NCBI RefSeq assembly: GCF_009467825.1
Contig: NZ_WIOK01000011.1
Location: forward strand, 1-64,000
Length of the DNA stretch: 64,000 bases
DNA from: Cyclobacterium xiamenense
Lineage (GTDB): Bacteria; Bacteroidota; Bacteroidia; Cytophagales; Cyclobacteriaceae
Direction of reading: 5' to 3'
Shown: in pieces, positions 1 through 64,000 of the stretch
Position numbering within the stretch: position 1 is the stretch's first letter
Layout of the letters: every line of letters starts with the position of its first letter
Made by a program: the position numbers and the translations under genes
Notes under the pieces: generated by a model
Databases searched by the model: none
What the model was told of the DNA's origin: nothing
The model's input: the letters and a program-made list of their open reading frames with translations, nothing else

Positions 1-70
1 TTTAGTTTATCAGTGCCACCAAATAGTGGAGATTCAAACTTTTCCGAATATTCGGGAAAAATAGCCGCAT

Positions 71-106
71 AAAAAAGGCTGCCCTTTTCGGACAGCCTCT
101 TTTTAT
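71..106 (+). terminator. Rho-independent terminator of an upstream gene
   Basis: Hairpin with arms AGGCTGCC and GGACAGCCT around a CTTTTC loop, followed by CTTTTT. It presumably ends transcription of a gene lying left of the window. Two frames are open from base 1 (stops at 62-64 and 70-72), so the tail of that gene may occupy the first ~70 bases, but the reading frame cannot be decided from so little sequence. Confidence 0.7.
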
Positions 107-249
107 ACCTTGCTGTTTGTAAGGTACTGTTCCCTTCAAATTTGGTAACCCAAAGCCAATCATTTTTTATTTTTATTATCCCGTAAGCGAAAATTTCTTA
201 CTTTAGGATTTTTAGGTTTCCTACAAACGGATCACATACACAAAAGGAC

Positions 250-1326
250 ATGATACAAAGCATCATAATTGGGTCAGGGAGTTACTTGCCGACCATTCGA
301 ATTCCTAACGACCATTTTTTATCCAGAGATTTTTACGGAGCCAACGGAGAAAGACTGGCTAAACCGAACCCAGACATTGTGGCTACCCTGCAGAAGATTA
401 CCGAGATCAGCGAAAGGAGGTACCTCGAAGACGATTTGATGACTTCCGATATGGGGTATTTGGCCGCACGAGATGCCTTAAACGATGCGTCCATCGATGG
501 GGAATCCCTTGATTACATCATCGTCGCCCATAATTTCGGAGATATTCGGAAAGACAACATACGGATCGATACCTGTCCGACCCTTGCAGCCAGGGTTAAG
601 CATAAATTAGGGATCGCTAATCCCTACACCGTAGCCTATGACCTACCTTTTGGCTGCCCCGGTTGGGTTCAGGGCATGATTCAGGCCAATTACTACATCC
701 GATCCGGAGATGCCAAGCGTGTGATGGTGATCGGTGCGGAAAACCTATCCAGAATATCGGATCCACACGACATGGATAGCATGATTTTTTCCGACGGTGC
801 CGGTGCGGTTATTTTGGAAGCCTGTGAAACAGAAGAAAAGGTGGGAATCATTACCCATATAACCCGGTCGGACACCCTGAATCACGCCCATTTGCTTACC
901 ATGGGCCCCTCATACAATCCGGATTTTCCCGACGATACGCTCTTTTTAAAGATGAATGGAAGGAAACTGTACGAATACGCCATAAAAACCGTCCCTCCGA
1001 CCGTAAAAGCCTGTATCGATCGGGCCGGACTGCCACTTGACCATATTAAAAAAGTATTGATTCACCAGGCAAATGCGAAGATGGACCACAACATTCTGGA
1101 GCGGCTGTTTCACTTGTACGAACAAGACCGAGTACCGGAAGACCTCATGCCCATGAGTATTCAGAAATTGGGAAATAACTCGGTTGCGACCGTCCCAATC
1201 TTATACGATTTGGTTGCTAAAGGTAAGTTGGGTCACCACCGCTTTGTTCCTGGCGAATACGCATTGTTTGCGTCGGTGGGCGCCGGCATGAACATCAACG
1301 TTATGGTCTACCGACATCCCGAATGA
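250..1326 (+). CDS. 3-oxoacyl-ACP synthase III family protein (thiolase fold)
   Basis: 358-residue ketoacyl synthase of the FabH/KAS III type, which condenses an acyl-CoA or acyl starter with malonyl-ACP in the cytoplasm. The catalytic triad is visible: Cys136 in FGCPG, His272 in IHQAN and Asn309 in LGNNS. Length matches FabH-like proteins (310-370 aa), but the N-terminal half is longer and divergent, so it is probably an accessory KAS III rather than housekeeping FabH. The ATG at 250 is the only sensible start. Only 13 bases separate it from a sugar lactonase, so the two may be co-transcribed; no functional link is obvious. Family is certain; substrate unknown. Confidence 0.85.
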   Translation: MIQSIIIGSGSYLPTIRIPNDHFLSRDFYGANGERLAKPNPDIVATLQKITEISERRYLEDDLMTSDMGYLAARDALNDASIDGESLDYIIVAHNFGDIRKDNIRIDTCPTLAARVKHKLGIANPYTVAYDLPFGCPGWVQGMIQANYYIRSGDAKRVMVIGAENLSRISDPHDMDSMIFSDGAGAVILEACETEEKVGIITHITRSDTLNHAHLLTMGPSYNPDFPDDTLFLKMNGRKLYEYAIKTVPPTVKACIDRAGLPLDHIKKVLIHQANAKMDHNILERLFHLYEQDRVPEDLMPMSIQKLGNNSVATVPILYDLVAKGKLGHHRFVPGEYALFASVGAGMNINVMVYRHPE

Positions 1327-1339
1327 AACCATGCTTCCC

Positions 1340-2170
1340 ATGAAAAAGATAGATTCACACCAGCATTTTTGGCAATACGACCCCGAGCGGTACCCCTGGA
1401 TTGGGAACGGCATGGAGACCATTGCCAGAGACTTTTTACCGGCTACGCTGCACCCACACCTTCAAGCCCATGAGGTAGCGGGTACGGTAGCCGTACAGGC
1501 CGTTTCCGAAGAATCGGAAACCCACTTTCTACTTCATTTGGCAGAGGAATACCCCTTTTTGCTTGGCGTGGTTGGCTGGGTGGACCTTCGGTCGAGCGGC
1601 CTGCAGGATACCTTGCATGCCTATCAGCCTTTTAGCAAGCTAAAAGGCTTTCGGCACCTACTGCAGGACGAAAAAGATCCCGATTTTATCTTGCAGCCTT
1701 CCTTTCAGCAGGGACTGCAACTGATTTTCGAGGCTGGCTACAGCTACGACTTGTTGGTACTTCCGCATCAATTGGACGGCGCCATACAAACAGTGGCCAA
1801 TTTTCCCGAGGGTAGGTTTGTACTGGACCACCTGGCAAAGCCAAAAATTAAACAGGGGGCGATTGCTGATTGGAAGGTGCAGATTGAGGAACTCGCCGGG
1901 CATCCGCAGGTTTGTTGCAAGGTATCCGGAATGGTGACGGAAGCCGACTGGACAAATTGGAAAAAGGATGATTTTTTTCCTTACCTGGACGTGGTGGTCG
2001 AAGCTTTTGGCGAGGATAGGTTGTTGTTTGGGTCGGATTGGCCGGTTTGCGGGCTCGCCGCTACCTATGGGCAGGTCGTTGGGGTGCTGGAGGAGTACTT
2101 GAAGGAGCAATCAATAGCTTTGCAGGAGAAAATCTGGTACGAAAATGCCCGACAGTTTTACAGACTTTGA
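1340..2170 (+). CDS. Amidohydrolase-family sugar lactonase (L-fuconolactonase/rhamnonolactonase-like)
   Basis: 276-residue TIM-barrel metal hydrolase of the amidohydrolase 2 family. The N-terminal metal motif DSHQHFW (His7 and His9), a central LDHLAKP (His164) and the C-terminal FGSDWPVC (Asp233) are in the expected order. This subgroup includes L-fuconolactonase and L-rhamnono-1,4-lactonase, which open sugar-acid lactones in non-phosphorylative deoxysugar pathways; the neighbouring mutarotase supports a sugar role. ATG 1340 gives the family-typical MKKIDSHQHFW start; an ATG three codons upstream (1331) is possible. No signal peptide, so cytoplasmic. Exact lactone not determinable. Confidence 0.85.
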   Translation: MKKIDSHQHFWQYDPERYPWIGNGMETIARDFLPATLHPHLQAHEVAGTVAVQAVSEESETHFLLHLAEEYPFLLGVVGWVDLRSSGLQDTLHAYQPFSKLKGFRHLLQDEKDPDFILQPSFQQGLQLIFEAGYSYDLLVLPHQLDGAIQTVANFPEGRFVLDHLAKPKIKQGAIADWKVQIEELAGHPQVCCKVSGMVTEADWTNWKKDDFFPYLDVVVEAFGEDRLLFGSDWPVCGLAATYGQVVGVLEEYLKEQSIALQEKIWYENARQFYRL

Positions 2171-2184
2171 CTAAATAAAAAAAA

Positions 2185-2520
2185 ATGAGACGGTATTGTT
2201 TCGCATTGGATCTACAGGATGACCCGGCGGCTATCGCGCGTTACAAGGCGCATCACCAGCAGGTTCCTGCTGCCATTGAAGATAGCATCCGAGAGGCAGG
2301 CATACAAGTGATGGATATTTATCTCACGGGCAATCGGCTTTTTATGATCATGGAAGTGGGAGAGGAGTTTTCCTTTGAACGAAAGGCGGAGATGGATGCT
2401 GCCAATCAACAAGTGCAAGCGTGGGAAAAGTTGATGGGGAGCCTTCAAAAATCCCTGGCTTGGGCCGCGCCGGGTGAAAAATGGGTTCGAATGGAGCAGA
2501 TTTTTTCGCTGGGGAAATGA
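2185..2520 (+). CDS. L-rhamnose mutarotase family protein (RhaM/DUF718-like)
   Basis: 111-residue ferredoxin-like dimeric alpha+beta protein. It starts with the family pattern RRYCFALDLQDDP, has His23-His24 at the position of the RhaM catalytic histidine, and ends with a hydrophobic/aromatic segment (WVRMEQIF). RhaM interconverts alpha and beta anomers of L-rhamnose, and paralogues act on L-fucose and related sugars. It sits 14 bp after the lactonase, consistent with a small deoxysugar unit. No dehydrogenase or dehydratase of such a pathway accompanies it here. Cytoplasmic. Confidence 0.85.
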   Translation: MRRYCFALDLQDDPAAIARYKAHHQQVPAAIEDSIREAGIQVMDIYLTGNRLFMIMEVGEEFSFERKAEMDAANQQVQAWEKLMGSLQKSLAWAAPGEKWVRMEQIFSLGK

Positions 2521-2620
2521 AGTGAAGCGGACGCTTTCGCTAGTCCTTTCGAACTTCTTTCTGTTTCTGTACGAGACAGAGAACAAACTGCCTCTAGAAA
2601 GGTATGTTTTATCCTCAATC

Positions 2621-2659
2621 AAAAAAAAAGCTACCTGTAGGCTCAGGCAGCTTTTTTAT
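2621..2659. terminator. Bidirectional terminator between mutarotase and pntB
   Basis: Arms AAAAAGCTACCTG and CAGGCAGCTTTTT flank a short loop; one position is A:C on the plus transcript and G:U on the minus transcript. There is a run of T on the plus side and nine A on the other side, which become U for minus-strand transcripts. It separates two convergent units. Confidence 0.85.
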
Positions 2660-2678
2660 ACGGGTGTACGTTTGGTGG

Positions 2679-4046
2679 TTACATGTTTTTCACCTCACTT
2701 ACAAGTCCGTTTAGTACTTTTTTCGCATCTCCGAACAGCATGCGCGTTTTTGGATCGAAAAAGAGCGCGTTCTGAATGCCGGCATAGCCGGAGCTCATGC
2801 TTCGCTTGATCACTATGACGTTGGTAGCTCGATTTACTTCCAAAATGGGCATGCCATAGATCGGGCTTGAAGGATCATCGTTGGCAGCGGGGTTGACAAC
2901 ATCGTTTGCGCCGATGACCATGACCACGTCCGTATTGGGTAGCTGTTCGTTCATGTCGTCCATTTCGATTAATTTGTCGTAGGAAACATCCGATTCCGCC
3001 AACAACACGTTCATGTGTCCGGGCATCCTACCCGCAACGGGATGGATACCATAGGTTACTTCCACGCCTTTTTCTTCCAGAATTTTTTCCAGGTCGTGTA
3101 CCGCATGCTGTGCCTGTGCTACAGCCAGCCCGTATCCGGGAACGACCACTACCCGTTTGGCGTAAGCCAATAGGATTGCACTGTCGTAGGTATTGATTTC
3201 CTTGGCCACCTGATCTCCGTCTTGCCCGGCTGCAGCGGTGCCGGCCGCCGAACCGAAAGAGGTGAATAAAATATTACTTACAGAGCGGTTCATCGCTTTG
3301 GCCATCAGCAAGGTCAGCAAAAGGCCCGCAGAGCCTACCAGAATTCCACCCATGAGCATCACCTTGTTATCGTACAGCAAACCCGTGGTAGCTGCGGTCA
3401 CACCCGTTAGGGAGTTGAGCAGAGAGATGACAACCGGCATATCGGCACCCCCGATGGGGTAAACGAATAGCAATCCGTAGATCAATGCCAGCGCAACCAG
3501 TCCGTAAACAAACAGGGGTTTTGGCTCAGCGGCCATAAGTACGTATACCGCCAGGGCAATGGCCAGGCCCAACACCAAAAATGCGAGAATCTTGTTAACG
3601 CGGATATCTTTTATGACACCCTGTAGCTTACCCATGGCAATCATGGATCCGGAGAAGGAAACGGAACCGATGATCAAGCTCGCCATCAGGACACTGCCTT
3701 TTCCAATATCGTCTATCGCGAGGTCTCCATATTCTACCAGTCCGATCAACGCTGCTGCCGCACCACCCATTCCGTTGAAAAACGAGACCAGCTGGGGCAT
3801 GGCGGTCATTTGTACCGTTTTGGCCGAATATAGGCCGCCTACTGTACCGAGGGCAATGGCAATTAGAATAAGGACTATATTATCCAATCCGGGGGTAAAA
3901 AAGGAAACTACAATGGCCAGAATCATTCCAGCCAGTGCGATGCTGTTCCCTTTTCTTGCCGATTCCGGATGACTCATCAATTTTATTCCCAGAATAAAAA
4001 GCACTACCGCGACCAGATAGCCTATATCGATTAATTGTAAAATCAT
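2679..4046 (-). CDS. pntB: NAD(P) transhydrogenase subunit beta
   Basis: 455-residue inner-membrane subunit of the proton-translocating transhydrogenase, which uses the proton gradient to transfer hydride from NADH to NADP+. The N-terminal two thirds hold about nine transmembrane helices (domain II). The C-terminal domain III carries the NADP-binding motif GYGLAVAQAQ at residues 304-313. It is last in a pntAa-pntAb-pntB operon, six bases after pntAb. Length matches E. coli PntB (462). It probably supplies NADPH for biosynthesis. Confidence 0.97.
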   Translation of the reverse strand: MILQLIDIGYLVAVVLFILGIKLMSHPESARKGNSIALAGMILAIVVSFFTPGLDNIVLILIAIALGTVGGLYSAKTVQMTAMPQLVSFFNGMGGAAAALIGLVEYGDLAIDDIGKGSVLMASLIIGSVSFSGSMIAMGKLQGVIKDIRVNKILAFLVLGLAIALAVYVLMAAEPKPLFVYGLVALALIYGLLFVYPIGGADMPVVISLLNSLTGVTAATTGLLYDNKVMLMGGILVGSAGLLLTLLMAKAMNRSVSNILFTSFGSAAGTAAAGQDGDQVAKEINTYDSAILLAYAKRVVVVPGYGLAVAQAQHAVHDLEKILEEKGVEVTYGIHPVAGRMPGHMNVLLAESDVSYDKLIEMDDMNEQLPNTDVVMVIGANDVVNPAANDDPSSPIYGMPILEVNRATNVIVIKRSMSSGYAGIQNALFFDPKTRMLFGDAKKVLNGLVSEVKNM

Positions 4047-4051
4047 GACGT

Positions 4052-4369
4052 TTATTTTTTACCGGGTTTCTTTTTAAACATTTCTAACATGCGGTTGGTA
4101 ACGGCAAAGCCTCCTACCACATTCAACGTGGCGAGAAGTACGGCCAGAAATCCCAACGTCAGCGCCAGGTAATTGGCCGGGTCGGTTTTTCCCAGGACGA
4201 TGATGGATCCCACGATCACCACGCCGGAGAGGGCATTTGACCCGGACATCAGGGGCGTGTGCAACACCGTCGGGACTTTAGAGATGACTTCTATCCCCAC
4301 AAACACCGCCAGGATAAAAATGTAAAATTCCTGTTGATTGACAGATATGTAGTTGATGATTGCTTCCAT
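4052..4369 (-). CDS. pntAb: NAD(P) transhydrogenase subunit alpha, membrane part (alpha-2)
   Basis: 105-residue membrane protein with three to four hydrophobic helices, equivalent to the C-terminal membrane segment of E. coli PntA. Many bacteria encode it separately. It contains the family stretch HTPLMSGSNALSG. It lies one base from pntAa upstream and six bases before pntB, so translation is probably coupled. Functions with the flanking subunits as half of the proton channel. Confidence 0.95.
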   Translation of the reverse strand: MEAIINYISVNQQEFYIFILAVFVGIEVISKVPTVLHTPLMSGSNALSGVVIVGSIIVLGKTDPANYLALTLGFLAVLLATLNVVGGFAVTNRMLEMFKKKPGKK

Positions 4370-4370
4370 T

Positions 4371-5483
4371 TTACTTTAATAAAGGTTCATAAATAATCGC
4401 ACCATCGTGAGTAATGCAGGTTCCTTTGATGATCTCGTCCTCGAAATTGAGGTTGATTTTATCTTCGTTTAGCAATAACTTCAATAAGTTTTGCACGTTT
4501 TTGCTGTACATTTTACTCGCGTCTTCCGGCATGCTTGCTGGCAGGGCTGAATTCCCAATAATGGTAACACCCGATAACGTGACCGTTTTGTTGTTTTCTG
4601 TTCCTTCGCAATTTCCTCCGTTGGCCGCGGCTAAATCTACCACTACCGCACCTGCTTTCATTTTCTCCAACATGCTTCTGGTAATCAAAATGGGTGCTTT
4701 TCTGCCGGGGATAAGGGCCGTGGTGATGACTACATCCGATTTGATGATTGATTTTTCGAGCATTTCCGATTGCTTCTGCTTGTATTCCTCGGATTGTTCT
4801 ACGGCATATCCTCCTGCTCCTTTATCCTCAACCGCACCTGGCACTTCCACAAATTTTCCTCCGAGGCTTTCTACTTGCTCTTTGACCGAAGGTCGGGTAT
4901 CAAAGGCTTCGACCACGGCTCCCAACCGTTTGGCGGTAGCGATTGCCTGTAGTCCCGCCACTCCGGCCCCGATGATTAGCACTTTGGCTGGGGCAATGGT
5001 TCCGGCGGCGGTCATCAACATGGGGAAAAAGCGCGGTAAATTGGCGGCTGCAAGTAATACGGCTTTGTAACCCGATACGGTGCTCATCGAAGACAGTACG
5101 TCCATGCTTTGTGCCCGGGTGATACGCGGAATGGAATCCATGCTTAGCAAGGTGACACCCGTCTCGGCGAGGGATTTCATCAGTTCTCTAGCTACAAGGG
5201 GCTGGTATACGCCAACCAGGTATTTGCCACGAGACAATTTTTTTTGATCTTCCGCATCAAGGGGTGTAATCTGGAAAATCATCTCTGCTGTTTCCAGTAC
5301 TTCTACCCGAGATTTGACGGTTGCTCCCGCTTCCTGATATACCGCATCCGATAGGAAGGAGGAATCTCCCGCCCCCGTTTCGATCAACACCTGATTGCCC
5401 GATCCGGTTAGTACCTTTACTGCTTCCGGGTGCAGGGAAACCCTGGTTTCCGGCGAAGGTTCTTTTAAAATTCCTAAAATCAT
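4371..5483 (-). CDS. pntAa: NAD(P) transhydrogenase subunit alpha, soluble NAD-binding part (alpha-1)
   Basis: 370-residue cytoplasmic domain I of transhydrogenase, with the alanine-dehydrogenase/PNT fold. The N-terminal KEPSPETRVSL segment and the Rossmann motif GAGVAG at residues 172-177, followed by the acidic VVEAFDTRP that selects NAD(H), identify it. First gene of the pnt operon. Its 267-bp upstream region is AT-rich and contains a GGGATT...AATCCC dyad at about 5593-5609, but no clear promoter consensus was found. Confidence 0.96.
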   Translation of the reverse strand: MILGILKEPSPETRVSLHPEAVKVLTGSGNQVLIETGAGDSSFLSDAVYQEAGATVKSRVEVLETAEMIFQITPLDAEDQKKLSRGKYLVGVYQPLVARELMKSLAETGVTLLSMDSIPRITRAQSMDVLSSMSTVSGYKAVLLAAANLPRFFPMLMTAAGTIAPAKVLIIGAGVAGLQAIATAKRLGAVVEAFDTRPSVKEQVESLGGKFVEVPGAVEDKGAGGYAVEQSEEYKQKQSEMLEKSIIKSDVVITTALIPGRKAPILITRSMLEKMKAGAVVVDLAAANGGNCEGTENNKTVTLSGVTIIGNSALPASMPEDASKMYSKNVQNLLKLLLNEDKINLNFEDEIIKGTCITHDGAIIYEPLLK

Positions 5484-5762
5484 ATTGGTGGTTAATTGAT
5501 TGATTCAAAACAATTCCTTTTCCAGAGGTTGCCAGTACTTGTAGGTTAAGGTGGCCAAGGTAATTTGGCAGTGCAAAAAAAGCACTTTTTTAGGGATTTT
5601 ACAGTAATCCCTTTCAAAAGTTTCGCAAAATAAAAGCTAAAACCATTTTTTTAATTAAATTTCAAAACATAATCAAAAAAATAGCGAATTCCCGGACAGC
5701 CCTTTGGTTCAATCCCGATGGATGTTCGTTAAGACAACCGAACAAATAAATTGTACCAACGT

Positions 5763-5933
5763 ATGCAAACTGCTTATTTATCTCTTTTACTCCTTTTTAG
5801 TTTCCCAGTACTGATGCAGGCGCAGGACGGTAATTCCGGAGAAAGCCTTCCTTTTCTCGATTATTGGCCAATTGTGCTATTGCCCATATTTGTCATTGTG
5901 TTGTATCGGTTTTGGAAAAAACGCAAAAAATAA
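5763..5933 (+). CDS. Small membrane protein with signal peptide, unknown
   Basis: 56 residues from ATG 5763; a TTG four codons upstream is less likely. Residues 1-20 form a signal peptide ending in MQAQ. A short polar stretch follows, then a membrane helix (about residues 33-49) and a strongly basic tail RFWKKRKK, so it should be a single-pass inner-membrane peptide with a cytoplasmic basic end. No family recognised. It stands alone between the divergent pnt operon and the epimerase gene. Signal peptide and helix make a real gene likely despite the size. Confidence 0.55.
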   Translation: MQTAYLSLLLLFSFPVLMQAQDGNSGESLPFLDYWPIVLLPIFVIVLYRFWKKRKK

Positions 5934-6021
5934 TGCAGGTTACCCGGAAGTACCGTATTTTTAACCTGCCGATTGGGCGCCGACCGAAGCCTGTCAATTA
6001 ACTGAATAAAACCCGAAATTC

Positions 6022-7401
6022 ATGACCCGTTTTACATTCCTTTGGTTTTACCTACTCGTTCTGTTTGCACACAGGACCGTCGCACAGGAGGAGTTGCGCA
6101 TCGAAATTGCCGATGAAATCGCCTACTCCATCGAACACGAAATGGTCAACCTATGGTATCCCAAAGCCTACGACAGCCAATACGGCGGCTACCTAAGTAG
6201 CTTTGAGTACGATTTTTCGCTTTCCGAAAATCAGCAAAAAATGATTGTATCTCAAGCCAGGCATCTTTGGACGCTATCCAAACTCATGGAGCGGTACCCG
6301 CAAGTGGACCATTACGAGCGGGGTGCAAAAATTGGTTTTGAGTTTTTGCGGGATTCGTTTTGGGATGCGACCTATGGTGGGTTTTTTACGCTGCTTAACC
6401 GAGCTGGAGATTTGCCGGGCGGCAGTAATGGCGAAAAGACGGCCTATGGCAATGCCTTTGGGATTTATGGCCTGGCCGCTTATTACCGGGAAACCGGCGA
6501 TCAGGAAGCCTTGGATTTGGCCAAAAAGGCGTTCCACTGGCTGGAAGCGCACAGTTACGACCCGGTCTATGGAGGGTATTACCAGTCCCTTTCCCGGGAC
6601 GGGAACCCGCTGCCGCGGACGCCAGACACACCCTCTACTTCCACGGTAGGCTACAAAGATCAAAACAGCTCCATTCATTTGCTGGAAGCATTTACCGAAT
6701 TGTATCAGGCGTGGAAAGATCCCTTGCTGAAAACGCGTACCGAGGCACTTCTGGTGCTGATTCGGGACAAAATTGTACAGGAGCAAGGATATTTGCAGTT
6801 GTTTCTGCATCCAGATTGGACGCCGGTTAGTTTCCAGGATCAAGGTAGGGAAGCGATTGAAAAGCACCATTCCATCGACCACGTTTCCTACGGCCATGAT
6901 GTAGAAACAGCCTACCTGATGATGGAGGCTTCTCATGTGTTGGGATTAAAAAACGATTACAAGACCTGGGAAGTTGGGAAAAAAATGGTAGACCATGCGC
7001 TCAAATTTGGTTGGGATGATGGTGTGGGTGGCTTTTATGATGGAGGCTATTATTTTCCCGGTGAGGATGCGCCCGAAACGGTGAAAGATACGAAAAATTG
7101 GTGGGCACAGGCCGAGGGATTAAACACCCTGCTGATCATGGCAGACCTGTATCCGGACGATTCGAATCGCTATTTTGACAAGTTTAAAAAACAATGGGAA
7201 TACATCCAATCCTACCTGATCGACCACGAGCATGGTGAGTGGTACTCCGGTGGCTTGGATAAGCAGCCGGAAATGAAGCGGGAAAGGAAAGGGCATGTTT
7301 GGAAAACGGCCTATCATAATTTTCGCTCCCTTACTAATTGTGACCGGAAGCTTCGCGATCCGACCCACTTAGCCCTTACCATTAATACGGGTGATCATTG
7401 A
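6022..7401 (+). CDS. Secreted AGE-family sugar epimerase (N-acylglucosamine/cellobiose 2-epimerase-like)
   Basis: 459-residue (alpha/alpha)6-barrel protein of the N-acylglucosamine 2-epimerase superfamily. Diagnostic residues are present: Arg80-His81 in ARHLW, the GHDVE motif with His292, the WWAQAEG block near residue 361, and His432 in AYHNFR. The two histidines correspond to the acid/base pair of cellobiose 2-epimerase and AGE. Residues 1-21 are a Sec signal peptide (cleavage after TVAQ), so it acts in the periplasm or outside; family members are more often cytoplasmic. It may epimerise mannose/glucose-type units of oligosaccharides. Followed by the two HEAT/heme lipoproteins. Confidence 0.88.
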   Translation: MTRFTFLWFYLLVLFAHRTVAQEELRIEIADEIAYSIEHEMVNLWYPKAYDSQYGGYLSSFEYDFSLSENQQKMIVSQARHLWTLSKLMERYPQVDHYERGAKIGFEFLRDSFWDATYGGFFTLLNRAGDLPGGSNGEKTAYGNAFGIYGLAAYYRETGDQEALDLAKKAFHWLEAHSYDPVYGGYYQSLSRDGNPLPRTPDTPSTSTVGYKDQNSSIHLLEAFTELYQAWKDPLLKTRTEALLVLIRDKIVQEQGYLQLFLHPDWTPVSFQDQGREAIEKHHSIDHVSYGHDVETAYLMMEASHVLGLKNDYKTWEVGKKMVDHALKFGWDDGVGGFYDGGYYFPGEDAPETVKDTKNWWAQAEGLNTLLIMADLYPDDSNRYFDKFKKQWEYIQSYLIDHEHGEWYSGGLDKQPEMKRERKGHVWKTAYHNFRSLTNCDRKLRDPTHLALTINTGDH

Positions 7402-7570
7402 AAAAGGACATGGATTTCGGCGTTCATAAAATTTCGATTTTCCACTGCCTAACTTTTCCTTATATTAACCGCCCAAAAGTAATCCTATTTGTTTTTTCAT
7501 GGCGTTGATGAAAGACAAATCATACAAACGAACAATGAATCCAACTATTCCAAAAGGCACCGGCATCAAA

Positions 7571-10500
7571 ATGCGGTTGCCCCTGTTCAGTCTACTGGGA
7601 CTGGTCGTTGCATTTTCTTGCAATCCTTCTCCCGAAGCATTGAAGATCAAGCGCATTGATAGCGAGACAGCAACCGAAATGGCGAAGATGCTGGAAAATC
7701 AGGTTCAGCCGGAACTCGAAGAGGGCCTGGAAATTCGCCTATGGGCATCCGATTCCCTGGTTTTTGATCCCATATCCATTGATTTTGATGATGATGGAGC
7801 CCTTTATTACAGCCGCACCAACCGACAAAAAAATTCCGAGTTTGATATTCGTGGCCACCAGGATTGGGAAATCAGGTCAATTGGCCTGCAATCCATCGAT
7901 GATAAGCGGGCTTTTCTTCGGGAAGAATTATCGGCAGAAAACAGCGATAAAAACCAATTTCTCGCTGATGTGAACCAAGACGGCGTGCGCGATTGGAGAG
8001 ATATGACCGTTGAAAAAGAGCATATCTACCGACTGTCGGATACCGATGGCGATGGTCTGGCAGATCAATACCAGCTTGTATTTGAGGGGTTAAACGAAGA
8101 GGTTACCGATGTGGCCGGTGCGGTCATGAAGTACGGGGATGATCTTTTCGTAGGCGCCGGTCCAGACATGTGGCGCATGCGAGAAGACAATCGTACCGGT
8201 TTGGTTGAAGAAAAAATGTCTATTTCCCATGGCTATGGCGTACACATCGGCTTTGGAGGGCACGGGATGTCCGGTGCAGAGATGGGGCCCGATGGCCGGG
8301 TTTACTGGGGAATTGGAGATATTGGCTTTCAGGGAACCGATCAGGAGGGAAACACCTACAATTACCCAAACCGGGGTGTCATCGCCCGATCCAATCCGGA
8401 TGGGACGGGTTTTGAAATTTTCGCCATGGGCGTACGAAATACGCATGAATTCGTTTTCGATGCCTATGGTAATCTGATAAGCGTGGATAACGACGGCGAT
8501 CACCGGGGCGAAAGCGAACGTCTGGTGTACCTGGTAGACGGCTCCGATACCGGTTGGAGAATCAACTGGCAATTTGGTAAGTACCGGGACCCCAAAAACA
8601 ATTCCTATAAGGTATGGATGGACGAAGGTATGTACCTACCCCGGCACGAAGGGCAGGCGGCGTACTTTATTCCCCCCATCACCAATTACATCAATGGCCC
8701 AACCGGGATGTTGTACAACCCAGGCACCGCACTGGGGGAAGACTGGAAAAACACATTTTTTGTCGCTGAATTTGTCGGAAACCCCGCGCGCTCAGGCATA
8801 CATGCCTTTACGCTGGAACCCAGGGGAGCCGGGTTTTCCCTGAAAGAAACCAAAAAAATCATGGGGGGAATTTTGGCCACCGGTATGGATTTTGGACCGG
8901 ATGGAGCCTTGTATTTTTCCGATTGGATCGACGGTTGGGGAACAAAAGATAATGGTAGGGTTTGGAAACTGGATGACGTTTCCGGTAAAAATAGTCCCAT
9001 CCGCAAGGAAACCGAAAGCCTTATGAAAGCGGACTTTGGAGCGAAGGAACTTTCGGAGTTGGGAACCCTATTGGAACATGCAGATCAACGAATCCGGCAA
9101 AAAGCACAATTTGAGTTGGTAAAAAGAGGGAAGCAGGGGTTTGATGTATTTGAAAAACAGCTGCGTCAGACATCGGTGCAACTCGCCCGTATTCATTCCA
9201 TTTGGGGGATTGCCCAGATGGAGCGAGCGGGTGATTCAGTAATGGGCGGTCCATTATTGATGACCTACCTCACCGACGAGGACCCGGAAATCCGGGCACA
9301 GGCTGCACGTTGGTTGGGCGATATTCGGTATGAAAAGGCTGGTGAGGCATTGATTCCGCTGCTAAAGGATCCATATGCCCGGGCACGGTTCTTTTCGGCT
9401 GAAGCGCTGGGTAGAATTGCGCACGAACCCGCCCTACAACCCATCGTCGCTATGTTGGAGGAAAATCAGGACACGGATCTTTACCTGCGACACGCCGGAA
9501 GCCTGGCTTTGGCGAGAATTGGAAAGGCCGCTGAGGTGGCTGCCTTGCACACCCATGCATCTGCTGCAGTTCGTTTAGCCGCCGTGATTGCCTTGCGGAG
9601 AATGCAGGACCCTTCGATTCAGGTATTTTTACAGGACTCCTCGGAATACATCGTTGCAGAAGCGGCCCGTGCCATCAACGATGACTTTTCCATACCGGAG
9701 GCATTGCCTGCTCTGGGAGACTTAACCCAAAAAAGTGGACTTCAATCGGAGCCACTACTCCGCCGGGCCATCAATGCCAACCTCAGGGTAGGTACAGACG
9801 CGGCCCTAGCCAATTTGCTTGCCTATGTTTCCAACGAAACCGCACCGGTCTCCATGCGCCAGGAGGCATTGGAAGCGCTATCCACCTGGGCAGCACCTTC
9901 GGTATTGGATAGGGTAGACGGTAGGTACCGGGGAGTGGTAGTGCGGGACCCATCTGCTCTTCGGTCACGGGCGGACGCGATCCTGGGCCCCTTGCTTGAC
10001 CATCCCAAGGCTGAGTTGCGTTTATCGGCGGTTCAAGCCTGCGGAAAGATTGGGTTAGCGGAGACTTCCGATCGACTCTTTCTACGACTTACAAGCGACT
10101 CAAATGCAGCCGTGCGGGAAGCCGCACTTCGTGCGCTGGCCGGTATTCAGTGGGAAGGAATGGATCGGGCGCTGGAACGCGCCACACGCGATCCGGAAAA
10201 AAATGTACGCATCGCTGGTCTTGATCTGATGGATACCATGGATTTTCCCGGAAACCTGTTGGCGGATTTGCTGAAAGACGTGATAGAAAAGCAGGAAATC
10301 GAAGAAAAGCAAGCTGCCCTCCTGGCGTTGACGAAAGTGGAAGCATCCCACGCTGCGCCTGTTATCCAATCGCTTCTCGATCAATGGGAGGCGGGAAAAC
10401 TCCATCCGGGATTGGTTTTGGAGTTGGGTGAGGCAATTGAATTACTTGATAATGAATCCCTTGAGATACGATTTGCTTCCCTGCAGACCGCTTTGGCCAC

Positions 10501-10963
10501 CGATGATTTGTTGGCCACGTACGCAGGAAGCCTCTATGGAGGGGATGAAAATTCCGGAAGGAGAATTTTCTTTCAGCACCAAACCGGTCAATGCATCCGC
10601 TGCCACGCCTACGACGACTACGGTGGAACGGCGGGACCGAGGCTGAATGGAATCGGAGCCGTCCTGAATCGCGAGCAATTATTGGAAGCCCTTATTGATC
10701 CAGGCAAGCGCGTAGCCCCCGGCTATGGAATGGTAACGCTGAAATTGGCGGACGGTGAAACTGTAACGGGCATATTGGTAGAAGAGAACGAGGATGCGGT
10801 TTTTCTAAAAATTGGAAACGATCCGGAAAAGACCGTGGCAAAAAAGCAAATCAAGGAACGGACAAATGCCCAATCCTCGATGCCCGACATGAAAGGCTTA
10901 CTGAGCAAGCGGGAGATGCGCGATTTGGTCAGTTTTTTGGTTACCTTGACCGAGGAATGGTAA
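7571..10963 (+). CDS. Lipoprotein with sorbosone-dehydrogenase-like propeller, HEAT repeats and C-terminal cytochrome c domain (copy 1)
   Basis: Large lipoprotein, 1130 residues from ATG 7571; in-frame ATGs at 7535 and 7499 would add 12 or 24 residues. The lipobox VVAFSC puts the lipidated Cys at residue 17. The order is: a six-bladed propeller of the PQQ glucose/sorbosone dehydrogenase type with calcium-type DxDxDG loops, a long block of HEAT repeats, and a class I cytochrome c domain with CIRCH (bases 10592-10606). The C-terminus resembles the putative heme-binding domain common in Planctomycetes and Bacteroidetes. Likely role: periplasmic oxidation of a sugar or polyol with electron transfer through the heme. 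Whether PQQ is bound cannot be seen. A close paralogue follows 69 bp downstream. Confidence 0.88.
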   Translation: MRLPLFSLLGLVVAFSCNPSPEALKIKRIDSETATEMAKMLENQVQPELEEGLEIRLWASDSLVFDPISIDFDDDGALYYSRTNRQKNSEFDIRGHQDWEIRSIGLQSIDDKRAFLREELSAENSDKNQFLADVNQDGVRDWRDMTVEKEHIYRLSDTDGDGLADQYQLVFEGLNEEVTDVAGAVMKYGDDLFVGAGPDMWRMREDNRTGLVEEKMSISHGYGVHIGFGGHGMSGAEMGPDGRVYWGIGDIGFQGTDQEGNTYNYPNRGVIARSNPDGTGFEIFAMGVRNTHEFVFDAYGNLISVDNDGDHRGESERLVYLVDGSDTGWRINWQFGKYRDPKNNSYKVWMDEGMYLPRHEGQAAYFIPPITNYINGPTGMLYNPGTALGEDWKNTFFVAEFVGNPARSGIHAFTLEPRGAGFSLKETKKIMGGILATGMDFGPDGALYFSDWIDGWGTKDNGRVWKLDDVSGKNSPIRKETESLMKADFGAKELSELGTLLEHADQRIRQKAQFELVKRGKQGFDVFEKQLRQTSVQLARIHSIWGIAQMERAGDSVMGGPLLMTYLTDEDPEIRAQAARWLGDIRYEKAGEALIPLLKDPYARARFFSAEALGRIAHEPALQPIVAMLEENQDTDLYLRHAGSLALARIGKAAEVAALHTHASAAVRLAAVIALRRMQDPSIQVFLQDSSEYIVAEAARAINDDFSIPEALPALGDLTQKSGLQSEPLLRRAINANLRVGTDAALANLLAYVSNETAPVSMRQEALEALSTWAAPSVLDRVDGRYRGVVVRDPSALRSRADAILGPLLDHPKAELRLSAVQACGKIGLAETSDRLFLRLTSDSNAAVREAALRALAGIQWEGMDRALERATRDPEKNVRIAGLDLMDTMDFPGNLLADLLKDVIEKQEIEEKQAALLALTKVEASHAAPVIQSLLDQWEAGKLHPGLVLELGEAIELLDNESLEIRFASLQTALATDDLLATYAGSLYGGDENSGRRIFFQHQTGQCIRCHAYDDYGGTAGPRLNGIGAVLNREQLLEALIDPGKRVAPGYGMVTLKLADGETVTGILVEENEDAVFLKIGNDPEKTVAKKQIKERTNAQSSMPDMKGLLSKREMRDLVSFLVTLTEEW

Positions 10964-11032
10964 TTGGTGATGCCCGCGCGTATTTAATACACAAACGAAA
11001 TAACAAGAAGGAAAATAATTGGTTTACATCTT

Positions 11033-14000
11033 ATGGTTAAAGGTATTCATTTAATGTGCGTAAGCGGATTTTTTAGAAAATATTTTTTGTTGGCGTTATC
11101 CCTATCGGCCTTCGTTACCTGTTCGCAAAAGCCGGAAGAAGTATTCGAAAGCCGCGAACTAAGCCAGGAGGAAGTAAGTCAGCAGGCAGCTGCAATTCTG
11201 AACCTGGTAAAGCCGGAATTTCATCCGAACATGGCCTTGGATATTTGGGCGGTAGATTCCTTGGTAGCAGACCCGATTTCTATGCAAATGGACGATGACG
11301 GAACAGTTTTTTACTCGAAGACCAACCGGAGGAAGATCTCTGAATTTGATATACGAAGTCACCAAGATTGGGAAATAGCATCTCAGAAAATGCGGCATGT
11401 AGACGATAGAAGGGCCTTTATCCGGAAGGAACTGGCGCCCGAAAACAGTGCAACTAACGAATGGCTACCTGATATAAATGGAGACGGATCTCATGATTGG
11501 AAGGATTTGACGGTAGAGAAGGAAAATGTCTTTCGATTAGAAGATACGGATGGAGATGGACGTGCGGATCGGTCTCAACTGATTGTTCGTGATTTTCATG
11601 AGGAAATTTCGGATGTGGCTGGTGCGGTTTTGTACCACGAGGGTGAATTGTTTGTTGGCGTGGCACCAGATCTTTGGAAATTGCGTGACAGCAACGGAGA
11701 TGGGATCTTGGACGAGAAGGAGTCCCTGGTGCATGGCTTTGGCGTGCATATCGGCTTTGGAGGACACAACATGTCCGGACTGAAGGTGGGGCCGGAAGGC
11801 AAGATTTATTGGGGTATTGGAGATATTGGGTTTAACGGCGTAGATAAGGAGGGCAATGAACATGTGTATCCCAATTGTGGAGTAATCGCCCGGGCCAATC
11901 CCGATGGCAGTGACTTCGAGATTTTTGCCTATGGGGTCCGAAATACCCATGAATTTGATTTTGACGGATACGGCAACCTGATTAGCGTGGATAATGACGG
12001 CGATCACCGTGGGGAAAGGGAGCGGATTGTCTACCTGGTAGAGGGGTCGGATACCGGCTGGCGGATCAATTGGCAATTTGGTAAATACCGTGATCCCAAG
12101 AACAATTCCTACAAAGTCTGGATGGACGAAAACATGCACTTGCCCAGAACCGAAGGGCAGGCGGCCTATTTTATACCCACAATTGCCAATTACATCAATG
12201 GGCCTACCGGAATGGTTTATAATCCCGGAACAGCCCTGGGCCCCGAATGGAAGAATAAATTTTTTGTTGCCGAATTTGCTGGAAATCCCGCACGCTCCGG
12301 CATTCATGCATTTGATCTGATACCCAAAGGGGCTGGATTTGAAATGGGAGAGACCGAACAGCTCGTGGGAGGTATTCTTGCTACGGGAATGGATTTCGGT
12401 CCCGACGGCTCCCTGTATTTTTCTGACTGGATTGATGGTTGGGTCAATAAAGGATACGGAAGAATTTGGAAATTGACCGATACTACAGCTCCTGCCGATT
12501 ATTTTCGATCGACTGCTGCCCATTTAGCGGCGGATTTTGGAGAGCGCTCCCTGGAGGAATTGGGTAATCTTCTCTCCTACGAAGATCAGCGCGTACGCCA
12601 AAAAGCCCAGTTTGAACTGGCAAAACGCGGTGAGGAAGGATTTGAGATCTTTCAGGCCCTATTGAGCGAGAACGGAAATCAATTCGCGCGCATTCACTCG
12701 ATCTGGGGGATTTCCCAGCTGGCACGGAAGGATACCGAAAAGGCAGCCGCATTGCTGCCGCTTCTGTCCGCAGGCGATGATGAGATTCGCGCCCAGGCCG
12801 CCAAATGGCTGGGTGACCTACGGTATACCGAAGCAGCAACGGCTTTGGTTCCCTTACTCAATGATCCCCATGCCCGGGTTCAGTTTTTCGCTGCCGAAGC
12901 AATCGGTAGGATCGGACACCGCGAGGGCGCGGAAGCACTGGTAGACCTTTTGGTACAAAATCAGGACGAAGATCTATATATCCGCCACGCTGCCAGTCTT
13001 GCTTTATCCCGTGTTGCCGAGCCCGAATTTTTGATCGGCTTGGCGGAGCATTCATCAGTTTCCGTGCGATTGGGAGCCGTCCTGGCGCTTAGGAGACTCA
13101 GACACGAAGGTGTCCAGCAGTTTTTGGCGGATGAGAGCGAATACATTGTTGCCGAAGCCGCTCGGGCAATAAACGACGATTTTTCCATTCCGGCAGCTTT
13201 ACCGGCACTTGGCAATCTTCTAGTGAGTGGTAAATTTAATTCAGAGCCCTTGATCCGAAGAGCCATCAACGCCAATCTCAGGTGGGGTTCGGAACAGGCC
13301 CTGTCCAATCTTTTGAACTACAGTATGCGCTCCGACGCACCCGAAGCCATGCGCATGGAAGCCATTGCCACCCTTAGCAGCTGGGCATCTCCCTCCGTAC
13401 TTGATCGGGTAGACGGCTGGTACCGGGGAGAAATCGAGCGAGATAGGAACCAACTTCAGGCGACTAGCTCCGAAACCTTACAGCGGTTGACCGCGAGCAG
13501 TAGTCCGGAAATCCGTAAAGCAGCTGTTCAGGCGCTAGGTTCGGTGGGAATCGGCGAATCTTCCGGGAATTTGTTGCGTCTGTTAGCGAGCGACCCGGCT
13601 GCCGAAGTGCGGGAAGCCTGTCTTCGGGCCCTGGCAACAATCCCGAATGCTCCCGTTGGTGAGGCGATAGAAATTGCCCTGGCCGATAAAGAAAAATTGG
13701 TACGTGTGGCAGGATTGGCGCTACTGGAACAGCAGGACATCAACGATGGTACGAAAGCATCCTTATTGGAGGAGGTGATTCAAAAAAGAACCGTTGAAGA
13801 GCAACAGGCGGCGGTCACAGCCCTGGCAAAGCTGGACGAAAAAGCCTCTCTTCCCGTCATGGAACAGTTACTGGATCAGCTGGAAAGTGGGCAGTTGCCT
13901 CCGGCTATCGAATTGGAGTTTTTTGAGGCCATGGAAGCGATGGAAACGGGAGATCTGCTAAGCCGCTATGAAGAAATTAAGGCGGAAATGTCGGAAGACG

Positions 14001-14461
14001 ATCTGCTCGCCAGTTATGGGGGAAGTATGTATGGTGGCGATGTGGCAAAGGGGAGGAGAATCTTTTTCCAGCATGCGACCGGGCAGTGTATCAAATGCCA
14101 TGCATACGACGATTTTGGCGGAAATGCGGGGCCAAAGCTTAATGGAATAGGGAAGACCCTTAACAGACAACAGTTACTGGAAGCCTTGATCGATCCCAGC
14201 AAACGATTGGCACCAGGCTTTGGGGTGGTTACCTTGACGTTGGATTCCGAAAAGACCCTTGCCGGGATAAAAGTGGACGAGGATGCCAACAGCATTACAC
14301 TAAAAATGGGGAACCAACCCGATACGCTGATTCAGAAATCACATATTGTGACACGTCGGGATGCCCCGTCCAGCATGCCCGATATGAAGGAATACCTCAC
14401 CCGAAGGGAAATCAGGGACTTGGTAAGTTTCCTGGCCACCCTTGAAGAACCATTTAATTAA
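11033..14461 (+). CDS. Lipoprotein with sorbosone-dehydrogenase-like propeller, HEAT repeats and C-terminal cytochrome c domain (copy 2)
   Basis: 1142-residue tandem paralogue of the preceding gene, co-linear over the whole length. The lipobox SAFVTC puts the lipidated Cys at residue 30 (23 if translation starts at ATG 11054). Calcium-type loops DINGDG, DTDGDG and DSNGDG lie in the propeller, which reaches to about residue 480. HEAT repeats follow to about 960, and the heme motif CIKCH is at residues 1019-1023. The propeller core around WQFGKYRDPKNNSYKVWMD is almost identical between copies, while HEAT and N-terminal parts diverge, which indicates an old but constrained duplication. Function inferred as for copy 1; the two may differ in substrate or act as partners. 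Confidence 0.88.
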   Translation: MVKGIHLMCVSGFFRKYFLLALSLSAFVTCSQKPEEVFESRELSQEEVSQQAAAILNLVKPEFHPNMALDIWAVDSLVADPISMQMDDDGTVFYSKTNRRKISEFDIRSHQDWEIASQKMRHVDDRRAFIRKELAPENSATNEWLPDINGDGSHDWKDLTVEKENVFRLEDTDGDGRADRSQLIVRDFHEEISDVAGAVLYHEGELFVGVAPDLWKLRDSNGDGILDEKESLVHGFGVHIGFGGHNMSGLKVGPEGKIYWGIGDIGFNGVDKEGNEHVYPNCGVIARANPDGSDFEIFAYGVRNTHEFDFDGYGNLISVDNDGDHRGERERIVYLVEGSDTGWRINWQFGKYRDPKNNSYKVWMDENMHLPRTEGQAAYFIPTIANYINGPTGMVYNPGTALGPEWKNKFFVAEFAGNPARSGIHAFDLIPKGAGFEMGETEQLVGGILATGMDFGPDGSLYFSDWIDGWVNKGYGRIWKLTDTTAPADYFRSTAAHLAADFGERSLEELGNLLSYEDQRVRQKAQFELAKRGEEGFEIFQALLSENGNQFARIHSIWGISQLARKDTEKAAALLPLLSAGDDEIRAQAAKWLGDLRYTEAATALVPLLNDPHARVQFFAAEAIGRIGHREGAEALVDLLVQNQDEDLYIRHAASLALSRVAEPEFLIGLAEHSSVSVRLGAVLALRRLRHEGVQQFLADESEYIVAEAARAINDDFSIPAALPALGNLLVSGKFNSEPLIRRAINANLRWGSEQALSNLLNYSMRSDAPEAMRMEAIATLSSWASPSVLDRVDGWYRGEIERDRNQLQATSSETLQRLTASSSPEIRKAAVQALGSVGIGESSGNLLRLLASDPAAEVREACLRALATIPNAPVGEAIEIALADKEKLVRVAGLALLEQQDINDGTKASLLEEVIQKRTVEEQQAAVTALAKLDEKASLPVMEQLLDQLESGQLPPAIELEFFEAMEAMETGDLLSRYEEIKAEMSEDDLLASYGGSMYGGDVAKGRRIFFQHATGQCIKCHAYDDFGGNAGPKLNGIGKTLNRQQLLEALIDPSKRLAPGFGVVTLTLDSEKTLAGIKVDEDANSITLKMGNQPDTLIQKSHIVTRRDAPSSMPDMKEYLTRREIRDLVSFLATLEEPFN

Positions 14462-14481
14462 TTGTATACCTTTGTAATGGT

Positions 14482-14871
14482 ATGCGTCGAATTCGTAAAA
14501 GTTGGTTTCTAAGGAATTTTTGGACCTTCATGGCTATTTATGTGCTCAACTGTAGTGTGGACATGCCTGACGAACACGCCGATCACGTTCCCGAGGACCT
14601 TCAAATAAACGATCAGGAAAGCATCGTGGAACTGATTTTGGAAGTGGGTCTTGGAATGGAAGATGCCATTCCCGAACAAGAGGATGCCGACGCAGACCAG
14701 GAAAACTCTTTAAAAAAACCCTTTTCATTTGATTTGCTGCTCTTTTTTGATAGTTCGCATATAAGGTTGAGGTTCATTTCCTGTATTCAATCTGATTTTT
14801 CATTGAACAATTTGGGAGGGATTCGGCCAGGATTTTTTGAAATACCTTCCCCGCCTCCGGATTTTACCTGA
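14482..14871 (+). CDS. Conserved hypothetical protein, acidic, possibly lipid-anchored
   Basis: 129 residues of unknown function. An N-terminal basic/hydrophobic segment (residues 1-25) ends in YVLNCS and could be an atypical lipobox. It is followed by a very acidic middle (E/D-rich, about residues 28-73), a short hydrophobic segment FDLLLFF, and a Pro-rich end. The gene begins 20 bp after the second HEAT/heme lipoprotein and precedes an outer-membrane protein gene, but a hairpin terminator lies between the latter two. No catalytic motif seen. I do not recognise a characterised relative. Confidence 0.6.
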   Translation: MRRIRKSWFLRNFWTFMAIYVLNCSVDMPDEHADHVPEDLQINDQESIVELILEVGLGMEDAIPEQEDADADQENSLKKPFSFDLLLFFDSSHIRLRFISCIQSDFSLNNLGGIRPGFFEIPSPPPDFT

Positions 14872-14893
14872 TAGGTTTTCCGGATAATGTATC

Positions 14894-14922
14894 GCTCCTC
14901 ACACTTCAGGAGCTTGTTTTTT
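14894..14922 (+). terminator. Hairpin terminator before the outer-membrane protein gene
   Basis: Arms GCTCCT and AGGAGC around an 8-base loop, then TTGTTTTTT. It lies 23 bp after the 129-residue gene and only 19 bp before the next start codon, so it either ends the upstream unit or acts as an attenuator for the gene at 14941. Confidence 0.65.
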
Positions 14923-14940
14923 ACGTCTAAATGTTAACAA

Positions 14941-15801
14941 ATGATGAATCGAATAGCTTTGATCAGTTATATGCTGATCGGAATGTATTGGCGTGCATAC
15001 GCCCAAACAGAATCCGATAGCCCCAAGGAAATGCTTGACAGCATGTACATCTCCGATATTGAGGATCGGGAAAATCCTGCAAAAGTACTCCACGCAGAGC
15101 CCTTGTACATTGACCTGATTCGAGACTTGGGGGCGCGTAAAGGGGAAAAAGAATGGAATGTAGGACTGGGACTAGCCGATCGAGAGCGGTACGACGAATA
15201 CCTGGCTCTGGTGGAATACGAATGGGCGCCTATGGACCGATTGGGATTGGAGGTGGAATTGCCCTTTTCGTTTTACTACCCGATTAATGGAAGCGAGTCG
15301 GCTCCCGGGAGCAGGTTAAACAGTCTGAAACTTGCCGGTCAATATTCTTTTTTTGTTTCCGAAAAACACAAAACCTCAATGGCTATTGGCTATATACACG
15401 AATTTGAACTAAACCAATTCTCCCGCTACAAAGAAGGCCGTATTTTTTCTGGAAATGCGTACAACCCATTTTTCATTGCAGCGAAGCGCTGGGGCAGGAA
15501 TTACCACACGTTGGTTTATACAGGCCCCTTTATTCAGGATCATTTCGATACTTCGGGACTGACGGTCAGTTGGCAGGTAAACACAAACTTCCACTACATG
15601 ATTAGCGGGACCCGAAACTTTATTGGCATTGAATTCAATAAGGAAGTGACCAATGGGGTATTCACTGCGGTCATGCGGCCACAAATGCGCCTTGGAGTTG
15701 CGGAAAACCTACTGGTTGGAATCGTAACTGGGATTCCGCTGAGTAGAGAAAATGAGCGGTTTAGTTCATTTTTACGCTTGATTTATGAACCGGGTCATTA
15801 G
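14941..15801 (+). CDS. Outer-membrane beta-barrel-like protein, unknown
   Basis: 286 residues (ATG 14941, or the adjacent ATG 14944). A Sec signal peptide ends at RAYAQ. The mature protein begins with the block HAEPLYIDLIRDLGARKGEK and continues with alternating hydrophobic/aromatic strands (LGLEVELPFSFYYP, KLAGQYSFFV, SSFLRLIYEP) typical of a small porin-like barrel. It probably sits in the outer membrane; ligand unknown. The start codon follows a hairpin terminator closely, so expression may be attenuated. The function cannot be named from sequence alone. Confidence 0.7.
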   Translation: MMNRIALISYMLIGMYWRAYAQTESDSPKEMLDSMYISDIEDRENPAKVLHAEPLYIDLIRDLGARKGEKEWNVGLGLADRERYDEYLALVEYEWAPMDRLGLEVELPFSFYYPINGSESAPGSRLNSLKLAGQYSFFVSEKHKTSMAIGYIHEFELNQFSRYKEGRIFSGNAYNPFFIAAKRWGRNYHTLVYTGPFIQDHFDTSGLTVSWQVNTNFHYMISGTRNFIGIEFNKEVTNGVFTAVMRPQMRLGVAENLLVGIVTGIPLSRENERFSSFLRLIYEPGH

Positions 15802-16125
15802 CACCCGACCCGTTTCATCCTTCCGGGATGGGGATGATAGGTGCCTTTTGGTCCCTGAATCGTTGATAGCGTACGTAGCGAGGGCGACTAGGAAAGTTAG
15901 TCGTGTTTCTCCTTTGGTAGCTAAAGCGACCATTAATTGATCTGATTTGGTCCGGGATATAAGGCATCAGCTATTCGGAGGATTTGCCGCTGGAAGCAAG
16001 GTTTCCCGGTTTCAAAAGCCTGTATTCAGTCATTCAAAAGCCAACAGTGCAATGAACCACTACTGCTTGCGACCATCCAGGCAAGGATGCTGTGATCCAA
16101 AAAAATGCGTTTACCATACCTGCTG
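15802..16125. other. 324-bp convergent intergenic region without a convincing gene
   Basis: Lies between the plus-strand outer-membrane gene and the minus-strand XdhC gene. A dyad CGACTA/TAGTCG at 15885-15903 followed by TGTTTCTCC is a weak candidate terminator for the plus-strand gene. Short open frames here lack start context and family features. Confidence 0.5.
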
Positions 16126-17271
16126 CTATCCCGGTAAATTTTCGTCGGCGTGTATGGGGCCTGGTTTGCTTCTTAGGTGCATCGGTTCCTGGCTGGACAA
16201 TACGGCGCTGACCTCAGAAATGACGGATAGGGCAATCTCCTCGGGGCTTTCCGCACCGATGTTCAGCCCCATGGGTCCGTAGATTCGTTGTAGATCCCCG
16301 GATGAAAGGTGGATCCCTTCCTTTTCCAGGTTCTCAATCAATTTTTCCAGTTTTTTCTTTGGTCCCAACACGCCTAAATACGGGAATTGATAGGGGTGCA
16401 GGCCACTCATGATGGCAAGGTCATACGTGAAATTATGCGTCATCAACAATACGGCTGTTCGTCTGTCCGGGCGCAATTCGGGAAGTATTTCTGCGGCTTT
16501 CCCAACCAGTAATTGAGCGGCCATGGGAAATCGGGATTTTGTGGCGTAATCAGACCGTCCATCCACGAGAATCAATTCCCATCCCATGACCGAGGCCAGT
16601 TGCGTCAAGGGTATCACGTCGTTTCCAGCGCCGACGACAAGCAACTGTACCGGAGCCGCAATGAATTCCACAAAGGCTTGCAGGGTATCGGTCGCTTCCG
16701 CAGGAACGATCAGGGACTGCCGCTGATCCAGGACTTTTTCCGCCTTTTTTCGAACAAATTCGATGGAGGGTTGCTGTAAAGAATCCAGGTTGGCATTGGT
16801 TAGGAATCCGTTTCCGTGAAACAGCATGCAGGTACCAGTCTGTGGGGCTCGTTTTTTTTGAGTATCAAAGAACGTGACAATCACCTTATCCTCCCTGTTT
16901 TCAAGGGTTTGTTTCAATAAGGCAATGGGATTGTTTTCCGTATTCGGCAGGATGGGTTCGATAAGAATATGAATGATACCATTGCAGCCCAGGCCAACGC
17001 CAAACTTTGCGTCGTCTTCATCAGTAGTATCGTAGGTAACGAGCATGGATTTCTCACTAAAAATGACCATTTGGGCCTTTTTTAGCGCATCTCCTTCCAG
17101 ACATCCGCCGGAAATAGCGCCTGTCAGCTGACCGTTTTCAGTGACCAGCATTCGAGCGCCCGGCCTCCGATAAGAAGATCCATCCACTTTTACTACCGTA
17201 GCCAATGCAGAAGCCTCTCCGTTTTGAACAGCCATTTCGTAGGCTTTTACAATGGATTTTATTTCTTTCAT
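16126..17271 (-). CDS. XdhC/CoxI family molybdoenzyme maturation protein
   Basis: 381-residue cytoplasmic protein with the two XdhC domains. The N-terminal XdhC/CoxI domain has VVKVDGSSYRRPGARM and the conserved cysteine motif GGCLEGDA. The C-terminal Rossmann-like domain begins with LLVVGAGNDVIPL. XdhC proteins bind molybdenum cofactor, promote its sulfuration and insert it into xanthine-dehydrogenase-family enzymes. It is the last gene of the moaD-moaE-moaA-moeA operon, 6 bp after moeA. No xanthine or aldehyde oxidoreductase structural genes are in the window, so the client must be elsewhere. Confidence 0.9.
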   Translation of the reverse strand: MKEIKSIVKAYEMAVQNGEASALATVVKVDGSSYRRPGARMLVTENGQLTGAISGGCLEGDALKKAQMVIFSEKSMLVTYDTTDEDDAKFGVGLGCNGIIHILIEPILPNTENNPIALLKQTLENREDKVIVTFFDTQKKRAPQTGTCMLFHGNGFLTNANLDSLQQPSIEFVRKKAEKVLDQRQSLIVPAEATDTLQAFVEFIAAPVQLLVVGAGNDVIPLTQLASVMGWELILVDGRSDYATKSRFPMAAQLLVGKAAEILPELRPDRRTAVLLMTHNFTYDLAIMSGLHPYQFPYLGVLGPKKKLEKLIENLEKEGIHLSSGDLQRIYGPMGLNIGAESPEEIALSVISEVSAVLSSQEPMHLRSKPGPIHADENLPG

Positions 17272-17277
17272 TGGTTG

Positions 17278-18474
17278 CTAGAAGTTATCCTTGTGAAAAT
17301 AGGTTATTGGAAAGACTTCGTTTTTCTTAAAAACGGTGGCATCCGCGGGTAGGCTAAGAAATGCATCGGCTTCCGATAGGTGCACCCAGTCCCCGGAACC
17401 CGAATTTTTGATCGGCACTGCCCAGATTTTACCTTCCCGTATGGTTGTTTTCACCAATAGGTGGTAGGTTACCGGTCGGTTAAAAACGACCTCTTCCGCC
17501 AGAATAGCGGAAGGGGTTTCGGTGTCCCGTTGCAGGGAATTGGACAACCAGGTTTTGAAATAGGTGTGAAAACAAACCAGGGTAGAGGCTGGGTTTCCCG
17601 GAAATCCGAAAACAAAACAATCACCTTTTCGGCCAAACAAAAACGGTTTTCCGGGTTTTTGTTTGACTCCATGAATAAGCGTATCCACCCCCAGTTCACG
17701 GAACACTTCCGGAAGAAAGTCGAATTTTCCCTTGGATACGGCTCCGGAAAACAGCAGCACCTGGTATTCCTTCAGCGCTTTTTCAATTCCGTCTTTAAGT
17801 TCCTGCCGTTCATCTGCCAAATGGGCCGTTTTGGCGTTGATCCCGAGGTCTTTTAGGGCCGACTCGAGCATGTACACATTGGAGCTTCGAATCTGATGGG
17901 GGAGAGGTGGCTGCTCCACCGGCACCAGTTCGTCTCCAGTGGCACACACGAGTACCCTGGGAAGTTGACGAACGCTTACCTGTGCATGGCCAAGGCTGGC
18001 GAGTACGCTTAATTTTCCCGCGTGGATCCAATTTCCTTTTTCCAAAATTCGGTCTCCCTTCTTCGCATCCGTTCCTTGAAGATGTACGTTTTGATACGGC
18101 GAATACTGTGCGCTGTCTACTTCAGCCATTCCATCCAGCAGGCGAATTTTCTCGTAGGGAATCACACAGTCGGTATTTTTTGGTAGCATTGCCCCGGTCA
18201 TTACTTCCAGACAATGGTTGGAATTGGATAGGCTACGTTGGGGCTGACCGGCTGCCTGAATGCCTTCGATACGGTATCGTTTGTTGGTTTTCAGCGATGC
18301 AGCCTGAATGGCAATGCCGTCCATGGTTACCCGGTGAAACGGCGGCGCATCCCTGTCCGCAAATACATCGGCAGCGAGGGTATGGTGCAGGCTTTGTTGA
18401 AACGGTAGCGACGTGTCCGGTAGGGATAAGGGGTTGGTTGAAAGTATTTCCTTGGCTTCGTGTACGGATATCAT
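17278..18474 (-). CDS. moeA: Molybdopterin molybdenumtransferase
   Basis: 398-residue MoeA, which inserts molybdate into adenylylated molybdopterin to form active Mo cofactor. The family blocks are present: PPFHRVTMDGIA near residue 40, VMTGAMLPKNTDCVIPYE, ATGDELV, SGAVSKGKFDF and FGFPGNPAST. Length agrees with E. coli MoeA (411). It lies in the cofactor operon between moaA (32 bp upstream) and the XdhC-like gene. The start ATG at 18474 gives the usual MISVHEAKEIL beginning. Confidence 0.95.
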   Translation of the reverse strand: MISVHEAKEILSTNPLSLPDTSLPFQQSLHHTLAADVFADRDAPPFHRVTMDGIAIQAASLKTNKRYRIEGIQAAGQPQRSLSNSNHCLEVMTGAMLPKNTDCVIPYEKIRLLDGMAEVDSAQYSPYQNVHLQGTDAKKGDRILEKGNWIHAGKLSVLASLGHAQVSVRQLPRVLVCATGDELVPVEQPPLPHQIRSSNVYMLESALKDLGINAKTAHLADERQELKDGIEKALKEYQVLLFSGAVSKGKFDFLPEVFRELGVDTLIHGVKQKPGKPFLFGRKGDCFVFGFPGNPASTLVCFHTYFKTWLSNSLQRDTETPSAILAEEVVFNRPVTYHLLVKTTIREGKIWAVPIKNSGSGDWVHLSEADAFLSLPADATVFKKNEVFPITYFHKDNF

Positions 18475-18506
18475 GCGGAAGGAGGTTGTCGGTGCAATTC
18501 GGGGGA

Positions 18507-19496
18507 TTATCCCCCCAAAAAGGACATGGACTTTTTCGGAATTTTTTTGCTTTGGGCTTCTGCTTCAAACCCATCTTTCGCTTTTCTGGCTACTGCCTGT
18601 ACGATTTCTTCGACAAGAAGGGCCTCAGTCACCCCGCTTCGAAGGACGTCGCGAAGATTGGCGACCGGTGGTCCATACAGGCAGGTTCGCAATTCGCCGG
18701 TGGCAGAAAGTCGAATTCTGTTGCAAGTGCCGCAAAAGGTTCGACTAAACGCGGGAATAATCCCGAAGCTACCTGCGTAACCCGGAACCCGGTAGTTGAC
18801 CGAAGTGCTGTTTTTTTCATCGGGGACCTTCACAAGGTCAGGGAAATGTCCCTTTATGTAGTCAAACAAGGCAATATGGTTCCAGGTGGGTGGCACAAAC
18901 GAACCGGTACCGTTAAAGGGCATTTCTTCCAAAAAGCGGACGGATATGGGTTGGGTTTCGGTCAATTTCACAAAGGGTAGGATGTCTTCCGTATTCTTAT
19001 TCCCGTCGACCACACAATTCAATTTGACAAGAAACCCTTCTTCTACTAACTTCAGAATACAGGCAAATACCTCTTCGAAGCGATCCCTGCGTGTGATTTG
19101 GTAAAACCGCTGTCGATCCAGTGAATCCAGCGAAATGTTGATTTTCCGAATGCCCAACGTTGCCAACTGTTTAATTTGGGAATTGGAGATCGACCCATTG
19201 CTGGTGAGGGTGATTTCTTTTAGTTCCGGGTGCCGGGAAAGTTGAGTCAAAAAGTCCATGATGCCCTTTCGGACAAATGGCTCGCCTCCCGTGATACGAA
19301 TTTTTTTGACCCCCAACGATAGAAAAAGCGTGCACAAGTAATCCAGTTCCTCGTAACTGAGCAGATCTTTTCGTTGAACAAAGTCGATGCCTTCCTCTGG
19401 CATGCAGTAGTAACACCTGAAGTTGCAACGATCCGTGACCGACAACCGCAGGTAATCCAGTGTTCTTCCGTAACTATCTGTCAGCGTTCCTCTCAT
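18507..19496 (-). CDS. moaA: GTP 3',8-cyclase (molybdenum cofactor biosynthesis protein A)
   Basis: 329-residue radical-SAM enzyme making 3',8-cyclo-GTP from GTP, first step of molybdenum cofactor synthesis. The SAM-cluster cysteines are Cys24, Cys28 and Cys31 (CNFRCYYC). The second 4Fe-4S cluster uses Cys255, Cys258 and Cys272. The C-terminus ends in the required Gly-Gly (SFLGG). MoaC, which works on the MoaA product, is not encoded nearby and must be elsewhere. 25 bp separate it from moaE. Confidence 0.97.
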   Translation of the reverse strand: MRGTLTDSYGRTLDYLRLSVTDRCNFRCYYCMPEEGIDFVQRKDLLSYEELDYLCTLFLSLGVKKIRITGGEPFVRKGIMDFLTQLSRHPELKEITLTSNGSISNSQIKQLATLGIRKINISLDSLDRQRFYQITRRDRFEEVFACILKLVEEGFLVKLNCVVDGNKNTEDILPFVKLTETQPISVRFLEEMPFNGTGSFVPPTWNHIALFDYIKGHFPDLVKVPDEKNSTSVNYRVPGYAGSFGIIPAFSRTFCGTCNRIRLSATGELRTCLYGPPVANLRDVLRSGVTEALLVEEIVQAVARKAKDGFEAEAQSKKIPKKSMSFLGG

Positions 19497-19521
19497 ACAA
19501 TTGGCGTATTCTTAATATTCA

Positions 19522-19935
19522 TTAAGGATGGGCATTTACCCAAACCGTATTATCCGTAAAATACTCTTTTTTCCAAATAGGAACCCTATTTTTCAATTCG
19601 TCAATCAGGTATCGGCTGGCTTCAAAGGCATCGTTTCTATGGGCGGTAGCGGTACCAATAACCACCACGGGATCACCTACTTTCTTATTTCCAAGCACAT
19701 GCACCATCAGCAATTTCTTTATTGGCCACCGTTCCATCGCCTCTGCGGCGATTTCCTCCATTTGGCGAATGGCCATGGGTTCGTATCCTTCAAACTTGAG
19801 TTGAACGACCGTTTTTCCATGGGCATGGTTTCGGACACTTCCGATGAATAGGTCGATACCCCCCGCCTCCGGGTGCTGAAGCCAGGAATACACTTCAGGT
19901 AGATTGATCTGACTGACCAGTTTTATTTGCTTCAT
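19522..19935 (-). CDS. moaE: Molybdopterin synthase catalytic subunit
   Basis: 137 residues from ATG 19935, one base after the moaD stop; an in-frame GTG at 19947 would overlap moaD. Hallmarks are the IGSVRNHAHG segment and the VPIWKKEYF block with the catalytic lysines. MoaE transfers sulfur from the MoaD thiocarboxylate to cyclic pyranopterin monophosphate, forming molybdopterin. The one-base gap from moaD suggests translational coupling, fitting the 2:2 heterotetramer. Confidence 0.95.
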   Translation of the reverse strand: MKQIKLVSQINLPEVYSWLQHPEAGGIDLFIGSVRNHAHGKTVVQLKFEGYEPMAIRQMEEIAAEAMERWPIKKLLMVHVLGNKKVGDPVVVIGTATAHRNDAFEASRYLIDELKNRVPIWKKEYFTDNTVWVNAHP

Positions 19936-19936
19936 T

Positions 19937-20176
19937 TCAACCTCCACTTACGGGTGGTAATAGGGCGATCTCTTGGTTTTCCGCTAGAAGCCGTTCGTCA
20001 GTTGCGTACTCCTGATCTACCGCAATGGCAAAACTTGAGAGATTTCCCATCTCCGGATAAGATGCCAAAATCCATTGCTTCAGACTTTTTACCGATGTGA
20101 TGCGTGCTTCTTGGGGTACCTGCAAGATTTGCTCCCCGATAATCTCCTTTGAAATTCCGAATAGAAGAATTTCCAT
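19937..20176 (-). CDS. moaD: MoaD/ThiS family sulfur carrier (molybdopterin synthase small subunit)
   Basis: 79-residue beta-grasp protein starting MEILLFGISKEI and ending in PPVSGG; the terminal Gly-Gly is adenylated and thiocarboxylated. A longer frame extends upstream to 20275, but the extra 33 residues do not fit the family, so ATG 20176 is chosen. First gene of the cofactor operon, immediately before moaE. The adenylating MoeB-type enzyme is not in the window. Confidence 0.92.
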   Translation of the reverse strand: MEILLFGISKEIIGEQILQVPQEARITSVKSLKQWILASYPEMGNLSSFAIAVDQEYATDERLLAENQEIALLPPVSGG

Positions 20177-20589
20177 AGCTGGTTTATTTGGTTTTATTAG
20201 GATGGTTAAATTTACATAATCGAATTTGATTAACCGCGAAAATAGGCCGGTTATTCTGTATGGAAATACCGGCACGCTAAATTTCTACTATGCGGTGACC
20301 TGTGCGGTACAATTCCTCATCCCTTCTACCGAATCTCCCAAATCGGATAAAGAAAAATAAATCGTAATTCTTTTAATTAAGCTTAAATTAAGGATTTTTA
20401 TTAGGGAAAAATACGAAAAAATAATGTAATATTTTGGGTTAACGCCAAATTTAATAAACTCTAGCGCTAACTAAAATAAATAATTCGAAATTCAAACGAT
20501 AATTTTATAAAAAAATTTAAATGAAGTAAAAAATTGTGATTTTTGGGAAAAATACATTACTTGTACCTGGTAATGTCATTATATAACCG
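20177..20589. promoter_or_regulatory. 413-bp AT-rich divergent regulatory region
   Basis: Separates the minus-strand moaD operon from the plus-strand ECF sigma gene and must hold both promoters. It is conspicuously AT-rich between 20340 and 20560. No perfect TTTG-N19-21-TAnnTTTG match was found; an approximate -7-like TATTTTG occurs near 20430. No gene is seen in it. Confidence 0.5.
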
Positions 20590-21183
20590 ATGTCAACTGA
20601 AAATATCAATTCGGTTCCTGAACTGGTAAGCTGTTTAAAGGAGGGGGACCGTGATGCCTTTCATCAGCTTTACGAGCTATTTGCTACCAAGATCCTTTGT
20701 ACCTGCAAAAAAATGTACCTGACCCATGAAGATGCAGAGGAGGTCGTTCAAGAAGTGTTTTTGAAGGTTTGGGAAAAAAGGCAAGGCTTGGACTGTACCC
20801 TGTCCTTTAATGCCTATCTTCTTACGATGATGCGCTCTTCCATTTTTAAACGTTCACGCAAACAAGCACTTGAAATCGCATACCAGAAATACCAGCTGAA
20901 TTATGGAGAGCGCGAAACGGGGAGTGTAGAACTGGAATTGGAGTACGAAGAGTTAAAGCATTTTTCGGAAAAAGCCATCGCGGCCTTGCCTAAGGGACAA
21001 CAGGAAGTGTTTAAATTGAAATTTACCGAGCACTTGACAGCCGATGAAATTGCCGGACGGTTGCAGCTTTCCAAACGAACCGTCGAGAATCAACTCTACA
21101 AAGCGACCAAAAGGCTAAAACAGGAGTTTTCGTCCAGTGATTTGATTCCTTCCGATCTCTTCGTCTTTTTGCTATTTTTCTAA
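20590..21183 (+). CDS. RNA polymerase ECF sigma factor (Bacteroidetes SusCD-type)
   Basis: 197-residue sigma-70 family ECF factor. Region 2 contains HEDAEEVVQEVFLKVWEK. Region 4 contains ALPKGQQEVFKLKF and the helix-turn-helix TADEIAGRLQLSKRTVEN. It precedes a FecR-type anti-sigma gene (130 bp) and a SusC transporter with an STN domain, the classic trans-envelope signalling arrangement. Substrate binding at the SusC/D complex is relayed to FecR, which frees this sigma factor. Predicted targets are the SusCD locus and the catabolic genes behind it. Confidence 0.95.
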   Translation: MSTENINSVPELVSCLKEGDRDAFHQLYELFATKILCTCKKMYLTHEDAEEVVQEVFLKVWEKRQGLDCTLSFNAYLLTMMRSSIFKRSRKQALEIAYQKYQLNYGERETGSVELELEYEELKHFSEKAIAALPKGQQEVFKLKFTEHLTADEIAGRLQLSKRTVENQLYKATKRLKQEFSSSDLIPSDLFVFLLFF

Positions 21184-21312
21184 TTCAATCTCCTTTTTAT
21201 TTTTTTATTTTAGTAAAAAAGCGTATTTCCTTAAAAAATATGGAAATATTGCGCTGCGCATAAGTAAATATCCTGTCTGGGGGATATATACCGTATAACC
21301 TAGCAGGCGAAG

Positions 21313-22338
21313 ATGAAAAGCTTTAATCAAAATTGGAAAGATTTTCACGAAGGCAAACTTTCAAAAAGCCAGGCGCGGGAATTTATTACGTACCTGGATA
21401 GTCCCGATGGGCATCGGGATTTTCAGCAATTGTTGAAAATGGTGTGGGGGACGGAGGCCAATGCAGGGCAGAAAGGCATGGGGTTGCCAGGCAAACCAGA
21501 ACCTCCGGAGCCGGGTAAGCGGCTGGATCGATCGGCTGAATCGCAACGGAAGCAAAGCAGAACTCCCCGGCGCATTGCTACCTGGCTTAGGTATGCGGCC
21601 TCTCTGGTTTTCTTTTTGCTGATGCTGCGTGAAATTGGATTCATGAATGAAGCGGCAGACACACAAAACAGTTCCGACAAGAAAGAACAGGCCGCTTGGG
21701 TAATTAAATCCAATCCAAAGGGAAGGAAATCGAAAATTCTATTACCAGATAGCTCTCTGGTCTTTTTAAATGCTGGCAGTGAACTCAGCTACCCGCGTAA
21801 TTTCACGGAAAACCGTCAGGTTCTGTTGCGAGGTGAAGCATTTTTTGAGGTAAAAAAGTACAAGCAGCAGCCATTTCTCGTAAAGACTGCTCACGTAACA
21901 ACCACCGTTTTAGGTACTTCTTTTAATATCAACACCGATTACCTGGAATCCACTGAAATTGCTTTGGCTACCGGTAAAATCAGTATACGAAATGACTATA
22001 CCGGTAAGGATATGCTTCTTCGTCCGGGTGAAGCCAGTCTCGTTTCCAGGGGAGAGCAACCCATGAAAAAATTTACTGTAGATCCGGCGAAAATTCCCTT
22101 ATGGACCGAGGGCGTTTTACATTTTGAAAAAGAACCCTTTGTGTTGGTCAAGAATAAGCTGGAGAATTGGTACGGCGTTGAAATCGCCGTGAATGGACCC
22201 GTGCCGGACGTGAAATGCTCCGGAACGTTCGAAAAGCAGGCGTATTTGTCGGATGTGCTTGCCGTTTTGGCGCACTCCGTGCGTTTTTCCTTCGATATTG
22301 AGGGTAAAAATGTGGTCATTTATCCCATATCAAGTTAA
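21313..22338 (+). CDS. FecR-family anti-sigma factor / signal transducer
   Basis: 341-residue inner-membrane regulator. Cytoplasmic N-terminal segment to about residue 90, one transmembrane helix at about 91-110 (WLRYAASLVFFLLML), a periplasmic FecR domain (about 130-235, including FEVKKYKQQPFLVKT and VLGTSFNIN) and a C-terminal DUF4974-type domain (about 270-340). It should receive a signal from the STN domain of the SusC protein encoded 45 bp downstream and control the ECF factor encoded upstream. The cytoplasmic part is longer and more Pro/Arg-rich than usual. Confidence 0.94.
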   Translation: MKSFNQNWKDFHEGKLSKSQAREFITYLDSPDGHRDFQQLLKMVWGTEANAGQKGMGLPGKPEPPEPGKRLDRSAESQRKQSRTPRRIATWLRYAASLVFFLLMLREIGFMNEAADTQNSSDKKEQAAWVIKSNPKGRKSKILLPDSSLVFLNAGSELSYPRNFTENRQVLLRGEAFFEVKKYKQQPFLVKTAHVTTTVLGTSFNINTDYLESTEIALATGKISIRNDYTGKDMLLRPGEASLVSRGEQPMKKFTVDPAKIPLWTEGVLHFEKEPFVLVKNKLENWYGVEIAVNGPVPDVKCSGTFEKQAYLSDVLAVLAHSVRFSFDIEGKNVVIYPISS

Positions 22339-22383
22339 GTTTTCTAAAAAATTACAAGCGTTTAAACCAATACCCAAAATCCC

Positions 22384-25300
22384 ATGAAACATGTTTTATT
22401 AAAACCGATTAAAAATCTGAAAGTCAGATTGCTGGCCTTTGGAATTTTATGCTTTCTGGTAGCACATACCGGCTATGCTTTTGACAGTGTCAAGAGTATC
22501 GAAGAAGTAATGATCAAGCTGGATATCAGGCAGGGAAGCCTGCAGGAGATTCTGGACCACATTGAGAGCAAAACTGATTACCGGTTTTTCTATACCGATA
22601 ATGGTATCGACGATGAGCAGATATTAAAACTAAACCAGGTAAAGGGCAGTGTTGCGGATATACTTAAAGAGTTGGCTCGGGAAAAACGCCTTCATTTCAA
22701 ACAGGTAAATAACACCATCAGTGTGCGTTTTCTTACCGAAAAAACCGCGCGAAAAGCGCTGGAAATCGTTGTGGAAGTGGCGGATATCGAGGTTTCAGGA
22801 AAGGTGGTGGATCCTTCCGGAGAGCCGTTGCCTGGGGTAGCCGTATCGGTATCCGGTACCAACATCGGTACCATTACCAATATCGACGGCGAGTTTACCC
22901 TGACTGCGCCGGAAGATGGTGTTTTGCAGGTATCCTATATTGGCTTTAGCACCCAACGGATTGAGATCAATTCCAGATCAATTATCAACATCACCCTTCA
23001 GGAAGACATCGCCGGACTGGAAGAAGTGGTCGTAACGGCATTGGGTATCAAACGAGAAGCGAAAAGTTTGGGGTACGCAACCTCTACGGTGGAATCCGAA
23101 GAAATGACCATCAACCGTACACCAAATTTCATGAACTCACTTCAGGGAAAGGTCGCCGGGGTAAACATTACGTCCATGGGTTCGGGACCACAAGGAAGTA
23201 GCAAGGTCAGAATCCGAGGCGTATCCTCTTTTGGCGGAAATAATTCCCCCTTGATCGTTGTAAACGGCGTACCCATCGACAATACCAACTTTGGTGTCAG
23301 CGGGGATGTTTCGGAAGTTGGTAGTAATCGAAACTCAGATAGTGGAGATGGACTGAGTAGTATTAACCCGGATGACATTACCTCCATGTCCGTTTTGAAA
23401 GGAGCAGCGGCATCTGCTTTGTACGGAGCCCGTGCAAAGGATGGGGTAATCATGATTACTACCAGAAACCGGGCCAGTGGATCAGGTATTCAGGTGGAAT
23501 TGAATACCAATTACACGAACGATACGCCGCTTGACTTTACCGATTACCAGTACGAATACGGTCAGGGAGAGGGTGGCATACGGCCCAATTCGCCCCGACC
23601 GGTATCCGGTGTCTGGAGTTTTGGAGAGCGATTTCAGCCGGGTATGACACAGATTTTGTTTGACGGCATAGAAGTTCCCTACGAGCCCCAACCCAATAAA
23701 ATCCGTGACTATTACCGAAATGGATCCACGTTTACAAACACCATTACGATTTCATCTGGCGGAGAGAACGGGGGGTTCAGCCTTTCGGCATCCAATATGG
23801 ACAGCAAGGCCATCCTTCCGGGATCAAACTATAACCGGAAGACAATCAACATGGGTTTCACCCAAAACTTCAAGAAGCTAACCGTTTCAGGAAACATCAA
23901 TTACTCCAAAGAAGACCGAATCAATCCTCCAAACATCGCCGAGCAGGATTTTAGTCCGGTGGTAATTTACACCTTGGCCAGTTCCATGCCCATGGATTTG
24001 CTCGAGCAATATGCCTTCGATGAAAATGGGGATGAATTTCCGTATTCCCGATTTACGAACCGTACCAATCCCTATTTTGCACTTTCCCGATTTGAGAACA
24101 ACGTGCGTGACCGGGTGTACGGCAACATTACCGCCAGGTACGACATCACGGATTGGCTGTACGCGCAGGGAAGAATCGGGCAGGATTTTTTCTCCAGGGA
24201 TTCGGAATACAATTTGCCCACTGGTTCGCGACGGCAGTCGGCGCCTCCTCCAGGCTTTGTAAACGGGCAATTTGTGCAGGACATGCGGACCTTCCGGGAA
24301 GTAAATGCTGACTTTCTAATTGGGATGGATAAAACGTTTGGCGATTTCGGGTTGTTGGTAAACCTTGGTGGAAACCAAATGTATCGGCGGCTAGATGTAA
24401 ACACGCTTCTCGGGGAAAACTTCTATACCCGTGACTTGTACACCATTGGTAACTCCAGCAAAATCACAACCAATTACACCATTTCGGAAAGGCAGGTTAA
24501 TTCACTCTATGCAAGTACCGAATTGTCCTACAAAGGATTCCTGTACGTAAATGGAACTGCCAGAAACGATTGGTTTTCTACCCTTTCTCCGGCGAATCGA
24601 AGCATTCTTTACCCTTCGATTACCGGTAGCTTTGTGTTTTCACAGGCCTTCGCTAACCTGCCCAATTGGATTTCATTTGGCAAACTTCGGGTAGCGTACG
24701 CGGAAGTAGGTAGCGATACGGATGTTCAACCCTATGCAAATAACCTGTTCTATAATATAAACCAGCAACAATTCCCCAATTCCAATGGCATTGCGCAACC
24801 GGTAGGATCCATCAGTGGATCGGTGGTTCCCAACGATAACCTTCGCCCCATGAGGGTCTCCGAACGGGAAATTGGGTTGGAGATGACGTTATTTGACAAC
24901 CTCCGGTTTGAAGTTTCCTACTACGATAAGTTGTCTTCCGACCAGATCCTGCAGGCGCAGGTTTCGGATGGGTCGGGGTACCTCAACCAGCTGATCAATG
25001 TCGGTGAGAGTAAAAATACGGGGCTAGAAATGTTTGCAGCCATCTCCCCAATCACCGGGCCTAATTTTAACTGGAATTTCAGTGCCAATGCTGCGTACAA
25101 CCAGTCCGAAGTATTGAGTCTGGGTGACGACGTGGAAGGCACGTTTATTACCGTTGGCCAAGCGGATTTTCACGGTGAGGTTCGGCAGGAAGTAGGCAAG
25201 CCCATGGCTCAATTGTACGGCTGGGGTTACCTTAGGGACGAACAGGGGAGACAGATCTTTGACCCAAATAATGGCCGCCCACTTCGTTCGACGGAGCAAT

Positions 25301-25845
25301 TGAACTTCGGAACAGCCATTCCCATCTGGGTCGGTGGCTTCACCAACAGTTTTAATTACAAGAACCTGAATTTTACTTTCCTAATCGACTATAAACTGGG
25401 CCACAAAATGATTTCCGGAACGCATACCAACGCCTACCGGCACGGTCTGGATAAGGCCACCCTCGAAGGCAGGGATCAGGGATTCGTCGTGGGTGACGGA
25501 GTAAATCCGAATGGTGAAATCAATACCGCACAATCTCCCATTCAAACGTATTACGAGACCATCCGATCCGGAAGAATGTCGGAGCAGTCCGTTTTCAACG
25601 CCGGATCCTGGCAACTACGCCAAGTGACCGTAGGGTATGATTTTACACCGCACCTTCCGGATAACAACTTTATACGCGGTTTGCGACTGAATTTGGTTTC
25701 CAATAATGTCGCTGTTCTGAAGCAGTGGGTGCCCCATATCCACCCCGATCAAAACGGGATTATCTCCGACAATAGAGCAGGCCTGGAGGCCACAGGATTG
25801 CCGGTAACCCGAAGCATTGGATTCAACTTAAATGTTAAATTTTAA
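22384..25845 (+). CDS. SusC/RagA family TonB-dependent outer-membrane transporter with STN signalling domain
   Basis: 1153-residue TonB-dependent receptor of the SusC type. A signal peptide is followed by a secretin/TonB N-terminal (STN) domain at about residues 40-105, a carboxypeptidase-regulatory-like domain at about 138-205 (starting VSGKVVDPSGEPLPG), the plug (from about 215, including LQGKVAGV and the SALYGARAKDG motif) and a 22-strand barrel ending in a terminal aromatic strand (GFNLNVKF). The STN domain links it to the FecR/ECF pair. It forms the import complex with the SusD protein encoded 51 bp downstream. Downstream genes suggest sugar acids or uronate-containing oligomers as cargo. 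Confidence 0.96.
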   Translation: MKHVLLKPIKNLKVRLLAFGILCFLVAHTGYAFDSVKSIEEVMIKLDIRQGSLQEILDHIESKTDYRFFYTDNGIDDEQILKLNQVKGSVADILKELAREKRLHFKQVNNTISVRFLTEKTARKALEIVVEVADIEVSGKVVDPSGEPLPGVAVSVSGTNIGTITNIDGEFTLTAPEDGVLQVSYIGFSTQRIEINSRSIINITLQEDIAGLEEVVVTALGIKREAKSLGYATSTVESEEMTINRTPNFMNSLQGKVAGVNITSMGSGPQGSSKVRIRGVSSFGGNNSPLIVVNGVPIDNTNFGVSGDVSEVGSNRNSDSGDGLSSINPDDITSMSVLKGAAASALYGARAKDGVIMITTRNRASGSGIQVELNTNYTNDTPLDFTDYQYEYGQGEGGIRPNSPRPVSGVWSFGERFQPGMTQILFDGIEVPYEPQPNKIRDYYRNGSTFTNTITISSGGENGGFSLSASNMDSKAILPGSNYNRKTINMGFTQNFKKLTVSGNINYSKEDRINPPNIAEQDFSPVVIYTLASSMPMDLLEQYAFDENGDEFPYSRFTNRTNPYFALSRFENNVRDRVYGNITARYDITDWLYAQGRIGQDFFSRDSEYNLPTGSRRQSAPPPGFVNGQFVQDMRTFREVNADFLIGMDKTFGDFGLLVNLGGNQMYRRLDVNTLLGENFYTRDLYTIGNSSKITTNYTISERQVNSLYASTELSYKGFLYVNGTARNDWFSTLSPANRSILYPSITGSFVFSQAFANLPNWISFGKLRVAYAEVGSDTDVQPYANNLFYNINQQQFPNSNGIAQPVGSISGSVVPNDNLRPMRVSEREIGLEMTLFDNLRFEVSYYDKLSSDQILQAQVSDGSGYLNQLINVGESKNTGLEMFAAISPITGPNFNWNFSANAAYNQSEVLSLGDDVEGTFITVGQADFHGEVRQEVGKPMAQLYGWGYLRDEQGRQIFDPNNGRPLRSTEQLNFGTAIPIWVGGFTNSFNYKNLNFTFLIDYKLGHKMISGTHTNAYRHGLDKATLEGRDQGFVVGDGVNPNGEINTAQSPIQTYYETIRSGRMSEQSVFNAGSWQLRQVTVGYDFTPHLPDNNFIRGLRLNLVSNNVAVLKQWVPHIHPDQNGIISDNRAGLEATGLPVTRSIGFNLNVKF

Positions 25846-25896
25846 GAAGGAATTGCTTCAACGAAACATTGTTATATCCGATTAAACGAAACTGAA

Positions 25897-27438
25897 ATGA
25901 AAAAGTCAACAATACTACACGTGTTTTTGGGGTTGGCGGTAGCCTTTTTCTCCGGCTCCTGCGACGAGGGCTTTGACGAAATGAATACCAATCCGGTTCG
26001 TCTTACCTCCATTGATCCCACCTTTCAATTGAATCAAGCCATAATTTCCAGTTCTCCGGGGTACAACAACCTTACCTATGAGACTACGATTGTCAGGCAG
26101 ATGATCACCCCCTTCCAGGGAGTGGGTACCGGCGGAAACCTGAATCAGGACAACCGTTCAGCCACCCAGGGCAACTGGCAAAATGGCTACCGAAACATCA
26201 TAAAAAACCTGGTAGACGGCATAGAAAACCTTCGGGATAGTCCCGAGCGCTCAAATCTACTCAGCATTATGCGTATTTGGAGAGCACATGCATTCATGAT
26301 GCTGACGGATACCTACGGGGATATTCCCTATACCGAGGCTGGTTTGGGATACATTGAAGGAAACGTATTCCCCAATTACGATTCCCAGGAATCCATCTAC
26401 ACCGACCTGTTAAACGATTTGGAAGCAGCGGTGCAAACATTGAACGAAGCCAATGACCCCATCAACCAGGAGATCATGTACAGCGGCAATATCGGACAAT
26501 GGCGAAGACTGGGCAACTCGCTGTTGCTGCGTGCCGCCATGCGCTTGGTGAAGGTAAACCCTTCTCGGGCACAGGAATTTGCCACCAAAGCAATCAACGG
26601 AGGCCTGATGCAATCCAATGAAGACAACGCCCTGGTGCGGCACAATGCCGATTACCGAAACAACGTGGGTACCAACCTAAACGGAGGCCAGGCACCTTTC
26701 TATTACCTCGATCAGGAATTTGTGAATTTTCTAAAAAGCAACAACGACCCGCGGTTGGAGTCCATTGCCGTTCGGTATGTCGGTGCCATGAGTGGGGGCG
26801 AACAAACGGAGGCAAATGCAGATCGCTCGCCAGAAGCGCAGGTAGGGATGCCCCAGGGATACGACAACACCACGATCATTCCGGTGGTGGAGGAAGCCGG
26901 GCTCGCCAGTTTGTTTGATTACAGTCAGTTAGACCGCAGGCGTCTGGGAAATCCCGAAGCGCCTAACTTTCTCGTGACCTATTCCCAAACCTTGCTACTT
27001 TGGGCAGAAGCGGTGGCGAGAGGCTGGGTGCAAGGAGATGCCGAACAGTTGTACCACGACGGGATTCGTGCCCATATGGAACAGATGGCGTATTGGCCTA
27101 ACGATACCGAAATCGCTTCGGAGGCGATCGAAGAATACATTCAGGCGCATCCCCTGGAATCCGGCAAGGAACTGGAACTGATCAACACCCAATATTGGGT
27201 ATCTTCCTTTCTGATAGGGCCCGAAACCTGGGCGAATTTTAGAAGGAGCGGGTACCCGGTGGTAAACCCAAATCCGTATCCGGGAAGCGATTTGCAATCA
27301 GAAGATTTTATCCGAAGACTGACCTATCCCGATTCGGAGCTAACAGTTAATTTTGAAAACGTGCAAGAAGCGACCAGCCGAATGGGTCCGGATATTTTGG
27401 ATACCCGGGTTTGGTGGGATGTCAATGTAGGATTTTAG
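25897..27438 (+). CDS. SusD/RagB family surface nutrient-binding lipoprotein
   Basis: 513-residue outer-membrane lipoprotein; lipobox FFSGSC with lipidated Cys22. The start of the mature protein (CDEGFDEMNTNP) is typical of the SusD-like 2 group. TPR-like helices such as IMRIWRAHAFMMLTDTYGDIPYTEA and LLLRAAMRLVKV are present. It caps the SusC barrel and captures the substrate. Length and gene order are standard for a SusCD pair. Ligand not deducible directly; context points to sugar acids. Confidence 0.95.
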   Translation: MKKSTILHVFLGLAVAFFSGSCDEGFDEMNTNPVRLTSIDPTFQLNQAIISSSPGYNNLTYETTIVRQMITPFQGVGTGGNLNQDNRSATQGNWQNGYRNIIKNLVDGIENLRDSPERSNLLSIMRIWRAHAFMMLTDTYGDIPYTEAGLGYIEGNVFPNYDSQESIYTDLLNDLEAAVQTLNEANDPINQEIMYSGNIGQWRRLGNSLLLRAAMRLVKVNPSRAQEFATKAINGGLMQSNEDNALVRHNADYRNNVGTNLNGGQAPFYYLDQEFVNFLKSNNDPRLESIAVRYVGAMSGGEQTEANADRSPEAQVGMPQGYDNTTIIPVVEEAGLASLFDYSQLDRRRLGNPEAPNFLVTYSQTLLLWAEAVARGWVQGDAEQLYHDGIRAHMEQMAYWPNDTEIASEAIEEYIQAHPLESGKELELINTQYWVSSFLIGPETWANFRRSGYPVVNPNPYPGSDLQSEDFIRRLTYPDSELTVNFENVQEATSRMGPDILDTRVWWDVNVGF

Positions 27439-27492
27439 TCATAAAATTCTAACTTTAGTACTTCTTACCAAATAACCAATCCATTTGATTGC

Positions 27493-28266
27493 ATGAAACA
27501 CCTAAAAAATCGCTTACAATCCGGAGAAACCTTAATCGGTTGCTGGTTGAATCTAGGAAGTTCGGTTACAGCCGAGATCGTAGGGCTCTCCGGATTTGAC
27601 TGGGTGCTAATTGATTTGGAGCATGGTGCAGGGGAGCCGAAAGACTTGCTGCACCAGCTTCAGGCACTCGAACATACCCGATCCACAGCCATTGTGCGGG
27701 TGGAGAGTTACCAAAAAGAACGCATTCACCGGGTATTGGACCTGGGTGCCGAGGGGGTCATGTGCCCTCGGATTTATTCCGCAGCAGAAGCCCGCCTGGC
27801 CGTCAGCGGCATGCATTACCCGCCCCTTGGAATCCGGGGGGTGGCAAAAATGGTTCGGGCAACTGGCTTTGGAAAGGATTTTGCCAGCTACAAATCCGGC
27901 ACTGCCGAAAACCTGCTGGGCATCATCCAAATAGAAACCAAAGAGGCGCTGGATGATCTCGATGAAATTGCGACAACTCCCGGTGTTGATGTGCTGTTTA
28001 TCGGACCGGCAGATCTTACCGTTGCCTTGGGAATTGACGGGGATTTAAATCATCCCCTGTTTCTGGAAGCGGTTGACCGGATTGTGAAAGCAGCCAAAAA
28101 TGCTTCGAAAGCCGTTGGAATTTTAATCTTCGATCCTGCGGATTTCGAAAAATACCAGCGACAGGGGATCCAATTGATCGCCTGCGGCTCGGATGCCACC
28201 TTTGTGGCAGCAGGTGCCCGGGAATTGCATCAATCGCTAAGCCAGTTTAAAAATAGCCCTTCATGA
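27493..28266 (+). CDS. garL: HpcH/HpaI-family class II pyruvate aldolase (2-dehydro-3-deoxyglucarate aldolase-like)
   Basis: 257-residue metal-dependent aldolase of the HpaI/GarL family. Catalytic and metal residues are placed as in E. coli GarL: His44 in DLEHG, Arg69 in IVRV, Glu148 in IQIET and Asp174 in GPADLT. It would cleave 5-keto-4-deoxy-D-glucarate to pyruvate and tartronate semialdehyde. The tartronate-semialdehyde reductase and glucarate dehydratase genes downstream support this over 4-hydroxy-2-oxoheptanedioate cleavage. Its stop overlaps the GntP start by four bases. A weak -7-like TAACTTTA at 27450 could give extra transcription after susD. Confidence 0.88.
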   Translation: MKHLKNRLQSGETLIGCWLNLGSSVTAEIVGLSGFDWVLIDLEHGAGEPKDLLHQLQALEHTRSTAIVRVESYQKERIHRVLDLGAEGVMCPRIYSAAEARLAVSGMHYPPLGIRGVAKMVRATGFGKDFASYKSGTAENLLGIIQIETKEALDDLDEIATTPGVDVLFIGPADLTVALGIDGDLNHPLFLEAVDRIVKAAKNASKAVGILIFDPADFEKYQRQGIQLIACGSDATFVAAGARELHQSLSQFKNSPS

Positions 28267-29696
28267 TTCAGGATCCCTTTTTCATTTTACTGGTAGGAAT
28301 GCTGATCGTGGTTGGGGGGATAATCGGGGGAAAATTAAATCCGTTTATCGCCCTGCTTCTGGCGGCATTGGTGGTGGCCTGGATGACACCTGCTTCGGCC
28401 ATTGTGGATTTTGCGCTAAGCAAAGGGCAGTCTCAGGCCGCTGCCGAGGCCCTTGCTCAGCGTTCCATCGGCGAACGAATAGCCGATGCCTTCGGAAGTA
28501 CCGTCGGCAAAATCGGAATATTGATTGCCATGGCCGCCATCATCGGTAAATCCATGCTGATGAGTGGAGCGGCAGAACGGATCGTACGCTCCATCCTTGG
28601 ACAGACGGGCGAGAAAAACGCACCGCTGGCTTTTTTGAGTGGCAGTTTTTTTCTGGGAATTCCGGTGTTTTTCGACACGGTGTTTTACCTGATGATCCCA
28701 CTTGCCAAAGCGATGGCCATGCGGCTCAAGGAGAGTTACCTGTTGCTGGTCCTTTGCATTACAGCGGGAGCAGCGATGGCCAATTCCCTGGTACCCCCCA
28801 CTCCTGGACCTCTTTTTCTTATCGCAGAAATGGACATTCCCATCGGCATGATGATGGTAGGCGGCTTTTTGATCGGCCTGGTTACCATCGCGGCGGGCTA
28901 CGTTTTTGCGGTTTGGGCAAACAAACGAAATCCGATTCCCTTGCGCGATTCGCTGGATGCTCCGTTGAGCGAAATCCAATCGCTCGCAGACAAACCGCAA
29001 TCCCAATTGCCTGGGCTAGGCCTGGCGGCTTCCCCTATTGCTATTCCGCTGCTGCTCATCACGGGAAGTGCATTTATCAGCACATTTTGGGGAATGGATC
29101 CCGGCCAAACTTCTCCGGTTTTTTTTGACTTGATTCATTTTCTTGGCGAAAAGAACATGGCGCTGATCCTGGGGGCGATGGCAGCCTTGCTCACGCTATT
29201 TTTGCAACGAAACAAGCAGGAAAAAGGAATGAAGGGGGCTGTACAGGCCGCTCTGACTAGCGGGGGGGTGATCATTTTGATTACAGCGGCCGGAGGCGCT
29301 TTTGGAGCCATGTTGCAGCAAACCGGAATCAGCTTGAAAATCGCCAGTCTAACGGAAGGATACCAGATGGCCCTGATACCCCTGGCTTTTTTTATCACCG
29401 CATTGGTACGAACGGCCCAGGGTTCCGCTACGGTCGCCATGATTACTGCTTCGGGCATCTTGTCTGGCATGTCGACGGCGGGGTTGGATTACCACCACCT
29501 GTACCTGGGGCTATCCATTGCCTGTGGCTCCAAACTCATTCCCTGGATGAATGATAGTGGTTTTTGGATCGTATGCAAGATGAGTAACCTGACCGAAAAG
29601 GAGGCACTCAAAACCTTTTCCCCCTTATTGACGATCATGGGCTTGGTAGGCTTACTCACGATCATGCTTGCCGCAAAAATACTCCCTTTGGTATAA
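28263..29696 (+). CDS. GntP-family gluconate/sugar-acid:H+ symporter
   Basis: 477-residue inner-membrane permease with about 12-14 helices, belonging to the GntP family (gluconate, idonate, fructuronate, glycerate uptake). Family features are the early GGIIGGKLNPFIALLLAAL helix, GSTVGKIGILIAMAAIIGK, and a NSLVPPTPGP loop near residue 175. Its start overlaps the aldolase stop (ATGA), so the pair is translationally coupled. Expected job: carrying the sugar acid delivered by SusCD across the inner membrane. Exact substrate undetermined. Confidence 0.93.
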   Translation: MIQDPFFILLVGMLIVVGGIIGGKLNPFIALLLAALVVAWMTPASAIVDFALSKGQSQAAAEALAQRSIGERIADAFGSTVGKIGILIAMAAIIGKSMLMSGAAERIVRSILGQTGEKNAPLAFLSGSFFLGIPVFFDTVFYLMIPLAKAMAMRLKESYLLLVLCITAGAAMANSLVPPTPGPLFLIAEMDIPIGMMMVGGFLIGLVTIAAGYVFAVWANKRNPIPLRDSLDAPLSEIQSLADKPQSQLPGLGLAASPIAIPLLLITGSAFISTFWGMDPGQTSPVFFDLIHFLGEKNMALILGAMAALLTLFLQRNKQEKGMKGAVQAALTSGGVIILITAAGGAFGAMLQQTGISLKIASLTEGYQMALIPLAFFITALVRTAQGSATVAMITASGILSGMSTAGLDYHHLYLGLSIACGSKLIPWMNDSGFWIVCKMSNLTEKEALKTFSPLLTIMGLVGLLTIMLAAKILPLV

Positions 29697-29723
29697 AATA
29701 TATGACATAAACCCATTCAAAAG

Positions 29724-30884
29724 ATGAAAAATTTCCTGAAAAATCAGCAGCGTAGAAAATTTGTCAAGCTAGTTGCATCCGGAACAGCCGGAGCATTTGC
29801 TACCGGATCCATGGCTTTTGGGGCCCAGGCAAAACCTGATCGAAAGCCCGTCAATCCGGCGGTTCCGAAGAAAAAAGTATTGATGAAAGTAGGCTGCCAA
29901 TCCGGCGGGACAAGCGAAGAGAATCTGGCCTTTAAGGCCCGACACGGGGTGTACAACCTGGACGGAGGCATGCCCAAATTTATCGAGGGCAAGGGTTGGG
30001 ATCTGGAGGACTCCCTGAAAAAGCGGGAGGCCTGCGAAAAATACGGTATCAACCTGGATGCCTATCACTTACCCCTGACTTCTGCTGGCATTGATCGGGT
30101 GATCATTCCCCACATCATGATGGGCAAGAGTCCCGAAAGAGACCGGGAAATCGAAATGGTGCAACAGATGATCGAAGTGGCTGCGAAAACGGGGGTCAAG
30201 TTATTGAATTACAATACGACCATACTGCCCGTATTGCGAACGGGTAGAACCATTGACCCCACCCGGGGATTCGCCTCCTACAGCACCTGGAATTACCAGG
30301 AAGCCCTGCAACGGGAACAACAGTTGACCAAGGCAGGCAGGGCAGACGCGGATGAAGTTTTCGAAAGAATTACCTATCTTTTGGACAGAATTCTACCGGT
30401 AGCCGAGGAGTATAAAGTCAAATTGGGCAATCATATCGCCGATCCGCCGGTACCAGATGCCTATAACGGCATCATGCGCTGGAACAGCCCGGAGGTGTTC
30501 GAAGGCATCAAGCGATTTGCCCAATTGTACGACAGCCCGTACCACGGCTTTAATTTCTGTATCGGTTCAATAGCCGAAGGCCTTAGGGATCCTGCAAACG
30601 AAATTTTCCCCATAATCGATTGGGTAGGAAAGCGAAAACAGATCTTTAACGTGCACCTGAGAAACATAAAAGGGAATTATAATAATTTCCAGGAAGTCTA
30701 TCCGGATAACGGAGAGATGAATTTCTTTCAGGTGATGCGGGCGCTGCGGGATGTAGAATTTGATGGCATGGTCATGCCCGATCACGTGCCCCAGCACGAA
30801 GCAGAAGGAGCAGGTTTGCAGGCCTTCGCTTTTGCTTATGGACACATTATTGGGATTCTTCAGGCGCTGAAAGACGAAGCCTGA
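29724..30884 (+). CDS. Tat-exported UxuA-like (mannonate dehydratase family) TIM-barrel enzyme
   Basis: 386 residues. The N-terminus has a twin-arginine signal (QQRRKFVKLV, then a hydrophobic stretch ending AFGAQA), so it is predicted to be exported folded with its metal. The body aligns with UxuA, which dehydrates D-mannonate to 2-keto-3-deoxygluconate. The four UxuA metal-site residues have counterparts: His237 (GNHIADPP), Cys279 (FNFCIGS), His311 (VHLRN) and Asp353 (MPDH). The UxuA HPDDPP motif is altered to HIADPP and the C-terminal half is shorter, so substrate may differ. A periplasmic location is unusual, because UxuA itself is cytoplasmic. Confidence 0.85.
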   Translation: MKNFLKNQQRRKFVKLVASGTAGAFATGSMAFGAQAKPDRKPVNPAVPKKKVLMKVGCQSGGTSEENLAFKARHGVYNLDGGMPKFIEGKGWDLEDSLKKREACEKYGINLDAYHLPLTSAGIDRVIIPHIMMGKSPERDREIEMVQQMIEVAAKTGVKLLNYNTTILPVLRTGRTIDPTRGFASYSTWNYQEALQREQQLTKAGRADADEVFERITYLLDRILPVAEEYKVKLGNHIADPPVPDAYNGIMRWNSPEVFEGIKRFAQLYDSPYHGFNFCIGSIAEGLRDPANEIFPIIDWVGKRKQIFNVHLRNIKGNYNNFQEVYPDNGEMNFFQVMRALRDVEFDGMVMPDHVPQHEAEGAGLQAFAFAYGHIIGILQALKDEA

Positions 30885-30951
30885 AAGGATTCCAGATCGA
30901 TTCGTTTGCCCTTGAATAGTTAATTTTAAGATCAATAAACGAGTAATTGTT

Positions 30952-31827
30952 ATGAAGAAAGTAGGATTTATAGGGTTGGGAATCATGGGAAAACCCATGG
31001 CAATCAATTTATTGAACGCCGGGTACGAACTGCTGGTACTCGAAAGTAGTAAGGCAGCCGGAGCCCTAACAGCGAAAGGAGCAAAGGCTTATTCCACCTC
31101 TAAAGAGCTATCAGCGAATGCCGATATTGTCATCACCATGCTGCCGGATTCTCCGGAAGTATCGGAAGTGGTATTTGGCCCGGATGGAGTACTTGCAGGA
31201 ATTCGGTCGGGGACTGTGTTTGTAGACATGTCTACGATCGCACCTTCTACTGCCCGTGAGGTAGCCACAGCCATGAAAGAAAAGGGCGTGGAAGCGCTGG
31301 ACGCTCCCGTTTCCGGAGGACAGGTAGGGGCCGAGTCGGGCAATCTTTCCATCATGGTTGGGGGAACCGAACAGGCATTCGAGGTCGCAAAGCCGCTTTT
31401 TGAAGTCATGGGTAAAAGTGCCGTTTTGATAGGGGATGCAGGTGCGGGACAGCTGACAAAGGCCTGCAATCAGATGATTGTCGGAATTACCATTCAGGCG
31501 GTCGCTGAATCGTTTTCGCTGGCGAAAAAAGCCGGAGTGAATCTGGAAAAGATGCGGGAAGCCTTATTGGGTGGCTTTGCCCAAAGCCGTATCCTGGACT
31601 TGCACGGACAGCGCATCATTGATCGGAATTTTGAACCTGGTTTTAAAATCAAACTTCACCGCAAGGATATGAATATTGCCTTGATGGCGGGTAAGGAATT
31701 TAACGTACCCTTGTATGGATCCGGGCTGGTTGCCAGCCAAATGGATGCTGCCCTGGCCTTGGGATTCGATGAAAAGGATCACAGTGCCCTTGCGCTGCTT
31801 ATGGAGAAACTGAGTGGCATTGAATGA
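30952..31827 (+). CDS. garR: 2-hydroxy-3-oxopropionate (tartronate semialdehyde) reductase
   Basis: 291-residue beta-hydroxyacid dehydrogenase. The NAD(P) motif GLGIMG (residues 8-13), the substrate loop DAPVSGG (117-123) and catalytic Lys170 in GQLTKACNQ match GarR/GlxR. It reduces tartronate semialdehyde to D-glycerate in the cytoplasm. Together with the HpaI-type aldolase and the adjacent glucarate dehydratase this gives the E. coli-type D-glucarate route. A glycerate kinase to finish it is not in the window. Other 3-hydroxyisobutyrate-dehydrogenase relatives are possible, but context favours GarR. Confidence 0.9.
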   Translation: MKKVGFIGLGIMGKPMAINLLNAGYELLVLESSKAAGALTAKGAKAYSTSKELSANADIVITMLPDSPEVSEVVFGPDGVLAGIRSGTVFVDMSTIAPSTAREVATAMKEKGVEALDAPVSGGQVGAESGNLSIMVGGTEQAFEVAKPLFEVMGKSAVLIGDAGAGQLTKACNQMIVGITIQAVAESFSLAKKAGVNLEKMREALLGGFAQSRILDLHGQRIIDRNFEPGFKIKLHRKDMNIALMAGKEFNVPLYGSGLVASQMDAALALGFDEKDHSALALLMEKLSGIE

Positions 31828-31852
31828 GTTTTCGCATCGAAGAAATACAGGA

Positions 31853-33166
31853 ATGATTCACGAACAATCAGGCAGTGGTCCGCGGATTCGTGCCGTTCGG
31901 ATTACGCCCATTGCGATTCAGGACCCCCCCTTGCTCAATGCGGCCGGACTGCATGCACCCTTTGCATTACGGACGGTAGTGGAACTGGAGACCGAAGATG
32001 GGGTAATCGGCATCAGCGAGATTCCCGGAAACGAAGCCACGAATCAGGCATTGGAAGAAGCTTCCAGACTAGTAATCGGGAAGGACTTATACCAATTGAA
32101 TAAACTCCAAATGGAGTTAGAAGCCTATTTTGGTAAAGATTCGGTAACAGATAGGGGAGATGCGCCCTGGGATCAGCGAAAATTGGTCCACGTGTTTTCT
32201 GCCCTCGAAGTGGCTTGTCTGGATTGTATCGGAAAATTGGTCAATCGCCCGGTAGTAGACCTTTTGGGAGGCAGAATGAGGGATTCGGTCCCCTTTGCCG
32301 CCTACCTTTTTTTCAAATACGAAGGAGCCGGCGGGGACTGGGGATTCTCAAAAGATCCCGGCGCCCGGGGATGGGACGCTGCCCGGCAGGAGGCAGCGGT
32401 TGATCCGCAGGGCATAGTAAACCAAGCCATTGCCATGTGCAAGGAATATGGATTCCAGTCCATCAAGCTGAAAGGGGGGGCCTTTGAACCGGAGTTAGAA
32501 GTAGCCTGTATGCAAGCGCTCTATCGGGAATTTGGTCCCGCGATGCCATTGCGTTTTGACCCAAACGCCATTTGGAAGCCAGAAACCGGCTTGAAATATG
32601 GGAAAGTAATGGAGCCCATCCTGGAGTACCTGGAGGATCCGGTAAGGGGGCAGGAAAATATGGCCTGGCTCCGGGGACAAATCAAAACTCCCCTGGCAAC
32701 GAATATGTGCACGACTTCGTTTGACGAAATACCCTCGTCCATCCGTCTTGGTTCGGAAGACATTATCCTTAGTGACCACCATTTTTGGGGTGGGTTGCGC
32801 GCGTCCATGGAGCTTTCTCGGGTTTGTAATGTATTTGGCAGGGATCTATCCATGCACTCAAATAGTCATCTGGGCATTTCCCTGGCGGCCATGGTGCATT
32901 TGGGTGCGGCGCTTCCAAGGCTACGCTACGCCCTGGATACGCATTACCCCTGGCAGTCCGAAGAAATCATCACCGGTGGTCGATTTGCGTTCGATAATGG
33001 AGCGGTGCACGTCCCTTCGGGTCCCGGACTGGGTGTGGAATTGGATAGAGATTCCCTGCAAACGCTCCATCAGAATTATCTGAAATGTGGCCTTAAGAAG
33101 CGGGATGATCAAGTCGAAATGCAAAAAGTGCATCCCGATTGGACCTTTCAGAAAATCCGCTGGTAA
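31853..33166 (+). CDS. gudD: Glucarate dehydratase-like enolase-superfamily enzyme
   Basis: 437 residues from ATG 31853; a GTG at 31814 would overlap garR and is less likely. The GlucD residues are all present (numbering from ATG 31853): Lys205 and Lys207 in KLKGG, Asp236 and Asn238 in FDPN, Glu261 in YLEDP, Asn284 in ATNMC, Asp308 in LSDHHFWGG and His335 in SMHSNSH. This set is diagnostic for dehydration of D-glucarate (or idarate) to 5-keto-4-deoxyglucarate. No export signal, so it works in the cytoplasm, unlike the two enolase-superfamily neighbours downstream. Product feeds the HpaI-type aldolase. Confidence 0.93.
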   Translation: MIHEQSGSGPRIRAVRITPIAIQDPPLLNAAGLHAPFALRTVVELETEDGVIGISEIPGNEATNQALEEASRLVIGKDLYQLNKLQMELEAYFGKDSVTDRGDAPWDQRKLVHVFSALEVACLDCIGKLVNRPVVDLLGGRMRDSVPFAAYLFFKYEGAGGDWGFSKDPGARGWDAARQEAAVDPQGIVNQAIAMCKEYGFQSIKLKGGAFEPELEVACMQALYREFGPAMPLRFDPNAIWKPETGLKYGKVMEPILEYLEDPVRGQENMAWLRGQIKTPLATNMCTTSFDEIPSSIRLGSEDIILSDHHFWGGLRASMELSRVCNVFGRDLSMHSNSHLGISLAAMVHLGAALPRLRYALDTHYPWQSEEIITGGRFAFDNGAVHVPSGPGLGVELDRDSLQTLHQNYLKCGLKKRDDQVEMQKVHPDWTFQKIRW

Positions 33167-33239
33167 TGTAAAAAAAATGCAGTAGTAGGGGTAAATAGAA
33201 TCGAAGAAAATGATTTTTACAAAAAATAATCCGTTAGCC

Positions 33240-34187
33240 ATGCAGAAGTATCTTCTATTTCAGGTGATTACGCTTGCCCTCCTCGGCGGTGTAGGCCTGG
33301 AGCAGATTCAGGCCCAGCAAATCAGTAAAGAGGAACTGCTTTTTTTGACACCCGAATGGACCGGGGAGCGATTTGACGATGGGCGGCCCAGAGTACCGGA
33401 TCACGTATTGGAACGGATGAAAGAAGTTACCCACGAGGAAGCCTGGGCAGTGATGAAAAACGAGGGCTACCGGTATCAGTACGCAGAAGGATGGGAAACC
33501 ATCAATCCGGATTCGGTCCTGGTGGGCAGGGCGTTGACAGCTACGTTTATGCCGGGTAGGCCGGATATTCACGGAGCCATCGACAAGCGTGGGAAGGAAG
33601 CGGGCAAAAAAGGACAAAATGCCTGGCCCGTGGACTTGTTGGTGCCGGGAGACGTATACGTGGCCAATCAATTCGGGCTACATATCGGTGGTCCCACGAT
33701 AGGCGATAATGTAGGGAATGCGATATACACCAATTCGGGAAACGGGATCGTGTACGATGGAGCGGTTCGGGATATCAACGGGCTCAAGGAGATCGGTGGT
33801 TTTACTTCCTATTTTACCAGCTACCACCCCTCACACCACAACCAATCCGGTGACTTGAATACGATGCTTACGGGGATCAATACGCCTACCAAAATCAGAC
33901 AGGTTACGGTCATGGCGGGCGACGTGGTTTTGGGCAGAGACGGCGCCGTATCCTTTATCCCCCCTCATTTGGCGGAAAAAGTGGTCGTCACCTCTGAGAT
34001 TGTCCGGCTTCGGGACATGTTTGGGCACCAGCGAATCCGGGAGGGTGTCTACACAGCCGGACAGATCGATACCCGGTGGGCAGACGAGATCGAAAAGGAT
34101 TTTTCTCAATGGCTGACCGATCGCATGGATGATTTACCGGTGCCACGGGAGCAGATTCAGGAAATCCTGAAAAACAGAACCTGGTAG
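33240..34187 (+). CDS. Secreted RraA-fold protein, candidate metal-dependent pyruvate aldolase (copy 1)
   Basis: 315 residues from ATG 33240; an ATG at 33210 would add ten. A Sec signal peptide ends at IQAQ. The mature protein has an N-terminal helical extension with RFDDGRPRVPD, then the RraA/HMG-aldolase fold (VLVGRALTATF, PGDVYVAN). The metal/substrate signature D-X20-R-D is exact: Asp156, Arg177, Asp178. Proteins with this signature include 4-hydroxy-4-methyl-2-oxoglutarate aldolase, which splits off pyruvate and can decarboxylate oxaloacetate. Its placement with exported sugar-acid dehydratases suggests cleavage of 2-keto-3-deoxy acids outside the cytoplasm (inference). RNase E regulation is excluded by the signal peptide. 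Confidence 0.85.
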   Translation: MQKYLLFQVITLALLGGVGLEQIQAQQISKEELLFLTPEWTGERFDDGRPRVPDHVLERMKEVTHEEAWAVMKNEGYRYQYAEGWETINPDSVLVGRALTATFMPGRPDIHGAIDKRGKEAGKKGQNAWPVDLLVPGDVYVANQFGLHIGGPTIGDNVGNAIYTNSGNGIVYDGAVRDINGLKEIGGFTSYFTSYHPSHHNQSGDLNTMLTGINTPTKIRQVTVMAGDVVLGRDGAVSFIPPHLAEKVVVTSEIVRLRDMFGHQRIREGVYTAGQIDTRWADEIEKDFSQWLTDRMDDLPVPREQIQEILKNRTW

Positions 34188-34273
34188 AACCAGAACGAAT
34201 CGACGCTACCCGCCAAAAGGTTCTGGGCAGCATGCGTTCGTTCAGGTAACAAAAACCTTAACTAACCCTTTTT

Positions 34274-35551
34274 ATGAAAAAAAAAGTCAACAGAAGGTCC
34301 TTTTTATCTAAAACCGCATTGGCGGGGCTGACGGGAAGCGCCTTTTTTTCCAATTTTGGTTCAGGCCTTACAGCCGCCGTGGAAAATATGCCCCAGGCAT
34401 CCAATCCCTCCGACCTGAAAATCACGGACGTTAAGTGTGGGTACGTAAGAGGGGCACTTTATGTAAAAGTATACACCAACCAGGACGTTTGGGGCTGTGG
34501 AGAAGCGGTGGATGCCATCCATGGCACCTATCACCTGGTCAAACGCTTGGGAAACCAACTCAAGGGGGAAAATCCTTTGAACCCCAATCGGCTGGCCGAA
34601 CAACTGCGAAAGGGGGCTTTTTTCGGAGGCGCTCAATCCGGCGTATTTGTAGCCGTCTTGACGGCGATCGAAACGGCACTTTGGGACATCACCGGTAAAG
34701 TATTTGGTGTGCCGGTGTACCAGCTGTTGGGCGGAAAATTCCGAGACAAAATACGCGTTTACTGCGATACGGCCTTGTATACTGCGACCAATCCCAGCCC
34801 GGATGATTACGCCAGGGCGGCCAGAGGAGCGGTGGATCGGGGCTACACCGCCGTTAAATTCGACGTGGACGACGGAAGGGACCCCAACAAATACGATCGC
34901 TTTAACTGGACAGCCAGTCCAAAGGAGATTGACCGCATGTACGATGCCATCGCTGCAGTCCGACAAGAGGTAGGCCCCGGAATTGATGTTTGTGTGGACA
35001 TGCACGGGCGCTACGATTTCATCACCGGCGTGAAAATGGCCCGCATGTACGAAGATCTGGATTTAATGTGGCTGGAAGAACCCATTCCGGCAGATAATCC
35101 CGATTTGTACAAAAACCTCACGCAGCAAACCTCAACACCCATCTGTACTGGGGAAAATGTGTACCTGGCCTACGGGTTTGTCAATCTGCTTAGTCAGGGA
35201 GGCGTAGACATCATCATGCCGGATATCCAAAAAGCCGGTGGACTAGGAGAGGCCCAACGTATTGCCAACCTGTCAAATCTTTATTACGTGCCATTCAGCC
35301 CCCACATGGTGGCGTCATTTTTGGGGGCCATGGCTGCCTGCCACGTTTGTGCCTCGGTTCCCAACTTTCAAATCATGGAATGGCAAATCTACATGGATAC
35401 GGATCAGCTTTGGAAGGATATCGTTACCTATGATGGTCCGCGAACGGAAAATGGATTCATTACCCTTTCTGAAAAACCCGGAATCGGGGTGGAAATCAAC
35501 GAAGAGGGGATGAAAAAATACGCGGTAAAAGGAATTCCCTTTTTTGAATAA
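34274..35551 (+). CDS. Tat-exported enolase-superfamily sugar-acid dehydratase (galactonate/mannonate dehydratase-like)
   Basis: 425 residues. Tat signal NRRSFLSKTALAGLTG at the N-terminus. Enolase-superfamily residues: Lys195 and Asp197 (KFDVD), metal ligands Asp242, Glu268 (WLEEP) and Glu294 (TGEN), Asp317 (MPDIQ) and His344 (SPH). The D-M-H-G-R motif at 242-246 matches the D-x-H arrangement of D-galactonate and D-mannonate dehydratases, where this His is the acid that expels the hydroxyl. It is therefore more probably an aldonate dehydratase than a racemase. The Tat signal places it in the periplasm. Next gene, 29 bp on, is a second divergent family member. Confidence 0.88.
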   Translation: MKKKVNRRSFLSKTALAGLTGSAFFSNFGSGLTAAVENMPQASNPSDLKITDVKCGYVRGALYVKVYTNQDVWGCGEAVDAIHGTYHLVKRLGNQLKGENPLNPNRLAEQLRKGAFFGGAQSGVFVAVLTAIETALWDITGKVFGVPVYQLLGGKFRDKIRVYCDTALYTATNPSPDDYARAARGAVDRGYTAVKFDVDDGRDPNKYDRFNWTASPKEIDRMYDAIAAVRQEVGPGIDVCVDMHGRYDFITGVKMARMYEDLDLMWLEEPIPADNPDLYKNLTQQTSTPICTGENVYLAYGFVNLLSQGGVDIIMPDIQKAGGLGEAQRIANLSNLYYVPFSPHMVASFLGAMAACHVCASVPNFQIMEWQIYMDTDQLWKDIVTYDGPRTENGFITLSEKPGIGVEINEEGMKKYAVKGIPFFE

Positions 35552-35580
35552 ACCAATCACAACCAATATACCCAAAAATC

Positions 35581-37059
35581 ATGAAACCAATGGATAACCC
35601 CAAATTTAAGGACCTCTTTAAGGTTCCGGCCGCTCAGGAAAACGTATCTAAAAAGGAAACATCCGCGGAGGTACCCGACAAAATCCCCCAACGACGGGAT
35701 TTTTTGCAGAAGGCTGGTCTCGGAGGACTGGCTCTGGGTGCCTTTATGTTTCGGCCTATCGAAGAAACGCTGGCCCATACGACAGAAAAAGTAAACCGGT
35801 ATTCCAATCCATCGGAGTTGCGCATCACCGATCTGCGAATAGCGGAGGTAGCCGGGGCGCCCATGCGTTGCCCCATTATCCGCATTGATACCAACCAGGG
35901 CATTTACGGTTTGGGAGAAGTCAGGGATGGGGCCAGTGCCCGGTACGCCCTGGTCCTGAAAAGCCGTATTTTGGGAGAGAACCCCTGCCAGATTGAGCGC
36001 TTATTTAAAAAAATCAAGTTGTTTGGTAACCACGCCCGGCAGGCGGGTGGGGTATGCGCTGTAGAAATGGCGTTATGGGACCTTGCCGGGAAAGCGTATA
36101 ATGTACCCGTCTACCAGATGTTGGGCGGAAAATACCGGGATGCCATCCGGCTGTATTCGGATACTACCCAATCCAACGACCCGGAAGTTTTTGCCGACCG
36201 ACTTAAAGGAAGGGTAGACAAAGGGTACACTTTTCTAAAAATGGACTTTGGCGTACAAATGGTCCGTAACAACGATGGCTCAGTGGTAAACACAAAGGCC
36301 TTTGATAAAGGAAATGCCTGGGCTTCCGAATACGGAAGCTATGGAAGGACGGCCCATCCTTTTACCGGCATACAGCTTACAGATAAAGGAATCGAGGAAA
36401 TGGTCGCTTACGTGGCGGCAGTCCGAAACAAAGTGGGCTACGACATTCCGCTGGCAGCGGATCACTTTGGCCATTTTGATTACAAGGAATGTATCCGGTT
36501 GGGTGAAGCCCTGGAGCCCTACCGTTTGGCATGGCTGGAGGACATGGTCCCCTGGTTCTACACGGAAAAATGGAAACAAATCACCGATGCGATCAAGACG
36601 CCCACGCTTACAGGAGAGGATATTTTCTTGAAGGAAGAATTTATCAAACTAATCGATGCCCGGGCAATCGACATGATTCAACCGGACCTCGCCTCCTCTG
36701 GAGGTATCTTGGAAACAAAGAAAATCGGAGATTATGCCGAGGAGCAGGGAATTCCCATGGCCATGCATTTTGCGGGCACGCCGGTTTCCTTTATGGCAAA
36801 CATCCACTGCGCGGCCGCAACGGAAAATTTCCTGGCCCTGGAACATCATTCGGTCGACATTCCTTGGTGGGAAGACATGGTCAAGGACATTCCCAAGCCC
36901 TTGGTAATCGACGGTTTTGCAAAGGTGCCGGAAGGACCGGGTTTGGGTATCGAACTCAACGAAGAAGTGATCCGGCAGCACCTGGTGGAAGGTACCGAGT
37001 ATTTTGCGCCCACCGACGAATGGGACACCGACCGATCGAACGACCGTTGGTGGAGTTGA
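35581..37059 (+). CDS. Enolase-superfamily (mandelate racemase/dehydratase-like) enzyme with Tat-like signal
   Basis: 492 residues, longer than the usual 380-430. A polar N-terminal 35 residues precede a twin-arginine segment QRRDFLQKAGLGGLALG, so export by Tat is predicted. Superfamily residues: Lys220 and Asp222 (KMDFG), metal ligands Asp294 (AADHFG), Glu320 (WLEDM) and Glu346 (TGED), Asp369 (QPDLASSGG) and His396 (MHFAGTP). The AADH motif differs from D-x-H of the upstream paralogue, so chemistry or substrate should differ. An insert of about 35 residues (about 230-265) follows the second strand lysine. The Trp/Asp-rich tail ends RWWS. Confidence 0.85.
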   Translation: MKPMDNPKFKDLFKVPAAQENVSKKETSAEVPDKIPQRRDFLQKAGLGGLALGAFMFRPIEETLAHTTEKVNRYSNPSELRITDLRIAEVAGAPMRCPIIRIDTNQGIYGLGEVRDGASARYALVLKSRILGENPCQIERLFKKIKLFGNHARQAGGVCAVEMALWDLAGKAYNVPVYQMLGGKYRDAIRLYSDTTQSNDPEVFADRLKGRVDKGYTFLKMDFGVQMVRNNDGSVVNTKAFDKGNAWASEYGSYGRTAHPFTGIQLTDKGIEEMVAYVAAVRNKVGYDIPLAADHFGHFDYKECIRLGEALEPYRLAWLEDMVPWFYTEKWKQITDAIKTPTLTGEDIFLKEEFIKLIDARAIDMIQPDLASSGGILETKKIGDYAEEQGIPMAMHFAGTPVSFMANIHCAAATENFLALEHHSVDIPWWEDMVKDIPKPLVIDGFAKVPEGPGLGIELNEEVIRQHLVEGTEYFAPTDEWDTDRSNDRWWS

Positions 37060-37163
37060 TTTCCGCGGGGAGCATGGACCTTTCCTGTAAATAAGGTAGG
37101 AGACAGGTTGCATTATTACGTTCTTTTGCACAATTTGACATGAATTAACCATTTAATCCTAAA

Positions 37164-38099
37164 ATGATGAAGAAAATTGCATTTATTTGTTTCGTTTGGC
37201 TCCTGGTGGGAAGCATACAGGGTAATGCGCAGCAGATTTCACCCACACCCGAACAAATCAGAGCACTTACCTCTGAATGGGATGGGGAACGTTTTGCTGA
37301 CGGAAGGCCAAAAGTTTCTGACCAATTGCTTGAAAGGCTAAAATCCATTTCGATGGAGGAGGCCTGGGGGATCCTGCGAAACAAAGGCTATCATAATCAA
37401 TTTGAAAACGATTGGATTATACTCCACGAGGATCAGGTAATGACCGGCAGGGCCGTTACCGCGCAATACATGCCCTTCCGGGATGATGTAAACAATCTGG
37501 TAAAGGAAATTGGTAAGGAAGAAGGACGTGCACAATCCGGAGGCACCAACTCCTGGCCTATTGATGCACTGGTAGATGGCGACATTTATGTAGCCGATGG
37601 ATACGGCAAAATTGTCGACGGGACACTGATTGGAGACAACCTGGGGAACGCCATTTACGCCAACTCAAAGCGCGGAGTGATCTTTAATGGATCCGTTCGG
37701 GACATGGCTGGGTTGGACAAAATCGACGGATTCAACGCCTGGGTAAAGGGACACGATCCCTCCTATATCCAGGAAATGATGTTAAGTACCATCAATTATC
37801 CCATTCGTCTCGGCAGGGCAACGGTGTTACCGGGGGATGCCGTCCTTGCGAATAAATGGGGAGTGATTTTTATTCCAGCACATTTGGTAGCCGACCTGGT
37901 TATCAATGCGGAATTCACGGCCTTAAGGGATCAATTTGGACACCTCAGATTGCGGGAACAAAAATACACTGCTGGAGAAATCGATAGCCGATGGAGCGAG
38001 ACCATTAAGGAAGATTTTCTGAATTGGCTGAAAAACAAGCAGGACCTTCCCATGAGTCGGGAGGAACTGGACGCCTACCTGAAGGACAGAAACTGGTAA
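37164..38099 (+). CDS. Secreted RraA-fold protein, candidate metal-dependent pyruvate aldolase (copy 2)
   Basis: 311 residues; the start could also be the ATG at 37167. Sec signal peptide ending GNAQ. Same architecture as the RraA-fold protein at 33.2-34.2 kb: RFADGRPKVSD extension, VMTGRAVTAQY, GDIYVADG and an exact D-X20-R-D signature (Asp158, Arg179, Asp180). The C-terminus shares the DRNW/NRTW ending with copy 1. The two copies flank the two Tat-exported enolase-superfamily genes symmetrically, which argues for paired dehydratase-aldolase functions. A terminator follows at 38221-38252, ending the unit that begins with the ECF gene. Confidence 0.85.
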   Translation: MMKKIAFICFVWLLVGSIQGNAQQISPTPEQIRALTSEWDGERFADGRPKVSDQLLERLKSISMEEAWGILRNKGYHNQFENDWIILHEDQVMTGRAVTAQYMPFRDDVNNLVKEIGKEEGRAQSGGTNSWPIDALVDGDIYVADGYGKIVDGTLIGDNLGNAIYANSKRGVIFNGSVRDMAGLDKIDGFNAWVKGHDPSYIQEMMLSTINYPIRLGRATVLPGDAVLANKWGVIFIPAHLVADLVINAEFTALRDQFGHLRLREQKYTAGEIDSRWSETIKEDFLNWLKNKQDLPMSREELDAYLKDRNW

Positions 38100-38220
38100 C
38101 TGCTGACAGCTGGATCTCCGGAAATGGAGCCTTAACCTGCACCGTTCGTTTTCCGTCCCATTATGGGAGGGAGTTTCAGGAGATACGATGTCGGGATAAT
38201 TGGGCTCATTGTTTTGAAAC

Positions 38221-38252
38221 AGGGATTTTCTTTCGGGAGAATCCCTTTTTTT
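38221..38252 (+). terminator. Terminator after the second RraA-fold gene
   Basis: Arms GGGATT (38222-38227) and AATCCC (38240-38245), then seven T. It is followed within 30 bp by TTTG (38250-38253), 22 bases and TATCTTGG (38276-38283), an approximate Bacteroidota promoter for the next gene. Confidence 0.8.
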
Positions 38253-38314
38253 GTGGATACTTCTACCAATTTAATTATCTTGGATTTCTTGAGTAAAAAT
38301 AACCCAAAATCACC

Positions 38315-39472
38315 ATGAGCAACAAATTCATTCTTCTTCGTCTGGCCCTGGCGTTTACTATCTTTTTTTTCGTATTCCCGACCCCTTCCTCCGGCAACAC
38401 TGGTTTCGCGGAGAAACCATCCGAACTGGATAGACCCAAGAAATACCTATATGTTGCCGTCCCCGGAATTCGGAATTACCTGGGTTATGGCGGCCATGGG
38501 GTGCTGGTCTTTGACATTGAGTCAGGACATCGCTTTGTTAAGAGGATTCCTATGCGGGGGTACGCTGCGAATGGCAAACCCTCCAATGTGAAAGGAATTG
38601 CTGTTAGTATTCCCCTAAATAGTCTTTTTATAAGTACCTTGGAAGGAGTGCAACGCTTGGACCTGAAAACGGAGACACTTGTTTGGGAACGGGCGTACGA
38701 AGGAGGGGCTGACCGCATGTCCATATCTCCGGACGGAATGACCATGTATTTGCCTTCCCTGGAAAAGGATTTCTGGAATGTAATTAACTGCGAAACGGGC
38801 GATCGAATTGCCACCATTCCCGTGCACGAACGGGCCCACAATACCATTTACGGCCCATCGGGTTTCTACGCCTACCTGGCCGATATCAATTCGCCTTACC
38901 TCCATGTAGCCGATACCCGCTTGCATGAAGTGACCCGTAAAATCGGTCCTTTTTCTCATGGGATTCGTCCTTTTACCATCAACAGCGAGGAATCGCTGGT
39001 ATTTGTAAATGTAAACGAACGGCTTGGATTCGAAGTGGGAGATTTGCAGACCGGTGAAGTGCTTGCAAAAATCCAGGTGGAGGGCTGGGATAAGGGGCCC
39101 GTACGCCGCCACGGAAACCCCTCCCATGGAATTGGCCTAACGCCAGATGAATCAGAGATTTGGATCTGCGACGGGCACAACATGCGGCTGCATTTGTTTC
39201 AGGCTTTTCCTCCCTACCAGCAATTGACGACCATTCCGCTTCAGGACATGCCTGGTTGGATTACCTTCAGCTTGGATGGCCGCTTCGCCTATCCTTCCAG
39301 CGGGGAAGTCATTGATGTGGAGACACGAAAAGTCCTTCATTTGCTTCAGGACGAGCACCATAATTACGTGGCAAGTGAAAAGATGATCGAGTTGCATCTG
39401 CTTAATGGCGAGGTACAGGCGGCAGGGGACCAATTTGGACTCGGAAGAAAACTAACCATCAGTCAAGAATAA
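38315..39472 (+). CDS. Secreted YncE-like beta-propeller protein
   Basis: 385 residues. An N-terminal hydrophobic signal (LALAFTIFFFVFPTPSS) is followed by repeats typical of a seven-bladed propeller (YVAVPG, LFISTLEGVQRLD, MSISPDGMTMYLP, FTINSEESLVFVN, GLTPDESEIWICDG, FSLDGRFAYPSSG). Such YVTN/YncE proteins bind small ligands or act as scaffolds; a catalytic site cannot be recognised. First gene after the 38.2-kb terminator, 40 bp before the malate-synthase-like gene, and probably co-transcribed with it. Location periplasmic or extracellular. Confidence 0.75.
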   Translation: MSNKFILLRLALAFTIFFFVFPTPSSGNTGFAEKPSELDRPKKYLYVAVPGIRNYLGYGGHGVLVFDIESGHRFVKRIPMRGYAANGKPSNVKGIAVSIPLNSLFISTLEGVQRLDLKTETLVWERAYEGGADRMSISPDGMTMYLPSLEKDFWNVINCETGDRIATIPVHERAHNTIYGPSGFYAYLADINSPYLHVADTRLHEVTRKIGPFSHGIRPFTINSEESLVFVNVNERLGFEVGDLQTGEVLAKIQVEGWDKGPVRRHGNPSHGIGLTPDESEIWICDGHNMRLHLFQAFPPYQQLTTIPLQDMPGWITFSLDGRFAYPSSGEVIDVETRKVLHLLQDEHHNYVASEKMIELHLLNGEVQAAGDQFGLGRKLTISQE

Positions 39473-39512
39473 CACCAATCAATTCATACATACGAACGCT
39501 TTTTAACACATT

Positions 39513-41399
39513 ATGAGCAAAGAAGAAATTATCATTCGGGATCAACTGAAGGAAACGTATGCAGATGTCTACACGAACGAGGTACTGGAAGCGCTGGGAG
39601 GCCTGGCTCCGTTTAACCAGGAGGTAAAAAAACTGATGGAAATTCGGTTGAGAAGGCGCAAAGAGCGTGCACAAAATGGAAAACGCATCGATTTCTTAAA
39701 CCCCGAGACCAATATTCCCGGAAGCAACATCAAGGTACAAGATGCCAGAGCGGGTAATTTTGAGGGTGCAGTCATACCCGGTGATTTGCAGCGGCAGTGG
39801 ATACAAGGAACAGGTCCGGGTGCCAAACCCAACGCTTCCTTGGAAAGTAGCATCCGAAACGTGGCCTATGCGTTGCTTTCGGGTGCCGATGGGTGGATGT
39901 TTGATGGAGAAGATGCCCTGGGCCAGGTAACGACCATGTCTCTGGACAATCAGCGGAACCTCAAACTGGCCATCCATGGTTCTCCGGTATTTCTTTCGGT
40001 GGCGGAACGGGTCGCCGGGCAAATGAATGCATGGAGCAAAGCGTTTTTTGGCGAGGAAAAAATTACGGATTGGCGATCCCAATTGGGTTTTACTACCAAA
40101 ATTTTCCGGGCAAGGGGGCTGCATTTGGATGATAGACACATTGAATTGGCAGGCGGGAATTCGTTTTCGGCGGCTATAGCTGACCTCACCTTGTACGTCA
40201 CCAACAACTACCGGGCACTAATGGATGCCGGGTCATCGGTGGTCCTGTATTTACCAAAGATCCAAACCGCTGAAGAGGCGGGATTGTGGAACCGCCTGAT
40301 CACCGCACTGGAGGAACACCTGGGATTGCCGATTGGTACGGTGAAAGTATACGTCTTGGTGGAACAATTGGAGGCTACGTTCCAGTTGATGGAAATTCGG
40401 GCGGTTTTGGGAAAGCACTTTGTGGGATACAACACCGGCCGCTGGGATTATATCAATAGCGTATCGGATGCCCTATCCTGGGATCAGGAGTTTATCAATC
40501 CCAATATAGAATCCATAGGCATGACCTATGGGTACATGCGAAATTACGAAGATAGGGTACGGAGGGCTGTAAATACGCCCGATAGGCAAGGAAACTACGC
40601 CTTATGGCAGGGAGGAATGGAACCGAATATCCCGGTTGGATCTGAAGCGGGGGTTCAGTCCAGCATGGAAAAGGCACTGGCCGGAGCAGGAAGAGAACAG
40701 CGGGAAGGAGCCAGCGGAAAATGGGTGGCTCATTGGAAAATGGTGCACATCGTACGCCCCGTTTGGGAGCGTGTCGGCGAACCAAACCAAATGGGAAGGA
40801 AATTCCCACCGCTGGGCTATTCGCCCGAAGATGCGGCCGGATTGGTATTGCTGGAGGAGGCGCCACGGACCATACGGGGAGCAAGGAATCTGCTCAGTGT
40901 GGGCTTGCAATATGGGAATGCATTTGGTCAGGGGATGCAGGCGGCAGCGCTAAAGCCGGCGGATTTTTTCGGAAATGACGACGTTCTCTACCTGATGGAA
41001 GACATGGCAACGGGCGAAATTAGGCTGAGCATTCTTTGGGAGTGGTTACATAAAAAAGCAGTCATCACGGAAAATGATCCGGAGTCTGGCGTCAAGGCAG
41101 GCGATGTATTTACCCTGGAATTATTTGAACGATTACTTCGAGAAGAGTACGATAAATTGCTGAATGCCAGTGATAAAGATGTACACGATTCGTCCAAAAC
41201 CACCACCTTGCCCATTGCAAGACGAATCGTGGAAGTATATGTAAAAGAGTCTACCAAAATACCCTGGTTCATTGACTTATTAAATATTAACCTGAACAAC
41301 TATAGCCAAAAAGAAGCGGAGAAGCGGATCAAGCTGTATGTGAAGCACCTGAAAGAAACAGGTCAGCGGATTACAGCAAATCTGGATTTTTCGGCTTGA
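39513..41399 (+). CDS. Divergent malate synthase (A-type) homologue
   Basis: 628 residues, about 95 longer than E. coli AceB. Malate-synthase landmarks are conserved: the catalytic arginine region RARGLHL (Arg201; AceB has PRGWHL), metal-site Glu284 in LVEQLEATFQ, Asp312 in TGRWDYI, GGM at 367-369, KWVAH at 403-407 and the catalytic-base region LMEDMATGEI (Asp497). It should condense acetyl-CoA with glyoxylate or another 2-oxo acid. Extra length lies at the N-terminus and between GGM and the C-terminal helices. The following gene is an LldP/GlcA-type permease, recalling E. coli glcB-glcA. No isocitrate lyase is nearby, so a role in glycolate/glyoxylate use is more likely than the glyoxylate cycle. 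Confidence 0.85.
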   Translation: MSKEEIIIRDQLKETYADVYTNEVLEALGGLAPFNQEVKKLMEIRLRRRKERAQNGKRIDFLNPETNIPGSNIKVQDARAGNFEGAVIPGDLQRQWIQGTGPGAKPNASLESSIRNVAYALLSGADGWMFDGEDALGQVTTMSLDNQRNLKLAIHGSPVFLSVAERVAGQMNAWSKAFFGEEKITDWRSQLGFTTKIFRARGLHLDDRHIELAGGNSFSAAIADLTLYVTNNYRALMDAGSSVVLYLPKIQTAEEAGLWNRLITALEEHLGLPIGTVKVYVLVEQLEATFQLMEIRAVLGKHFVGYNTGRWDYINSVSDALSWDQEFINPNIESIGMTYGYMRNYEDRVRRAVNTPDRQGNYALWQGGMEPNIPVGSEAGVQSSMEKALAGAGREQREGASGKWVAHWKMVHIVRPVWERVGEPNQMGRKFPPLGYSPEDAAGLVLLEEAPRTIRGARNLLSVGLQYGNAFGQGMQAAALKPADFFGNDDVLYLMEDMATGEIRLSILWEWLHKKAVITENDPESGVKAGDVFTLELFERLLREEYDKLLNASDKDVHDSSKTTTLPIARRIVEVYVKESTKIPWFIDLLNINLNNYSQKEAEKRIKLYVKHLKETGQRITANLDFSA

Positions 41400-41417
41400 T
41401 TCTGACCTAATGAGCCT

Positions 41418-43127
41418 ATGAGTCCAGACCTGATGTTTTTCCTTGCCATTTGTCCCATATTGGTGGCGGGATTGCTGTTGGTGGGTTTTAGAATCCCTGC
41501 CAGCACTGCCATGCCGATCACCTTTCTGCTGACAGTAGTAGTTGCCCATGTTTTCTGGGAGTTAACATTTCTTACCATTTTTGCGGCTGTTCTGCAGAGC
41601 TTCTTTATCACCTTTGACATCCTTTACATTGTTTTTGCTGCCATTCTCTTGCTTCATTTTCTAAGCTATTCCGGTGGGGTAGACACGATCCGAAATGGTT
41701 TCCAGGGAATTAGCCGAGACAAGCGCATACAGGTCATCATCATTGTCTGGTTATTTGGGTCCTTTATTGAAGGTGCTGCCGGATTTGGAACGCCTGCGGC
41801 CATTGTGGCTCCCTTACTTGTAGCACTCGGCTTTCCGGCTCTTTCAGCGGTGATTTTGGGATTGATGGTACAGAGTACGGCGGTGACTTTTGGAGCCGTA
41901 GGTACACCCATACTGGTCGGAATCAGAGGGGGCTTGGAGAATCCGGAGTTGACAGAAAGGTTGACTTTGTTGGGTTGGGAATTTTCTGAAGTATTGCTAA
42001 AGGTAACGGCCAATGCAGCCATTATTCATGCAGTAGTTGGAACCTTGATGCCGTTTTGGATGGTGCTGATGCTGTGTCGGTTTTTCGGAAAAAACAAATC
42101 CTGGAAGGAAGGTTTGCAGGTTTTCCCCTTTGCCTTGTTTTCCGGTTGCGCCTTTACCTTTCCCTACCTGTTGACAGGCCTGTATTTGGGACCGGAATTT
42201 CCCTCGTTGGTGGGTTCCCTGCTGGGGCTGGGCCTGGTAGTGACTGCGGCGAAAATGGGTTTTTTGCTTCCCAAAAATACCTGGGATACCGAAGCCGAAG
42301 GGAATTGGCCGGAAAGTTGGAAAGGCAGCATGGATCTCCGTTCGGGTAACGGGTACTCCTCCGAACCCAAAGCAGCGATTTCCATGTACCGGGCCTGGAT
42401 GCCCTATCTGATTTTGGCCGGCTTATTGGTTATTAGCCGGCTACCCCAGTTACCACTGAAAGGTTGGCTAACCGGAATTTCGGTGGGTGTTGAAGACATA
42501 CTGGGTACAGGTATTTCTGCGAGCAGTAACCCTTTGTACCTTCCCGGTACCTTGCTTTTGGTCGTTTGTTTGCTTACTTATTTCTTGCATCGAATGAACG
42601 GCCGGCAGGTTCGCGCGGCTTTTGGGGACAGTGGCCGGATGATTGTAAAGGCCGGTCTGGTGCTGTTATTCGCCGTTGCCATGGTTCGGGTTTACATTAA
42701 TTCGGGAGAAACTGCTTCCGGGCTGGTGAGCATGCCGCTGTTGATGGCGGAATGGACTGCGAGAAAAGTGGGAATGGTGTATCCGTTTTTTGCACCGATG
42801 ATAGGGGCGTTGGGGGCTTTTATCGCCGGAAGTAATACCGTTAGTAACCTGATGTTTAGTCTGTTTCAATACGGCGTTGCGACCAATTTAGGCATGGCAC
42901 CTACCTGGATCCTGGCCTTGCAAGCAGTGGGGGCCGCTGCCGGTAACATGATAGCCATCCACAACGTGGTGGCCGCCTCTGCTACAGTAGGCTTGTTGGG
43001 AAAGGAGGGGATTGTGTTGAGAAAAACCATTTTCCCTACCCTGTACTACCTGGTCATGACCGGTTTGATCGGTTTGGTACTTGTTGGACTTATTGGCGTG
43101 GTGGATCGTTTTCTGATTAACGTCTGA
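41418..43127 (+). CDS. LldP/GlcA-family L-lactate/glycolate permease
   Basis: 569-residue inner-membrane transporter with about 13-14 helices and the LctP family features [21 protein letters not shown]-type loop near residue 115, [10 protein letters not shown] and the C-terminal [11 protein letters not shown] block. E. coli LldP and GlcA take up L-lactate and glycolate with protons. It starts 18 bp after the malate-synthase-like gene, suggesting uptake of glycolate or a related 2-hydroxy acid for that enzyme. No lactate or glycolate oxidase gene is adjacent, so substrate is inferred from family and neighbour only. Confidence 0.9.
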
Positions 43128-43145
43128 TTCTATCAATTAAATACA

Positions 43146-43191
43146 TGATAAATTTGATTATCATCTAATTAATTGATATATTGATATATCA
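43146..43191. promoter_or_regulatory. Two TGATA/TATCA dyads upstream of the SatD-like gene (putative operators)
   Basis: The first is TGATAA-ATTTGA-TTATCA at 43146-43163 and the second is the perfect palindrome TGATATATCA at 43182-43191, itself part of a direct repeat TTGATATA (43173-43180 and 43181-43188). The centres are 32 bp apart, about three helical turns. They lie 28-73 bp before the SatD-like start and could bind a dimeric regulator, possibly the SatD-like protein itself. Not tested against the rest of the genome. Confidence 0.5.
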
Positions 43192-43218
43192 TACAAACGT
43201 ACAATAAATGGACCCGAT

Positions 43219-43833
43219 ATGGTAGCAATTGTAACCGGTGACATCGTGGATTCGCGGAAGGTGGCGGCGGATCGGTGGATGAAGACCTTAAAGGAGGAAT
43301 TGGCTACCTGGGGCAAAGCCGGTGAGGATTGGGAAATCTACAGGGGGGACAGTTTTCAGCTAAAGATTAAAAACCCGGAGGAGGGACTACTCGCGGCTGT
43401 GCGGCTAAAGGCAGCACTCCGCGCAATTAACGGATTGGATTGCCGCATGGGAATAGGGGTGGGGACAGAGGATTTTACGGCCACGCGTTTGCTGGAAAAC
43501 AACGGTACCGCGTACATTCATTCGGGAGAGGCCTTTGATAGCCTGGCCGAATACCGCCAGAAAATACGCATTAAAACGACCAATTCGGAATTTGACGAGG
43601 AGATTAACCTTATGCTGAAAATGAGTCTGACTTTTATGGATCATTGGACGGCGAGTTCTGCCCGAATGATCCACCTCGTTTTCAAGCATCCAGATAAAAA
43701 TCAAACGGAGCTTGGGGCCATGGAAGACATTAGCCAGCATGCGGTAAGTGCGCGCTTGTCGCGGGCCAATTTTTCTATTCTTGAATCCTTTCTGGAATAT
43801 TTTCCCAAACGACTAAAAACGCAAGTTGGATGA
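43219..43833 (+). CDS. SatD-family protein (putative regulator)
   Basis: 204-residue cytoplasmic protein with the SatD-family start VAIVTGDIVDSRKV and a GRxGxG-like middle (RMGIGVGTED). A C-terminal helical region (SQHAVSARLSRANFSILESFLEYF) looks like a helix-turn-helix. SatD homologues are often annotated as transcriptional regulators and occur next to DUF3307 membrane proteins, as here: the stop overlaps the DUF3307 start by four bases (ATGA). Two dyad repeats upstream suggest autoregulation. Biochemical role unknown. Confidence 0.75.
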   Translation: MVAIVTGDIVDSRKVAADRWMKTLKEELATWGKAGEDWEIYRGDSFQLKIKNPEEGLLAAVRLKAALRAINGLDCRMGIGVGTEDFTATRLLENNGTAYIHSGEAFDSLAEYRQKIRIKTTNSEFDEEINLMLKMSLTFMDHWTASSARMIHLVFKHPDKNQTELGAMEDISQHAVSARLSRANFSILESFLEYFPKRLKTQVG

Positions 43834-44540
43834 TTTTGCTGATAAAATTAGTGCTGGCCCACTTGCTGGGCGATTTTCTTTTACAGCCGGGGCGCTGGGT
43901 TCGGGCCAAGGAATCCAAAAAACTTCGCGCGGTGCCCTTTTACCTGCACCTATTGGTGCACGGTGCCTTGCTATTCGTGCTTTTGGCGGACCTGCGCTAT
44001 TGGCCAATGATAGCCGGGATTGTGGCAACACACGGAATCATCGATATGGTGAAAATTCTCGCACAAAGGCCGACCACTCGTAGGTATTGGTTTTTCATCG
44101 ATCAATCCGCGCACGGACTGGTTTTACTCTTGGCAGCCATTTATTACGAGCCCGGCCTGATCCCGGGGTTTTTCTTGTCCGAGCGCCATTGGCTGTTGCT
44201 TACCTTGTGGTTTTTTTTATCCATGCCCGCTTCGGTAATTATTCAGACCATTATTTCCAAATGGACGCCCTTGCCTGACGATACAGGCGCTTCCCTGGAT
44301 AAAGCGGGTCAATACATCGGTATTTTGGAACGATGGTTTGTTTTCGCCTTTATTCTGGCTGGAAGATGGGAGGCCATCGGTTTTCTGGTGGCAGCCAAAT
44401 CCGTTTTTCGTTTTGGCGACCTGCGCCAGTCAAAGGATCGGAAACTCACCGAATACATCCTGATCGGTACCTTGCTGAGTTTTGGCCTGGCCATTTTCTG
44501 CGGGCTGCTGTACGAGCTGTTTCTTTTGAGATATTCCTAA
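43830..44540 (+). CDS. DUF3307 family membrane protein
   Basis: 236-residue inner-membrane protein with about six helices. The N-terminal DUF3307 domain shows KLVLAHLLGDFLLQP and HLLVHGALLF, with conserved His/Asp residues near the membrane face (HGIIDMVK, DQSAHG). Translationally coupled to the SatD-like gene by an ATGA overlap. The recurring SatD/DUF3307 pairing suggests a shared, still unknown function. Terminates at the bidirectional hairpin at 44742-44772. Confidence 0.82.
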   Translation: MILLIKLVLAHLLGDFLLQPGRWVRAKESKKLRAVPFYLHLLVHGALLFVLLADLRYWPMIAGIVATHGIIDMVKILAQRPTTRRYWFFIDQSAHGLVLLLAAIYYEPGLIPGFFLSERHWLLLTLWFFLSMPASVIIQTIISKWTPLPDDTGASLDKAGQYIGILERWFVFAFILAGRWEAIGFLVAAKSVFRFGDLRQSKDRKLTEYILIGTLLSFGLAIFCGLLYELFLLRYS

Positions 44541-44741
44541 ACCTTCTAGCCCTGAAAATTTGCCTGTAAAACAAGGGACTTGCTGGACCTGTTTTCAGGT
44601 ACGGTAAGGAGGGGAACTGCCTTTCGGATCCGGAAAAGGAGATTTTTGATGGCTTTTATGGAGGGTATCTTACTTTTCTGGACCGGATTGGCGAAAGATC
44701 ATTGGCTGAAATCGGTGCTTGGTGATCGACCAAACAAAAAA

Positions 44742-44772
44742 AAGGAGGAGGTAACCTACCTCCTCTTTTCCT
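44742..44772. terminator. Bidirectional terminator between DUF3307 and metalloprotease genes
   Basis: Perfect 9-bp stem GAGGAGGTA/TACCTCCTC with a 3-base loop. TTTT follows on the plus side and a run of eight A lies on the other side, serving both convergent genes. The 285-bp stretch 44541-44825 holds no convincing gene. Confidence 0.88.
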
Positions 44773-44825
44773 TTCCAACTTATTAAAGATTAAAAAATTA
44801 ACCCTAGTTAATAAATAAAAACCAA

Positions 44826-47321
44826 TCAATAGAGGAGGCAGGGTTCGGCCCCATATTCCGTTAGCTGCCCGATCGGAGCTCCGGCCGGAGCGGGCAATGG
44901 TTCCAGTAGTACAAATTTTTCAGTTGGATTTTGTTTAAATTTCTCCAGTTGCTCCAGGCAGTACGCTATGTGTGCTTTTTGGGCAAATTCCGTTGGTTTT
45001 TGCGCGCCCATCCAACTTTTTAAATCCACCATTTTTGCCAGGGTAAGCGCCTTTACCTGCGCCGGCGCGGAAGCATTCGTGGCCAGTTCCATCAAATGCT
45101 GCAGTACCAGTTTCTCTACGGATCGCTTTATTTCAGCGAGATACCCGGATGGGGCCGGGGCGTACCAGGTTCCCTGGAGTATCCTTTCCAGGCATTCGTC
45201 CAGCCGGAGTTGTGCCGGGTCCAATGCCGTTTGGCTGACCAGCCTTGCTGCCCTTTCCGGATGAAAGAGGAAGCTTAGGCTGTGATGGGCCGCAATTTCT
45301 GCCGGAGCTATGGGGTCGAATACCAGCCCGGTATGTCGCTTGAATACTTCACGTGGATTTGGGTTGTACCCGAACGGCCTGGGAGGTAACTGCTCCAGAA
45401 CGTGTACAGGAATGGCAAGCGTTTCCGGATCCAGGGTTTGGAGTAGCTGATCCAGAGCGCTTAGTTGAATGTTACGGGATACCGCTTTGTGAGCCTCCCT
45501 GCGGTCTCCCTTCAATGCATATCCGTAGTCAACCCCTCCAATGACCTTTGCAGCCGCTTCTACCTGGTACCGATGCAACAGGTACACCGGAACCAACAAT
45601 TCTTCCAGTTTTGCCAAAGGGACTCCTTTTGGAAGTAGTTTGGGACCGAAGTTTGCCAATGCCTTGCTTCGGATTGCCAGGGTGTTTTCTAACTCCCGAA
45701 CGGGGTCTGCACCATTGTCCCAGAGGTGTGTTTCCGGGTGGGCAGAACCCGCTGGTCGGGCATCTTGATCCGAAAGGAAATCCAGGCCCTCTTTTCGGTA
45801 TTCCTGAACCCATCGGTCAAAGGCTTCCTGTTCACTAAGCCCCTCTGGTATGCTCGCATAGGCCATTTTAATCGCTACCTTATCCCAGCTGCCGATTCCT
45901 TCGGCGTAGGCATCCGACAGGTCTATGGAACCGTCTTTTGTAAGGGATAACGTGGGATGGGGGTAGTCCATTACCGAGGTCCTGCCTTTGGCGCTGGCAA
46001 TGTAATTATGAGGCAAACCCAACGTGTGTCCCACCTCGTGGGCAGCCAACTGACGCATGCGGGCCAATGCCAGGTCCATCAGGGCTTTTTGTCCGGGTAG
46101 GCGCGCATCGAAATCCCCAGCCAATGCCTGGGCGATGAGGTAGTCTTGCCGCACGCGAAGCGATCCTAGCGTTACCTTGCCTTTAATGATTTCTCCTGTT
46201 CTCGGATCGGTTACCCCTCCTCCATAGGACCAGCCCCTGGTGGAGCGATGTACCCATTGTACCAAATGGTACCGAACATCCATAGGGTCCGCACCTTCCG
46301 GGAGAAGTTTTACCTGAAATGCGTTTTTAAAACCTGCTGCTTCAAATGCCTCGGCCCACCAGGAGGTCCCTTCCATTAATGCGGTGCGAATCGGTTCGGG
46401 CGTACCGGGATCGATGTAGTAAACAATGGGCTTTTCGACTTCACTGGGTGCGGTTCCGGGATTTTTTTTCACCAGTCGGTGCCTTCTCATGGTTTTTATT
46501 TCCAGGCTTTGGTCCACGCTGCTGGAGTAATCGAAATAGGTTAGCGCATTTACACCCGCTCTGGGATCGAAGGTCCGGCTTTCAAAACCTTCCGGTGGCA
46601 ACTTCACAAAGGAATGGTGAAGCCGTAGCCGTATGGCGTTGGGTTCGGGAAGAATATCTCGAATGTAGTTGCCAGGTTGATCCCCTGTATAGGTAATACT
46701 TGCTTCCACTTCCGTATTTTCCGGAAAGCTTTTCGTCCGCGAAAGATAGATCGCCGATCGGGAGGGGTCTACTTTGTAGGTTCCCTGTCCGGTTCTTTTG
46801 ATGGTACTGCTCGCTTTTACGACATCCTGTAGAAAAAACTCCGTTCCATCCACCAGTATCCGGTCTTCTTCCCGGGCGAGGATTTTGAAACCCCAAAGTA
46901 CCGAGGCCGCAAAGGATTCTTCCACGGCACGCTGTTCCAGCGTATGCTGCGAAGAGGCCCGGTAGGTGTAATTTTGGGCTTCCATCAACAATTTGTTTCC
47001 GATGACCTTGAATTGTACGATTTGCGAAGGATACAATTTGCCTCTATCGAGCCCGATATCGTTTGATCCCAGCCCGGCCGCTAGGGAGGGATAGTACAGC
47101 ATTTCCTCTTCATCGGCCGGAACAGCCATCAATAAATTACCGGTCTTTTCATCCCAATACAGATCGATGAAGCCGGATACTTTTTCCATTCCCGATGTGA
47201 GCGCAGCAATGGAGGTTGCTTTTTCAGATTGAGAGAAAACGTTTTGTGCAACAGCCAATTGGAAATAGAAACTACTGCAGATTAAAAATCCTAGGCGAAT
47301 CGGATACGTAAATGCGTTCAT
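44826..47321 (-). CDS. Secreted zinc-dependent metalloprotease (DUF5117/DUF4953-type)
   Basis: 831 residues from ATG 47321; a longer frame to 47357 is unlikely. A signal peptide ends near QLAVAQ. An N-terminal DUF5117-like region (GFIDLYWDEKTGNLLM) precedes a metzincin-type catalytic site H428-E429-x-x-H432-x-x-G-x-x-H438 (HEVGHTLGLPHN) followed by the Met-turn SVMDYPHP, then a C-terminal DUF4953-like region of about 330 residues. Such large secreted proteases are common in Bacteroidetes; natural substrates are unknown. Single-gene unit with a terminator downstream. Confidence 0.92.
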   Translation of the reverse strand: MNAFTYPIRLGFLICSSFYFQLAVAQNVFSQSEKATSIAALTSGMEKVSGFIDLYWDEKTGNLLMAVPADEEEMLYYPSLAAGLGSNDIGLDRGKLYPSQIVQFKVIGNKLLMEAQNYTYRASSQHTLEQRAVEESFAASVLWGFKILAREEDRILVDGTEFFLQDVVKASSTIKRTGQGTYKVDPSRSAIYLSRTKSFPENTEVEASITYTGDQPGNYIRDILPEPNAIRLRLHHSFVKLPPEGFESRTFDPRAGVNALTYFDYSSSVDQSLEIKTMRRHRLVKKNPGTAPSEVEKPIVYYIDPGTPEPIRTALMEGTSWWAEAFEAAGFKNAFQVKLLPEGADPMDVRYHLVQWVHRSTRGWSYGGGVTDPRTGEIIKGKVTLGSLRVRQDYLIAQALAGDFDARLPGQKALMDLALARMRQLAAHEVGHTLGLPHNYIASAKGRTSVMDYPHPTLSLTKDGSIDLSDAYAEGIGSWDKVAIKMAYASIPEGLSEQEAFDRWVQEYRKEGLDFLSDQDARPAGSAHPETHLWDNGADPVRELENTLAIRSKALANFGPKLLPKGVPLAKLEELLVPVYLLHRYQVEAAAKVIGGVDYGYALKGDRREAHKAVSRNIQLSALDQLLQTLDPETLAIPVHVLEQLPPRPFGYNPNPREVFKRHTGLVFDPIAPAEIAAHHSLSFLFHPERAARLVSQTALDPAQLRLDECLERILQGTWYAPAPSGYLAEIKRSVEKLVLQHLMELATNASAPAQVKALTLAKMVDLKSWMGAQKPTEFAQKAHIAYCLEQLEKFKQNPTEKFVLLEPLPAPAGAPIGQLTEYGAEPCLLY

Positions 47322-47523
47322 GGAGTTTAGGGTTAGTACGCTATAAAAATAGGTCAACAGCAGGCAACTAGCAATTACTCCAGAGAATTGGCGTCGAGAA
47401 ATCCCAGCTGGGATCCTTCATACCGTATCAAAATCAATAACCGGATTCGCAACAGTTCCGTTTTTAATCGGTTAATTGCTAACCTTACCGGTCTCAAAAA
47501 ATGTTTTTTCAATAAATTTTTCA

Positions 47524-47531
47524 TAAATTTG
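47524..47531 (+). promoter_or_regulatory. -7-like promoter element TAAATTTG
   Basis: Matches the Bacteroidota -7 consensus TAnnTTTG exactly. The -33 element is poor (TGTT at 47502-47505 rather than TTTG at 19-21 bp spacing). It points right, toward a terminator only 35 bp further on, and not to any plus-strand protein gene. Confidence 0.4.
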
Positions 47532-47536
47532 CAATG

Positions 47537-47603
47537 AATTAGTTGTTAGTGGCTAAGTTCAACCTGAGGAAGCTCCGGTCCTAATCTGGAGTTTCCTCTT
47601 TTT
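47537..47603 (+). ncRNA. Candidate small RNA with intrinsic terminator
   Basis: A -7-like element (47524-47531) is followed by about 65 bases ending in a strong terminator. The 11-bp stem is GAGGAAGCTCC (47566-47576) with GGAGTTTCCTC (47588-47598), one G:U pair, then TTTTTC. The only ATG is followed after one codon by a stop, so no peptide is encoded. Genes on both sides run on the minus strand, and the hairpin lacks a U-tract for that strand, so it does not look like their terminator. Inferred from sequence signals only. Confidence 0.4.
47566..47603 (+). terminator. Intrinsic terminator on the plus strand abutting the D-amino-acid-oxidase-like gene
   Basis: 11-bp stem with an 11-base loop and T5 tract. 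The T tract ends exactly at the stop codon of the minus-strand gene at 47604, so the only transcript it can end efficiently is a plus-strand one. Confidence 0.7.
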
Positions 47604-48767
47604 CTATCCTTTTAGGTTCTCCATCATCGTTTCCACGGTGGTTAAAAACTTTTCCTTTACCAGCGGATCCGGAGTGGTATCCCAATTTCCCTCGATATGA
47701 TTGCCTCCAAGCATGATCCCATCCCTGCGGGGTATAAAATAAACGCCCGACATATTGGCCCGATAGGTTAGCTCAGGTTGAGGGATCAAAAAGCAAAGTT
47801 GTCCCGAAACCGGCACCAGGTCGTTGTCGCCAAATACCTTCATTGCACCCAGGCCCGTACAATTAACGACGCATTTTTCCGGAAGTGCATCCACATCTTC
47901 CGGCCGTCCAAATTCCTTTATTTCAAGTTTTCCTCCGGCGAGTAGAAAATCGTTGGTGAGCATTTTAAGGTAGGAGGGGATGTTGAAGATGGTGGTGGGG
48001 TTTTTGGTAACCTGTTTGAACTTAAAGGGGTTTTCCCGACGGGACAATGCCTCTCCTTTGGGATAAAAATCCATTTCCTTCGTGATCAATCGTGTCTTCA
48101 GCTCTGCCTCTTTTGGATTCGAAGAAGTGGTATTTTCTCCTTTGATGCTGTAGTTATCCATCCAGTCGACCACCTGATTCAGACCCAACATGCGTTGGTA
48201 CGTATGGTACGAATGGTAGTAAGCCCGCTTAAATTTTTCCTGGAATTCATTTGTCACTTTATCCGGCTCGATTAGCTTGTGCGAGGGCGACCAGGTGCCG
48301 GTTGCCATGGCCGAAGTGACGTTTGGATACACATCTTTCGTGTAGATGGTGACTTCGTATCCCTTTTGCTGCAAGGTTCGGGCGGTAGATAATCCCAAAA
48401 CGCCGCAGCCCATGACTGCAATTTTCTTCAAACTGGCATCCTCCGGTAGTAGTTCTGCAGCAAGCATGGCGGAACCCCAGGAAAGGGACCAGCCGCTTCC
48501 ACCATGGCCGTAATTGTGAATGATGTGTTTGTTCCCGAGCTCTTGGGACTCAATACGGGGGCCTGAGCGACGAAACGGGCGTAATCCTACACTTTCTTTG
48601 ATCACACGAGATGCCGAGATTTTTACTGGCGGCAATCGGGTCTTGCTTAAAATAGCAAAATCTGCATGCGCTTTCAGGGACTGCGCATACAGTCCATTGC
48701 TTAGACCAGCTGCCCCCAACGCAGCGATACCGACTTTTCGAATAAAGTCCCTTCTGTGTTCAATCAT
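47604..48767 (-). CDS. Tat-exported FAD-dependent D-amino-acid-oxidase-like protein
   Basis: 387 residues from ATG 48767 (the frame stays open to 48872). Tat signal EHRRDFIRKVGIAALGAAGL. The FAD-binding dinucleotide fold KIAVMGCGVLGLSTARTL starts near residue 104. Later VNCTGLGA and the C-terminal PRRDGIMLGG (in DAAO-type enzymes an Arg and Tyr near here hold the substrate carboxylate) support a DAAO-family oxidase. The expected reaction is oxidative deamination of a D-amino acid in the periplasm. The second Gly of the GxGxxG motif is kept but the first residue before it is Cys (GCGVLG). Could also be an N-methyl amino acid oxidase. Confidence 0.82.
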   Translation of the reverse strand: MIEHRRDFIRKVGIAALGAAGLSNGLYAQSLKAHADFAILSKTRLPPVKISASRVIKESVGLRPFRRSGPRIESQELGNKHIIHNYGHGGSGWSLSWGSAMLAAELLPEDASLKKIAVMGCGVLGLSTARTLQQKGYEVTIYTKDVYPNVTSAMATGTWSPSHKLIEPDKVTNEFQEKFKRAYYHSYHTYQRMLGLNQVVDWMDNYSIKGENTTSSNPKEAELKTRLITKEMDFYPKGEALSRRENPFKFKQVTKNPTTIFNIPSYLKMLTNDFLLAGGKLEIKEFGRPEDVDALPEKCVVNCTGLGAMKVFGDNDLVPVSGQLCFLIPQPELTYRANMSGVYFIPRRDGIMLGGNHIEGNWDTTPDPLVKEKFLTTVETMMENLKG

Positions 48768-49008
48768 GTCAATGTGGTTAAAGTGATGGTTGTCTGCTGT
48801 TAGACTGGGCTTATTGAAAAATTGGGTTGTAATCGTGGTTGAAATACAAATCAATATTATCAAATATTTCACTTAAAGTCAAAAAATAGGGTGAAAAAAT
48901 AATTAATAGATTCCGTTTCGTTATAAAAAAATTAATAATGAGATAAAAAACACAGCCAAAATTTGTAGAATGAATTCTTGTTACGATGATGGGGTTTTCC
49001 CAAGCCTG

Positions 49009-49857
49009 TTAGTGAAGTTGAAAACGGAACGTGGCACCGGGCCGTAGTTGTGCAAGCTGAGACATGGACGAAACCGGCAGTTGCAAAACCCGGTGATACC
49101 CACCAGTCACTTGCGCATCTTTCATAAGTACAATCAGTGTCCCAGCGGGGGTAAGCTGTACTGTACCGGGATACGTAGGGGTAGAAATCATTTCCGCTAA
49201 TGCATGAGGGACTTTTTCCTCCAGTTGTATACCCATTCTATTTTGGTTCCTGGAAAGGGTAAAGGGCTGGTTTTGGAGCATTTCCTGCTGAAATTGCGCC
49301 AATAGGTAAAACGACGGGCCTCGAAATGCATCAATCATCCGGCTGCTGCCGGAGTTGCCAGATTTTATTTTTAAAAAGGACGGGGGAATGGGTTTTCGTT
49401 CCGGTTGGTACGCTAGCTCGTTTCCCTGCGTGAACCTGGATTTTTCTGATATTCCCGGGTAAAAGCTTTTGCTTCCCATGGAAGTTTGGGTAAAAAAGAC
49501 CCCGTTCATCGCCAAATAGGCCCATTGTCCGCTTGAAAACCGGGGAATAATCAACCGGCCTCCTTCGGGTATCCCGATGATTTGATTTGTTGTGTACAAC
49601 TTGTTTTCGCAACGACACTCAACCTCGGCGCCCGTAAGTACGAGTTGACAGGCTGCTTCAAACTGGAGTACTACGTTGCCCATGTATAGTTCGATGCAGG
49701 CTTCATTTGAGGAACGGCGCATCAGGTGGTTGGCCAATCGAAACGCCATTTCGTCCATTGGCCCGGATAAGGGTACGCCCAGGTCAGCATGAGCTATTCG
49801 TCCCAAATCTTGCATCGAGGTCTGCAATCCGGATTTTTCAATATACAGTCTAGCCAT
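49009..49857 (-). CDS. pxpC: 5-oxoprolinase subunit C (biotin-dependent carboxyltransferase family)
   Basis: 282 residues from ATG 49857. The start gives MARLYIEKSGLQTSMQDLGR, the standard beginning of PxpC/KipA/allophanate hydrolase 2 proteins; upstream frame to 49932 lies inside pxpB. PxpC works with PxpA and PxpB to hydrolyse 5-oxoproline (pyroglutamate) to glutamate with ATP. It overlaps pxpB by 8 bases in a compact pxpA-pxpB-pxpC operon. Confidence 0.92.
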   Translation of the reverse strand: MARLYIEKSGLQTSMQDLGRIAHADLGVPLSGPMDEMAFRLANHLMRRSSNEACIELYMGNVVLQFEAACQLVLTGAEVECRCENKLYTTNQIIGIPEGGRLIIPRFSSGQWAYLAMNGVFFTQTSMGSKSFYPGISEKSRFTQGNELAYQPERKPIPPSFLKIKSGNSGSSRMIDAFRGPSFYLLAQFQQEMLQNQPFTLSRNQNRMGIQLEEKVPHALAEMISTPTYPGTVQLTPAGTLIVLMKDAQVTGGYHRVLQLPVSSMSQLAQLRPGATFRFQLH

Positions 49858-50572
49858 GCTCCTCCCATTCTTCCCAGGAAAGGGATTCTTTCTGCTGCAA
49901 TTCGTCAAAATACGCCAGGGATACCGGGTCAAAACGCAGGGAGTCGCCTGGCCGGAAAGGAACCTCTAGCCGTCCTTGTTTAAAAAACACTACTGGCGTT
50001 TTTCCCACCACGTACCAGCCGCCGGGGCTATCCATCGGATAAATACCCGTCTGGCTGCCTCCAATTGCTACAGAGCCGGCACCGATCTTTCGGTCCGGGT
50101 TTGTTTTTCGGGGAATGTGGAGGCATTCATCCAGACCGCCCAGGTACATAAATCCCGGCAGAAAACCATAGCAATAAAGCCGATAGGTGGTACGGGTATG
50201 CACGTCAATAAACTGGCTCAGGGCGAGTGACTTTTCTTCCAGGTAGCGTGTAAGCTCCGGAACGAGCTGTAGGTCGTAACAAACCGGTACCTTCCAGGAG
50301 CGAACCTGAGGACGATCGACCTCTTGCTCGAGGGATCGGGGCAGCCGATCGCGTAACTCGCTGACGCAGGATTCTGTATCCACGCCGGCGTTGACTTGCA
50401 TGCCCAGCACCTGGTAGCCCTGGTACATCCGATGGATCTTCTCTGCCCAGTGCCGGGCCAACCAGTTTTTGACGGTGAGCAGTTCGAAAAGAATCGGCTC
50501 GCTAATCGTTTCCGGCCAATGTATTTCTACGATGTCCGGTCCGATGGACACGATTTGAATGGGGTGGTTCAT
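49850..50572 (-). CDS. pxpB: 5-oxoprolinase subunit B (carboxyltransferase domain)
   Basis: 240-residue PxpB/KipI-like protein (allophanate hydrolase 1 family). Landmarks: IPVCYD-type segment (VPVCYDLQL), the YCYGFLPGFMYLGGLDE block and IPRKTNPDRKIGAGSVAIGGSQTGIYP (given here as motif region around residues 160-190). Coupled to pxpA by a four-base overlap and to pxpC by eight bases. Cytoplasmic, part of the 5-oxoprolinase complex that detoxifies cyclised glutamine/glutamate. Confidence 0.93.
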   Translation of the reverse strand: MNHPIQIVSIGPDIVEIHWPETISEPILFELLTVKNWLARHWAEKIHRMYQGYQVLGMQVNAGVDTESCVSELRDRLPRSLEQEVDRPQVRSWKVPVCYDLQLVPELTRYLEEKSLALSQFIDVHTRTTYRLYCYGFLPGFMYLGGLDECLHIPRKTNPDRKIGAGSVAIGGSQTGIYPMDSPGGWYVVGKTPVVFFKQGRLEVPFRPGDSLRFDPVSLAYFDELQQKESLSWEEWEEHG

Positions 50573-51300
50573 GGGCCTTGCATTGGCTTTGTTATTCCGG
50601 CAACCAATTTGGCGATCGCTACTGCCTGCGGATGGTCTCCATGGATGCAGATGGTTTCGGCATTGATCGGATGAAAACGACCTTTTACGGTTTTCACCTG
50701 CTTTTTGTTAATAAATAAGGCCACTTGCTCGCCGATTTCTGCCAGATTGGTCAAAACGGCCTCTGGGTGAATTCTTTCGAGCAGTTGGCTGGCCGAAAGG
50801 TAACGCCTATCCGCAAAAACTTCATGGACTATCCGGACACTTCTAGCGCTTGCCGCTCGCTCAATGGCCGAACCAAAGGGCGCATAAATTTGCTGCTCGG
50901 GAAATTCACGCTGCAAAAAATCGATCAGATTCTCCGCCAGGAAACTGTTGGAAAGGCTTTCCAGATACAAGGCCCCATGCAGCTTGATATGATGCAGGGA
51001 AGCTTTTTGGGTTGTTGCAATCGCTTTTACCCGGTGAATTTGGTTCCGAAGGCTGCTTTGCAGTTCCTCAAAGGGAATATCAAGTGGTAGCCGACCGAAA
51101 TTTTTCCGATCGGGATAGGAGGGGTGGGCGCCTACCTTTACTCCGTGCTTCACTGCCAGTTTTACGGTCGCTGCGATGGTTTCATCGTCTCCGGCATGCT
51201 CGCCACAGGCGATGTTGCAACTCCCCAAATAAGGCATCATGGCCGCATCGGAGGGCATGCCTTCTCCAAGATCACAGTTAATTACTATTTCTTCACGCAT
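50569..51300 (-). CDS. pxpA: 5-oxoprolinase subunit A (LamB/YcsF family)
   Basis: 243-residue LamB/YcsF protein beginning IVINCDLGEGMPSD, with SCNIACGEHAGD near residue 30 and VGAHPSYPDRKNFGR near 57, all diagnostic. First gene of pxpABC; the three together form ATP-dependent prokaryotic 5-oxoprolinase. The 130-bp divergent gap to the DUF4136 lipoprotein should contain its promoter; no clear consensus was found. Confidence 0.95.
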   Translation of the reverse strand: MREEIVINCDLGEGMPSDAAMMPYLGSCNIACGEHAGDDETIAATVKLAVKHGVKVGAHPSYPDRKNFGRLPLDIPFEELQSSLRNQIHRVKAIATTQKASLHHIKLHGALYLESLSNSFLAENLIDFLQREFPEQQIYAPFGSAIERAASARSVRIVHEVFADRRYLSASQLLERIHPEAVLTNLAEIGEQVALFINKKQVKTVKGRFHPINAETICIHGDHPQAVAIAKLVAGITKPMQGP

Positions 51301-51430
51301 GACGATTGGCGATTATCCCAGGTGTATTCGATGGTGTATGTCAAAGCAACCGTGCAGTTAAATTCTTTAGACATCCTACAACATTCTGGCGTTGAATTTC
51401 GTCTTGAAGGTAAAAATTACGAATTAATTT

Positions 51431-51988
51431 ATGAAATATAGCTGCAGCATATTGTTGGCGTCGCTTTTGATCGGATTGGTTTCCTGCAGTCCGGTACGGG
51501 TATTTTTGGAGAAGAATGAATTGGCAAGTGTGGAAGACTACCGGACATTTTTTGTGATCAACCAGTATTACGACAAGGATGCCTTTGAATCCCCGGTATT
51601 GGAGGATAATCTTCATAACAGCCTTACCCTCGGCATGGAATCGTTTGGCTTTGAGCAGAACATGGAAAAGCCGGATCTAATCGTCCGGTACAACACCAAT
51701 CTTACCGACAGACAGAAGGAAATCAATACCATGCCCATGATGAGTCCCTTTGGTTGGGGCATGTATAGCCCCTGGATGATGCCCTATGGACCAAACATGG
51801 GGGGATTTCGGGTGGAAAATTACGATATGGGGGAGTTGGTGGTTGACTTTATCGATACCCGGCAGGACAAAGTAGTCTTGCGAATCAGCGCGGTGGGTGA
51901 AATAAACAAGCCCCAGCAAAAAAGCAGAAACCTGGAAACCTCTGTCGATAAAATCCTCAAGGCATTTTCAAAAACCATTGCTACCTAA
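51431..51988 (+). CDS. DUF4136 lipoprotein
   Basis: 185-residue lipoprotein; lipobox LIGLVSC puts the lipidated Cys at residue 19. The body matches the DUF4136 pattern: an early short acidic start, DNLHNSLTLGMESFGFEQ, KPDLIVRYNTNL, a Met/Pro/Gly-rich loop (about residues 98-121) and a strand GELVVDFIDTRQDKVVLR near the C-terminus. Function of the family is unknown. Stands alone, with maf converging from the right. Confidence 0.85.
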   Translation: MKYSCSILLASLLIGLVSCSPVRVFLEKNELASVEDYRTFFVINQYYDKDAFESPVLEDNLHNSLTLGMESFGFEQNMEKPDLIVRYNTNLTDRQKEINTMPMMSPFGWGMYSPWMMPYGPNMGGFRVENYDMGELVVDFIDTRQDKVVLRISAVGEINKPQQKSRNLETSVDKILKAFSKTIAT

Positions 51989-52001
51989 GGTTTTCCCGGG
52001 A

Positions 52002-52589
52002 TTAATACCGTAGATCATAGGTTGACTTGATGACCTGGTATACCCTGTGTACCGGGAGTCCCATTACCGTGTAATAGGATCCCTGTATGGCGGTAATTCC
52101 GATCAAACCGATCCATTCCTGTATCCCGTAGGCGCCGGCTTTATCAAAAGGCTGAAATGTTTTGATGTAGTAATTGATTTCCTGATCATCCAGTGCGGAG
52201 AACGTTACCTCGGTGCTGTCTGAGATCAATATATTGTGCTGCAAGTCTCGAATGCATACGCCGGTAATCACCTGATGGGATTTGCCTTGCAAGACCTGTA
52301 GCATCTCTCTTGCTTCCTTTTCGGTCGCCGGCTTATTCAATAGCCTGTCGCCGGAAACGACCACTGTATCTGCCGTGATTAAAACTTCCTCGTCATAGAG
52401 GTAGGGAAGAAAGGCTTCCGCTTTCTTTTCTGCGAGGTAGGTAGCCACCTTGTTTTTATCCAATGACTCGGGAAAGGATTCGTCTGTATCCATGGTTTTT
52501 ACAGAAAAAGAAAAACCCAACTCTTTTACTAGTTGTTGCCTTCTCGGTGATTTTGAAGCGAGTACGATGGTTTTGTTAATGATTTCCAT
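52002..52589 (-). CDS. maf: Maf-like nucleoside triphosphate pyrophosphatase
   Basis: 195 residues. The start IVLASKSPRRQQLVKELG matches the Maf nucleotide-binding motif, with the central ITADTVV segment around the catalytic Asp and a later conserved region around GIQEWIGLIG. Maf enzymes hydrolyse non-canonical or dTTP/UTP-type nucleotides to monophosphates. Cytoplasmic, housekeeping. It is divergent from the alpha-oxoamine synthase gene, separated by a 260-bp region. Confidence 0.93.
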   Translation of the reverse strand: MEIINKTIVLASKSPRRQQLVKELGFSFSVKTMDTDESFPESLDKNKVATYLAEKKAEAFLPYLYDEEVLITADTVVVSGDRLLNKPATEKEAREMLQVLQGKSHQVITGVCIRDLQHNILISDSTEVTFSALDDQEINYYIKTFQPFDKAGAYGIQEWIGLIGITAIQGSYYTVMGLPVHRVYQVIKSTYDLRY

Positions 52590-52762
52590 ATATTGGTGAT
52601 AAGTAGTACGTAGTCCGACCGATCCGGGTGAGCAGATCAGCTGCCCAGGGTGGACCGGCTAGTGGTAGCAGTGAGGTAATGGAAACAAAAGTAGGAATTC
52701 TGTGGAGGAAAGCATCCATGACCCGGCTGGGAAAGAATATAAAAGCCAAAAGTCGGCTTAAT

Positions 52763-52794
52763 TTTGCGGAAACCAGTTAAATATAGTAGTTTTG
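52763..52794 (+). promoter_or_regulatory. Bacteroidota-type promoter of the alpha-oxoamine synthase gene
   Basis: TTTG at 52763-52766, a 20-bp spacer and TAGTTTTG at 52787-52794 match the primary-sigma consensus TTTG-N19-21-TAnnTTTG exactly. Predicted start of transcription near 52800 leaves a 50-base leader before the TTG start codon. Confidence 0.8.
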
Positions 52795-52849
52795 GAGGTT
52801 TAAATTCCTTAGTAAAGGTAGCGTTGTTTTACATCAAAGTAATTGCACA

Positions 52850-54100
52850 TTGGATATATTTGAAAAACTAAACACCAATCTCGGTCCCTTGGGAAAGCAT
52901 TCCGAGTTATCAGAAGGATACTTTATGTTTCCAAAACTTGAAGGGGAGATTGCCCCCCGGATGCGGTTTAAGGGGAAAGAGGTATTGACTTGGAGTCTCA
53001 ACAATTACCTGGGGCTTGGAAACCACCCGGAGGTCCGCGAGGCCGATGAAGCGGCTGCAAAAAAATGGGGTGCGGCCTATCCCATGGGTGCCAGAATGAT
53101 GTCCGGAAACACCGATCTCCACGAACAGCTGGAAAATGAGTTGGCAGCCTTTGTAGGAAAAGAAAAAGCGTATTTATTGAACTATGGTTACCAGGGAATC
53201 ATGAGTGTTATCGACTCCCTTATTGACCGAAAAGACGTAATCGTGTACGACGGTGAATGCCATGCTTGTATCATCGATGCATTGAGAATGCACATGGGCA
53301 AGCGATTTGTGTTCCCTCACAACGATATGGAAAGTCTCGGCAAGCAATTGAAGCGTGCCGAGCGGCTTACGAAAGAAACCGGAGGAGGCATACTGGTCAT
53401 CACGGAAGGAGTATTCGGAATGACGGGAGATATGGGGAATTTGAAGGAAATTGTGAAATACAAGGAGTCCTTTCAATTTCGCTTGTTGGTGGACGATGCA
53501 CACGGCTTTGGTACCATGGGCAAGACCGGGGCAGGAAGTGGCGAAGAACAAGGGGTGCAAGATCAGGTCGATCTTTATTTTTCTACCTTTGCTAAGTCCA
53601 TGGCCAGCATCGGTGCCTTCATTGCAGGGGATACCCGGGTGATTCATTATTTAAAATACAACATGCGATCGCAAATATTTGCGAAGGCGTTGCCGTTAAT
53701 AATGGTAGAAGGAGGTTTGAAGCGGCTGGAAATGCTGCGTAGCAGGCCCGAATTTCGAGAAAATTTGTGGAAAGTAGTAAATGCGCTGCAGAACGGATTG
53801 AAAGAAAAAGGCTTCAGTATCGGTACCACCAATTCCCCGGTCACGCCGGTAGTGCTAAATGGTACGGTGGGTGAGGCGGCGACACTGAGCAAGGATTTGC
53901 GAGAAAATTACAATATTTTCTGTTCAGTAGTCATTTACCCTGTGGTTCCGAAAGGAATGATTATATTGCGCCTTATTCCAACCGCAGTTCATTCATTGGA
54001 AGACGTAAAGGAAACCATTGCCGCATTCGAAGCCATCAAGGGTAAGTTGAGCAGTGGTTTTTACAAAACCACGGAGCTTGCAACCTCATTTGGTGAATAA
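52850..54100 (+). CDS. Alpha-oxoamine synthase family PLP enzyme (serine palmitoyltransferase / sulfonolipid synthase-like)
   Basis: 416 residues beginning at TTG 52850 (MDIFEKLNTN), the only start fitting the family N-terminus. PLP-fold markers: SLNNYLGLG near residue 50, MGARMMSGNTDLHEQLE, VDDAHGFGTMG (PLP Asp and His) and STFAKSMASIG with the Schiff-base lysine. Related enzymes condense an amino acid with acyl-CoA/ACP: serine palmitoyltransferase, cysteate acyltransferase for sulfonolipids, KBL and BioF. In Bacteroidota, SPT or sulfonolipid synthesis is most plausible because no biotin genes are near. Strong promoter upstream. Confidence 0.85.
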   Translation: MDIFEKLNTNLGPLGKHSELSEGYFMFPKLEGEIAPRMRFKGKEVLTWSLNNYLGLGNHPEVREADEAAAKKWGAAYPMGARMMSGNTDLHEQLENELAAFVGKEKAYLLNYGYQGIMSVIDSLIDRKDVIVYDGECHACIIDALRMHMGKRFVFPHNDMESLGKQLKRAERLTKETGGGILVITEGVFGMTGDMGNLKEIVKYKESFQFRLLVDDAHGFGTMGKTGAGSGEEQGVQDQVDLYFSTFAKSMASIGAFIAGDTRVIHYLKYNMRSQIFAKALPLIMVEGGLKRLEMLRSRPEFRENLWKVVNALQNGLKEKGFSIGTTNSPVTPVVLNGTVGEAATLSKDLRENYNIFCSVVIYPVVPKGMIILRLIPTAVHSLEDVKETIAAFEAIKGKLSSGFYKTTELATSFGE

Positions 54101-54196
54101 TGGTAGAAAAAACGGGTCAAACTGTAGTTTTATAAACATTTTAACTATATTGAATCAAAAATTAATCTCATCATCAACCTAAATTAACTTTTAATT

Positions 54197-54370
54197 ATGA
54201 ACAGATTTAGTGAAATCAAGGATCTTATCATGTCGCTGGAAGCTGATTTTGAAAAATTCTACGATAAGAAAAATCAGGCAGCTGGCACAAGGGTAAGAAA
54301 AGGCATGCAGGATTTGAAAAATTTGGCTCAGGATATCCGAAAAGAAGTTCAAGACATCAAGAATTCTTAA
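54197..54370 (+). CDS. Histone H1-like small protein of Bacteroidota
   Basis: 57 residues, almost wholly helical with heptad-like spacing (FSEIKDLIMSLEADFEKFYDKK at the start, KNLAQDIRKEVQDIKNS at the end). It matches the short H1-like protein of Bacteroidetes related to chlamydial Hc1 N-termini but without the lysine-rich tail. It lies 97 bp after the alpha-oxoamine synthase and right before a terminator. Possibly nucleoid-associated; direct DNA binding of such short forms is not established. Too short for many gene callers. Confidence 0.75.
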   Translation: MNRFSEIKDLIMSLEADFEKFYDKKNQAAGTRVRKGMQDLKNLAQDIRKEVQDIKNS

Positions 54371-54375
54371 TCCGT

Positions 54376-54413
54376 AAAAAAAGGGAACCATTTTAATGTT
54401 CCCTTTTTTTTTT
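54376..54413 (+). terminator. Terminator of the histone-like gene
   Basis: Arms GGGAAC and GTTCCC (extended by ATT/AAT with a bulged C), preceded by a run of A and followed by ten T. It also sits just past the dapA stop on the other strand, where the A run becomes a U-tract, so it may work in both directions. Confidence 0.9.
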
Positions 54414-54416
54414 GTT

Positions 54417-55310
54417 TTATTCCAGATGCGGCGAATAAAAAAGTCGCGTGTTCACGGCAGCTGCCGTTGCTTTAATTCTGTTTTTTAGGTCTTCCGATGC
54501 GCTCACAAGGGGTAGTCTGACAAAATCGTCGCATAGTCCCAAAATTTGCATCAGGCATTTTACCCCCACCGGGTTACTTTCTTCGTACATCAGTGGGTTG
54601 ATGTCCAGTAAACTAAATGTTCCTTTTTTTGAATACGTGTCATTCCCATGAATGATGGATCCGATGATTTCTGGATAGGCATTTGCCATAACCGAAATCA
54701 CGCCTACCGCACCGATGCTTCGCATCGGAGTAGTGCTCATGTCGTCTCCTGAAATCAATAAAAAATCATCCGGCTTGTCCCGGGCAATCCGCATGCATTG
54801 GTCCAGATTTCCACTGGCCTCTTTGATACCAATAATGTTGGGATGTTGGGCGAGCTGCAGGGTGGTTTGGTGGTTGAGGTTGGACATGGTCCTGCCTGGC
54901 ACGTTGTACAAGATTACCGGTACCGGGCAGCGGTCTGCAATGGCCTCGTAATGGGCAATAATTCCGGTTTGACTGGGTTTATTGTAATAGGGACTGACGG
55001 AAAGGATAGCGTCGATTTCCGAGAAATCGATTTCATCCATGGCAGCAAGTACCGCTTGGGTATTGTTTCCTCCCAATCCGTATACAATTGGAAGTCGCTG
55101 TCGGTTGATTTTTTTTATGAATGCCAGTACTTCCAATTTTTCTGTTTCCGAAAGCGTAGCCGACTCTCCCGTGGTACCCTGTACTACCAGGTAATCGACG
55201 TTGCCCAGAATGACATGCTCGACTACCCGTTCCAATGCAGGGTAATCAATCGCTCCACTTGCTTGAAATGGGGTAACCAATGCCACTCCGGTACCTTTGA
55301 ATTTTTTCAT
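54417..55310 (-). CDS. dapA: 4-hydroxy-tetrahydrodipicolinate synthase
   Basis: 297 residues. DapA hallmarks: GTTGESATLS (Thr46-Thr47), Tyr108 in SPYYNKP, Tyr135-Arg140 in YNVPGRT and Schiff-base Lys163 in GIKEASGN. It condenses pyruvate with aspartate semialdehyde in lysine and diaminopimelate synthesis. Four bases after the DUF6913 gene, with which it probably shares a transcript. Confidence 0.96.
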   Translation of the reverse strand: MKKFKGTGVALVTPFQASGAIDYPALERVVEHVILGNVDYLVVQGTTGESATLSETEKLEVLAFIKKINRQRLPIVYGLGGNNTQAVLAAMDEIDFSEIDAILSVSPYYNKPSQTGIIAHYEAIADRCPVPVILYNVPGRTMSNLNHQTTLQLAQHPNIIGIKEASGNLDQCMRIARDKPDDFLLISGDDMSTTPMRSIGAVGVISVMANAYPEIIGSIIHGNDTYSKKGTFSLLDINPLMYEESNPVGVKCLMQILGLCDDFVRLPLVSASEDLKNRIKATAAAVNTRLFYSPHLE

Positions 55311-55314
55311 TTTA

Positions 55315-55809
55315 CTAATTGATCTGCTTTAAATATTTAATCAATAATGCCGTACCCGATTGGATATCTTTTTCCTCCTTGTTTAACATCAAATCCAGAT
55401 AAGGCTTTAGCTCTTCGCTAAAAAAACCCATGCTGTACGATGACGCTTGTAATTGAAGCAGATAAAGGGTAAAGTAATTCAGCTTTTCAGAAGTAAAAAT
55501 AATCAAATCTGGTCGAACGGAAAGCAATTGGTTTAGTTTTTCTCCTGGTTTACCAAATAGTGTAAAATCTTTGTAGGAAAACGCCTGTTCATCCACAGAT
55601 TTTTCGTCGTAGTAATTTCCGAGGATTTCAATTTTTTCACCGAGATCCCGATGCACCACCGCCGCTATCTGGTCGATCTCCTCCTTATCGTTGCCCAATA
55701 TTGCGATGGTTTTGATATTCTCTATGTGCAATAAGATGGACTTCTGGGTCTTCAATTTCCTTGGTTTCTCCAAAGCATTTTTTACAAAATATTCCCTAAT
55801 CCACTTCAT
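55315..55809 (-). CDS. DUF6913-type conserved protein, unknown function
   Basis: 164-residue cytoplasmic protein typical of Bacteroidetes. No signal peptide or membrane helix. Alpha/beta pattern with TIAILGNDKEEIDQIAAVVHRDL, a middle KDFTLFGKPGE and LLQLQASSYSMGFFSEEL. Resembles a small nucleotide- or ligand-binding domain, but no catalytic motif is obvious. Located between ligA (19 bp upstream) and dapA, so probably in the same operon. Family name given from memory of the pattern; function unknown. Confidence 0.7.
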   Translation of the reverse strand: MKWIREYFVKNALEKPRKLKTQKSILLHIENIKTIAILGNDKEEIDQIAAVVHRDLGEKIEILGNYYDEKSVDEQAFSYKDFTLFGKPGEKLNQLLSVRPDLIIFTSEKLNYFTLYLLQLQASSYSMGFFSEELKPYLDLMLNKEEKDIQSGTALLIKYLKQIN

Positions 55810-55828
55810 TGTGTGTTGTTTAATCTTT

Positions 55829-58297
55829 TTATACGGTTTTACAAATTTCCAGGAATTCCTGCTCAGACACGAGGGGAATTCCCAATTTTATGGCCTTTTC
55901 CTTCTTGCTAGGCCCCATTTCCTCGCCCTCTACGATAAAATCCAGATTTTTTGAGACGGATTTTGCATAGGTGCCTCCATGCGACTCGATAAAGGCCACA
56001 ATCTCGTCTCGTTTAAAATGATTTAATCGCCCGGAGGCAAGAATTTTCTTGCCTTCTAATGCCCGGCTGGTGAGTTTTGTATCGTCCTCTTCTATAGCGA
56101 ACCGAAGCCCCTGTTTCTTTAGCCGGTCAATAAGGGCCAGGTTTTTTGGGTCGGAAAAAAAGTAGCGAATACTTTGGACCAGGGTTTCCCCGACGCCGTT
56201 GATCTCCAGCAATTCCTCGTCTGTGGCGCCTATTAAATGGTCGATAGTTTTGAAGTGCCGGGCCAGTAAAATCGCCGTATTTTCACCAATATTGCGGATT
56301 CCCAGGGCAAACAATACTTTTGGAAAGGGTTGAGCGATGGACTGTCGAATCCCTTCCATCATGTTTTGGATGACCCCCTCCTGAAACGTGCCTCCTTTAA
56401 GTTTATTTACCTGGTCCATGTAGCCCCCCTCTATCCGCAGCCCACCCCGGATCAATAGGTCATGCAAGGTGCTTTTATTTTTGGATAGTGCGGTCAACTG
56501 CCCCAGGTTTTCCCTTCCTTCCGGTAGAATGCATGCCAAAACACTGGCCACGGGAACAAAATCTTCCACTGCATCGAAGTCCTGATTTTCGAGAAGGTCA
56601 ATAAGGCATCGCAGACGGGCCGGATTTTCTGCCTTTTTTCCAGAAATTTCAGCCAATTGGTCGGCAAAAATGCTGATTTTTTTAAGTAAGCCGGTCGATT
56701 GCTGACTTTCCAAAAAGGTTTCAATCTCTTTCAGCCTTACCTGTTGGGTAAGGGCGTATAAGGCTTTTTTTATTCCGACCAGCAAGTAGCCCTCGCTGCT
56801 TTTTGTGTAGTGATCGTCCGAAACCTCCAGGCCTAGCAAGGATTCCCTTTTTTCCGGAAGGTCGTAAATATCCGCCGGATTACTTAGGTAGCCTTGTTCA
56901 ATCAAGCTGCGCAGCCGTTCGGTACCCAGCGAATCAATATCCATCGCTCTCTTGGAGACAAAATGCTCCATTCTCCCCAGTATTTGGGGCGGACAACCGG
57001 CCTCGTTGGGGCAAAAGTGTTTGGCTTCACCCTCTTTTCGTTCCAGTGGGCTGCCACATTCCGGACAGGTGGCGATGAAGCGGATCGGTTCGCTGTCGTT
57101 GTCTCTTTTTTCACGAACTACCTCGGTTATCTTTGGGATAATTTCTCCTCCTTTTTCCACGCGTACCACGTCCCCTTCGTGCAAGTCTAGCCGTAAAATT
57201 TCGTTGGCATTGTGCAAGGAGGCCCGCTTGACAGTCGTTCCTGCGAGGGAAACAGGAGTGAGGTTAGCGACAGGTGTAATAGCGCCGGTTCGGCCCACCT
57301 GGTAGGTTACCGAGAGTAAGGTGGCCGTGGCGCTTTCTGCCTGGTATTTAAATGCAATGGCCCATCTGGGGATTTTAGCGGTATAACCCAGCTCCTCTTG
57401 CTGCTGGTAATCGTTTATTTTTACGACCACACCATCCGTTTCCACCGGCAATTGGTGGCGTTTTTCCCGCCATTCCTCAATATAGGCCAGTACTTCATTT
57501 ACGTCACTACATTTTTTGAAGGTGGGGGAGATATTGAAGCCCCAGGATTTTAGCCGATCGATCGCCTCGTCGTGCTTGTCCATGGGTAGCTCGTCGGCGA
57601 TCAATTGATACAGGTAACAATTCAGTCTTCTTTTGGCGACAACTGCCGAATCTTGCATTTTTAGGGTTCCCGAAGCGGCATTGCGAGGGTTTGCCAAGGG
57701 CATTTCACCCCGATTTATCCGCTCCTCGTTGATCTTCTCGAATTCTCTTCGCGAAAGAAAAATTTCGCCGCGTACTTCAAAATAGCTGGGAAGGGATTTG
57801 TCTCCCCGAATAACCAGTGGAATGGTGCGAATGGTTTTGACGTTTTCGGTAACCACATCTCCTTTGTATCCATCTCCCCTGGTGACGGCACGGATTAAAT
57901 GTCCATTTTCGTAAACCAGACTAATGGCTACCCCATCAAACTTCAACTCACAGAGGTATTCAAAATCCCGGTGGCCCAGCCCTCTTTCTACCCGCTCGTC
58001 AAAAGCGTTCAATTCCTCTCTGGAGTAGGTGTTGCCCAACGAAAGCATGCGAACTGCGTGGGTAGCTGTTTCGAAACTCTTGGTAATCGTTCCGCCTACG
58101 CGTTGCGTGGGACTATCCGGCTCCCTTAACTCCGGATAGAAATCTTCCAAAACCATTAGTTTGTCCAACAACTGATCAAACGCAAAATCACTTATTTCGG
58201 ACCTGTCTTCCTGGTAATACAAGTGATTGTGGTAATTGATGGTTTTTGTCAATTCTGCGATTTGTTTTTCCGCCTCTTCTTTGCTTGGTTTGTTCAT
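55829..58297 (-). CDS. ligA: NAD-dependent DNA ligase with a large internal insertion
   Basis: 822 residues from ATG 58297 (MNKPSKEEAEK); ATG 58312 is too close to the likely promoter. Numbering here is from ATG 58312. The order is Ia/adenylation domain with Lys124 in CELKFDG, OB fold, zinc finger Cys416, Cys419, Cys434, Cys440, helix-hairpin-helix domain and a C-terminal BRCT (from about 752). LigA is normally about 670 residues; here about 140 extra residues (about 497-637) split the HhH region after LLGLE and before KGGTFQEGV. All catalytic motifs are intact, so it should be the essential replicative ligase. A TACATTTG -7-like element lies just upstream. Confidence 0.97.
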   Translation of the reverse strand: MNKPSKEEAEKQIAELTKTINYHNHLYYQEDRSEISDFAFDQLLDKLMVLEDFYPELREPDSPTQRVGGTITKSFETATHAVRMLSLGNTYSREELNAFDERVERGLGHRDFEYLCELKFDGVAISLVYENGHLIRAVTRGDGYKGDVVTENVKTIRTIPLVIRGDKSLPSYFEVRGEIFLSRREFEKINEERINRGEMPLANPRNAASGTLKMQDSAVVAKRRLNCYLYQLIADELPMDKHDEAIDRLKSWGFNISPTFKKCSDVNEVLAYIEEWREKRHQLPVETDGVVVKINDYQQQEELGYTAKIPRWAIAFKYQAESATATLLSVTYQVGRTGAITPVANLTPVSLAGTTVKRASLHNANEILRLDLHEGDVVRVEKGGEIIPKITEVVREKRDNDSEPIRFIATCPECGSPLERKEGEAKHFCPNEAGCPPQILGRMEHFVSKRAMDIDSLGTERLRSLIEQGYLSNPADIYDLPEKRESLLGLEVSDDHYTKSSEGYLLVGIKKALYALTQQVRLKEIETFLESQQSTGLLKKISIFADQLAEISGKKAENPARLRCLIDLLENQDFDAVEDFVPVASVLACILPEGRENLGQLTALSKNKSTLHDLLIRGGLRIEGGYMDQVNKLKGGTFQEGVIQNMMEGIRQSIAQPFPKVLFALGIRNIGENTAILLARHFKTIDHLIGATDEELLEINGVGETLVQSIRYFFSDPKNLALIDRLKKQGLRFAIEEDDTKLTSRALEGKKILASGRLNHFKRDEIVAFIESHGGTYAKSVSKNLDFIVEGEEMGPSKKEKAIKLGIPLVSEQEFLEICKTV

Positions 58298-58323
58298 TGA
58301 AAAAAAGTCCACATATCCTCTTT

Positions 58324-58331
58324 CAAATGTA
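58324..58331 (-). promoter_or_regulatory. -7-like element of the ligA promoter
   Basis: On the minus strand this reads TACATTTG, an exact TAnnTTTG match. The -33 element is not convincing. Its position favours ATG 58297 over 58312 as the ligA start because the latter would leave almost no leader. Confidence 0.45.
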
Positions 58332-58401
58332 GTATTTTTGGTTCATATACCATGTACCCCAGCTGTAATTCGAGGAAGTTTCGCTCATTTTTCCTGGGGA
58401 T

Positions 58402-58617
58402 TTAGTCCAGTGAGCCATCTTCCTCGATAAAGGAATTCTTTATTTCCTCTTCGGTCATTTTCAATTTCATCTTGCAGGTTTTTACCAGTGTACTGGCTTC
58501 CCTGACCAATTGGGTAAGCTCGTCCATGCCCTGGTCCTGCTCTTCCAATTGAGAAACAATGGTTTCCAATCGCTTGAGTGCCTCGTCATACGAAAGACTT
58601 TTTGTGGGTTTTGTCAT
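58402..58617 (-). CDS. xseB: Exodeoxyribonuclease VII small subunit
   Basis: 71 residues with the family pattern LSYDEALKRLETIVSQLEEQDQGMDELTQLV and an acidic tail. XseB supports several XseA copies in exonuclease VII, which degrades single-stranded DNA to oligonucleotides. Its ATG overlaps the xseA stop (58614-58617), so translation is coupled. Confidence 0.95.
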   Translation of the reverse strand: MTKPTKSLSYDEALKRLETIVSQLEEQDQGMDELTQLVREASTLVKTCKMKLKMTEEEIKNSFIEEDGSLD

Positions 58618-59924
58618 GCGGGATCAATTTTTTTAATTTGGGAAGTGATTTTCTTATTCGGACTGTACGTAACGATCGTGTCTCCGGATTGAATTCTGGT
58701 TTTGTGCAGCGGAACCCCGTCTTTTTCCGTGCGCGTATACCCTTTGGATAGAAGGTAGACCGGATCGGAACGCCGTATGGTTTTCTCGTATTGTTCAAGC
58801 TTCAGAAGGGACTGTTGCAAACGAATGCTGCTGGACTTTTTTAGGTAAAACTGCAAGTTGGTTACCTGGATGCGTTTTTTTTCTAGTTTATGCTGGGATA
58901 GTCGCAGGGTTTTTTGTGCGGAGCTGTCCAACTTGTTTTTTTCACCACTCACTTTTCCGTAAAAAAGGTTTTTAAGCAGGTGAACGTTTCCGAGCAGTCT
59001 TTCCGAGGCCAGTTTTAGTTTTTTTTGGGTGTACCGTTCTACGTAGACCATCTGTCGCCGCAGGGAATCTTCGTATTCTTGAAATCCGGAAAGAATAAAG
59101 CTAGCCACAGCTGTCGGGGTTTTTAGCCGGGTATGGGCCACCAGGTCGGCGATGGATTCGTCCCGCTCGTGACCGATTCCCGTGACAACCGGGAGAGCGG
59201 CATTGGCGATGGTTTTTGCCAACTCATAGGCATCGAAGCAATCCAGGTCCGTTTGGGCACCGCCTCCCCGAATAAGTACCACCATGTCAAATCCCTCCGT
59301 CAATTGAAGTTCTTCGACCCGGTCAATGGCCCCAATTATTTCGGATACCGCATTGTTTCCCTGCATGGAGGCCTGGAAAAACCGCACATGTACCCGATAG
59401 CCATAGGGATTTTCCGTCAATTGATTGACAAAATCACCGTATCCGGCCGCTGTCACCGAACTAATGAGGGCAATTTTTTGACTTACCTTTGGGAGTACAA
59501 ACTGTTTGTTTTGGTCGAAAAGTCCTTCTGCTTTCAGTCGATCGATGATTTCCTGACGCTTTCTTGCACGCTCCCCCAGGGTGAAATTAGCGTCGATGTC
59601 CTTGATCACCAGACTAATGCCGTATAGTTCATGAAATTGAACCGTAACAAGTGCCAGAATATTCATCCCGCTTTGCAAGGGCGTACCCGTCACCGATTCG
59701 AATTTTCTCCGGATCGTCTGGTAGGTGTAGGACCAAATATTGCCCCGCATTTTTGCCACGATCCCCGAAGAAGCTTTCTCAACAAGGTCCAGGTAGGCAT
59801 GTCCTTTTACGGAATCCCTGAGCTCGCCGATTTCCGCGATTACCCAGTAGCTGGGCAATAGGTTGGCATCCAGGGTTTGCTTGATCTGTTCGTTGAGTGC
59901 TGCTAAAGTGATGGCCTGTTGCAT
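58614..59924 (-). CDS. xseA: Exodeoxyribonuclease VII large subunit
   Basis: 436 residues from ATG 59924 (MQQAITLAALN); the open frame upstream to 60122 has no family resemblance. N-terminal OB fold (YWVIAEIGELRDSVKGHAYLDLVE), central catalytic domain with GGGAQTDLDCFD and VVTGIGHERDESIADLVAHTR, then a long coiled-coil and C-terminal segment. Length agrees with E. coli XseA (456). Works with XseB in the cytoplasm. Confidence 0.95.
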   Translation of the reverse strand: MQQAITLAALNEQIKQTLDANLLPSYWVIAEIGELRDSVKGHAYLDLVEKASSGIVAKMRGNIWSYTYQTIRRKFESVTGTPLQSGMNILALVTVQFHELYGISLVIKDIDANFTLGERARKRQEIIDRLKAEGLFDQNKQFVLPKVSQKIALISSVTAAGYGDFVNQLTENPYGYRVHVRFFQASMQGNNAVSEIIGAIDRVEELQLTEGFDMVVLIRGGGAQTDLDCFDAYELAKTIANAALPVVTGIGHERDESIADLVAHTRLKTPTAVASFILSGFQEYEDSLRRQMVYVERYTQKKLKLASERLLGNVHLLKNLFYGKVSGEKNKLDSSAQKTLRLSQHKLEKKRIQVTNLQFYLKKSSSIRLQQSLLKLEQYEKTIRRSDPVYLLSKGYTRTEKDGVPLHKTRIQSGDTIVTYSPNKKITSQIKKIDPA

Positions 59925-59958
59925 ACCACAAATAAACAAAAAATTACCGTGTCTAAAC

Positions 59959-59986
59959 CAAAAAAACCGGCTCTTTGCCGGTTTTG
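59959..59986 (-). terminator. Terminator of the second ECF sigma operon
   Basis: Arms ACCGGC and GCCGGT with a short loop. On the minus strand it is followed by seven U, so it ends the unit containing the genes at 60.05-61.47 kb. Confidence 0.8.
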
Positions 59987-60051
59987 TGGTAGCCGTTCCA
60001 TTTTCGTTTTGAAAAGAACAGAATAAGATTGGTTTAGTTTGCTTACTTTCG

Positions 60052-60513
60052 TTAGTTTTCCGGCTGTCGTTCGCGTTCTTTTTCCCGCTCTCGTCCCTGC
60101 ATGCGGTAAATGTGGCGGGCAAAATCCCTATTGGTCTCGTTGAGTCGCAAAGCTTGTACGGGCGTCAATGTTTCGGAGACCTTGCCGAGGAATTCCTTTT
60201 CCTGCTGTAAAAGTGCTTGTTGGAGGTCGAAACGCTCTTCCATCAATTCCTGTGCTACCGACTGGGTAAGCCCATCTTCCTTTGCTTTTTTGGAAATACG
60301 GTACAGCTCTCGCATTAGTTCTTTGCGGCTATCCTCGTGTTCGTTATACAGCGGCCAGAATTTTTCTGCCTGTTCCGGGCTAAGCGATAGCCGATTGGTA
60401 ATGAAAGCCACCCGTGCCGCTTCCAATTTTTCCCGGTCTACCCGCTTTTCCCGTTGCCCGTAGCCAGTAAGGGAGCAAGCGAACAAAAGCCCGATTACGA
60501 TCCAATTTTTCAT
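60052..60513 (-). CDS. Periplasmic Spy/CpxP-like protein of an ECF sigma operon
   Basis: 153 residues. Signal peptide ends near LTGYGQ; mature protein is almost all helix with the repeated LSPEQAEKFWPLYNEHE and LTPVQALRLNE segments that resemble LTxxQ motifs of Spy/CpxP and ECF-associated sensors. Very charged tail. One base separates it from the membrane protein gene upstream. Likely sensor or chaperone for envelope stress signalled to the ECF factor; this is inference from operon position. Confidence 0.75.
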   Translation of the reverse strand: MKNWIVIGLLFACSLTGYGQREKRVDREKLEAARVAFITNRLSLSPEQAEKFWPLYNEHEDSRKELMRELYRISKKAKEDGLTQSVAQELMEERFDLQQALLQQEKEFLGKVSETLTPVQALRLNETNRDFARHIYRMQGREREKERERQPEN

Positions 60514-60514
60514 A

Positions 60515-60889
60515 TCAAAACAAAATTTCGTTCAACAACAACTCCTCGTCTTCCGCTCCCAATTCAGATCGCCACTCCGCTGCCGTTATCGCATCCAGGA
60601 GTTCGTTTGGATTATCTGCCAGCAGCAATACATCGACCTCATCCCAGGTACCGGCAGTAATGTAATAATCCACCTCTTCATTAATGGCCGTTTGAAAATT
60701 GGTAGCGTCGCTTTCTACACGCGGAACCAACACAAGGGCAAAACCAACCACGAAGACCACTGCGGCTGCCACTCCAGTGAGGTACAACTGCCGAATCCGC
60801 TGCTTTCTTTTCCTCAGGATTCTATCCGGCAGGCTATCAAAATAGTTTTCCGGAGTTTTAAAGATCGATTCTTTTGGAAATTTGTTCAT
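60515..60889 (-). CDS. Single-pass membrane protein, putative anti-sigma factor
   Basis: 124 residues. Cytoplasmic basic N-terminus (RILRKRKQRIRQ), a transmembrane helix at about residues 36-55 (LTGVAAAVVFVVGFALVLVP) and an acidic periplasmic C-terminus. Encoded 33 bp after the ECF factor and before the Spy-like protein, a typical anti-sigma position. Lacks a recognisable zinc-binding or FecR motif, so the anti-sigma role is inferred only from order and topology. Confidence 0.65.
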   Translation of the reverse strand: MNKFPKESIFKTPENYFDSLPDRILRKRKQRIRQLYLTGVAAAVVFVVGFALVLVPRVESDATNFQTAINEEVDYYITAGTWDEVDVLLLADNPNELLDAITAAEWRSELGAEDEELLLNEILF

Positions 60890-60922
60890 ACGATTGATTA
60901 GACAGGTAATTTTAACAAAGGT

Positions 60923-61471
60923 TTACTCTTCCTTCAGAATTTCTTCAATTTTTTTTACCGCATGGTGATAGCCCGCTTTCAATCCGCCCACAGTGGTTTG
61001 GGTCATTTTGCTAATTTCCTCGTACGGTAGATCTTCGAAGTACCTCAAATTAAAGACCAAACGTTGTTTTTCCGGTAAGCGGATGATTGCCTTTTGCAAT
61101 TTACGCTGTACTTCGTCCCCATCAATAAGGGAGGAGCGGTCCAGGTATCCCAACATCACCTCGTGATGGTCCTCCATGGAGAAGAAATTTCTCCGCTTTT
61201 TCTTTTCTAAAAAATTAAGGCTTTCGTTGACAGCGATCCGGTATATCCAGGTGAATAATGTGGATTTCCCATGGAAGGAGTCAATGTTTTTGTAAGCCTT
61301 GATAAAGGTATTTTGCACGATATCATCTGCATCCTCGTGTATGATTACCATTTTTCTCACCATCCCGTAGACCCGTTTCTGGTAGGTCTCCACGAACACG
61401 CGAAAGCCCTTTTCTCGGGTTTCGGGGTCTTTAATTAGCTCTAAAAGTTTTGCGTCAATTAGGGGTACCAT
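60923..61471 (-). CDS. RNA polymerase ECF sigma factor
   Basis: 182-residue sigma-70 family ECF factor. Region 2: IHEDADDIVQNTFIKAYKNID. Region 4: IRLPEKQRLVFNLRYFEDLPYEEISKMTQTTVGGLKAGYHHAVKKI (given as motif region about 130-180). Not of the SusCD-linked type. Operon with a membrane protein and a Spy-like protein suggests an envelope-stress or growth-phase response. Confidence 0.93.
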   Translation of the reverse strand: MVPLIDAKLLELIKDPETREKGFRVFVETYQKRVYGMVRKMVIIHEDADDIVQNTFIKAYKNIDSFHGKSTLFTWIYRIAVNESLNFLEKKKRRNFFSMEDHHEVMLGYLDRSSLIDGDEVQRKLQKAIIRLPEKQRLVFNLRYFEDLPYEEISKMTQTTVGGLKAGYHHAVKKIEEILKEE

Positions 61472-61612
61472 TCGGGAACTTAGACCGGGTAAACCCGCAA
61501 AGGTTTAATCGCTGGTGCAAAAAGAATCGCTGCTTCCCTGGGTACGGGGTCAACCTGGGCGCGCACGTGGGGCTTGTCCCGGCTGTCGCTACCTTGTGCA
61601 AAGTATGGTTTC

Positions 61613-62566
61613 TCATGGAAGACCGATTTCTTTTAGCGTGGCTGTATTTCCCCGCAAAAAATCCGAGATTTCCATACGCTTTTTGCCTGCCAACTGGAGT
61701 TCCATTATCGCCAACATGCCTTCGCCGGTTTGAACGTGCAGGTAAGTTTGGTAATCGGTGGTAAATTCACCGGGTTGCAGCCCCTGTTTGCTTTGGTCCA
61801 CGAGTTGGCTTCGGTAGAGTTTACAGATCCGGGAACCGAACCAACACCAGGCCGCGGGATAGGGCGATAGTCCCCTAATCAGGTTGTGAAGCTGCACAGC
61901 GGGGGTTTTCCAGTCGACTTCGCAGGTTTCCTTGTGAATTTTTGGTGCCTGGTGCACGGCTTTTGATGGATCCTGGGCTTTTGGGTGAACGGAGCCCTCG
62001 GCTATGGCTTCTACCGTCTTGCGTACCAGGGCGGCTCCTTTGTGCATGAGTCGGTCGTGAAGCGTGCCCGCGTTGTCTTCGGGTACTATCGGTTCTTCCT
62101 CCTGAAACAGGATGTTTCCCGTATCGATTTCCTGTTGGAGAAAAAAGGTGGTCAGCCCTGTTTTTGTTTCACCGTTTATCAATACCCAATTTATCGGGGC
62201 AGCTCCCCGGTAATCCGGTAAAAGGGACGCGTGTAGGTTAAAGGTCCCCATTTTCGGCATGGACCAAACGACCTCCGGAAGCATTCGGAATGCCACTATT
62301 ACCTGCAGGTCTGCCCTGAATCCACGTAAGGTCTCCAAAAATTCCTGGCTTTTCAGGTTGGGAGGTTGCAATACCGGTAATTGATGCTCCGTTGCAAATG
62401 CTTTTACCGGTGAGGGTTTGGGCTTTCTTCCCCTGCCTTGTGGTTTGTCCTGGGCGGTGACTACTGCCACAACGTTCCATCCTTCCTGTACCAGCAGTTT
62501 CAGGGAGGCAACGGCAAAATCAGGGGTGCCCATAAAAAGGATTCGCAATTTTTTTTTCATAATCAA
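61613..62566 (-). CDS. fmt: Methionyl-tRNA formyltransferase
   Basis: 317 residues. N-terminal formyltransferase domain with FMGTPDFAV, HASLLPDYRGAAPINW and the TTFFLQQEIDTG segment; C-terminal OB-like tRNA-binding domain. Uses 10-formyltetrahydrofolate to formylate initiator Met-tRNA. Start at 62566 directly follows the stop of the NamZ-like gene at 62567, so the two are probably one operon. The ATG three codons later is an alternative start. Confidence 0.96.
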   Translation of the reverse strand: MIMKKKLRILFMGTPDFAVASLKLLVQEGWNVVAVVTAQDKPQGRGRKPKPSPVKAFATEHQLPVLQPPNLKSQEFLETLRGFRADLQVIVAFRMLPEVVWSMPKMGTFNLHASLLPDYRGAAPINWVLINGETKTGLTTFFLQQEIDTGNILFQEEEPIVPEDNAGTLHDRLMHKGAALVRKTVEAIAEGSVHPKAQDPSKAVHQAPKIHKETCEVDWKTPAVQLHNLIRGLSPYPAAWCWFGSRICKLYRSQLVDQSKQGLQPGEFTTDYQTYLHVQTGEGMLAIMELQLAGKKRMEISDFLRGNTATLKEIGLP

Positions 62567-63781
62567 TTAATCATAAATCAGGTAGTTAGCCCGGATTCGT
62601 CGGTAGTTGTCCAAATCTTCTTCCCAGGATTCCCTGATTTCTGTCGCCGAAGCTCCGTCTAAAATGGCTTTTCTCAATTGGTCGCTTCCAGCGAGCTTGT
62701 CAAAAAAAGCATTGAAGAATCCGGTACCCGTATCGGCTATTCGATAGGCCTCCAGCAGGTAGTCCAGCGTAAACCGATGGCTCAAGGGCTCCGATCGGAG
62801 GTCTTTTCCATAACAAACCTTATCTTGCTGCGGAGGGTTTTTGGACATGCCCTCGATGCTTACCGGAGTAAAGGTGAATTCCCCAAATTTCGGATCGGGA
62901 TACCCATATACCTGAAAGGGAAACAAGGTGCCTCTACCCAGGCTGATGTCTGTGCCTTCAAAAAAGCAAAGGGAAGGGTAAAGCCGGATGGAAAGGTCGT
63001 TGGGAAGGTTTGGGGAGGGTTTTACAGGAAGTGAATAGGCGTCCGAATGCTGCCAGTTTTTGATGGTGATAATATCGATTTCTGCGTTGATTCCGCCTTT
63101 TAGCCACCCCTCTCCGTTGATCATTTGGGCCAACTCGCCTACGGTAAGCCCATGGACTACCGGTATGGGGTGCATGCCCACAAAACTTTCAAAACCGGGC
63201 TGAAGCACGGGTCCGTCGACGTAATCTCCATTGGGATTTGGGCGATCCATGATCATCAAGGGCTTGCCCTGTTCCGCGCAGGCTTCCATGAGGTAATGAA
63301 GGGTGCTGATAAACGTATAGAAACGAACGCCCACGTCCTGTATGTCGAAAATCACCACATCTACATCCGCCAGGGCTTCCTGCGACGGTTTTTTTGAATC
63401 TCCATAGAGCGATACCAGCGGAAGCCCTGTTTTCGGATCCACCTGGTTTTCTACCTTCTCTCCGGCGTCGGCATTTCCCCGGAAACCGTGTTCCGGCACA
63501 AATACCTTTTGTACGGATATGCCCTCCTCCAGGAGAAAATCAACCAGGTGTTTGGATTCGCGCTGGGTTAACACACTCGTTTGGTTGACCGCCAAGGCCA
63601 CGCGCTTGTTTCTCAGCTTGGGTAGGTAGACCGATGGGCGATCGGCGCCAGGCATGATTTCGGTATCGTTTTGGGAGGGCAGGGGCTCTTTCCTGTCGTC
63701 ATTCGAATCGGTTTTGCTTGTGCAAAATGTCAGGCTACCAAACAAAAATACCGGGAGAAGTATTAATTTTACGTGCTTCAT
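62567..63781 (-). CDS. DUF1343 / NamZ-like exo-beta-N-acetylmuramidase lipoprotein
   Basis: 404 residues from ATG 63781. A lipobox LFGSLTFC puts the lipidated Cys at residue 20. Conserved DUF1343 blocks: VALAVNQTSVL, FVPEHGFRG, VSLYGDSKKPS, VVIFDIQDVGVRFYTFISTL and MDRPNPNGD, with SLGRGTLFPFQVYG further on. NamZ of Tannerella releases terminal N-acetylmuramic acid from peptidoglycan fragments, so periplasmic cell-wall recycling is expected. It is divergent from a LolC/E-type permease gene 38 bp away. Confidence 0.9.
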   Translation of the reverse strand: MKHVKLILLPVFLFGSLTFCTSKTDSNDDRKEPLPSQNDTEIMPGADRPSVYLPKLRNKRVALAVNQTSVLTQRESKHLVDFLLEEGISVQKVFVPEHGFRGNADAGEKVENQVDPKTGLPLVSLYGDSKKPSQEALADVDVVIFDIQDVGVRFYTFISTLHYLMEACAEQGKPLMIMDRPNPNGDYVDGPVLQPGFESFVGMHPIPVVHGLTVGELAQMINGEGWLKGGINAEIDIITIKNWQHSDAYSLPVKPSPNLPNDLSIRLYPSLCFFEGTDISLGRGTLFPFQVYGYPDPKFGEFTFTPVSIEGMSKNPPQQDKVCYGKDLRSEPLSHRFTLDYLLEAYRIADTGTGFFNAFFDKLAGSDQLRKAILDGASATEIRESWEEDLDNYRRIRANYLIYD

Positions 63782-63819
63782 GTTAATTTGCATTTCAGTT
63801 AACAAAATAAACGACTTCA

Positions 63820-64000
63820 TTGAACCTTTCCTACTTCATTGCAAAAAGAATCAGTTTTAAAAAGACGGGAGGTTTCACCGGTACCATTCACCGGATTGCC
63901 GTAGCCAGCATAGCGTTGGGGCTTTCCATCATGATCGTGTCCTTTTTGATTTTGGAAGGCTTTCAGACGGTCATTGCCGACAAGGTTTTTTCGTTTACAG
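63820..64000 (+). CDS. ABC transporter permease, LolC/LolE-like (partial, runs off the window)
   Basis: At least 60 residues beginning at TTG 63820 (NLSYFIAKRISFKKTGGF...), with an in-frame stop at 63808-63810 upstream, so TTG is the earliest practical start. The N-terminal basic segment followed by a long hydrophobic helix (IAVASIALGLSIMIVSFLIL) is characteristic of FtsX/LolC-E permeases for lipoprotein release. Only the N-terminus is visible. The 38-bp gap to the divergent NamZ-like gene must hold both promoters or they reach into coding sequence. Confidence 0.7.
   Translation, partial: MNLSYFIAKRISFKKTGGFTGTIHRIAVASIALGLSIMIVSFLILEGFQTVIADKVFSFT

Follow-up and report, generated by a model that had tools for sequence, protein, structure and literature searches.

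In the glucarate/galactarate pathway (GudD/GarD, GarL and GarR), dehydration yields a 2-keto-3-deoxy acid, which is then split by class II aldol cleavage into pyruvate and tartronate semialdehyde. This dehydration/aldol logic is shared by the locus described here, in which genes for GarR, a GudD-like and an HpaI-like protein are present; however, the known pathway is cytoplasmic and employs an HpaI-type aldolase, whereas the core of the present locus is predicted to be exported and its putative aldolases are of the RraA type. The proteins with export signals include two of the enolase superfamily, here named EnoA and EnoB, and two of the RraA fold, named RraA1 and RraA2. EnoA and EnoB share the fold and the metal-ligand and dyad positions of the MR/MLE acid-sugar dehydratases (3tw9, ManD and 2qq6), but differ from them in being predicted Tat substrates and, in the case of EnoB, in lacking the D-x-H base, a feature of GalD/ManD-type acid-sugar dehydratases. 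Similarly, RraA1 and RraA2 have the fold and an Arg-Asp pair in common with the HMG/CHA aldolase/RraA family (3noj and 5x15; accessible text of PMC5065237), but differ in carrying a signal peptide and in their linkage, which is with enolases and a BASS symporter and not with RNase E or the cleavage of aromatic rings. As in PULs, a SusC/SusD pair stands beside enzymes, predicted here to be periplasmic, although these are dehydratase- or aldolase-like here and not glycosidases; that such a pair can serve a small acidic sugar is known from NanO/NanU sialic acid uptake (available portion of PMC3969230). The LacABC and DUF1080 route for 3-keto-glycosides, also of Bacteroidota, is sugar chemistry that goes beyond mere hydrolysis and is also proposed to be periplasmic, but, as far as the accessible part of PMC9007349 describes it, comprises C3 oxidation and hydrolysis and has no dehydratase, aldolase or extracytoplasmic C-C cleavage. 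An exported RraA-enolase module is not named in the portions of the literature searched, which is weak evidence of absence as few subscription papers were covered, and the accessible parts of PMC8857213 and PMC5507952 contain nothing on exported dehydratases.

The DNA analysed (the window) is a stretch of 64,000 nucleotides from Cyclobacterium xiamenense (assembly GCF_009467825.1, contig NZ_WIOK01000011.1, positions 1-64,000 of the forward strand), and all genes discussed lie on its + strand. The locus extends beyond positions 29724-38099, reaching SusC/SusD on the upstream side and, downstream, the genes for a YVTN protein, malate synthase and LctP. It begins with a FecI-like ECF sigma factor, the probable regulator of the SusC/SusD pair (20590..21183), and a FecR-type anti-sigma factor (21313..22338), both read from the sequence, followed by a SusC-type TonB-dependent outer-membrane transporter (22384..25845) and a SusD-type surface lipoprotein (25897..27438), which, like the GntP-family permease at 28263..29696, were named from the sequence. 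An HpaI/GarL-type class II aldolase without a signal (27493..28266; PF03328 143.9 bits; NCBIfam HpaI 215 against a cut-off of 368.8) lies between SusD and the permease. Next come a UxuA-like TIM-barrel protein with a predicted Tat signal, QRRKFVK (29724..30884; PF03786 126.7 bits), a cytoplasmic GarR-type tartronate semialdehyde reductase (30952..31827; TIGR01505 346.5 bits, above the cut-off of 340.75) and a GudD-like enolase-superfamily dehydratase without a signal (31814..33166; TIGR03247 318 against 829), the best PDB relative of which is the probable glucarate dehydratase 3vdg (E 1.4e-125). These are followed by RraA1 (33210..34187; predicted Sec signal; PF03737 50.1 bits; D-x20-R-D motif kept, from residue 166), EnoA (34274..35551; MR/MLE enolase superfamily; predicted Tat signal NRRSFLS; PF13378 208 bits), EnoB (35581..37059; same superfamily; predicted Tat signal QRRDFLQ; PF13378 171.6 bits) and RraA2 (37164..38099; predicted Sec signal; PF03737 59.4 bits). 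Downstream are a YVTN beta-propeller-like protein with a predicted Sec signal (38315..39472; weak YVTN repeat, no match in Pfam), a malate synthase-like protein without a signal (39513..41399; PF01274 154.3 bits) and an LctP-type lactate/glycolate permease (41418..43127; TIGR00795 364 bits, above the cut-off of 341). The gene spacing suggests a single operon, and no glycosidase or lyase domain was found among the 11 ORFs of the locus that were scanned (HpaI and those from the UxuA-like protein to LctP). At the equivalog level the glucarate/galactarate set is incomplete: GarR passes, with GudD at 318 against 829 and GarL at 210 against 407.

Export signals were called with a purpose-written, crude script together with reading by eye. 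Three Tat and two Sec signals were predicted, confirming the claim of a preliminary description of this DNA that the UxuA-like protein, EnoA, EnoB, RraA1 and RraA2 carry export signals. The arginine pair stands at residues 10-11 of the UxuA-like protein (N-terminus MKNFLKNQQRRKFVK), within NRRSF at residues 6-10 of EnoA, and at residues 38-39 of EnoB (QRRDF), where it is preceded by a long n-region. EnoB scores above the cut-off of the NCBIfam model TAT_signal_seq (TIGR01409; 17.8 against 16.7 bits), which neither EnoA nor the UxuA-like protein reaches, and the Sec-type signals of RraA1 and RraA2, read by eye, end between IQA and QQ and between GNA and QQ, respectively. The Sec/Tat script found no export signal on HpaI, GudD or malate synthase. 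GarR was scored as Sec, a call that we take as a false positive because the protein has a Rossmann-type start; on this judgement, the earlier statement that HpaI, GarR and GudD are not exported was borne out. No signal is carried by the partners dependent on nucleotide cofactors, namely malate synthase, an FGGY kinase and, by the same judgement, GarR, which suits the periplasmic module proposed below.

That families which are normally cytoplasmic appear to be exported, and are kept together in many distant bacteria, suggests that sugar acids may be split outside the inner membrane. On balance, we lean towards a periplasmic module in which a 2-keto-3-deoxy acid is made and cleaved by an RraA-type aldolase, the fragments being imported. 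In such a module, SusC/SusD would take up an acidic sugar derivative through the outer membrane, and Tat-exported, metal-dependent dehydratases (EnoA, EnoB and, here, the UxuA-like protein) would remove water in the periplasm to give the 2-keto-3-deoxy acid. Sec-exported RraA1 and RraA2 would act as class II aldolases, releasing pyruvate and a small aldehyde or oxo acid. These fragments would enter by a BASS symporter, or in this Cyclobacterium by GntP and LctP instead, and their breakdown would be completed in the cytoplasm by enzymes dependent on NAD(P)H, acetyl-CoA or ATP, which in the present locus are GarR and malate synthase. We infer the substrate class, the order of the steps, the catalysis and the imported species. 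If the module is real, oxidised sugars would be split before the cell invests any ATP or NAD(P)H in them, sugar-acid dehydration and aldol cleavage would be extracytoplasmic in many environmental bacteria, some SusC/SusD loci free of glycosidases would be accounted for, and many proteins annotated merely as RraA family or mandelate racemase would gain a role. Pathway predictors blind to compartment would then misplace the module; GapMind, as stated in the accessible part of PMC9007349, does not consider compartment. Fragments freed in the periplasm could leak away, which is a point against a periplasmic module.

The folds and the Arg-Asp pair of the RraA proteins can be read from sequence and from predicted structures. 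PF03737 was found in both RraA1 and RraA2, and the RraA2 model (pLDDT 88.7) has an RraA-like fold, matching 3k4i, 5x15 and the HMG/CHA aldolase 3noj (Foldseek probability 1.00). The Asp, Arg and Asp of D-x20-R-D in RraA2 align with D102, R123 and D124 of 3noj, of which Arg-123 is essential in the HMG/CHA aldolase according to the accessible text of PMC5065237. R179 and D180 of RraA2 are present in 109/109 RraA sequences. The upstream Asp158 is replaced in 17 of these, so that G-D-x20-R-D is found in 92/109, and this Asp is kept in both RraA1 and RraA2. Both proteins lie below every NCBIfam cut-off. A role as RNase E regulator was rejected for these proteins, given their signal peptide and their linkage to enolases and not to RNA genes.

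The nearest PDB relative of EnoA is 2qq6 (E 2.2e-97), with which it shares the D-x-H motif (as DMH). The predicted structure of EnoB (pLDDT 81.6 overall, below 50 in the signal region) likewise has 2qq6_A as its best fold match (TMt 0.86), and six of its residues (D294, E320, E346, D369, H396 and E421), which by alignment to 2qq6 we take to be three metal ligands, a His-Asp dyad and a terminal Glu, are invariant in 28 aligned relatives. However, by comparison with 2qq6, EnoB lacks the His of D-x-H (D294-H295-x-G297-H298); because of this it was not filed as GalD/ManD type and may be no simple dehydratase. Alternatively, the exported enzymes may work in the periplasm on compounds other than the usual aldonates or aldarates, for example by epimerising or cycloisomerising unusual acidic sugars, RraA then serving as a lyase or decarboxylase for a different oxo acid. 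This alternative, unlikely in our view though the strongest of the rivals, would suit the missing base despite the six invariant residues, as it would the fold neighbours of EnoB, which include the cycloisomerases 5olc and 4hpn besides the gluconate dehydratase 3tw9. It would also suit the scores, as no exported enzyme of the locus reaches the cut-off of any NCBIfam enzyme model (the UxuA-like protein is below those for mannonate dehydratase, with 61.7 against 199.6 for TIGR00695 and 93.2 against 191 for NF003027), and the AGE-type genes that adjoin some copies of the core, from which sialic-acid-type substrates were also considered. What speaks against it is a replacement of the enolase by a DgaE-like relative of ammonia lyases, RraA being retained, which best fits a 2-keto-3-deoxy acid.

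This replacement was met in four of the 20 RraA-anchored panel loci (L201-L204), where the place of the enolase is taken by a DgaE-like PLP protein with a predicted Tat signal, together with an amidohydrolase also predicted to be exported, and both RraA and the symporter are retained. DgaE is a D-glucosaminate-6-phosphate ammonia lyase (TIGR01437). The DgaE-like proteins of L201-L204 carry an SGGK lysine, but differ from that family in being predicted Tat substrates and in scoring far under its cut-off (167 and 163 against 385). The variant was found in 3/295 genomes of the class (E <= 1e-60). Among the five regions around its matches (L219-L223), the symporter is present in L219 and L223 and absent from L220, L221 and L222; RraA is present in L223 only, which overlaps L201, so the DgaE-RraA link rests on L201-L204. 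Both the enolase and the DgaE-like head enzymes would yield 2-keto-3-deoxy acids. We advance, tentatively and at somewhat under even chances, a wider reading: a widespread, non-phosphorylative periplasmic route that makes and breaks 2-keto-3-deoxy acids, in which interchangeable heads supply an RraA aldolase that is itself exported, followed by import through a BASS protein, with C-C cleavage free of nucleotide cofactors. Enolase-type dehydratases would be the heads for sugar acids in such a route, whereas amino-sugar acids would be handled by DgaE-like ammonia lyases exported through Tat.

Linkage of the core was assessed in 80 named loci, which form a biased sample because they hold the top matches out of 579 EnoB relatives. 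Some genes were overlooked or wrongly delimited by the rule-based gene caller (e.g. EnoB in L036 and L121), and for the counts of GudD and other neighbours over all 80 loci each stretch was assigned to its best query, since GudD cross-matches EnoB. In 52 of the 56 well-flanked named loci, an RraA gene is found no more than 1.5 kb from EnoB, and the proposal that the linkage would be conserved elsewhere thus held, exported RraA occurring with exported enolase in other genomes. RraA is absent from 13/80 named loci, several of them on short contigs, and present in 16/31 order-level regions; 11 of the 15 such regions without it span at least 16 kb. In a panel of 395 genomes, EnoB was found in 15 (E <= 1e-120) and RraA2 in 24, all 15 EnoB-bearing genomes also having RraA2 (hypergeometric 2.5e-21, not corrected for kinship). 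EnoB occurs in 30/194 genomes of the order (E <= 1e-60), and the core is missing or incomplete in many genomes. The genome of the window also encodes an EnoB paralogue (C62, L054), which bears a Tat motif but has no recognised partner.

The gene order ECF, FecR, SusC and SusD is seen again among relatives (13 loci in cluster c1 and 17 in cluster c0), with FecR (cluster c0) 5' of SusC. SusC and SusD lie within 5 kb of EnoB in 24/56 and 23/56 well-flanked named loci, respectively. Core-linked SusC relatives are mostly 43-59% identical, against 22-34% for the remaining SusC genes of those flanks (exceptions being L132 and L133 at 31-32% and L206 at 39%); SusC/SusD belong to the system. A BASS/SBF symporter (PF01758, an assignment confirmed in the five tested) is present in 28/80 named loci, within 5 kb of EnoB in 15 of the 56 well-flanked ones, and in 14/20 RraA-anchored panel loci by tblastn (13/20 by gene calling). 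BASS proteins of plants transport pyruvate, glycolate and 2-keto acids, according to the available text of PMC10645422. Orthologues of GntP (83-90%) were found only in three named Cyclobacterium loci of the 80, and that of LctP (81%) only in C. salsum. The preliminary description had suggested that sugar-acid dehydration and aldol cleavage may take place in the periplasm, with import by GntP or an LldP-type permease. The former gains from the predicted signals and the linkage, and a carboxylate-type transporter is indeed often beside exported RraA-enolase pairs in other genomes, but the recurrent inner-membrane partner is the BASS/SBF symporter instead.

Of the remaining neighbours, the UxuA-like protein joins the module only occasionally, with relatives in 6/80 named loci, three of them at 26-28% identity. 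Among the 80, malate synthase was confined to C. salsum (86%) and the margin of L090 (73%), and the YVTN protein to C. salsum (78%). Only one of the three named Cyclobacterium thus has LctP, malate synthase and YVTN next to the core, and the tie of malate synthase and LctP to it is weak because the other two lack them there. HpaI, GarR and GudD were rejected as core parts: their orthologues are confined to 3/80 named loci, all Cyclobacterium, and they are therefore outside the conserved core. This distribution, with the exported core persisting elsewhere, makes it improbable that roles are split within one operon, the exported enzymes trimming or detoxifying and catabolism resting with cytoplasmic GudD, HpaI and GarR fed by GntP, even though the locus encodes GudD-like, HpaI/GarL-like and GarR proteins that lack signals (a matter of judgement for GarR), GarR exceeds its equivalog cut-off and the spacing is suggestive of one operon.

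For the periplasmic module, the conservation of the predicted signals was additionally followed through the relatives of the core. Allowing alternative starts, the script called Tat motifs in 86/87 EnoB relatives (L087 being assigned by eye) and signals in 68/71 RraA2 relatives (the other three by eye) of the 80 named loci, as well as Tat motifs in 15/15 EnoA relatives and signals in 15/15 RraA1 relatives. One RraA relative (L208_7) has an ambiguous start and was assigned no signal. In the same 80 loci, the background among the 552 unlabelled ORFs with a length of 200 aa or more was 25 Tat and 155 Sec at the called start, and 36 and 213, respectively, with alternative starts; nine control families, cytoplasmic or regulatory, gave 0/71, and GarR 3/3, judged false. 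Against this background and these controls, predicted export signals on EnoA, EnoB, RraA1 and RraA2 relatives are more frequent than chance, and together with the gene linkage they are well supported at the level of sequence. R38, R39 and F41 of EnoB are unchanged throughout two alignments, one of 19 and one of 28 relatives (the 28 being 56-90% identical to EnoB of the window), the n-region being variable. That these N-terminal stretches are non-functional as export signals and the proteins cytoplasmic is, despite the false Sec call on GarR, highly improbable in view of the invariant arginine pair in the 28 aligned EnoB, the co-occurrence of Tat- and Sec-type signals within loci, the silent control families, a TatC gene in the genome and a signal-less RraA paralogue that lacks the extension. 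This paralogue, in the same genome, is 219 aa long, and the RraA proteins with a signal are approximately 90 residues longer.

The locus opens with an ECF sigma/FecR pair and SusC/SusD (20590-27438, + strand) and continues through HpaI, GntP, UxuA-like (a TIM-barrel protein, 29724-30884), GarR, GudD-like, RraA1 (RraA fold, 33210-34187), the enolase-superfamily proteins EnoA (34274-35551) and EnoB (35581-37059), RraA2 (RraA fold, 37164-38099), YVTN and malate synthase to LctP, where it ends at 43127. Every gene lies on the + strand, consecutive genes from FecR onward being separated by -14 to 215 bases. Families were assigned by HMM, except for SusC, SusD, GntP and both regulators, which were named from sequence only. 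The window's genome stands near Cyclobacterium, the best named relative of its EnoB being that of C. salsum (90% identity).

The preliminary description had reported Tat motifs in UxuA-like, EnoA and EnoB and Sec signals in RraA1 and RraA2, and all five were found where it had placed them; EnoB additionally scored above the NCBIfam Tat cut-off. Conservation was assessed in 80 named loci (the best 80 of 579 EnoB relatives), counting relatives of ≥38% identity that aligned over >150 residues and were ≥200 residues long, with alternative starts allowed. The script called Tat signals in 86/87 EnoB, 15/15 EnoA and 3/3 UxuA-like relatives, and signals in 15/15 RraA1 and 68/71 RraA2 relatives, a signal being seen by eye in all three RraA2 proteins that were missed. 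The single EnoB miss, from a Verrucomicrobia MAG (L087), carries NRRSFLRTAG in frame directly upstream of the called start. When the sample was widened to 107 RraA relatives, the script passed 102, inspection by eye added four, and the start was unclear in one. Alignments of 19 and 28 EnoB sequences show no variation in the twin Arg or the next Phe, with n-regions that vary in length and letters. As background, 552 unlabelled ORFs yielded 25 Tat and 155 Sec calls with the same script at the called start, or 36 and 213 with alternative starts, and 0/71 members of nine control families (HpaI, GudD, malate synthase, FGGY kinase, ECF, FecR, AraC, an HD-type and a response-regulator-type cluster) received a signal. 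GarR was scored as signal-bearing in 3/3 cases, a false positive; no accepted signal was found on GarR, malate synthase or FGGY kinase, which as families require NAD(P)H, acetyl-CoA or ATP, the exported proteins at most a metal or PLP. The predicted export signals are real, conserved features of these sequences.

The neighbourhood search proposed in the preliminary description located the exported RraA-enolase linkage in other genomes. Where a named locus extends 5 kb or more to both sides of EnoB (56 loci), RraA lies within 1.5 kb of it in 52 and within 5 kb in 53; RraA occurs in 67 of all 80, some of which are on short contigs. The hosts among the 80 include Cyclobacteriaceae, Spirosoma, Dyadobacter, other Cytophagales, Chitinophagaceae, Saprospiraceae, Mucilaginibacter, Tannerellaceae and Prolixibacteraceae, and MAGs of Verrucomicrobia, Omnitrophota, Phycisphaerae and Acidobacteria. 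A phylum panel of 395 genomes has 24 with RraA2 (E <= 1e-30) and 15 with EnoB (E <= 1e-120), the 15 being a subset of the 24 (hypergeometric 2.5e-21, uncorrected for kinship); the two genes lie at most 5 kb apart in 14/15 and on separate contigs in G570. Among 31 regions taken from an order-level search, only 16 contain RraA; the other 15 comprise four contigs below 8 kb and 11 regions of at least 16 kb, some being second copies in a genome. The complete RraA1, EnoA, EnoB and RraA2 set occurs in 14/80 named loci (three of them Cyclobacterium) and 4/31 order-level regions. The RraA-EnoB linkage is real, though not universal. One locus of Adhaeribacter aquaticus (L123) holds seven EnoB-like genes, six in tandem and the seventh after three RraA2-like genes; the script called Tat signals in 6/7 of the proteins.

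Four RraA-anchored panel loci (L201-L204), in which EnoA and EnoB were not found, combine RraA and a BASS symporter with a Tat-signalled PLP protein related to D-glucosaminate-6-phosphate ammonia lyase (DgaE-like; SGGK lysine kept in 4/4) and an amidohydrolase (4/4, at least one Sec-signalled copy per locus). Three also contain an SMP-30-type lactonase relative, with a called signal in two. DgaE enzymes convert amino-sugar acids to 2-keto-3-deoxy acids, and the alternation of a dehydratase and an ammonia-lyase relative upstream of the same RraA suggests such an acid as the common intermediate of both locus types. The window's own genome has three DgaE-like copies. One of them, a predicted Tat-exported PLP protein, belongs to a second locus there (L219, G000:C8:44000-63900) with predicted exported amidohydrolases, an SMP-30-type lactonase gene and two BASS symporter genes, without RraA.

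With respect to transport, core neighbours in L047, L051, L052, L053 and L062 match PF01758 (sodium bile acid symporter family). Using one PF01758 protein as query, BASS relatives were detected in 14/20 RraA-anchored panel loci by tblastn (13 by gene calling), 28/80 named loci and 7/31 order-level regions, and in 15/56 well-flanked loci they sit no more than 5 kb from EnoB; SusC and SusD lie within that distance in 24/56 and 23/56, respectively. Core-linked SusC proteins share 43-59% identity with the window's SusC (exceptions: two Tannerellaceae loci, 31-32%, and L206, 39%), compared to 22-34% for non-core SusC in the same flanks. GntP was found at orthologue level in the loci of all three named Cyclobacterium. 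In C. salsum the core is adjoined by LctP, malate synthase and YVTN, but these are absent beside it in the other two, rendering their role in the module doubtful.

The proposal that sugar acids are dehydrated and aldol-cleaved in the periplasm, with smaller acids then imported, is strengthened by the conserved export signals and linkage, while its gene set is redefined: the core would comprise an exported RraA with an exported enolase or DgaE-like head, often accompanied by SusC/SusD and a BASS symporter. Both the substrate and the enzyme activities are putative. Periplasmic aldol cleavage would release pyruvate-, glycolate- or 2-keto-acid-type fragments as candidates for the symporter, the type of cargo carried by plant BASS proteins (PMC10645422). 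The predicted RraA2 fold resembles RraA and HMG/CHA aldolase; its Arg-Asp pair aligns with R123-D124 of 3noj and its upstream Asp with D102. Arg-123 is essential in the known HMG/CHA aldolase, and most homologues of that enzyme carry one of two motifs and are, in the authors' view, likely class II pyruvate aldolases (PMC5065237). The pair is kept in 109/109 RraA copies and the upstream Asp in 92/109; the Asp158 position is Ser, Ala or Asn in 17/109, with Arg-Asp still present (L101, L103, L106, L108, L109, L123, L125, L196, L197 and L205), and two such copies adjoin each other in several loci. EnoA resembles 2qq6 in keeping D-x-H, whereas EnoB lacks it and may therefore differ in stereochemistry or reaction.

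An FGGY kinase and an AraC-type regulator lie near the SusC/SusD core in L074, L081, L090, L096, L111 and L206, hinting at gluconate-type substrates; judged by the L074 and L090 copies, which were scanned, the kinase resembles gluconokinase most (429 bits against a cut-off of 649 for the L090 copy). Elsewhere in the window, an AGE-type-epimerase-like protein (6022-7401) was recognised by eye and its Sec signal by script; AGE-type genes adjoin EnoB/RraA in further genomes too, and these proteins may be partly exported (script signal in 2/6). Two similar tandem proteins of about 1150 aa each (7499-14461) appear by eye to fuse a dehydrogenase-type propeller with HEAT repeats and cytochrome c, and a D-amino-acid-oxidase-like protein (47604-48872, family by eye) carries the Tat motif HRRDFIR.
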